Virus record (IMG/VR): IMGVR_UViG_3300008259_000298
Span: 1-21,726 of that record
Direction: 5' to 3' (one strand)
DNA length: 21,726 bases
From: a virus
Shown here: piece after piece, positions 1 to 21,726 of the stretch
How positions within the stretch are numbered: position 1 is the stretch's first letter
How the letters are laid out: the number at the start of each line of letters is the position of its first letter
Notes under the pieces: model-generated
The model's database searches: none
What the model was told of the DNA's origin: nothing
The model's input: only the letters and a program-made list of their open reading frames with translations
Made by a program: the position numbers and the translations under genes

Positions 1-1
1 G

Positions 2-142
2 TTTTACCAAAAGTTAAAAGTAAAACCAGAAAAAGGATTAACAATAATTTTTCCAAGTGAATGGACATTCACTCATAAAGGACATACTACAATAGATGAA
101 GATAAATATATTATAACTGGTTGGTATCATTTTTTAAAATGA
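2..142 (+). CDS. 2OG-Fe(II) oxygenase (prolyl 4-hydroxylase-like), C-terminal fragment
   Basis: Partial at the left edge: frame 2 is open from base 2 to a TGA at 140-142, giving 46 residues. It carries the typical end of the P4H-type 2-oxoglutarate/Fe(II) dioxygenase fold: a strand with FPSEWTFTHKG, where the histidine would be the distal iron ligand, then a lysine in DEDKYI in the place of the 2OG-binding basic residue, then ITGWYHF. Family knowledge: these enzymes hydroxylate proteins or other substrates using 2OG, O2 and Fe(II), and are common in marine phages. The HxD motif lies outside the window. The stop overlaps the next start (ATGA), so the two oxygenase genes are translationally linked. 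The substrate cannot be read from the sequence. Confidence 0.75.
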   Translation, partial: FYQKLKVKPEKGLTIIFPSEWTFTHKGHTTIDEDKYIITGWYHFLK

Positions 143-612
143 GAATAATAGATAACTTTTTACCACAAATTTATTTTAATCATTTAAAAGAAACAGTATT
201 AAGTAACAATTTTGATTGGTATTACCAAGATTGCAAAGTTGAAAAAAATGATGGAGGACAACAATTTACTCATGTATTTTTTAATGAAAATAAAAAACAA
301 AGCAATCATTTATTTTTATTAGAACCAATACTTAAACAATTAAACACAAAACAGCTAATTAGAGCAAAACTAAACTTTACTCATAAAGACAATTTTATCA
401 AACAATTTAAGTATCATATTGACACAAACACTAACTGCTCCACTTCTATTATTTATCTTAATACTAATAATGGAAAAACAATCTTTAAAAATGGTAAAGA
501 AATTGAAAGTGTTGCTAATAGATTAGTTGAATTTGAAAGTAAATTAGAACATACAGCAACAACACATACTGATACTTCTTATAGATTGGTATTAAACTTA
601 AACTATTTATAA
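139..612 (+). CDS. 2OG-Fe(II) oxygenase family protein
   Basis: 157 residues from the ATG at 139, chosen because it overlaps the upstream stop as ATGA; a TTG at 121 would only lengthen the protein inside the upstream gene. The second half shows the double-stranded beta-helix signature: H93-x-D95 in KYHIDTN, a distal histidine at about 138 (EHTATTH) and R149 (TSYRLVLNL) as the likely 2OG-binding arginine. Short for the family, which is usual for phage forms. It is the second of two adjacent, dissimilar oxygenases. A role in modifying virion proteins or host components is inference. Confidence 0.7.
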   Translation: MRIIDNFLPQIYFNHLKETVLSNNFDWYYQDCKVEKNDGGQQFTHVFFNENKKQSNHLFLLEPILKQLNTKQLIRAKLNFTHKDNFIKQFKYHIDTNTNCSTSIIYLNTNNGKTIFKNGKEIESVANRLVEFESKLEHTATTHTDTSYRLVLNLNYL

Positions 613-621
613 AAGGTTATA

Positions 622-876
622 ATGACTGAAAAATTATCAGTTAAAGAAACTATTGAAAGATACACTAATGAAAATGGTTTTTGCTGGGGTATTAATACAG
701 TAATGAAATCCTTAGCACCTAATGTTAGTTATGATTTAGGTTCTGGGGGAGGAACATTTGTAATAAATAAATGGGATTCTCCCTTGCCACAACCAACATC
801 ACAAGAAATAAGAGATGAATATATTAGACAACAAACTATTGCAGAATGTATAGAATACTTTAATAAGGTTAAATGA
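622..876 (+). CDS. Hypothetical protein, resembles small tail-fibre assembly/chaperone proteins
   Basis: 84 residues, starting 9 bases after the oxygenase with AAGG upstream. The middle is glycine-rich (LGSGGGTF). The C-terminal part reads WDSPLPQPTSQEIRDEY followed by a helix. The pattern W..P.P.PT..EI..E is seen in small phage proteins of the XkdW / tail-fibre chaperone type, which supports only a tentative link. Position after the oxygenases fits an accessory tail-end gene. Its stop overlaps the next ATG as ATGA. Function otherwise unknown. Confidence 0.6.
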   Translation: MTEKLSVKETIERYTNENGFCWGINTVMKSLAPNVSYDLGSGGGTFVINKWDSPLPQPTSQEIRDEYIRQQTIAECIEYFNKVK

Positions 877-980
877 TATATTTTATATTAGGATTAATAC
901 TTGGCTTATACGCAGAATGGAAGTGGGAGATTGCTAAGTACATTATTGAATCAGTTAAAGAACATTTAAACATCAAGTAG
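873..980 (+). CDS. Tiny membrane protein (35 aa)
   Basis: Starts at ATG 873 inside the stop of the previous gene (ATGA), which supports translation. The N-terminal half, FILGLILGLYAEW, is a short hydrophobic segment; the rest is an amphipathic helix (KYIIESVKEHL) ending in NIK. The layout is that of a one-span or membrane-associated small protein. No family recognised. The overlap is the main evidence that it is a real gene. Confidence 0.5.
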   Translation: MIYFILGLILGLYAEWKWEIAKYIIESVKEHLNIK

Positions 981-993
981 TCTTGAACTTCGT

Positions 994-1018
994 ATGTTGC
1001 AACATTATATGTTGGCAA
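994..1018 (+). other. Hairpin between two tiny genes
   Basis: ATGTTGCAACAT (994-1005) is a perfect palindrome. The same region can instead form TTGC-AACAT (997-1005) pairing with ATGTT-G-GCAA (1009-1018), with a 3-base loop and a single bulged G. It ends 8 bases before the GGAG ribosome site of the next gene. No U-run follows, so it does not look like a terminator. A processing or translation-modulating hairpin is possible. Confidence 0.35.
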
Positions 1019-1036
1019 TAACAAATGGAGATAACA

Positions 1037-1156
1037 ATGCTAAACTATTCAGACTTTAAGAACTATTGGACTAAGTTCTACGCAGATGCTTTTGAAGATG
1101 CTAAAACATTTTGGAAAGACTATGCTAAGAACATAGAACAGTTCTACAAAAAATAA
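1037..1156 (+). CDS. Small aromatic-rich amphipathic helical protein (39 aa)
   Basis: ATG at 1037 is preceded by GGAG with 6-base spacing, a good ribosome site. The 39 residues contain about a dozen F, Y or W spaced three to four apart (for example NYWTKFYADAF and KTFWKDYAKN), alternating with K, D and E. This forms one strongly amphipathic helix, similar in style to short phasin-like or surface-binding helices. I recall comparable small proteins in SAR11-type phages but cannot verify it here. No catalytic motif; the function is unknown. Confidence 0.55.
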   Translation: MLNYSDFKNYWTKFYADAFEDAKTFWKDYAKNIEQFYKK

Positions 1157-1172
1157 CTTTATTAAAACACAA

Positions 1173-1241
1173 TAGTTTGATATTAATGCACCGAAATTAA
1201 TGTGCATTTTCAAACTAGCAAATGGTGGGTGTCTCTTGCTA
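1173..1241 (+). other. Nested and competing RNA hairpins in a 110-base gap
   Basis: An outer 8-bp stem TAGTTTGA (1173-1180) / TCAAACTA (1210-1217) encloses a 7-bp stem AATGCAC (1185-1191) / GTGCATT (1202-1208) with a 10-base loop. Just downstream TAGCAA (1216-1221) pairs with TTGCTA (1236-1241); this third stem shares two bases with the outer stem. The group lies between the 39-aa gene and the gene at 1267, which has no clear Shine-Dalgarno. A structured leader, processing site or weak terminator is possible. Confidence 0.5.
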
Positions 1242-1266
1242 AAGTCTTGCAAATGCTTAAACGACA

Positions 1267-1455
1267 ATGGCAAGAACACAATCAGAAGAATTAATATCTT
1301 TAAGAGGTCATATCACCGGAGTTCGTAGAGAGATAAAGATACTTGGAACAACTGTTTATAAACTTGAAAAAAGATTAGAGAAATTATTTTGGTCTATCTT
1401 TATAGCGCTTGGAACATTAAGCATGGCGCTGCTAACTTTATTTCTTGCTAAATAA
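1267..1455 (+). CDS. Coiled coil with C-terminal membrane anchor (XhlA/holin-accessory-like)
   Basis: 62 residues. Residues 5-38 form a charged helix (GVRREIKILGTTVYKLEKRLEKL) and residues about 41-60 a single transmembrane segment (WSIFIALGTLSMALLTLF) ending in AK. This is the layout of haemolysin XhlA-type phage proteins, which sit beside lysis genes. An endolysin lies 700 bases downstream, so a lysis or membrane-associated role is plausible but not shown. There is no Shine-Dalgarno before the ATG; the structured region just upstream may matter for initiation. Confidence 0.55.
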   Translation: MARTQSEELISLRGHITGVRREIKILGTTVYKLEKRLEKLFWSIFIALGTLSMALLTLFLAK

Positions 1456-1479
1456 AACAAATACAACTACTAGTTAGTT

Positions 1480-2181
1480 ATGGACACAAGAAGGATTCTG
1501 GTCATATCGGATTTGCACTTGCCTTACCATAGGGAAGATGCCTTTGACTTTTTGAAGTCAATTAAGAAAGAGTATAAACCTACTTTTGTAGTTTCCATAG
1601 GAGATTTACTAGACCATCACGCTCTGTCATTCCATGACTCAAACCCAGATTTATTTTCTGCTGGGCATGAACTTGTTAAAGCAAAAGATTATGTAAGAGA
1701 ATTAGAATCAATATTTCCTGAACTTATAGAAATAGATTCTAACCACTCATCAATGGTTTATAGACGAGCATTAAAACATGGTATGCCAAGAGCATATCTT
1801 AAAGAGTATGGAGAATTTTTAGGAACTAAAAAATGGAAGTGGGTTGATGATTTAACTTTAACGCTGCCAAATAAACAAAGATGCTTATTAACTCATGGTC
1901 GTTCTGCTGATGTTTTAAAAGTATCACAAACTAATGGAATGAATTGCATACAAGGTCATTTCCATACCAAGTTCAAGATAGAGTATTGGGCGAACCCTGA
2001 CAATCTTTTTTGGGGTATGCAGGTGGGGTGCATGATAGACCAAAAATCTTTAGCTTTTGAATACGCAAAGAATTTTAAAACTAGATTTATAGTAGGAACT
2101 GGTTTAGTGATAGACTCACAACCAAAATTATTACCTTGTGTTTTAAACAGAGATGGCAAATGGATAGGCAAGTTAGTTTAA
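1480..2181 (+). CDS. Calcineurin-like metallophosphoesterase
   Basis: 233 residues with the full set of dimetal phosphoesterase motifs: D11-x-H13 (ISDLHLP), G41-D42 (IGDLLDHH), N88-H89 (DSNHSS), H139 (LLTHGRS) and G159-H160-x-H162 (GHFHT). The family hydrolyses phosphomono- or diesters, including nucleic-acid ends. Phage members are common but their substrate is generally unknown. The length is normal and the gene is intact. It overlaps the endolysin start by about 22 bases, so both are likely on one transcript. Confidence 0.85.
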   Translation: MDTRRILVISDLHLPYHREDAFDFLKSIKKEYKPTFVVSIGDLLDHHALSFHDSNPDLFSAGHELVKAKDYVRELESIFPELIEIDSNHSSMVYRRALKHGMPRAYLKEYGEFLGTKKWKWVDDLTLTLPNKQRCLLTHGRSADVLKVSQTNGMNCIQGHFHTKFKIEYWANPDNLFWGMQVGCMIDQKSLAFEYAKNFKTRFIVGTGLVIDSQPKLLPCVLNRDGKWIGKLV

Positions 2182-2606
2182 AAGAATTACTGTTTTCAGA
2201 AACAGCCACTAGGTTAGGAATTAATAACGAACCTACTGACCAAATATTATTTAATCTTCAAACATTAATCTATGAAGTTATTGAGCCTATTGTAAATCAC
2301 TTTGGCGATATAAAAATTACTTCCGGCTATCGCTCTAAAGAACTTTGTAAAGCTATCGGCTCATCTGAACGAAGTCAGCACACCTTAGGTATCGCAGTAG
2401 ATTGTGAGGTGCTAGGAGTTCCAAATAAAGAATTAGCTGACTGGGTTGTTAATCATTTAGAATTTGACCAATGTATTTTAGAGTTTTGGAAGCCTGAAGA
2501 AGCTAACTCTGGGTGGGTTCACATCTCTTACAACAAAGCAGGAAATCGCAAGATGTATCTTCGTGCTTTTAAAGCTAATGGCAGAACAGTTTACGAGGTG
2601 TTATGA
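2160..2606 (+). CDS. Endolysin, M15-type D-Ala-D-Ala carboxypeptidase-like
   Basis: 148 residues from ATG 2160, preceded by AGAG at about 7 bases; a TTG at 2136 would extend the protein into the phosphoesterase. Motifs of the Peptidase_M15 zinc fold: TSGYRS at residues 54-59, H74 in SQHTLGIAVD with D81, E108 (CILEFW) and H121 (GWVHIS). Zinc ligands are H74, D81 and H121, with E108 as the general base. It cleaves peptide crosslinks of peptidoglycan for host lysis. No signal peptide, so it needs a holin; the two-span protein at 3236 is a candidate. Its stop overlaps the next ATG. Confidence 0.85.
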   Translation: MDRQVSLKELLFSETATRLGINNEPTDQILFNLQTLIYEVIEPIVNHFGDIKITSGYRSKELCKAIGSSERSQHTLGIAVDCEVLGVPNKELADWVVNHLEFDQCILEFWKPEEANSGWVHISYNKAGNRKMYLRAFKANGRTVYEVL

Positions 2607-2812
2607 AATCATTAAAAAAACAAATCGGTGGAAATCACTACAAGAAATATAAGATTCAACCCATAGAATTTATATTAAAAAATAATATTGGATTTTGTGA
2701 AGCGAATATCATAAAGTATGTTTTGCGATTTAAAGAGAAGGGTGGTGTCCAAGACTTACTTAAAGCCCAGCACTACATAGAACTACTAATAGATTCAACT
2801 AAAAGTAGATAA
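2603..2812 (+). CDS. DUF3310 domain protein
   Basis: 69 residues, nearly all one DUF3310 domain: the signature GGNHYKKYKIQPIEF near the N-terminus, then NIIKYVLRFKEKGG and DLLKAQHYIELL. The family is widespread in tailed phages, sometimes labelled nucleotide kinase or dispensable accessory protein; the activity is not established. ATGA overlap with the endolysin means translational coupling. It is the last gene before a 140-base gap. Confidence 0.8.
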   Translation: MKSLKKQIGGNHYKKYKIQPIEFILKNNIGFCEANIIKYVLRFKEKGGVQDLLKAQHYIELLIDSTKSR

Positions 2813-2816
2813 TATC

Positions 2817-2846
2817 ATTTAAAACGATTTTAAACGCATTTTAAGG
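2817..2846 (+). repeat. Three imperfect 10-base direct repeats
   Basis: ATTTAAAACG (2817-2826), ATTTTAAACG (2827-2836) and ATTTTAAGG (2838-2846) follow one another at 10-11 base phasing, about one helical turn, in the gap after DUF3310. Phased AT-rich repeats can be protein-binding sites or bend DNA. No protein can be assigned. The AT-rich background makes chance partly possible. Confidence 0.35.
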
Positions 2847-2870
2847 CACTATGTCTTTGAAATGAGAAAC

Positions 2871-2911
2871 AGCTTTATAACCCTTATATCATCAAAATTT
2901 AGGGGCTTTTT
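2871..2911 (+). terminator. Weak candidate terminator before the virion-protein gene
   Basis: CCCT (2881-2884) can pair with AGGG (2901-2904), flanked by AGC (2871-2873) and GCT (2905-2907), followed by a five-T run at 2907-2911. The stem is short and interrupted, so termination would be partial at best. It lies in the 140-base gap between DUF3310 and the gene at 2953. Confidence 0.25.
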
Positions 2912-2952
2912 AAAGGTTTAAATAGGCAAAATAAGAACATTTAAGGAACGAT

Positions 2953-3234
2953 ATGGACATAATAAAAATAGACTCAGATTTTACACCAGAAACTCATACA
3001 GTTTCAAATACTTCTGCACAATCTAATCCAATATTTACTGGTTCAGGAATAATCAGAATTGCAGTAACCTCAGGAACTCATGTGAAGTTCGGTGTCAATC
3101 CCACCGCCACAGTAGAAGACTTGCTTATCCCAGATAACCAAGTGCAATATTTTTCATTTAAAAGTGGACAAGTCGTGGCATTCATACATCACGGTGGTGG
3201 TTCGGGTGAAATTAACATCTGTGCAATAGACTAA
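2953..3234 (+). CDS. Probable small virion protein, beta-rich
   Basis: 93 residues; AAGGA with 5-base spacing before the ATG. The sequence is a string of beta strands and small residues: IIRIAVTSGTHVKFGVNP, then VEDLLIPDNQVQYFSF, then VAFIHHGGGSGEINI. This pattern (strand, substitute values, strand, final strand) is typical of small phage surface or decoration proteins found near tail and lysis genes in marine phages. No enzyme motif. The structural role is inference from style and neighbourhood. Confidence 0.6.
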   Translation: MDIIKIDSDFTPETHTVSNTSAQSNPIFTGSGIIRIAVTSGTHVKFGVNPTATVEDLLIPDNQVQYFSFKSGQVVAFIHHGGGSGEINICAID

Positions 3235-3235
3235 T

Positions 3236-3613
3236 ATGTGGTGGAGTTTAATACCAACTATATTTAAAACCGGCGCTGAGATTTATAAGAATCACAAGCA
3301 ATCAGAATTTTTAGAATCTGAAGCTGAAAGAAAATATTACGAGCGTATGGCTGCCGGAGAAATAGAATATCAAAGAGATGTTGGCGACCAACAAGACAAG
3401 ACTTGGAAAGATGAACTGGTATTAATTATAGTTTGTATTCCAATAGTTCTTTTATCTTATGCTATCTTTACTGATGACCCATTAATAAAATCTAAATTAG
3501 ATTTATTCTTTGATTATTTTGGAAAATTTCCTAGTTGGTATCAATGGTTAATTGTAGGAATCTTTGGTGCAATATATGGACTTAAACCCACTTTAGACAT
3601 CTTCAAAAAATGA
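3236..3613 (+). CDS. Holin-like protein with two transmembrane segments
   Basis: 125 residues. A charged N-terminal helix (residues 20-58, rich in E, K, Q, D) precedes TM1 at about 61-78 (LVLIIVCIPIVLLSYAIF) and TM2 at about 102-117 (YQWLIVGIFGAIYGLK); the tail is basic (DIFKK). It starts 1 base after the previous stop. The size, two membrane spans and the nearby endolysin suggest a holin or other inner-membrane lysis factor. No sequence family can be named with certainty. Confidence 0.55.
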   Translation: MWWSLIPTIFKTGAEIYKNHKQSEFLESEAERKYYERMAAGEIEYQRDVGDQQDKTWKDELVLIIVCIPIVLLSYAIFTDDPLIKSKLDLFFDYFGKFPSWYQWLIVGIFGAIYGLKPTLDIFKK

Positions 3614-3840
3614 ATGAGTTGCGGCTCATAACTTGTGCTGTGCATTTTGTGAAGCATGGAGATATGATTGAAGATATGTCTTATGTAAGATTTCTTGATT
3701 CTGATAATAATGCTAACTTTAATACTTTTCTTGCTTCATTAAAGAATGTTAAAAAATTTAGAATCTTAGCTGTTGAATGGGAATCTGAGCCAATAGATTT
3801 TCAAGATTCAGATTATGATTGCTCAAATACTATACATTAA
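3610..3840 (+). CDS. Hypothetical acidic protein
   Basis: 76 residues, ATGA-coupled to the holin-like gene. Acidic, with a likely alpha/beta content (RLITCAVHFVKHG, then FNTFLASLKNVKKFRILAVEWE) and an acidic C-terminus (DFQDSDYD). No family recognised. Last gene of the left rightward block; its 3' end overlaps the convergent gene by 11 bases. Confidence 0.6.
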   Translation: MNELRLITCAVHFVKHGDMIEDMSYVRFLDSDNNANFNTFLASLKNVKKFRILAVEWESEPIDFQDSDYDCSNTIH

Positions 3841-4282
3841 TCTCAAAGTATTCCACGCCATCATTTTGAAAAGTTTTTAACTTTGAATCTGGCAGCATTC
3901 TTAATAGCTGCTCAACTGATATAAAACGAATTTTATCTTTAAGCGGAAAGCAAATAGTAAATTTAGTCCAATAGTTAGTATATAGCTCGTTTATAACAAT
4001 ATACTTTTTTAAATCTCTTAACTTAATTTTATTGGATTGCTTTAATGAAACGAAGAACTGTTCTTGTTTATTGGTTTCTGTCGCAGCTTTATATACGAAA
4101 AAATCTGCTGTAAGTTTTGCGATTGCTGGTATTTTGGAAAACAAAGGTATATTAGTTTCAATAACTGATTTATTAGGGTCAATAGAATTATAACCAAGAC
4201 GACGAAACAGATAGCCAACGGAATTGCAGTAATCAATAAAGCGGCTTTCAGCATAATTGAAATTATTTTTAACATCTGTCAT
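3830..4282 (-). CDS. Hypothetical protein, possible divergent PD-(D/E)XK fold
   Basis: 150 residues. The centre reads TADFFVYKA, a variable loop, then QFFVSLKQSNKIKLRDLKKYIVINELY. A strand with D, a hairpin, then a strand ending x-L-K followed by a helix is the layout of the PD-(D/E)XK nuclease core. The usual acidic residue two before the lysine is a serine (VSLK), so it is either inactive, rearranged or only superficially similar. Last gene of the leftward operon, overlapping the convergent gene by 11 bases and the upstream gene by 4. Confidence 0.55.
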   Translation of the reverse strand: MTDVKNNFNYAESRFIDYCNSVGYLFRRLGYNSIDPNKSVIETNIPLFSKIPAIAKLTADFFVYKAATETNKQEQFFVSLKQSNKIKLRDLKKYIVINELYTNYWTKFTICFPLKDKIRFISVEQLLRMLPDSKLKTFQNDGVEYFEINV

Positions 4283-4617
4283 CTACTCAATTCACGATTT
4301 GTAACTAGCCACGAACGGTATAAGTCCACCCATGATTGTAAGTTACTATATTTTCCTCTAGCAATAGAATATTTTTTTTCTGCATAAAGCAAGCCTTCTA
4401 TTATAGTTTTATATTCATCAGCAGTATAAGCCCACTTTTCTGCTTCTGCAACGCTGCAATTCTTCTCTAATTTTTTTGTAATAGTTAATTGGCTAAAAGT
4501 AATTTTACGAAACTCCTCGCATCTTCTAAAGTCATAAAGTGCATTAGCCATTTCTTCAGAAAGTTTATCTAATTCTTGTTTTATATCGTCTGGGTTTTTT
4601 AGAGCAAAGTCTTCCAT
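4279..4617 (-). CDS. Hypothetical helical protein
   Basis: 112 residues, start supported by AAGGAAG about 4-5 bases before the ATG. Almost wholly helical: DDIKQELDKLSEEMANAL, then KKLEKNCSVAEAEKWAYTADEYK, then EGLLYAEKKYSIARGKYSNLQ, ending VDLYRSWLVTNRELSR. The pattern resembles small coiled-coil proteins found in early regions of siphoviruses near recombination genes. No activity can be assigned. Overlaps the downstream gene by 4 bases. Confidence 0.65.
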   Translation of the reverse strand: MEDFALKNPDDIKQELDKLSEEMANALYDFRRCEEFRKITFSQLTITKKLEKNCSVAEAEKWAYTADEYKTIIEGLLYAEKKYSIARGKYSNLQSWVDLYRSWLVTNRELSR

Positions 4618-4648
4618 GTGCTTCCTTTACATTTTATAGTTGTATTAC

Positions 4649-4807
4649 TTATTTAGTAAGTAATTTCTCAAATTCAAAGACATATCTAGAGTTAAGAAGT
4701 TCTTTTAATCTCTTGGCTTTCTCTAACTTCATTTTATACTCTAGTTCAAGGTTAAGAAGTTTCTGGCTTCTGTCCCTGATTCTTTGAACTACTTGCTGCT
4801 GTGTCAT
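4649..4807 (-). CDS. Small helical basic protein (52 aa)
   Basis: Open frame from ATG at 4807 to TAA at 4649. The protein is a continuous charged helix (VVQRIRDRSQKLLNLELEYK, then KLEKAKRLKELL). It overlaps the 3' end of the next gene upstream by 56 bases in another frame. No clear Shine-Dalgarno, so translation probably depends on coupling. The regular heptad-like pattern favours real coding. An alternative is that this and the 4752-4961 gene are one protein joined by a frameshift. Confidence 0.45.
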   Translation of the reverse strand: MTQQQVVQRIRDRSQKLLNLELEYKMKLEKAKRLKELLNSRYVFEFEKLLTK

Positions 4808-4961
4808 CAAATAGTTTAATATTATTTCTAATAAACTTTTTGTTTAACAAGTCCACAGAAATAATCTTTCCTTCATTTTCATTTTTGAGAGCATCTTCTT
4901 GTTTGTCAAAAAGTTCTTTAACTTTAATTGTACACTCAAGAATTTTCTCTCTCACGAACAT
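4752..4961 (-). CDS. Hypothetical lysine-rich protein
   Basis: 69 residues: a helical N-terminus (REKILECTIKVKELFDKQED), a middle with KIISVDLLNKKFIRNNIKLFDD and a polar tail (SSSKNQGQKPETS). The tail is encoded where the 52-aa frame overlaps, and looks less like folded protein. There is no Shine-Dalgarno upstream; the start follows an AT-rich stretch and a 12-bp inverted repeat. No family recognised. Confidence 0.45.
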   Translation of the reverse strand: MFVREKILECTIKVKELFDKQEDALKNENEGKIISVDLLNKKFIRNNIKLFDDTAASSSKNQGQKPETS

Positions 4962-4999
4962 CTAAAATATATACCATTTATATATGTGAAATCAAGGGA

Positions 5000-5045
5000 T
5001 AGTGGCCAAATAAAAGGGGATAATGACTTTAAAATTTGGCCACTA
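5000..5045. promoter_or_regulatory. Perfect 12-bp inverted repeat (operator or RNA hairpin)
   Basis: TAGTGGCCAAAT (5000-5011) and its exact complement ATTTGGCCACTA (5034-5045) flank a 22-base spacer. It sits in the 97-base gap between the SSB-like gene (3' end at 5059) and the gene starting at 4961, both leftward. No U-run follows on the leftward strand, so a simple intrinsic terminator is unlikely. Each arm contains TGGCCA, itself a palindrome, which suits a dimeric DNA-binding protein; the XRE protein of the same operon is one candidate. Confidence 0.55.
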
Positions 5046-5058
5046 AAATAACTAACAA

Positions 5059-5565
5059 TTAAGAGTTATGAAAGTTCACTTTATAAAGATATTTTAAATC
5101 CTTAATAAGCGAATCCATAGATTCTTTTGTAACATTTATTGAACCTGATTCCAAGCAACTTTTACTTAATGCCATAACGAACATATATTCATCTTTGTCA
5201 AATGGCTTCTTGGTTTCAACTGTTAAATCAGCATCAAATTCTTTAGCTGCTTCTTGAAGTTGAGATTCCAGTTCATCAGGGTTGAAGCTAGTATCTTCTT
5301 TAGCTTCTACATCAGAAGGAAGTTCTTGCATTATTGGAGATTTGTCCGGCTTTGATTGAACAAATAAACTTCCATTTTTTTTACTGGCTTGGACTGCAAC
5401 ACTCAGCTTTTTACCCTTCTCTAAAAAGACCGGCTTGATTGCTGACCAGAGAACGATTTTCTGGTCATTAATTCCAAAAGTATAATTTGGATATTTGTTT
5501 GGACTTCCATCTTTCATTAAGCGGTTGTCATAGACATATTTTACTACTCCACTTATATTAGGCAT
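5059..5565 (-). CDS. OB-fold / single-strand DNA-binding-like protein
   Basis: 168 residues. The N-terminal ~75 residues alternate short strands (NISGVVKYVYDNRL, YPNYTFGIND, KIVLWSAI, KKLSVAVQAS, GSLFVQSK), as in an OB fold. The rest is an acidic linker (DVEAKEDTSFNPDELESQL) and a helical C-terminal region of about 60 residues. It lies 1 base downstream of the RecB-like exonuclease, the usual partner arrangement in phage recombination modules. SSB-like ssDNA binding is inference; no conserved acidic SSB tail is present. Confidence 0.6.
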   Translation of the reverse strand: MPNISGVVKYVYDNRLMKDGSPNKYPNYTFGINDQKIVLWSAIKPVFLEKGKKLSVAVQASKKNGSLFVQSKPDKSPIMQELPSDVEAKEDTSFNPDELESQLQEAAKEFDADLTVETKKPFDKDEYMFVMALSKSCLESGSINVTKESMDSLIKDLKYLYKVNFHNS

Positions 5566-5566
5566 C

Positions 5567-6301
5567 TTATTTCTCCTTCATGTTTAGCCAGCTATATATT
5601 TTTAGGCAGCATATAGCGGCTTCTTGCTGCATTTCTCCTATTAGAAATTCCTTAATATTTAACTTACCAGTCTTCGTGCAATTCACTATGATGCCTTTTT
5701 TAACATCAATTCCAAGTTCTTCTTTTATTGCAATTTTGTAAAGGTAAATTTGGATTAGCATTGAGTCTCTTATGCCGCTAGAACTCTTCCAGTCATATAT
5801 AATATATTCTCCTGATTTGTTTTTAAATATAGCATCAAGAGTTCCAGTAAATTTATGAATTCTACTTAATACTTTTCTTTCAGTAAAAAGAATCTCTAAG
5901 CCTTCTTGCTTGTCATACCATTCTTTAAACTTACCAAAAGATTTTTTAATCTCAGGATTATGAATTTCAGCCTGTATTCCTTTATGAATATAATCTTCAA
6001 TTAAGTTATGCACTTGAGTTCCAACTAAACCAGCATCACCCATGCTTTGATTAGGGGCTTTTTTAATTTGTTCTGCAATTTTAGCTAACTCAATCTCATC
6101 ATAGCTAACACCTGCTCTCATTATTTTTTTAAATTCTTCAGAGCATATCTTAGATGACCAAGCACCGATAACGCTTGCCGGAGTTAATAATTTGCAAATT
6201 GTTGTGGCGCTAGGTAATTTTTCATCATTCCAAAAATACTGATGCAGAACTGAATCAAAAAAAAGCGTTTCTTGTCCATTATATAGTTTTATTTCTTCCA
6301 T
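5567..6301 (-). CDS. RecB/Cas4-type PD-(D/E)XK exonuclease
   Basis: 244 residues with the RecB-family nuclease motifs in order: H98 and E102 in GTQVHNLIEDY (motif I helix), FTGTLDAIF with D156 (motif II), YDWKSSSG with D170 and K172 (motif III, D-x-K form), and a helix with QIYLYKIAI (the Q-x3-Y motif). This fits a phage 5'-3' or recombination exonuclease. It is followed by an SSB-like gene and preceded by an XRE regulator, forming the recombination part of the leftward operon. Length is normal; the active site looks intact. Confidence 0.8.
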   Translation of the reverse strand: MEEIKLYNGQETLFFDSVLHQYFWNDEKLPSATTICKLLTPASVIGAWSSKICSEEFKKIMRAGVSYDEIELAKIAEQIKKAPNQSMGDAGLVGTQVHNLIEDYIHKGIQAEIHNPEIKKSFGKFKEWYDKQEGLEILFTERKVLSRIHKFTGTLDAIFKNKSGEYIIYDWKSSSGIRDSMLIQIYLYKIAIKEELGIDVKKGIIVNCTKTGKLNIKEFLIGEMQQEAAICCLKIYSWLNMKEK

Positions 6302-6314
6302 TTTTTATCCTCTT

Positions 6315-6380
6315 TTAAGTTTTATTTATAATCCAAACTATTACAATTAATAGAATAGTTATAAATATTATTTTAAGCAT
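6315..6380 (-). CDS. Very small membrane peptide (21 aa)
   Basis: ATG at 6380 to TAA at 6315. Residues LKIIFITILLIVIVWII form one hydrophobic span and NKT ends the peptide. It overlaps the XRE gene's stop by 8 bases and fills the gap before the exonuclease. AT-rich DNA easily makes hydrophobic short frames, so the call rests on the overlap and the clean single-span layout. Confidence 0.35.
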   Translation of the reverse strand: MLKIIFITILLIVIVWIINKT

Positions 6381-6675
6381 AAATGTCATACTTAATTACT
6401 TTCTTGTAATCTGATTTGGTTAAGTCTTCAAACATTGAATCAACCGAAACATCAAATATTTTTGAGATTTTATAAAGCTGACTGGCACTCATTTGATTAG
6501 TTCCCAACTCAAATTTAGAAATCTGCTGCTCGCAACTACTGCCAATAAATTCTGCGAGATGTCGCTGGGACATAAATCTTATTTTACCAGTCATTGGTTC
6601 TTCAACCTGAGTATTATGCCTTAGGTATCTAAGATTGCTGGCCAGTTTATTTACTATATCTTGCTTTGTTTCCAT
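6373..6675 (-). CDS. XRE-family helix-turn-helix transcriptional regulator
   Basis: 100 residues from ATG 6675, which follows GGAAGGA closely; an ATG at 6687 (four residues longer) has no ribosome site. The domain spans about residues 30-85: SQRHLAEFIGSS (helix 2), EQQISKFELG (recognition helix, with the SKFE typical of XRE), then SASQLYKISKIFDVSVDSMFE, the characteristic end. A repressor or activator of the phage switch is likely. It sits mid-operon rather than at the divergent promoter. The short C-terminal tail lacks a cleavage domain. Confidence 0.8.
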   Translation of the reverse strand: METKQDIVNKLASNLRYLRHNTQVEEPMTGKIRFMSQRHLAEFIGSSCEQQISKFELGTNQMSASQLYKISKIFDVSVDSMFEDLTKSDYKKVIKYDIYA

Positions 6676-6896
6676 ATATCCTTCCATTTTTCATGCTGTT
6701 GCTTCCAATAATCACAATTCATATCAGGATTGTAATAAGGGAATTGTTTATAAAACTCATTTAGAGTTATTGTTTTATCTTCAATAGAACACAAATCAAA
6801 ATAGTATGGTGCTTCATTAGCAACTATACTTGGGTTCTTTTGAGATTCTAAAAACAATCTATTAATTTCTTCTTGAACTGTTTTAATTAATAACAT
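6654..6896 (-). CDS. Hypothetical protein
   Basis: 80 residues. The start at 6896 has GGAAGGGGA four bases upstream, inside the lipoprotein gene's end (14-base overlap). The N-terminal helix (KTVQEEINRLFLESQ) is followed by a Y/F/W-rich stretch (YYFDLCSIED, FYKQFPYYNPDMNCDYWKQQ). No family recognised. Its 3' end overlaps the XRE gene by about 22 bases. Confidence 0.6.
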   Translation of the reverse strand: MLLIKTVQEEINRLFLESQKNPSIVANEAPYYFDLCSIEDKTITLNEFYKQFPYYNPDMNCDYWKQQHEKWKDIWKQSKI

Positions 6897-7191
6897 TGTG
6901 TCCCCTTCCGGCTAAACATTTTTTAGTATAATTTTCTCTAGTTCTTTTTTCTTCCGGCGGAAGCCAAAAAAATAATCCTCTAAAGACATTATTATAACCC
7001 CAAACAATTCCATCAGTTAATCCACTAATCTCTTGGTTTGCAAGAGTGGAACAATGTTGAATATCGTCGGTTATTTCTGCTGCTCTATCACTTGGATAGC
7101 TGCCACTTCTTCCTTTGGTATCAATTACCGGCTTATAAGCACAATTAGTTAATAGTGCGCTTAGTAAAACGGATAATATTATTTTTTTCAT
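6883..7191 (-). CDS. Phage-encoded lipoprotein
   Basis: 102 residues with a strong AAGGAG ribosome site. KK followed by IILSVLLSALL and L14-T15-N16-C17 is a lipoprotein signal peptide; N at -1 is less usual than G/A/S. The residue after C17 is alanine, which by the Lol rule favours the outer membrane. The mature part has VIDTKGRSG, two further cysteines (HCSTLA and KKCLAG), and a mid hydrophobic region (VFRGLFFWLPP). It looks like cellular small lipoproteins of low-GC marine Alphaproteobacteria. Phage lipoproteins often block superinfection (T5 Llp, phi80 Cor type); that role is inference. Confidence 0.65.
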   Translation of the reverse strand: MKKIILSVLLSALLTNCAYKPVIDTKGRSGSYPSDRAAEITDDIQHCSTLANQEISGLTDGIVWGYNNVFRGLFFWLPPEEKRTRENYTKKCLAGRGHNVIN

Positions 7192-7372
7192 TTTTATCTC
7201 CTTTTTTTAAATATTCCATAACCTTAACATTTTTATAATCCATAAATCTTAGTCTTGGAAATGTCTTCCAAGCAAGTTCTATGTAATTGGCTAGTGTATG
7301 GAATCTGTTATTTTTTACGCAGTCTTCAATTATTTTAAGCGCTACAATTAAATCAGTCTTTTTTTTTCTCAT
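7145..7372 (-). CDS. Hypothetical basic protein
   Basis: 75 residues; AUG preceded by GGAGAAGG three bases away, within the end of the 48-aa gene. Lysine/arginine-rich: MRKKKTDLIVALKIIED, then TLANYIELAWKTFPRLRF. The last 47 bases overlap the lipoprotein gene start. The middle looks like a folded helical domain; the tail (EKNNIIRFTKRTIN) is constrained by the overlap. No family recognised. Confidence 0.5.
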   Translation of the reverse strand: MRKKKTDLIVALKIIEDCVKNNRFHTLANYIELAWKTFPRLRFMDYKNVKVMEYLKKGDKNEKNNIIRFTKRTIN

Positions 7373-7499
7373 TTGCCTTCTCCATTTGTTTTTTTTCTTT
7401 TTTTAATTCTGCTTCCCTAATTGCTTGTTTTAATTTTTCTGCAAAAACGCTCTCACCTAACTTTGTACTAAGAGATTTTTCTTTATTTGAAAAGTTCAT
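7353..7499 (-). CDS. Small lysine/glutamate-rich helical protein (48 aa)
   Basis: ATG at 7499 overlaps the upstream stop as ATGA and the stop lies 20 bases inside the next gene. NFSNKEKSLSTKLGESVF leads into a highly charged helix (KLKQAIREAELKKEKKQM) and a run of lysines. Contains long A-runs that make indel errors likely, but the frame is continuous. Function unknown. Confidence 0.5.
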   Translation of the reverse strand: MNFSNKEKSLSTKLGESVFAEKLKQAIREAELKKEKKQMEKANEKKKD

Positions 7500-7651
7500 T
7501 TTTTCTTAGTGTTTATAATTTTTTTTAATTCATTGTAAATAGCCTTATCATAGCTAGATACTTTTGAGCCTGAGAATTCTTGGGTGATTATAAATTTCTC
7601 TATAATATGTAATGAACCCTTCAGTATATCTAATGAGACTTTTTTATACAT
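7496..7651 (-). CDS. Small helical protein (51 aa)
   Basis: ATG at 7651 directly follows the upstream stop; its own TGA overlaps the next ATG. Sequence SLDILKGSLHIIEKFIITQEF, a short SGSKVSSYDKAIY stretch, then NELKKIINTKKK. Two helices of mixed character. No family recognised; supported by the tight packing with neighbours. Confidence 0.5.
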   Translation of the reverse strand: MYKKVSLDILKGSLHIIEKFIITQEFSGSKVSSYDKAIYNELKKIINTKKK

Positions 7652-7744
7652 CTAATTTATTATCCAGTTTAATAATATTATACTTGACCAGCCCAAACCA
7701 ATAGCAATTAAAAATGCTATTCCTTCTTTAGTTTCTTTATTCAT
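7652..7744 (-). CDS. Tiny single-span membrane protein (30 aa)
   Basis: NKETKEG then one hydrophobic segment (IAFLIAIGLGWSSIILLNWII) ending in N. Its start overlaps the upstream stop as ATGA and AAGGAG-like bases are absent. Likely a small inner-membrane protein translated by coupling. Confidence 0.45.
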   Translation of the reverse strand: MNKETKEGIAFLIAIGLGWSSIILLNWIIN

Positions 7745-7827
7745 TTGTAGTTCTCCCATATTAATATTGTTAATATAACTGCGAAGCAAAACCAAGCAAA
7801 TCCCAAATCAGATATTAATTCAATCAT
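7741..7827 (-). CDS. Tiny single-span membrane protein (28 aa)
   Basis: Hydrophobic segment LGFAWFCFAVILTILIW between a short acidic start (MIELISD) and ENYK. ATGA overlaps at both ends: with the gene upstream (stop at 7824) and the one downstream (start at 7744). The double overlap is the main support for coding. Confidence 0.45.
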   Translation of the reverse strand: MIELISDLGFAWFCFAVILTILIWENYK

Positions 7828-8006
7828 TTTTTGAATCCTTGCTTTGTTAGCATTCCATTTAATTTTTCAATTAAATTAGTCATGCGCTTTTTAGTGTTTA
7901 TTCCTTTTACTTCATTATCTAATAAGATTTTAGTCATGCAGCCAACTAAAAGCCGCATTTCATTAAAACTCATTGAGCAAATCACGCCTATTTCTCTATT
8001 TGCCAT
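7824..8006 (-). CDS. Hypothetical small protein (60 aa)
   Basis: MANREIGVICSMSFNEMRLL, then VGCMTKILLDNE, then a basic helical end (KKRMTNLIEKLNGMLTKQ). A helical protein with no recognised family. Its start lies 19 bases inside the upstream 32-aa gene, its stop overlaps the next start. Confidence 0.5.
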   Translation of the reverse strand: MANREIGVICSMSFNEMRLLVGCMTKILLDNEVKGINTKKRMTNLIEKLNGMLTKQGFKK

Positions 8007-8086
8007 AATGTTTTAAATATTCTTTTTTTTTTGATTGGACACCAATACCCATAGTAGCCGGTTATTGTTTTTTTCTTTTTTTTCAT
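7988..8086 (-). CDS. Tiny basic protein (32 aa)
   Basis: ATG at 8086 has a perfect AAGGAG five bases upstream and overlaps the stop of the gene before it (ATGA). Begins with a run of five lysines, then TITGYYGYWCPIKKK and an aromatic/basic end. The coding strand has A-runs of 7, 8 and 10, so the frame is sensitive to sequencing error: a one-base change in the 10-A run would shift the C-terminus. Function unknown. Confidence 0.45.
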   Translation of the reverse strand: MKKKKKTITGYYGYWCPIKKKRIFKTLWQIEK

Positions 8087-8247
8087 TCTATCTCCTTTTT
8101 TGGTTTATCCTCTTTGTAGTCATATTCAAGATTAGTAACATTGAAAAAAGATAATTTAATAAATTGCTTAAATTTCTTTATCATGTCTTCTATATCCTCT
8201 TGGTTACAATGAGAATTCCATTTGATGTTGCATTTATAGTTTTTCAT
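8083..8247 (-). CDS. Hypothetical small protein (54 aa)
   Basis: ATG at 8247 with GGAG six bases upstream. KCNIKWNSHCNQEDIEDMIK, then KFKQFIKLSFFNVTNLEYDY, then a charged tail. Two cysteines and one histidine are not enough to call a zinc site. The arrangement is a short strand-helix-strand domain. It begins 14 bases inside the upstream nuclease-like gene and its TGA overlaps the next ATG. Confidence 0.5.
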   Translation of the reverse strand: MKNYKCNIKWNSHCNQEDIEDMIKKFKQFIKLSFFNVTNLEYDYKEDKPKKEIE

Positions 8248-8626
8248 TTAATCTCCATTGGTTTAAGTATTCGCTCATTTTAATTAAAACACATTTGCTT
8301 GCTTTATTATCTCCCAGCATAACTTCTTTATAGTTTCCTCTTTTAACAATGCTTTTTAATCTATTAACTGCAATAACTGTAATGCCAACTAAGTCATCTC
8401 CATCATAAAAGCTATGAACCCAATACTTAGCATGAGTTCCATTTAAGCCTGATTTCTTGCCATAGGATTCTAATTCAATGCACACATTTCCAGTCTTCTT
8501 CCAATAATCTCTTTCAGATTTACATTCAAACTTATCTTTAGACATTCCTAAGAAAGCAGCAACAGATTTCTCGTTCTCTATTCCTTTAGCTAAATCAAAA
8601 TCAAATTTAGAATCATTATTAAACAT
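8234..8626 (-). CDS. Probable PD-(D/E)XK-type nuclease-like protein
   Basis: 130 residues. After an N-terminal helix with E17 (KGIENEKSVAAFLGM) comes FECKSERDYWKKTGNVCIE, then ELESYGKKSGLNGTHAKYW. The strand F-E-x-K, followed by a turn with TGN and a second strand ending in E, with SG..T.A.YW downstream, matches a group of small phage restriction-fold nucleases as I recall them. Likely catalytic residues are the glutamate and lysine of ECK. The TAATG overlap with the upstream gene and AAGGA ribosome site support the start. Substrate unknown. Confidence 0.6.
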   Translation of the reverse strand: MFNNDSKFDFDLAKGIENEKSVAAFLGMSKDKFECKSERDYWKKTGNVCIELESYGKKSGLNGTHAKYWVHSFYDGDDLVGITVIAVNRLKSIVKRGNYKEVMLGDNKASKCVLIKMSEYLNQWRLNEKL

Positions 8627-8796
8627 TAAAATCCTTTTTTAATTAATTTCTTAATTACTTTGACTGCTTGTTTTTTGTTCTCAACTACCCAGAATCTATT
8701 TTTGTTTGTTTTTTTTGCAGATGGCGCAAAATTTATTAATTCATCTTTTGTAAATTCTGCAACAGTTCTGTCTTTTAAGTCAATTATATAAGCCAT
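8626..8796 (-). CDS. Hypothetical small protein (56 aa)
   Basis: Start set at ATG 8796, six bases after GGAG; an ATG four codons earlier (8808) lacks a site and itself supplies the GGAG. MAYIIDLKDRTVAEFTKDEL is strand-helix, then RFWVVENKKQAVKVIKKLI. The C-terminus is strongly basic (KKLIKKGF). A small alpha/beta protein; no family recognised. Confidence 0.6.
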   Translation of the reverse strand: MAYIIDLKDRTVAEFTKDELINFAPSAKKTNKNRFWVVENKKQAVKVIKKLIKKGF

Positions 8797-8807
8797 ATTA
8801 TTCTCCA

Positions 8808-9053
8808 TTATATTGTTTTGTATATTTTTCTGTGATTAAGATTTGTTTGTGCTGTTTCTCTCACCGCATAAACAAGGCATTGATTATACCAGCGATTGCC
8901 ACTTACTTTTCTGGCCAGCTTTAATGCCTTTTTGTAGGTTTTTGCTTTTCTATTTATTTTATTGCGACGATTAGTAATAGAAAAATAATCTGGTTTTTCT
9001 AGCACCCATAAATCACGCTCATTAAAAGCAAGATATTTGTTATTTATTTTCAT
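8808..9053 (-). CDS. Hypothetical basic protein (81 aa)
   Basis: ATG at 9053 overlaps the upstream stop as ATGA; a TTG two codons earlier is not needed. Sequence MKINNKYLAFNERDLWVLEK, then a basic stretch (NRRNKINRKAKTYKKALKLA) and RWYNQCLVYAVRET. The distribution of R/K in the middle would suit nucleic-acid binding, but this is only composition. No family recognised. Confidence 0.55.
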   Translation of the reverse strand: MKINNKYLAFNERDLWVLEKPDYFSITNRRNKINRKAKTYKKALKLARKVSGNRWYNQCLVYAVRETAQTNLNHRKIYKTI

Positions 9054-9304
9054 ATCCAACTTTCTTTTCCATGCTCAACATAACATTCTCCATAAATTGA
9101 ACTTATGTAATGGACATATTTATTTTCACATTGATTTTGATAATAATTTTTTGCATCTTTTTTAGCTGTTGTTTTTGTATAAACTCCATCATCAAAAGAA
9201 ATTAAGATAGCTTTAGCTTCATCATCAATAATTTGATTTTGAAACTTGATTGGTAAATTATTAAAATCTATATTTTCTTTTATGACTTTTATTTTTTCTT
9301 TCAT
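9050..9304 (-). CDS. Hypothetical protein (84 aa)
   Basis: Start set at ATG 9304, preceded by AAGGA at 7 bases; the frame is open further upstream to 9379 but that part runs inside the next gene. KEKIKVIKENIDFNNLPIKF, then an acidic strand (EAKAILISFDDGVYTKT) and a Y-rich region (YYQNQCENKYVHYISSIYGE). Small mixed fold, no family recognised. Confidence 0.55.
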   Translation of the reverse strand: MKEKIKVIKENIDFNNLPIKFQNQIIDDEAKAILISFDDGVYTKTTAKKDAKNYYQNQCENKYVHYISSIYGECYVEHGKESWI

Positions 9305-9318
9305 ATTTTCTTCCTTTG

Positions 9319-9507
9319 TTAATTTGATTTTTTTAATTCTTCTAATGCTAATAAATATAACCCCTGAGTAACTGTCCAATAATGTGAATTATTAACATCA
9401 TCACATAAATAAGAGTTATTATTTATTGCCTCTTTAACTAAAGAGTATTTTTTTTCAGAAAATAATTTTCTTATATTTCCTAAAGTTGCTTTTGCTTGGC
9501 TTGTCAT
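9319..9507 (-). CDS. First gene of the leftward operon (62 aa, hypothetical)
   Basis: AAGGAG with 6-7 bases to the ATG, the best ribosome site in the operon, and the first gene after the divergent promoter. MTSQAKATLGNIRKLFSEKK, then YSLVKEAINNNSYLCDDV and a terminal helix (GLYLLALEELKKSN). First-expressed early phage genes often interfere with host regulation, but nothing here shows a specific target. Confidence 0.6.
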   Translation of the reverse strand: MTSQAKATLGNIRKLFSEKKYSLVKEAINNNSYLCDDVNNSHYWTVTQGLYLLALEELKKSN

Positions 9508-9535
9508 ATTTATCTCCTTTTAGTTATATGCAAAT

Positions 9536-9564
9536 AATATAATTTACTAATTTAGTTAATTCAA
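9536..9564 (-). promoter_or_regulatory. Sigma70-like promoter for the leftward operon
   Basis: On the minus strand: -35 TTGAAT (9564-9559), 17-base spacer, -10 TATATT (9541-9536). Transcription would start near 9528, about 20 bases before the AAGGAG ribosome site of the gene starting at 9507. A second perfect -10 hexamer, TATAAT, lies upstream at 9593-9588 without a good -35. Confidence 0.6.
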
Positions 9565-9573
9565 GCGTAATAA

Positions 9574-9601
9574 TTGAGAAAAACATCATTATAGCTAAAA
9601 T
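9574..9601 (+). promoter_or_regulatory. Sigma70-like promoter for the rightward operon
   Basis: TTGAGA (9574-9579), 16-base spacer, TAAAAT (9596-9601): five of six consensus bases in each box. Back to back with the leftward promoter, the -35 boxes about 10 bases apart, so one bound regulator could affect both. The start near 9608 would give a leader of about 100 bases before the ATG at 9712. Confidence 0.5.
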
Positions 9602-9656
9602 AATTTGTTTTAAATTCAATAAGTTAAACTGTTGCTATTATGTTCCACTTTTGATA

Positions 9657-9691
9657 CTAGGAATTGTGGTGCTATGCCTTCCTAGCACCAC
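9657..9691 (+). promoter_or_regulatory. Two mutually exclusive hairpins in the rightward leader
   Basis: Hairpin A: CTAGGAA (9657-9663) with TTCCTAG (9679-9685), 7 bp. Hairpin B: GTGGTGCTA (9666-9674) with TAGCACCAC (9683-9691), 9 bp with an 8-base loop. They share 9683-9685 and cannot coexist. CCTA (9681-9684) can also pair with TAGG at 9701-9704, which forms part of the ribosome site before the ATG at 9712. The leader could therefore act as a translation or transcription switch. No ligand or protein is indicated. Confidence 0.5.
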
Positions 9692-9711
9692 GCTAAATAA
9701 TAGGATATTTA

Positions 9712-9852
9712 ATGCCACTTATAAAAGGTTATTCATCTGCCAGCATAGCAAAAAACATAAAAAGAGAAATGAAGACAAAGCCAACAAAGCAGGCTATTGC
9801 TATTGCTCTTTCTGTGGCCAGAGCCGCAAAGAAAAAAGCTAAGAAAAAATGA
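9712..9852 (+). CDS. Small basic conserved phage protein (46 aa)
   Basis: Begins MPLIKGYSSASIAKNIKREM and continues with a short alanine-rich helix (KQAIAIALSVARAAKKK). The pattern MPLIKG-S...I..NI..EM..GKP..QA.AIALS.AR is recurrent in small phage proteins. The ribosome site AGGA lies 7 bases upstream; the stop overlaps the next ATG. A longer frame at 9651-9842 on the same strand is out of phase and is a shadow. Function unknown, possibly nucleic-acid binding. Confidence 0.7.
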   Translation: MPLIKGYSSASIAKNIKREMKTKPTKQAIAIALSVARAAKKKAKKK

Positions 9853-10217
9853 TTTTAAAAAAGAAGGCTATCAAATCACTTGCTCATTTAAAATGGGTAT
9901 CTAAAAACTATCATTGTATAATCTGTAAAAACCCTGAAATTCAAGTTTGCCATATAAGAAATTTGCCATTTGGAAATGTTGGCTTGGCAGTTAAGAATGA
10001 TGCCTTTGTAACACCTATGTGTTATCCGCATCATTTAGAGCAGCACAGAATGAATGAAAAAAAGTTCTGGGAGAAATATAAAATAAATCCTATATATATT
10101 TCCTATAAATTAGCTTGTAATAGTCCATGTAAAAAGATACAAAAATTAATAACAGAAGGATATTATGACGAATACATATCAAGATATTTTGGAGACAACA
10201 AAGAAAGTGCTTTGTAA
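9849..10217 (+). CDS. DUF968/HNH-type nuclease-like protein
   Basis: 122 residues with a zinc/HNH arrangement: C23-x2-C26 (HCIICKNP), C34-H35 (VCHIRN), then a conserved stretch to C58 and H61-H62 (VTPMCYPHHLEQH66) and KKFWEKYKINP. C-x2-C...H...C-x2-H-H...H with a following W-x-x-x...NP is typical of the DUF968 / phage Ref-like HNH group, some of which act as recombination-associated nucleases. ATGA-coupled to the gene before. The last 53 bases overlap the next gene. Confidence 0.75.
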   Translation: MILKKKAIKSLAHLKWVSKNYHCIICKNPEIQVCHIRNLPFGNVGLAVKNDAFVTPMCYPHHLEQHRMNEKKFWEKYKINPIYISYKLACNSPCKKIQKLITEGYYDEYISRYFGDNKESAL

Positions 10218-10437
10218 TTCAAAATTATATAACAAAGTTAATTTCTTTAAAGTTCCATTTAATAAAATAGGCGTAACAGTTATTAGAAATATAACAAAAG
10301 ATTCTTATGCCAACATAGGAAAGCATTTTAATAAAAGCTGGTTTAGTTGTTATGCTGCTGTTCAAAATTGCTCTAAAAATGGATTGAAGGCTTTTACTGA
10401 AGAAGTTATATCTTTAGTAAAAAAAGAAATGAAATGA
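10165..10437 (+). CDS. DnaA domain IV-like protein without AAA+ domain
   Basis: 90 residues, AGAAGGA four to five bases before the ATG, inside the end of the nuclease gene. The part FFKVPFNKIGVTVIRNITKD, then SYANIGKHFNKSWFSCYAAVQNC, resembles the C-terminal DNA-binding domain of DnaA (helix, S-Y-x-x-I-G-x-x-F, recognition helix). The D-H-[ST]-T-V signature that contacts DnaA boxes is replaced by WFSCYAA, so box recognition may differ. A replication or origin-recognition role beside the wHTH protein is inference. Confidence 0.6.
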   Translation: MTNTYQDILETTKKVLCNSKLYNKVNFFKVPFNKIGVTVIRNITKDSYANIGKHFNKSWFSCYAAVQNCSKNGLKAFTEEVISLVKKEMK

Positions 10438-11009
10438 CTGAGGGTTGGATAGCTTTACATAGAAAGATTTATAATTCTAAAGATTTTAATAATCAATTAG
10501 AAGTTGCTGTATTTTTATATCTAGTTGCTATGGCATCTCATAAACCAACCCAGATTATTTATAGAAAAAAGAAAATAAATCTTAAAAGAGGAGAAATTTC
10601 AATAGCTTATAGGGATTTGGCAAAAAAGTTTGGCATTTCTTTTGATAAAATTAGAACTATAATTAAAAACTTAAAAGCATCAGGCAATATCAATCAAACT
10701 TTACACAAACGATTAAGCGTTTTTAGCATTGTAAAATATAGCAAATATCAAGATTTGCCGGCGCAGCCCAATCAAAATATCCCACACAGAACAACAACTA
10801 TTACTAACTATACTACTAGTATAGGTAAAAATATGTTAAGTCTTAGTAAAATGGCTGATAAACCAAATAAAATTCATATCCCTATTCTGCAAAACCTAAA
10901 GACTAAAATTATAGAAAAACCTAGAAACAAGAACGAATGGGAAATTGGCAAGGAGAAACTTGATGCTCAGGATTATGAGAAATGGGTGCTGCGCAAATTA
11001 AACTCTTGA
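10434..11009 (+). CDS. Winged-helix replication initiator-like protein
   Basis: 191 residues. The N-terminal ~110 residues have the layout of phage replisome-organiser/DnaD-like N-terminal domains: GWIALHRKI, then LEVAVFLYLVAMASHKP, KINLKRGEISIAYRDLAKKF, DKIRTIIKNLKASGNI, ending in SIVKYSKYQDL. The middle is polar and threonine/asparagine-rich, and the C-terminus has a short helix (KEKLDAQDYEKWVLRKL) where a helicase-loading motif might sit. ATGA-coupled to the DnaA-like gene. Replication initiation or helicase loading is likely; no primase motifs. Confidence 0.7.
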   Translation: MTEGWIALHRKIYNSKDFNNQLEVAVFLYLVAMASHKPTQIIYRKKKINLKRGEISIAYRDLAKKFGISFDKIRTIIKNLKASGNINQTLHKRLSVFSIVKYSKYQDLPAQPNQNIPHRTTTITNYTTSIGKNMLSLSKMADKPNKIHIPILQNLKTKIIEKPRNKNEWEIGKEKLDAQDYEKWVLRKLNS

Positions 11010-11014
11010 TTTAA

Positions 11015-11044
11015 TTGACTATTTTATTCTTTAAAAATTATATA
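11015..11044 (+). promoter_or_regulatory. Candidate sigma70-like promoter
   Basis: TTGACT (11015-11020), 18-base spacer, TATATA (11039-11044) in the 97-base gap after the replication gene. AT-rich sequence continues to the AAAAGGAG ribosome site of the next gene. Confidence 0.4.
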
Positions 11045-11106
11045 TTTACATAACTTCAAAATAACTTTAATAAATTTGCCACCAAACTAACAAAAGGAGT
11101 GTGGGA

Positions 11107-11298
11107 ATGAAAATAGAAAAAATAATAGCTAAACTTGAAAAAAGCCAAGATAAAATCAATCAAGAATTTGATGCTTTAAGAGAAATGCTTGAAGACCATC
11201 TTGAAGAAATGGAATCAGAGGAAACTTATGATGACTCTGAGGATATGGACGAAGATTTTTCTGAAGACGAAGATTTAGATTCGTCTGACGAGGACTAA
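11107..11298 (+). CDS. Small coiled-coil protein with strongly acidic tail
   Basis: 63 residues from ATG 11107, seven bases after GGAG; the GTG at 11101 is too close to the site. Residues 1-36 form a charged helix (KIEKIIAKLEKSQDKINQEF, then LREMLEDHLEEM). The remaining part is almost wholly D/E/S (for example DDSEDMDEDFSEDEDLDSSD). Such tails occur in DNA-mimic or anti-restriction proteins and in chaperone or partner-binding domains; which applies is not shown. Strong ribosome site and own promoter candidate suggest high expression. Confidence 0.6.
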   Translation: MKIEKIIAKLEKSQDKINQEFDALREMLEDHLEEMESEETYDDSEDMDEDFSEDEDLDSSDED

Positions 11299-11325
11299 CC
11301 TCAATCACAGATAAGCTGCAAAGCT

Positions 11326-11343
11326 GGAAGGTTATCTAACCTT
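11326..11343 (+). promoter_or_regulatory. Hairpin holding GGAAGG before the GH73 gene
   Basis: AAGGTTA (11328-11334) and TAACCTT (11337-11343) are perfectly complementary. GGAAGG at 11326-11331 is the only Shine-Dalgarno-like sequence upstream of ATG 11349, is 17 bases away and partly inside the stem. Initiation may be poor or conditional. Confidence 0.4.
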
Positions 11344-11348
11344 TAAAA

Positions 11349-11963
11349 ATGAACTCAAAAATACTTAGTATAAAACTATGGGACTATTCTATTGTCTGCT
11401 TATTTTTATCTTCTGTTTTTGTGCTTGGAACATTCTTTCCGAATTCTAGCACCAAAGAAAAAATTAGAAATAGCACTATTGAAGAAATAAGAAAGATAGG
11501 CTTCTTTGAACCAAAAGTTGATAATAGTTCTGGCGAAAAATTTATAGTTAGCATGAAAAAATGTATCGCCTATATCAACCTAGACTTAGATAAAAAAGAA
11601 CAAATACCAACAGCATTAATAATTGCACAATCTATTGTTGAATCAAATTTTGGAACAAGCAGATTTGCATTGGAAGGTAATGCTCTCTTTGGCGTAAGAG
11701 TTTGGTCAAAAAATGGACTTTTGCCGCTTAAACAAGACGAATCAATTAAGTGGAGAATTAAGACATATAAAACTAAATGCCAATCAGTTAAGGATTATAT
11801 AAGCATATTAAATAACAATCATCATTATCAAGAATTCCGCCAAACAAGGCAAAGAACTAAAGACCCTTTGATATTAGCAGAAACCTTAGACAATTTTTCT
11901 ACTAGCTTAGAATATACAAATCATGTTAGACAGGTATTAATTAAATACAAAAACAAGTTATGA
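11349..11963 (+). CDS. Membrane-anchored GH73/Bax-type peptidoglycan hydrolase
   Basis: 204 residues. An N-terminal anchor at about 14-30 (SIVCLFLSSVFVLGTFF) precedes the catalytic domain. E98 in IAQSIVESNFGTSRFA is the expected acid of glucosaminidase/Bax domains, followed by LEGNALFGVRVW, then KTYKTKCQSVKDYI and LNNNHHYQEFR. The family cleaves peptidoglycan glycan strands. It is far from the M15 endolysin and in a replication region, so an early or signal-anchor-release lysis role, superinfection effect or wall remodelling are alternatives. Stop overlaps the next ATG. Confidence 0.7.
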   Translation: MNSKILSIKLWDYSIVCLFLSSVFVLGTFFPNSSTKEKIRNSTIEEIRKIGFFEPKVDNSSGEKFIVSMKKCIAYINLDLDKKEQIPTALIIAQSIVESNFGTSRFALEGNALFGVRVWSKNGLLPLKQDESIKWRIKTYKTKCQSVKDYISILNNNHHYQEFRQTRQRTKDPLILAETLDNFSTSLEYTNHVRQVLIKYKNKL

Positions 11964-12058
11964 TTAAAATTTTAATCAATATAAATAAATATTTAGAAAT
12001 TATTATTTGGAAGCATTTTAACAAACTTAGAAACAAGAGATTAAAAAATGGCAAATGA
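11960..12058 (+). CDS. Tiny basic protein (32 aa)
   Basis: ATGA-coupled to the GH73-type gene. Sequence KILININKYLEIIIWKHF followed by a basic tail (NKLRNKRLKNGK). A short amphipathic helix with a lysine/arginine end; could be membrane-associated. No family recognised. Confidence 0.4.
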   Translation: MIKILININKYLEIIIWKHFNKLRNKRLKNGK

Positions 12059-12158
12059 AACCACTTCAAGCAGTCTTGCGGTCTTATATACCAATCGCAA
12101 ATCCAAAGGGACTTATAGAGTTTATAAAACTAAAAAGATGCCTAGAAAGAAAAAATGA
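12048..12158 (+). CDS. Small basic protein (36 aa)
   Basis: ATG 12048 overlaps the previous gene by 11 bases and its TGA overlaps the next ATG (12155). Sequence MANETTSSSLAVLY, then NRKSKGTYRVYKTKK and a basic end. The first eight residues are identical to those of the capsid protein at 19365, though the codons differ. Another frame, 12055-12183, competes for the same DNA; the end overlap favours this one. Confidence 0.45.
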   Translation: MANETTSSSLAVLYTNRKSKGTYRVYKTKKMPRKKK

Positions 12159-12183
12159 AAAAACCAATTTGGGAAAGAAATAG
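12055..12183 (+). CDS. Alternative overlapping small frame (42 aa)
   Basis: Starts ATGA-coupled to the 11960-12058 gene and runs to TAG at 12181. Sequence KPLQAVLRSYIPIANPKGL, then IEFIKLKRCLERK, a plausible helical protein. It competes with the frame 12048-12158. Given only sequence, either or both might be translated; listed at low confidence. Confidence 0.25.
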   Translation: MKPLQAVLRSYIPIANPKGLIEFIKLKRCLERKNEKTNLGKK

Positions 12184-12328
12184 GCCAGCAAGTTTAGGAA
12201 AGCCAAAACCCTTTAATAAAAAATCTAAAGCCTATAAAACAGCTAGGCGTTCTGCCGGTCAAAAATTTGGCAAGAAAAGCAGCTTTGTTAAAAATTTATA
12301 TATTGCCAAGAAATTGAAATTAAAATGA
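12155..12328 (+). CDS. Small basic protein (57 aa)
   Basis: ATGA at both ends, coupling it to neighbours. MKKPIWERNRPASLGKPKP, then a K/R/S-rich region (SKAYKTARRSAGQKFGKKSS) and FVKNLYIAKKLKLK. The high positive charge suits DNA or RNA binding. Similar in style to the DUF6321-like protein at 14482. No named family can be assigned with confidence. Confidence 0.55.
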   Translation: MKKPIWERNRPASLGKPKPFNKKSKAYKTARRSAGQKFGKKSSFVKNLYIAKKLKLK

Positions 12329-12648
12329 ATATAGACAAAATAGTTTTTGGAAGCAGAACTGTTAAGTTAGATTTCATAGACAAAGACACAGCAGATAAGA
12401 AAAAAATTTTTGGAGAGTTCCACCCTGACAAGAATGAAATAACTTTAGATAAATCTTTAGATAATATGCAGCTTATTAATACACTCATGCACGAATTAAA
12501 TCATTTATTGTTTGATGAATATAAACTTGAGTTAAGCGCAAAATCAGAGGAGTTAGTATGCAACAGCCTAGCAAATGGAATGTGTCATATTTTATATCAA
12601 AACCAAGACTTACTTGACTTTCTTTACAAATCCCTAAAAAAAGACTAA
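12325..12648 (+). CDS. Small HExxH zinc metallopeptidase-like protein
   Basis: 107 residues, ATGA-coupled. H56-E57-L-N-H60 in TLMHELNHLLFDE is a zinc-protease signature, with a likely third ligand at E75/E76 (KSEELVCNSLANG) after a helix, as in minimal gluzincin or ImmA-like folds. The N-terminus has short strands (KIVFGSRTVKLDFID, GEFHPDKNEITLDKS). ImmA-like phage proteins can cleave repressors; other phage forms are tail- or host-targeting. The substrate is not indicated. Confidence 0.7.
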   Translation: MNIDKIVFGSRTVKLDFIDKDTADKKKIFGEFHPDKNEITLDKSLDNMQLINTLMHELNHLLFDEYKLELSAKSEELVCNSLANGMCHILYQNQDLLDFLYKSLKKD

Positions 12649-12654
12649 AGAACA

Positions 12655-12677
12655 ATTAACGAACATAATCGGTTAAT
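12655..12677 (+). promoter_or_regulatory. Inverted repeat just before the ParB-like gene
   Basis: ATTAAC (12655-12660) and GTTAAT (12672-12677) are perfect complements with an 11-base spacer, ending at the base before ATG 12678, where no Shine-Dalgarno is visible. It could be an operator or a hairpin at the start site. Short and AT-rich, so chance is possible. Confidence 0.3.
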
Positions 12678-13289
12678 ATGGAATTAGTTAAAAAGAAGGT
12701 ATCTGAATTAATACCCTACATAAACAACAGTAGGAATCATAGTGAAGAACAAATAACTCAAATTGCATCAAGTATAAAAGAATTTGGATTTACTAATCCT
12801 ATTTTAATTGACCAAGACAACTCAATCATAGCTGGTCATGGAAGATTGCAGGCAGTTAAAAAATTAGGATATGAGGAAGTTTCTTGTATTGTAATTTCTG
12901 GGCTATCAAAGACTCAAATCAAAGCACTAATTATAGCCGATAATCAATTAGCATTAAATGCAAGCTGGGACATAGATAAACTATCTTTAGAACTAGACAG
13001 TCTAAAAGATGATAATTTTAATTTAGATATATTAGGATTTAATAATGACTTCTTAAAAGATATTCAGGAAGAAATAATCCCATTGTCAGATTTGCCGGAA
13101 ATAAAAGATGGCGATAAAGAACCATTCCAACAAATGACATTTATTATCCATGACTCTCAAATCAAGTTTATTAATCTAGCATTAGAGAAGGTTAAAAGTA
13201 AATTTGACTTAAAGAATGAATATAATCAGAACATTAATGGAAATGCTATAACAGAAATATGCAAGAATTTTTATGAATCTCACAGCTAA
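12678..13289 (+). CDS. ParB/Srx-like nuclease-domain protein
   Basis: 203 residues. The N-terminal domain reads SELIPYINNSRNHSEEQITQ, SSIKEFGFTNPILIDQDNSI, then IAGHGRLQAVKKLGYEEVSC and ADNQLALNASWD: the ParB-like fold with the GHGR nucleotide/phosphate-binding loop. The C-terminal part (QMTFIIHDSQIKF, NGNAITEICKNF) is found on phage ParB-like proteins next to DNA-modification genes. Unlike ParB-methylase fusions there is no methyltransferase. Overlaps the Mom-like gene by 17 bases, suggesting a joint role in DNA modification or its regulation. Confidence 0.75.
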   Translation: MELVKKKVSELIPYINNSRNHSEEQITQIASSIKEFGFTNPILIDQDNSIIAGHGRLQAVKKLGYEEVSCIVISGLSKTQIKALIIADNQLALNASWDIDKLSLELDSLKDDNFNLDILGFNNDFLKDIQEEIIPLSDLPEIKDGDKEPFQQMTFIIHDSQIKFINLALEKVKSKFDLKNEYNQNINGNAITEICKNFYESHS

Positions 13290-13974
13290 AGACATCATAG
13301 TTAAAGCTATATCTTCTCAGGACGCCAATAAGATAGTTAAAAGAATTCATTATTCAGGCAAGGTTGTGCAGAATTCTATATTGCATCTAGGAGTATTCTT
13401 AGACAATAAACTTCATGGTGCTATGCAATTTGGAAACCCAATAGATAAAAGAAAAGTGCTGCCATTAGTCAAAGATACTAAATGGAATAATATGTTAGAA
13501 TTAAACAGAATGGCTTTTAATGATATTCTCCCAAGAAATAGTGAAAGCAGAGCTTTAGGAGTAGCATTTAGATTAATTAAAAAGAATTACCCTCATATAG
13601 AATGGATTTTATCATTCTCTGATGGAACTCAATGTGGAGATGGAACTATTTATAGAGCAAGTGGATTTGTATTAACCGGCATAAATAAAAATCAAACAAT
13701 CCACGAGCTGCCTACTGGAGAAATAGTAGCCAAGCATGGAACATCTAAAAGAGATTTTACTGGAAGCAAAAGACTTCAGGGTTATCAATTAAGATATATT
13801 TACTTTCTCAACCCAAAAGCTAAAGAAAGATTAACAGTTCCAATAATCCCATTTTCAAAAATATATGAAATAGGGGCAGGAATGTATAAAGGTTTGCGAG
13901 TGCCTAATAGTAGGGTTTCTGACGACCAGTTAGAAAAAGATGGTGCGAATCCAATCCACTCGCTCCACAAATGA
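13273..13974 (+). CDS. Mom-like DNA-modification acyltransferase
   Basis: 233 residues resembling phage Mu Mom (GNAT-like fold): RIHYSGKVVQNSILHLGVF, a second strand (KLHGAMQFGNP), then MLELNRMAFNDILPRNSESR, ALGVAFRLIKKNYPHIEWIL, SFSDGTQCGDGTIYRASGF and the C-terminal stretch. Mom converts adenine to a carbamoylmethyl derivative that blocks many restriction enzymes. The family link rests on the overall motif order, not on a confirmed active site. It lies directly before terminase genes, so modification would precede packaging. Confidence 0.7.
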   Translation: MNLTAKDIIVKAISSQDANKIVKRIHYSGKVVQNSILHLGVFLDNKLHGAMQFGNPIDKRKVLPLVKDTKWNNMLELNRMAFNDILPRNSESRALGVAFRLIKKNYPHIEWILSFSDGTQCGDGTIYRASGFVLTGINKNQTIHELPTGEIVAKHGTSKRDFTGSKRLQGYQLRYIYFLNPKAKERLTVPIIPFSKIYEIGAGMYKGLRVPNSRVSDDQLEKDGANPIHSLHK

Positions 13975-13975
13975 T

Positions 13976-14335
13976 ATGGATAATAAAAAAGTTGGAAGAC
14001 CAAAATTAAATATAGACCCTGAAACAGTAAGAAAATTAGCTAGATTACATTGTAGCATGGAAGAAATGGCTAGCTTTTTTGGCTGCCATAGAGATACTTT
14101 GCACAATAATTTTTCAGCAGAAATAGACAAAGGGAGAGCAGAGGGTAATATATCTCTTAGAAGGAAACAATGGCAGATGGCAGTAGAGAAGGGTAATGTT
14201 GTAATGTTAATCTGGCTCGGTAAGCAAATGCTAGGTCAAGTTAATGAAAGACTAGATTCTGATTCTGATGCACCATTACCAATTTATGATATAGTAGAAG
14301 AACCTAAAGAAATAATAGAATCTAAAAATGAGTAA
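13976..14335 (+). CDS. Small terminase-like DNA-binding protein
   Basis: 119 residues from ATG 13976, one base after the Mom-like stop; a TTG at 13940 would overlap that gene. Begins KKVGRPKLNIDPETVRKLA, then a helix-turn-helix (CSMEEMASFFGCHRDTLHNN), a basic helix (GRAEGNISLRRKQWQMAVEK), then VVMLIWLGKQMLGQ and an acidic tail (EEPKEIIESKNE). This is the layout of short TerS-type proteins next to TerL. It would bind the packaging site and load TerL. Four short genes separate it from TerL. Confidence 0.7.
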   Translation: MDNKKVGRPKLNIDPETVRKLARLHCSMEEMASFFGCHRDTLHNNFSAEIDKGRAEGNISLRRKQWQMAVEKGNVVMLIWLGKQMLGQVNERLDSDSDAPLPIYDIVEEPKEIIESKNE

Positions 14336-14489
14336 ATGTTTATTTTGTAAAAAAGAAATGCTAAATAAATTAGAGCAGCATATAAAAGCGTGTAATGGTT
14401 GCATTGTTAAATTGTTAATGAAGAAACATAATCTAAAAATAAGACAGCCTGCACCGCCAATTATAGTTAAAAGTAAATTAAATGATTAA
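14328..14489 (+). CDS. Small zinc-finger-like protein (53 aa)
   Basis: Overlaps the small terminase by 8 bases. C4-x2-C7 (KCLFCKKEM) and C22-x2-C25 (KACNGCIVK), with H18 between, form a possible four-cysteine zinc site. The second half is basic and proline-containing (RQPAPPIIVKSKL). Such tiny zinc proteins occur in phage packaging regions, some linked to HNH nucleases; no catalytic residues here. Overlaps the next gene by 8 bases. Confidence 0.55.
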   Translation: MSKCLFCKKEMLNKLEQHIKACNGCIVKLLMKKHNLKIRQPAPPIIVKSKLND

Positions 14490-14805
14490 ATTTGCATTAA
14501 GAAAATCAGACAAAAACCCAAAAGGTGGTTTGACATCATCAGGCAGAGCAAGATACAATAGAGCAACTGGAAGTAATTTAAGACCACCAGTCAAAGATAG
14601 GCCAAATAGACTTTCTGAATATAGGCGCAAAGGTTCATTCCTAGTTAGAATGGGAAGTTCACAAGGAAGACTCTATGATGATAAGGGTAGAAAAACTAGG
14701 TTGAAACTAAGTTTAGAGGCGTGGGGTTATAAAGGCAAAAGTAAATCTGAAGCAGTAGCTTTAGGCAGAAGATATTTGAGGGCATATCAGAATAAAAAAA
14801 AGTAG
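14482..14805 (+). CDS. DUF6321-like basic protein
   Basis: 107 residues. KSDKNPKGGLTSSGRARYNR, then ATGSNLRPPVKD, then RRKGSFLVRMGSSQG and DDKGRKTRLKLSLEAWGY. The string NPKGGLT..GR..YNRATG..L.PPV with a later S-F-x-x-R-M and K-G-R-x-T-R-x-x-x-x-L is the DUF6321 pattern as I recall it. Highly basic; DNA- or virion-associated role is possible. Between the terminase subunits, as small accessory genes often are. Confidence 0.65.
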   Translation: MIKFALRKSDKNPKGGLTSSGRARYNRATGSNLRPPVKDRPNRLSEYRRKGSFLVRMGSSQGRLYDDKGRKTRLKLSLEAWGYKGKSKSEAVALGRRYLRAYQNKKK

Positions 14806-15026
14806 TGGAATATTTTGTTATATTCTTCTTGCTTATATTTAATGGGCAGGAATATAGGCCAGTCTTTTTAAAAATGGAAGATAATAGAAGATTTAAGACT
14901 TTAGAAGATTGCTATAAATTCGGCGATAAACAAGCTGATTTAATTATAGAAACTTTAAACGAACAAGGTATAGTATATAAAGATTTGGTATTCAAATGTG
15001 TGGAAGAAAAAAGCCAAGAAATATGA
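14805..15026 (+). CDS. Hypothetical protein with N-terminal hydrophobic segment
   Basis: 73 residues from a GTG overlapping the previous stop by one base. The first ~13 residues (EYFVIFFLLIFNG) are a short membrane or signal segment without a lipobox. The rest reads RPVFLKMEDNRRFKTLEDCY, then GDKQADLIIETLNEQGIV, ending KDLVFKCVEEK, with two cysteines that could form a disulphide if exported. No family recognised. Confidence 0.55.
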   Translation: MEYFVIFFLLIFNGQEYRPVFLKMEDNRRFKTLEDCYKFGDKQADLIIETLNEQGIVYKDLVFKCVEEKSQEI

Positions 15027-15172
15027 TTGATAGGAAGCAAAGAGGTTCTAACGATTTAGAAGTTGTCATTCACGATTTAAAAAAAGAAATAGATAGACTG
15101 AACGAGGAAGTCCAAGCAAAACAAATTGAAATAAAACTTCTAGAAGAAGCTATTAATAACAAACCAGAGTAA
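15023..15172 (+). CDS. Small coiled-coil protein (49 aa)
   Basis: ATGA-coupled to the preceding gene. DRKQRGSNDLEVVIHDLKKE, then IDRLNEEVQAKQIEIKLLEE: a continuous coiled coil of about 35 residues. It ends 7 bases before TerL. Could be a terminase accessory or simply a small helical factor; no direct evidence. Confidence 0.5.
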   Translation: MIDRKQRGSNDLEVVIHDLKKEIDRLNEEVQAKQIEIKLLEEAINNKPE

Positions 15173-15179
15173 TTAGGTT

Positions 15180-16412
15180 ATGTCTTTTAGCAAACCTCAA
15201 CTTGCTGTTTATACTTGTCCCAATAGATTTAGAGTTTTAATTACTGGCAGAAGATTCGGTAAGACTCATTTAGCTATGTATGAACTATTAAGATTCGCCA
15301 GCCGCAAACCCAATTCAAAGATATTCTATGTTGCACCCACTTACAGAATGGCTAAGGAAATTATGTGGAAGCAATTAAAGAAAAAAGTAACTGAGCATAA
15401 ATGGATTAAATATGCCAATGAAACAGAACTATCCTTAACATTAAGGAATGGAAGCCAGATAAGTCTTAAAGGCGCAGATAAATCTCCTGATAATTTAAGA
15501 GGAGTTGGTTTAGATTTTTTATTACTTGACGAATATGCAGATATTCCTTTTGAGGCTTGGTCAGAAGTTTTGAGGCCAACTATTTCAGACCGCCATGTAA
15601 CTGGAAATGTATTATTTGTTGGAACGCCTAGAGGCTTTGGAAATTGGTCTTATGAGATATATCAAAAAGGTTTAGGCGCAGACCCAGAATGGAAGTCTTT
15701 TAAATATACAACATTAGATGGCGGTCAAGTAGACCAAGATGAAATTGACCAAGCTATGAAAGATTTAGATGAAAGAACATTTAGACAAGAATATATGGCT
15801 AGCTTTGAAACATATAGTGGAGTTGTTTATTATAATTTTAGCAGAGATGATAATGTTAGAAAATGCACTTATGACAAAGATTCAATTATTCATGTGGGAC
15901 TCGACTTTAACATTGACCCCATGAGTGCTTGCTTATTTCATATTAAGAACGGAAACATAGAAGTCTTTGATGAAATAGTAATATATAGTTCAAATACTGA
16001 CGAATTTATTGATGAATTGCTATCAAGATATAATAAAAACAAAATAATTATTTACCCTGACCCAGCTTCTAGACAAAGAAAAACATCTGCCGGCGGTAGA
16101 ACCGATTTAACCATCTTGCAAAATGCCGGATTTATTGTTAAATGTAAATCTACTCATGCTTTAGTAAGAGATAGAATTAACTCTGTGAATTCTAAATTGA
16201 AAGCATTTGATGGTAAGAGAAGTATCTTTATAGATGGTTCTTGCAAAACATTGATTAATAGTCTAATGAAACAAATTTACAAAGAAGGCACAACGCAACC
16301 AGAAAAGAATAACGGATATGACCATATGACTGACGCTCTAGGGTATGCAATAGAATTTTTATTTCCGATTACTTCCAATCTTCCAAAATCACAACCTAAG
16401 AGATTTTCATAA
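15180..16412 (+). CDS. terL: Terminase large subunit
   Basis: 410 residues, a normal length. Walker A is GRRFGKT at 23-29, Walker B the hydrophobic strand ending D117-E118 (LDFLLLDEYADI), with motif III near VLFVGTPRG. The C-terminal nuclease has the first acidic strand HVGLDFNIDPMS at about 240, then YPDPASRQRK and the final DHMTDALGYAIEF, whose aspartates complete the metal site. It powers packaging into the procapsid and cuts DNA at ends. Stop overlaps the portal start (TAATG). The gene looks intact. Confidence 0.9.
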   Translation: MSFSKPQLAVYTCPNRFRVLITGRRFGKTHLAMYELLRFASRKPNSKIFYVAPTYRMAKEIMWKQLKKKVTEHKWIKYANETELSLTLRNGSQISLKGADKSPDNLRGVGLDFLLLDEYADIPFEAWSEVLRPTISDRHVTGNVLFVGTPRGFGNWSYEIYQKGLGADPEWKSFKYTTLDGGQVDQDEIDQAMKDLDERTFRQEYMASFETYSGVVYYNFSRDDNVRKCTYDKDSIIHVGLDFNIDPMSACLFHIKNGNIEVFDEIVIYSSNTDEFIDELLSRYNKNKIIIYPDPASRQRKTSAGGRTDLTILQNAGFIVKCKSTHALVRDRINSVNSKLKAFDGKRSIFIDGSCKTLINSLMKQIYKEGTTQPEKNNGYDHMTDALGYAIEFLFPITSNLPKSQPKRFS

Positions 16413-16588
16413 TGGCATATTCAAGACAAGAAATGGAAAGGCAACATTCTCAATATCAGGGAATGATTACAAGATGGGAATATTTTATTCGTTCATATTT
16501 AGGCGGCAAAGAATACAAAGATGGAAAATTTTTACAGCAATATAAATTAGAATTAATGCTTCTATCTATGGACATTGTTGGGTGCTAG
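16412..16588 (+). pseudogene. Portal protein, N-terminal fragment (frameshift/deletion)
   Basis: Starts TAATG-coupled to terL, as a real portal start would. Encodes AYSRQEMERQHSQYQGMITR, then WEYFIRSYLGGKEYKDGKFL and QYKLEL, the opening of this portal family, and then meets TAG at 16586. The rest of the portal continues in another frame. The break of sense is near 16553-16557: upstream frame reads YKLEL, downstream frame reads NASIYGHCW. Relatives as I recall them carry roughly 75-80 residues between these points, so this is a deletion plus frame change, not a single-base slip. Confidence 0.65.
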
Positions 16589-17601
16589 TAGATAAGCCAT
16601 CAACTAATGTTTATACGAGAGCAGAAGAATTAGAACAAGGAATTAGACCCTATTTAAATATCTATACTCCTGAAAATATTTATGACTGGCATTATTCAAG
16701 AAGCGACTCAGGATATTATGTTTTAGATTATTTAAAAATTAGAGAGTCAATAGATGAGAATGGAGAATATTTTAAACTTTGGTATTTAGATAAAATTGAT
16801 ACAGTTTATGTTTCATCTAAAAATAGAGATGAGCCTAAATTAATTGAATCGCTGCCAAATCCAATAAACAGAATTCCAGCAGTTATTATTTACAATCAAA
16901 GAAGTCCAATGAGAGGTATTGGAGTATCTGATTTAACTGACATAGCTGATTTACAAAAAGCAATTTACAATGAACTGTCTGAGATTGAACAAATTATTAG
17001 AATATCAAACCACCCTTCATTAGTTAAGACAAGAGATACTGACGCTACTGCTGGCGCAGGTTCTATTATAGAAATTCCTGATAACATTGATGCTAATTTA
17101 AAACCTTATATTTTACAACCAAGTGGAAGTAATTTAGATGGTGTATTAAAATCTATTGAGCATAAAGTTGATGCAATAAATAGATTATCTCATGTTGGCG
17201 CAATTAGAGCGACTGGAGAAAGAATACAATCTGGCATAGCGCTAAGAACCGAATTCCAATTATTAAATGCTAAACTTGCTGAGAAAGCAAAACTTATGGA
17301 ATTAGCAGAAGAACAAATTTGGAGATTATATGCTATCTGGCAAGAAGAACAATTTGATGGCAAAATAACTTATCCAACATCATTTGACATTAGAGATTGG
17401 GCAACTGACTTAGAATTATTACAACAAGCTAAAACAAGTAATATTAAATCATCTACTTTCAATAAAGAATTAGATAAACAAATTGCAAGAACAGTAATTG
17501 ATGATGACGAAACATTAGTTGTTATTGATTCTGAGATTGAGCAAAATACTCAGGCATTAGGAGAATTTCCACAGCAACCTATAACTTTACCAACAGTTTA
17601 A
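16582..17601 (+). CDS. Portal protein, main part (339 aa from GTG)
   Basis: Frame is open from 16546; the first usable start is GTG 16582, giving 339 residues. Family signatures: VLVDKPSTN, ELEQGIRPYLNIYTPENIYD, IPAVIIYNQRSPMRGIGVSD, DIADLQKAIYNELSEIEQII, RISNHPSLVKT, then GAGSIIEIPD and INRLSHVGAIRATGERIQSG, LNAKLAEKAKLMELAEEQ. The portal forms the dodecameric ring at the head vertex through which DNA moves. The N-terminal part, encoded in a different frame at 16412-16588, is cut off here. Whether GTG is ever used is unknown. Confidence 0.8.
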   Translation: MLVDKPSTNVYTRAEELEQGIRPYLNIYTPENIYDWHYSRSDSGYYVLDYLKIRESIDENGEYFKLWYLDKIDTVYVSSKNRDEPKLIESLPNPINRIPAVIIYNQRSPMRGIGVSDLTDIADLQKAIYNELSEIEQIIRISNHPSLVKTRDTDATAGAGSIIEIPDNIDANLKPYILQPSGSNLDGVLKSIEHKVDAINRLSHVGAIRATGERIQSGIALRTEFQLLNAKLAEKAKLMELAEEQIWRLYAIWQEEQFDGKITYPTSFDIRDWATDLELLQQAKTSNIKSSTFNKELDKQIARTVIDDDETLVVIDSEIEQNTQALGEFPQQPITLPTV

Positions 17602-17602
17602 T

Positions 17603-18565
17603 GTGGCAACTCTTTTACAAGAACTTCAGGCAATAAGAGCAAAAGCAATAACCTCATTAGAGGATAAGCAACAAGAATTATTAATCAAAGCATTACAACA
17701 ATTAGAAAATAAAGTTGTTGAGACTGCACTTAATCTTCCTAATAGAAATGGAATTTTATTTGATACAAGACTTGCAATAGAGATTAGACCAAAATTACAA
17801 CAAGCAATAGAAGAACTATATTTAACTAAAGTCCAAACATTCATAAATGATTATGATAAGATTGCTGCAAACATTGTAGCGACTTATGGTAAGCTGCCAA
17901 TTCCTGCTGAGTTTAAACAAATCACAGAAATAGATTTGCAAGTTATCCAGCAGCTTAAAAAAATATCATTTAGTCAATTTCAAAATCTAGGAAATGAATT
18001 TGTAAATACTTTAGCGAATGAAGTTTATCAATCCACTTTAACCGGCAGGCCAGTTGTTGAAATGGTGCAAACTTTAAGAAGTAAAATTAATGGCATCTAT
18101 CAGCAATCAGATAATAAAAAAGCGCAAGAGTTAGTAGATTATATCGCCAACAATCCTAATGGCGCAGAAGTAAATACTGCTGTTAGCGAATTACAAACAA
18201 TCTATGGTAGAGATAGACTAGGAGATAACCTTAATAGATATGCAACTCAAATAGTTCAAGATTCTTTAATGGGTTTTGATGGCCAGTTTGCAAAGTTTAG
18301 AGCCGACCAATTAGGCTTAACTAGCTATGTTTATTATGGCTCAATCATTAGAGATAGTAGAGATTTCTGCATAGAAAATGCTAATAAGATATTTACTGAA
18401 GATGAAATTAGACAGAAATGGGCTGATGAAACATGGCAAGGCAAAGCACAAGGAGACCCATTTGTAGTTAGAGGTGGTTATAATTGCAGGCATCATTTCC
18501 AACCAGTCAATCCTGACTGGGGTATTGTCAATGAAGATGGCACTTTTGAATATACTTTAGAATAA
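17603..18565 (+). CDS. MuF-type minor head protein
   Basis: 320 residues from GTG 17603, overlapping nothing but following the portal stop by one base. The long N-terminal half is helical. The C-terminal domain shows the Mu gpF / SPP1 gp7 pattern: SYVYYGSIIRDSRDFCIENA, FTEDEIRQKWADETWQG, then DPFVVRGGYNCRHHFQPVNP. The conserved R-D-x-R-x-x-C and the N-C-R-H-x-x-x-P are present. Such proteins join portal and scaffold during head assembly and may be ejected with DNA. Confidence 0.85.
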   Translation: MATLLQELQAIRAKAITSLEDKQQELLIKALQQLENKVVETALNLPNRNGILFDTRLAIEIRPKLQQAIEELYLTKVQTFINDYDKIAANIVATYGKLPIPAEFKQITEIDLQVIQQLKKISFSQFQNLGNEFVNTLANEVYQSTLTGRPVVEMVQTLRSKINGIYQQSDNKKAQELVDYIANNPNGAEVNTAVSELQTIYGRDRLGDNLNRYATQIVQDSLMGFDGQFAKFRADQLGLTSYVYYGSIIRDSRDFCIENANKIFTEDEIRQKWADETWQGKAQGDPFVVRGGYNCRHHFQPVNPDWGIVNEDGTFEYTLE

Positions 18566-18627
18566 TAATTGCATTTTTACCGCACTACTGATAATTGAAT
18601 AATATTAATCAAGAAGGAGAACAAAAA

Positions 18628-19347
18628 ATGAACGACCAAGTAAAAAAAGAGTCGGTTGAGAATACAGCAACTCAGTCAAATGCTGGAGAAACAAAAGTTT
18701 CTGAAACTCAATCTGAGAACAAAATCTTTACTGAAGAACAAGTAGAGAACATAGTGCAAAGAAGATTAGAGAGATTTAAAAAATCTGTATCTAACAAACT
18801 TGATGGCATAGACATTGAAGAAGCCAAAAAGTTAATTGAGGAAAAGAAACAAAAAGAAATAGAACTCGCAAAACAACGAGGCGAGTTTGATAAAGTCTTA
18901 AAAGAGACTGTGTCAAAGAAGGACAGCAAAATTACGCAGTTGGAATCTGAATTATCTAAAATCAGAATAGATGAGACACTTGTTAATGTAGCTAGTGGAA
19001 TGAAAGCAGTTAAACCTGCTGAAGTTAAACAGTTATTAAGAAATAGTGTTCGTTTAAATGAGAATGGGGTAGTTGAAGTTGTCAATGACAATGGAACACC
19101 TAGATATTCAGAAAAAGGAGAACCAATGACTGTAAATGAATTGGTATCTGATTATTTAAAAAACAATCCACACCATGTTACTGCTACTCCAAGTGGCGCA
19201 GGTAGCAAGGGACAGATTGGTGGGGCAACACCAAAGCCTTTAAACATTGGTGCTTTGGACTTGAGCAAACCTGAAGACAGAAAATTATATTCTGAATACA
19301 GAAAGCAAAGAGACCAGAGTGTTTTTAAAATTAAACCAACAATATAA
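18628..19347 (+). CDS. Capsid scaffolding protein
   Basis: 239 residues from ATG 18628, eight bases after GAAGGAGA; an in-frame TTG at 18595 is not needed. Acidic and helical: TEEQVENIVQRRLERFKKSV, then EEAKKLIEEKKQKEIELAKQ, GEFDKVLKETVSKKDSKITQ and LESELSKIRIDETLVN, then a structured C-terminal part (PAEVKQLLRNSVRLNENGVV) and a linker GGATPKPLNIG. This matches the GP20/DUF4355 scaffold type directly before the capsid gene. It guides procapsid assembly and then leaves or is degraded. Confidence 0.8.
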   Translation: MNDQVKKESVENTATQSNAGETKVSETQSENKIFTEEQVENIVQRRLERFKKSVSNKLDGIDIEEAKKLIEEKKQKEIELAKQRGEFDKVLKETVSKKDSKITQLESELSKIRIDETLVNVASGMKAVKPAEVKQLLRNSVRLNENGVVEVVNDNGTPRYSEKGEPMTVNELVSDYLKNNPHHVTATPSGAGSKGQIGGATPKPLNIGALDLSKPEDRKLYSEYRKQRDQSVFKIKPTI

Positions 19348-19364
19348 AATAGGAAAAAAAAACT

Positions 19365-20129
19365 ATGGCAAACGAAACAACAAGTTCAACTCTTAGTATT
19401 ACTTCTTCAGGTAAAACTGTTGAAGTTCCTGTGTACCCTTCAATCACTGCTTCAGCAGTAAATGAAGCAACTGATTTATCAAACACAGCAATCAACCCAA
19501 CTTCAGCTACTATTACAGCTAGTGAGACGGGCGTGATGACTACATTAACAGACCTAGCAAGAGATTCAGCTAGCAGAAATGTAGCTGCTGACATTGGTCA
19601 ATTATTCGGTAACGCTATCGCTCAGAAAGTTGATACTGATTTAGTTGGATTGTTTGTGAACTTTACTACTAACGAAGTAGGTGCCGCAGCAGTTGAATTA
19701 GATGCAGATTTAATTTTCAAAGCTGTTGCTAAACTAAGAATGCAAAATGTACCAGCACCTCTTTATGGTGTATTCCACCCAAGAGCTGTGTACAATTTGA
19801 AAAAATCTTTAACGCAAGCTGGATATAATACAAATGCAAATGCAATTTCTGAACTAGGAAATGAAATTTTAAGAAATAATTTCATTGGAACAGTTGCAGG
19901 AGTTCAAATATTTGAAAACGCAAATATTACTCCAGATGCAAATGATGATGCTTATGGTGCAGTATTTCACCCAGCTTCATTAGGCTTAGCTATCAAAGAA
20001 GACTTTAAAGTGGAGACTCAAAGAGACGCCTCACTTAGAGCAACAGAAGTGGTGGCCAGCATAGTATATGGTAAAGGTGCAATCAAACAATCTTATGGTT
20101 GTGCGGTTATTACTGATACTACTATCTAA
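19365..20129 (+). CDS. Major capsid protein (HK97-fold type), apparently short at N-terminus
   Basis: 254 residues. Signatures: GKTVEVPVYPSITASAV, NEATDLSNTAINPTSATIT, ETGVMTTLTDLARDSASRNV, AADIGQLFGNAIAQKVDTDL, ELGNEILRNNFIGTVAGVQI and VETQRDASLRATEVVASIVY. Order and spacing fit the capsid proteins of this phage group, whose N-terminus is typically MANETTSSTL followed by some 35-40 residues (an N-arm and helix) before the segment that starts at about residue 12 here. That segment seems missing with the frame kept. The remainder looks intact. Confidence 0.85.
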   Translation: MANETTSSTLSITSSGKTVEVPVYPSITASAVNEATDLSNTAINPTSATITASETGVMTTLTDLARDSASRNVAADIGQLFGNAIAQKVDTDLVGLFVNFTTNEVGAAAVELDADLIFKAVAKLRMQNVPAPLYGVFHPRAVYNLKKSLTQAGYNTNANAISELGNEILRNNFIGTVAGVQIFENANITPDANDDAYGAVFHPASLGLAIKEDFKVETQRDASLRATEVVASIVYGKGAIKQSYGCAVITDTTI

Positions 20130-20140
20130 TTAAGACAATC

Positions 20141-20162
20141 GGTGGGGTGTAAAAGCCCCACC
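20141..20162 (+). terminator. GC-rich hairpin after the capsid gene
   Basis: GGTGGGG (20141-20147) pairs perfectly with CCCCACC (20156-20162) around an 8-base loop. It is the most GC-rich element in the region. No U-run follows, so it may act as an mRNA 3' stabiliser or partial terminator, keeping capsid message higher than the neck genes downstream. Confidence 0.5.
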
Positions 20163-20180
20163 AACTAAACGAGATTAAAT

Positions 20181-20645
20181 ATGGCAAATTTTTCAGTAGA
20201 TTCAGATTTAACATTTTACCAACCAGATATTTTAACTTTTGGAATAGCAAGTTTTACTTCTCCAAATGATTACCATGCACAAGCACGAGCAGATATTGAA
20301 AGAGATTTAAGAATAAGATGGTTTCCAGTTTATTCAAAAGAAACTTATAGAGATATATCAATCCTAAATACAACTGAAATGGACGCTACATTATTAACTG
20401 ATGCGCAATTTAAACGAGCAAGTGTTTATAAAGTAATAGGATTTTATGCTTGTCCACAATTAACTAAATTTAACTCAAACGATAACCCAGATAGATTCCA
20501 AGTTATGATGAAACATTATCAGCAAATGTATGCTGATGAATTTGAATCTATTTTAAGAGATGGTGTTGAATATGATGCTGATGATTCTAATACAATTATT
20601 GATGCAGAAAAAGCGCCATATCATAGATTAAAAGTTATCAGATGA
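20181..20645 (+). CDS. Head-tail connector (neck) protein, gp6-like position
   Basis: 154 residues. FSVDSDLTFYQPDILTFGIA, then ADIERDLRIRWFPVY, ETYRDISILNTTEMDATLLT, FKRASVYKVIGFYACPQLTK and RFQVMMKHYQQMYADEFESI: a helical adaptor-type protein. Position right after the capsid gene is that of the HK97 gp6 connector. The fold assignment is by position and pattern, not a hard motif. The stop overlaps the next start (ATGA). Confidence 0.65.
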   Translation: MANFSVDSDLTFYQPDILTFGIASFTSPNDYHAQARADIERDLRIRWFPVYSKETYRDISILNTTEMDATLLTDAQFKRASVYKVIGFYACPQLTKFNSNDNPDRFQVMMKHYQQMYADEFESILRDGVEYDADDSNTIIDAEKAPYHRLKVIR

Positions 20646-20767
20646 AAATTACAGTTCAAGACAACACCCTTCAAGTTGCCAAGAACTTTGAAAAACAAGT
20701 TAGAGAGCAACCTTTTAAATTTTTCTGGTCAAATGCTATCAAGCATGACACAAAAATCAGAGCCTAG
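20642..20767 (+). pseudogene. Head-tail gene (HK97 gp10-like), N-terminal part, frame-broken
   Basis: ATG 20642 overlaps the neck stop as ATGA. Encodes KITVQDNTLQVAKNFEKQVR, then EQPFKFFWSNAIKHDTKIRA, the opening of the gp10-type family (N-terminal strand, helix, F..S.A...T). It stops at TAG 20765. The gene end that couples to the next gene is in the +1 frame (see 20733-20921). The intact family is usually 130 or more residues; here both parts together give about 93, so residues are missing as well as the frame. Confidence 0.5.
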
Positions 20768-20921
20768 CTATGCTATTATTTTCTTTGCTAATAAATTCCA
20801 AAATATAAAAGCATTAGGCAATCAAAGCAAAAGAAGATTCTTTGCAATAGGAGATAAAGAGGCTCAACCTATTACAAATGTATTTATGCAAGAATATAAA
20901 AAACTAAGTATAATTAAATGA
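20733..20921 (+). pseudogene. Same head-tail gene, C-terminal part in the +1 frame
   Basis: Frame open from 20646; ATGs at 20733 and 20745 are the only usable ones. Sense begins near SYAIIFFANKFQNIKALGNQ, then KRRFFAIGDKEAQPITNVFM and QEYKKLSIIK. This end resembles the tail of gp10-like proteins (basic loop, then P.T...M.E...L). Its TGA overlaps the next ATG (20918), so this frame is the true end of the gene. Upstream of about 20745 in this frame the translation looks like a shadow. Confidence 0.45.
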
Positions 20922-21358
20922 GCAAACGAGAAGATATAGCAGCTAATATTATTACAACAATTCTAACTGGAACATCTCCTATAACTTTAAAGAAAGTTAC
21001 TAGAGACCCCTTTAATGTAGATGAGTTATCTGAACAACAATATCCAGCTTGTTTCGTACAATCAGGAAATGAAACTCGTTCAGATGTTACTATTTTATCG
21101 CCAAATATTACAAGACAAGCAACAGCAGATTATGTAATTGTTGGATTTGTTAAAGGCACTCCGACAAATATTGACACAAAAAGAAACGAATTAATTACAA
21201 CGATTGAAACAAGATTGAATTCTGATAGAACACGAGGTGGGTATGCGAAACAAACTCAAGTTGTTGAGGTCTCAACAGATGAGGGTGTTTTATTCCCAGT
21301 TGGTGGTATCAGAATGGTAGTGAGAGTAATGTATCAATACATTTCTGGAACACCTTAA
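20918..21358 (+). CDS. Tail terminator/completion-like protein
   Basis: 146 residues, ATGA-coupled to the broken gene. N-terminal helix (REDIAANIITTILTG), then QQYPACFVQSGNETRSDVTI, a central strand (TADYVIVGFVKGT), a helix (NELITTIETRLNSDR) and the terminal strands RMVVRVMYQYISGTP. The alternation and the final V-R-V-x-Y-x-Y strand are typical of small tail-completion proteins that cap the tail tube. Position directly before the tube gene agrees. Confidence 0.65.
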   Translation: MSKREDIAANIITTILTGTSPITLKKVTRDPFNVDELSEQQYPACFVQSGNETRSDVTILSPNITRQATADYVIVGFVKGTPTNIDTKRNELITTIETRLNSDRTRGGYAKQTQVVEVSTDEGVLFPVGGIRMVVRVMYQYISGTP

Positions 21359-21381
21359 TATAAACAAACAAGGAGAAAAAC

Positions 21382-21726
21382 ATGGCAACTCATACTGGTT
21401 CAGAAGGGCTAATTAAAATTGGTTCTACTGTTTTAGGAGAACTAAGAAGCTATACACTAGAACAAACATCAGACACTATTGAAGACAGTTCAATGGGTGA
21501 TGCAGTAAGAACTTACAAAGCAGGTTTAAAAGCAAGTTCAGGTTCAGCAAGTGTATATTTTGACGAAGCTGATGCAGGACAATTATTATGCACAGTTGGT
21601 TCAGCAATAACATTAAATTTATTCCCAGAAGGTAATACTGCTGGCGACAAATTCTATGCTGTTGATGCAATCGTAACTGGTTATAATGTAAGCGCATCAT
21701 TTGATGGAATGGTAGAAGCAGAAATT
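21382..21726 (+). CDS. Major tail tube protein (partial, runs off the window)
   Basis: ATG 21382 has AAGGAGAAAAAC just upstream. 115 residues are present, no stop. THTGSEGLIKIGSTVLGELR, then YTLEQTSDTIEDSSMGDAVR, TYKAGLKASSGSASVYFDE, and FYAVDAIVTGYNVSASFDGM: the tail-tube pattern in which E...D.S.MGD.....K..SG.A.V.FD is conserved. These subunits form the stacked hexamer rings of a siphovirus tail. The strong ribosome site fits a highly expressed protein. Confidence 0.8.
   Translation, partial: MATHTGSEGLIKIGSTVLGELRSYTLEQTSDTIEDSSMGDAVRTYKAGLKASSGSASVYFDEADAGQLLCTVGSAITLNLFPEGNTAGDKFYAVDAIVTGYNVSASFDGMVEAEI

Follow-up and report, generated by a model that had tools for sequence, protein, structure and literature searches.

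The window analyzed here comprises 21,726 nucleotides, positions 1 to 21,726 of the viral record IMGVR_UViG_3300008259_000298. In this stretch the portal gene falls into two reading frames, which raises the question of whether the phage itself lacks an intact portal or whether the gene was broken only in the record.

Coding parts of the portal gene

An ORF of 58 aa (16412-16588) starts in a TAATG directly after terL and reaches a TAG stop at 16586-16588. The conserved remainder of the portal lies in a different frame, which is open from 16546 and ends with TAA at 17599-17601. The sense before the break ends with ...QQYKLEL at 16555, and the sense after the break opens with ASIYGHCW. The first-pass annotation had described the start together with terL, the premature TAG at 16586, the remainder in another frame open from 16546 and the sense boundary YKLEL/NASIYGHCW at about 16555, all of which were confirmed; the remainder was found to run to 17601 and is a portal by profile. 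The features of this region are as follows.

15180-16412: terL (Terminase_6N, E=1.4e-17)
16412..16555, + strand: portal 5' part of 48 codons (MAYSRQ...QQYKLEL), normal up to the join; it is identical to the start of the intact copy in IMG/VR 3300042691_013376, and its N-terminus is homologous to the HTVC026P portal
16555..16556, no strand: join 1, 208 bp missing, blunt, no microhomology; the frame is shifted, so that the TAG at 16586 is reached
16556..17601, + strand: portal remainder in the other frame (open from 16546); PHROG 145 (E=9e-48) and Pfam SPP1_portal (E=7.7e-07)

The PHROG 145 portal match of the remainder covers only the profile positions 119-471 of 493, and an E-value of 2.5e-65 was obtained for an intact relative compared to 9e-48 for the window fragment. 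For SPP1_portal (PF05133), the window fragment scored 28.9 bits, which is above the curated cut-off of 25.5, and the intact relative 40.4 bits. The portal is placed between terL (15180-16412) and the head genes (capsid 19365-20129), the gene order being terL, portal, head protein gene, scaffold and capsid.

The gene of the intact relatives is 55% identical to the portal of the isolated Pelagibacter phage HTVC026P (QGZ17744.1; PHROG 145/PF05133) over 466 columns with 3 gaps. The HTVC026P portal also adjoins terL and keeps the segment that is absent from the window copy. Compared to it, the window copy lacks the residues 49-117 and shows a frame change.

The portal segment in related records

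A scan of IMG/VR with the portal remainder yielded 80 relatives with 75-99% identity. Every relative spanning the site carries 208 extra bases between the window positions 16555 and 16556; none was found without this segment, and chance does not account for the difference. The aligned extra length was 208 in 62 cases and 209 in 6 cases, a difference due to alignment ambiguity. All intact relatives with a complete gene possess an unbroken portal ORF of 465 codons (469 counted stop-to-stop), so that a single continuous frame across the whole portal is present in each of them and absent from the window copy.

A deletion with a frame change had been proposed for this site, and it is real in the record. 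The missing segment, previously estimated at 75-80 residues, stands as a segment; its size was determined to be 69 codons plus 1 base (208 bp). The alignment with homologous portals, suggested in the same place as a check, thus measured the gap, and no spanning relative was short or frame-split.

The contig 3300042691_013376 (20,407 bp) shows 0 mismatches to window positions 1-16555 and 16556-17248, yet it carries the 208 bp. All 17,248 bases common to both match, and no losses were detected in the first 16.5 kb of the window compared to this contig. The 23-mer spanning join 1 was found in no other viral contig.

Three other origins of join 1 were considered and rejected. An intron or insertion in the relatives does not apply, since the 208 bp code in frame and their residues are conserved even in HTVC026P. 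A strain chimera was dismissed because both flanks match 3300042691_013376 with 0 mismatches. For a repeat-mediated deletion, the AATTA at both edges would excise 209 bp; the actual join shares no base.

Losses elsewhere in the window and in other records

Two further losses, which the first-pass annotation did not list, were identified downstream of the portal.

19365..20129, + strand: major capsid protein gene of 254 aa without 28 codons near its start (PHROG 267, E=2.3e-20); relatives have 84 bp more, in frame
19397..19398, no strand: join 2, 84 bp missing, blunt, in frame; seen only in the window among the loci of the census described below
20713..20714, no strand: join 3, 164 bp missing from a small gene located between the head and the tail genes, blunt, frame-shifting; from the comparison with 3300042691_000242

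None of the 80 compared capsid loci lacks the 84 bp at join 2, and the extra length is exactly 84 bp in 68 of them. The closest relatives with this segment are 99% identical, and a 100% identical counterpart was not found. For join 3, the contig 3300042691_000242, a second contig of the sample that also contains 3300042691_013376, shows 0 mismatches to 20288-20713 and 20714-21726 and carries 164 bp in between. Within 4.2 kb, therefore, three losses are private to the window; two of them are frame-shifting, and all three joins are blunt with 0 bp of microhomology. The contigs of sample 3300042691 end at position 17248 and begin again at 20288 (window coordinates), which indicates that assembly of this stretch was difficult in that sample as well. 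Owing to joins 2 and 3, the ORFs 19365-20129 and 20676-20921 are not read correctly from the window record.

Length differences were also observed at other positions. Several relatives (e.g. IMG/VR 3300031857_001013) are about 613 bp longer at 10432-10437. This looks like natural variation in gene content, since a 100% identical sibling contig agrees with the window. Two further positions, 17602-17615 and 18553-18589, lie at either end of the gene 17603-18565; there, some relatives are longer by 226-320 bp or by 874-1058 bp, and the HTVC026P gene at this place is longer as well (1827 bp). The size of this head protein varies naturally.

In a census, 330 related loci (2.1 Mb) were compared for losses of 15 bp or more that are confined to a single record, including those that BLAST bridges as gaps. 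Besides the three of the window, 15 private losses of 28-251 bases were identified in 11 other records, some of which have two or three each. With the window included, 12 of about 245 distinct contigs are affected. The losses in the other records (28-251 bp) are located at L041:3090, L056:2455, L097:2748, L101:1583/8522/11803, L103:669, L119:1338, L129:1169/2532, L157:3756, L163:1338, L177:4992 and L238:2270/2703. They are possibly unmarked scaffold gaps.

The lengths of the 18 losses are distributed 6:7:5 modulo 3, as expected from a process blind to codons. Microhomology of 0, 1, 2, 3, 4 and 5 bp was found at 8, 5, 2, 2, 0 and 1 of the joins, respectively. This distribution agrees with the expectation for random breakpoints (51, 28, 13, 5 and <1% for 0, 1, 2, 3 and 5 bp).

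The private losses cluster by sample (e.g. 3300008117, 3300008259 and 3300021593); in three samples, two or more contigs are affected (P about 0.0004 by shuffling). Low-numbered, i.e. older, assemblies are enriched, with 6 of 24 affected compared to 5 of 220 elsewhere (P=1.6e-4). Sample 3300042691 is not an old assembly. No N bases occur in the 332 fetched loci (2.1 Mb), and contig-only records would look alike in this respect.

Origin of the missing bases

The broken portal is no biological feature. The split is very probably a defect of the metagenome record and not of the phage, arising where assembled pieces were joined over unmarked gaps. An artefact, one of the causes offered in the first-pass annotation, is strongly favoured, since an otherwise identical contig has the portal segment, a further two blunt losses are found within 4.2 kb, and losses of the same type, random in phase and with the microhomology of random breakpoints, occur again in other records. 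For joins 1 and 3, same-strain copies whose flanks show 0 mismatches keep the sequence missing from the window; for join 2, 99% identical relatives do so. Over the 18 events the losses are indifferent to codon phase and to repeats. There is neither an in-frame bias, as left by selection, nor an excess of microhomology, as left by recombination or template switching, which argues for gaps that were closed without a marker.

The phage population would accordingly carry an ordinary complete portal in the order terL, portal, head protein, scaffold and capsid, like the HTVC026P relatives. During assembly or later handling, pieces of the head region may have been placed end to end without the intervening unassembled bases, three times in all (16555/6, 19397/8 and 20713/4). 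A possible route would be the removal of N runs from a scaffold, or the abutting of contigs across a gap. We infer the exact technical step, which could belong to the assembler, to the processing of scaffolds or to the preparation of the collection. A literature search on stripped Ns returned nothing usable. Gap-compressed scaffolds and misjoins of metagenome assemblies resemble the present case: tens to a few hundred bases are lost bluntly, without codon phase and in clusters by sample; here, we infer the gap itself.

A real and very recent deletion variant, i.e. a defective genome with incomplete portal, capsid and connector-region genes, is quite unlikely, and the same holds for its version as a subpopulation carried or rescued by the intact, otherwise identical sibling or by helpers. 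Defective phages do exist, and the flanks of each join come from one strain, which speaks against a chimera of distant phages. However, three independent lesions within 4.2 kb would be needed, with 0 point differences over about 18 kb to the contigs carrying the segments of joins 1 and 3. Moreover, microhomology is absent at all joins, the junction is absent from other viral contigs, and the phase-less pattern recurs in many other records, clustered by sample. The defective genome previously put forward as a cause is therefore disfavoured. A copying artefact of library making (template switching or an amplification chimera) that was assembled as consensus would also be expected to leave deletions seen in a single record only. 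Jumps of this kind typically rely on short repeats, whereas the microhomology over the 18 events is that of random breakpoints, and three of them as consensus in one contig would require a high frequency. This origin is very unlikely.

It is extremely unlikely that the short or split portal is functional, either by a restart at GTG 16582 or by frameshifting that links both frames. A 339-aa ORF with portal similarity does begin at this GTG, the internal start considered in the first-pass annotation; the codon is a plain valine codon in the intact relatives and no Shine-Dalgarno-like sequence lies upstream, and this start was rejected. With frameshifting, the 69 residues found conserved in HTVC026P would still be missing. 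The split form is shared with no relative, and an intact copy is present in the same strain (3300042691_013376).

With the split read as a defect of the record, no biology should be read into the broken head gene. In a small share of the viral contig collection, between tens and hundreds of bases are missing without any mark in the sequence. Such silent losses can be mistaken for frameshifts, short capsid proteins or defective genomes, and both ORF calls and protein families will be distorted by them.
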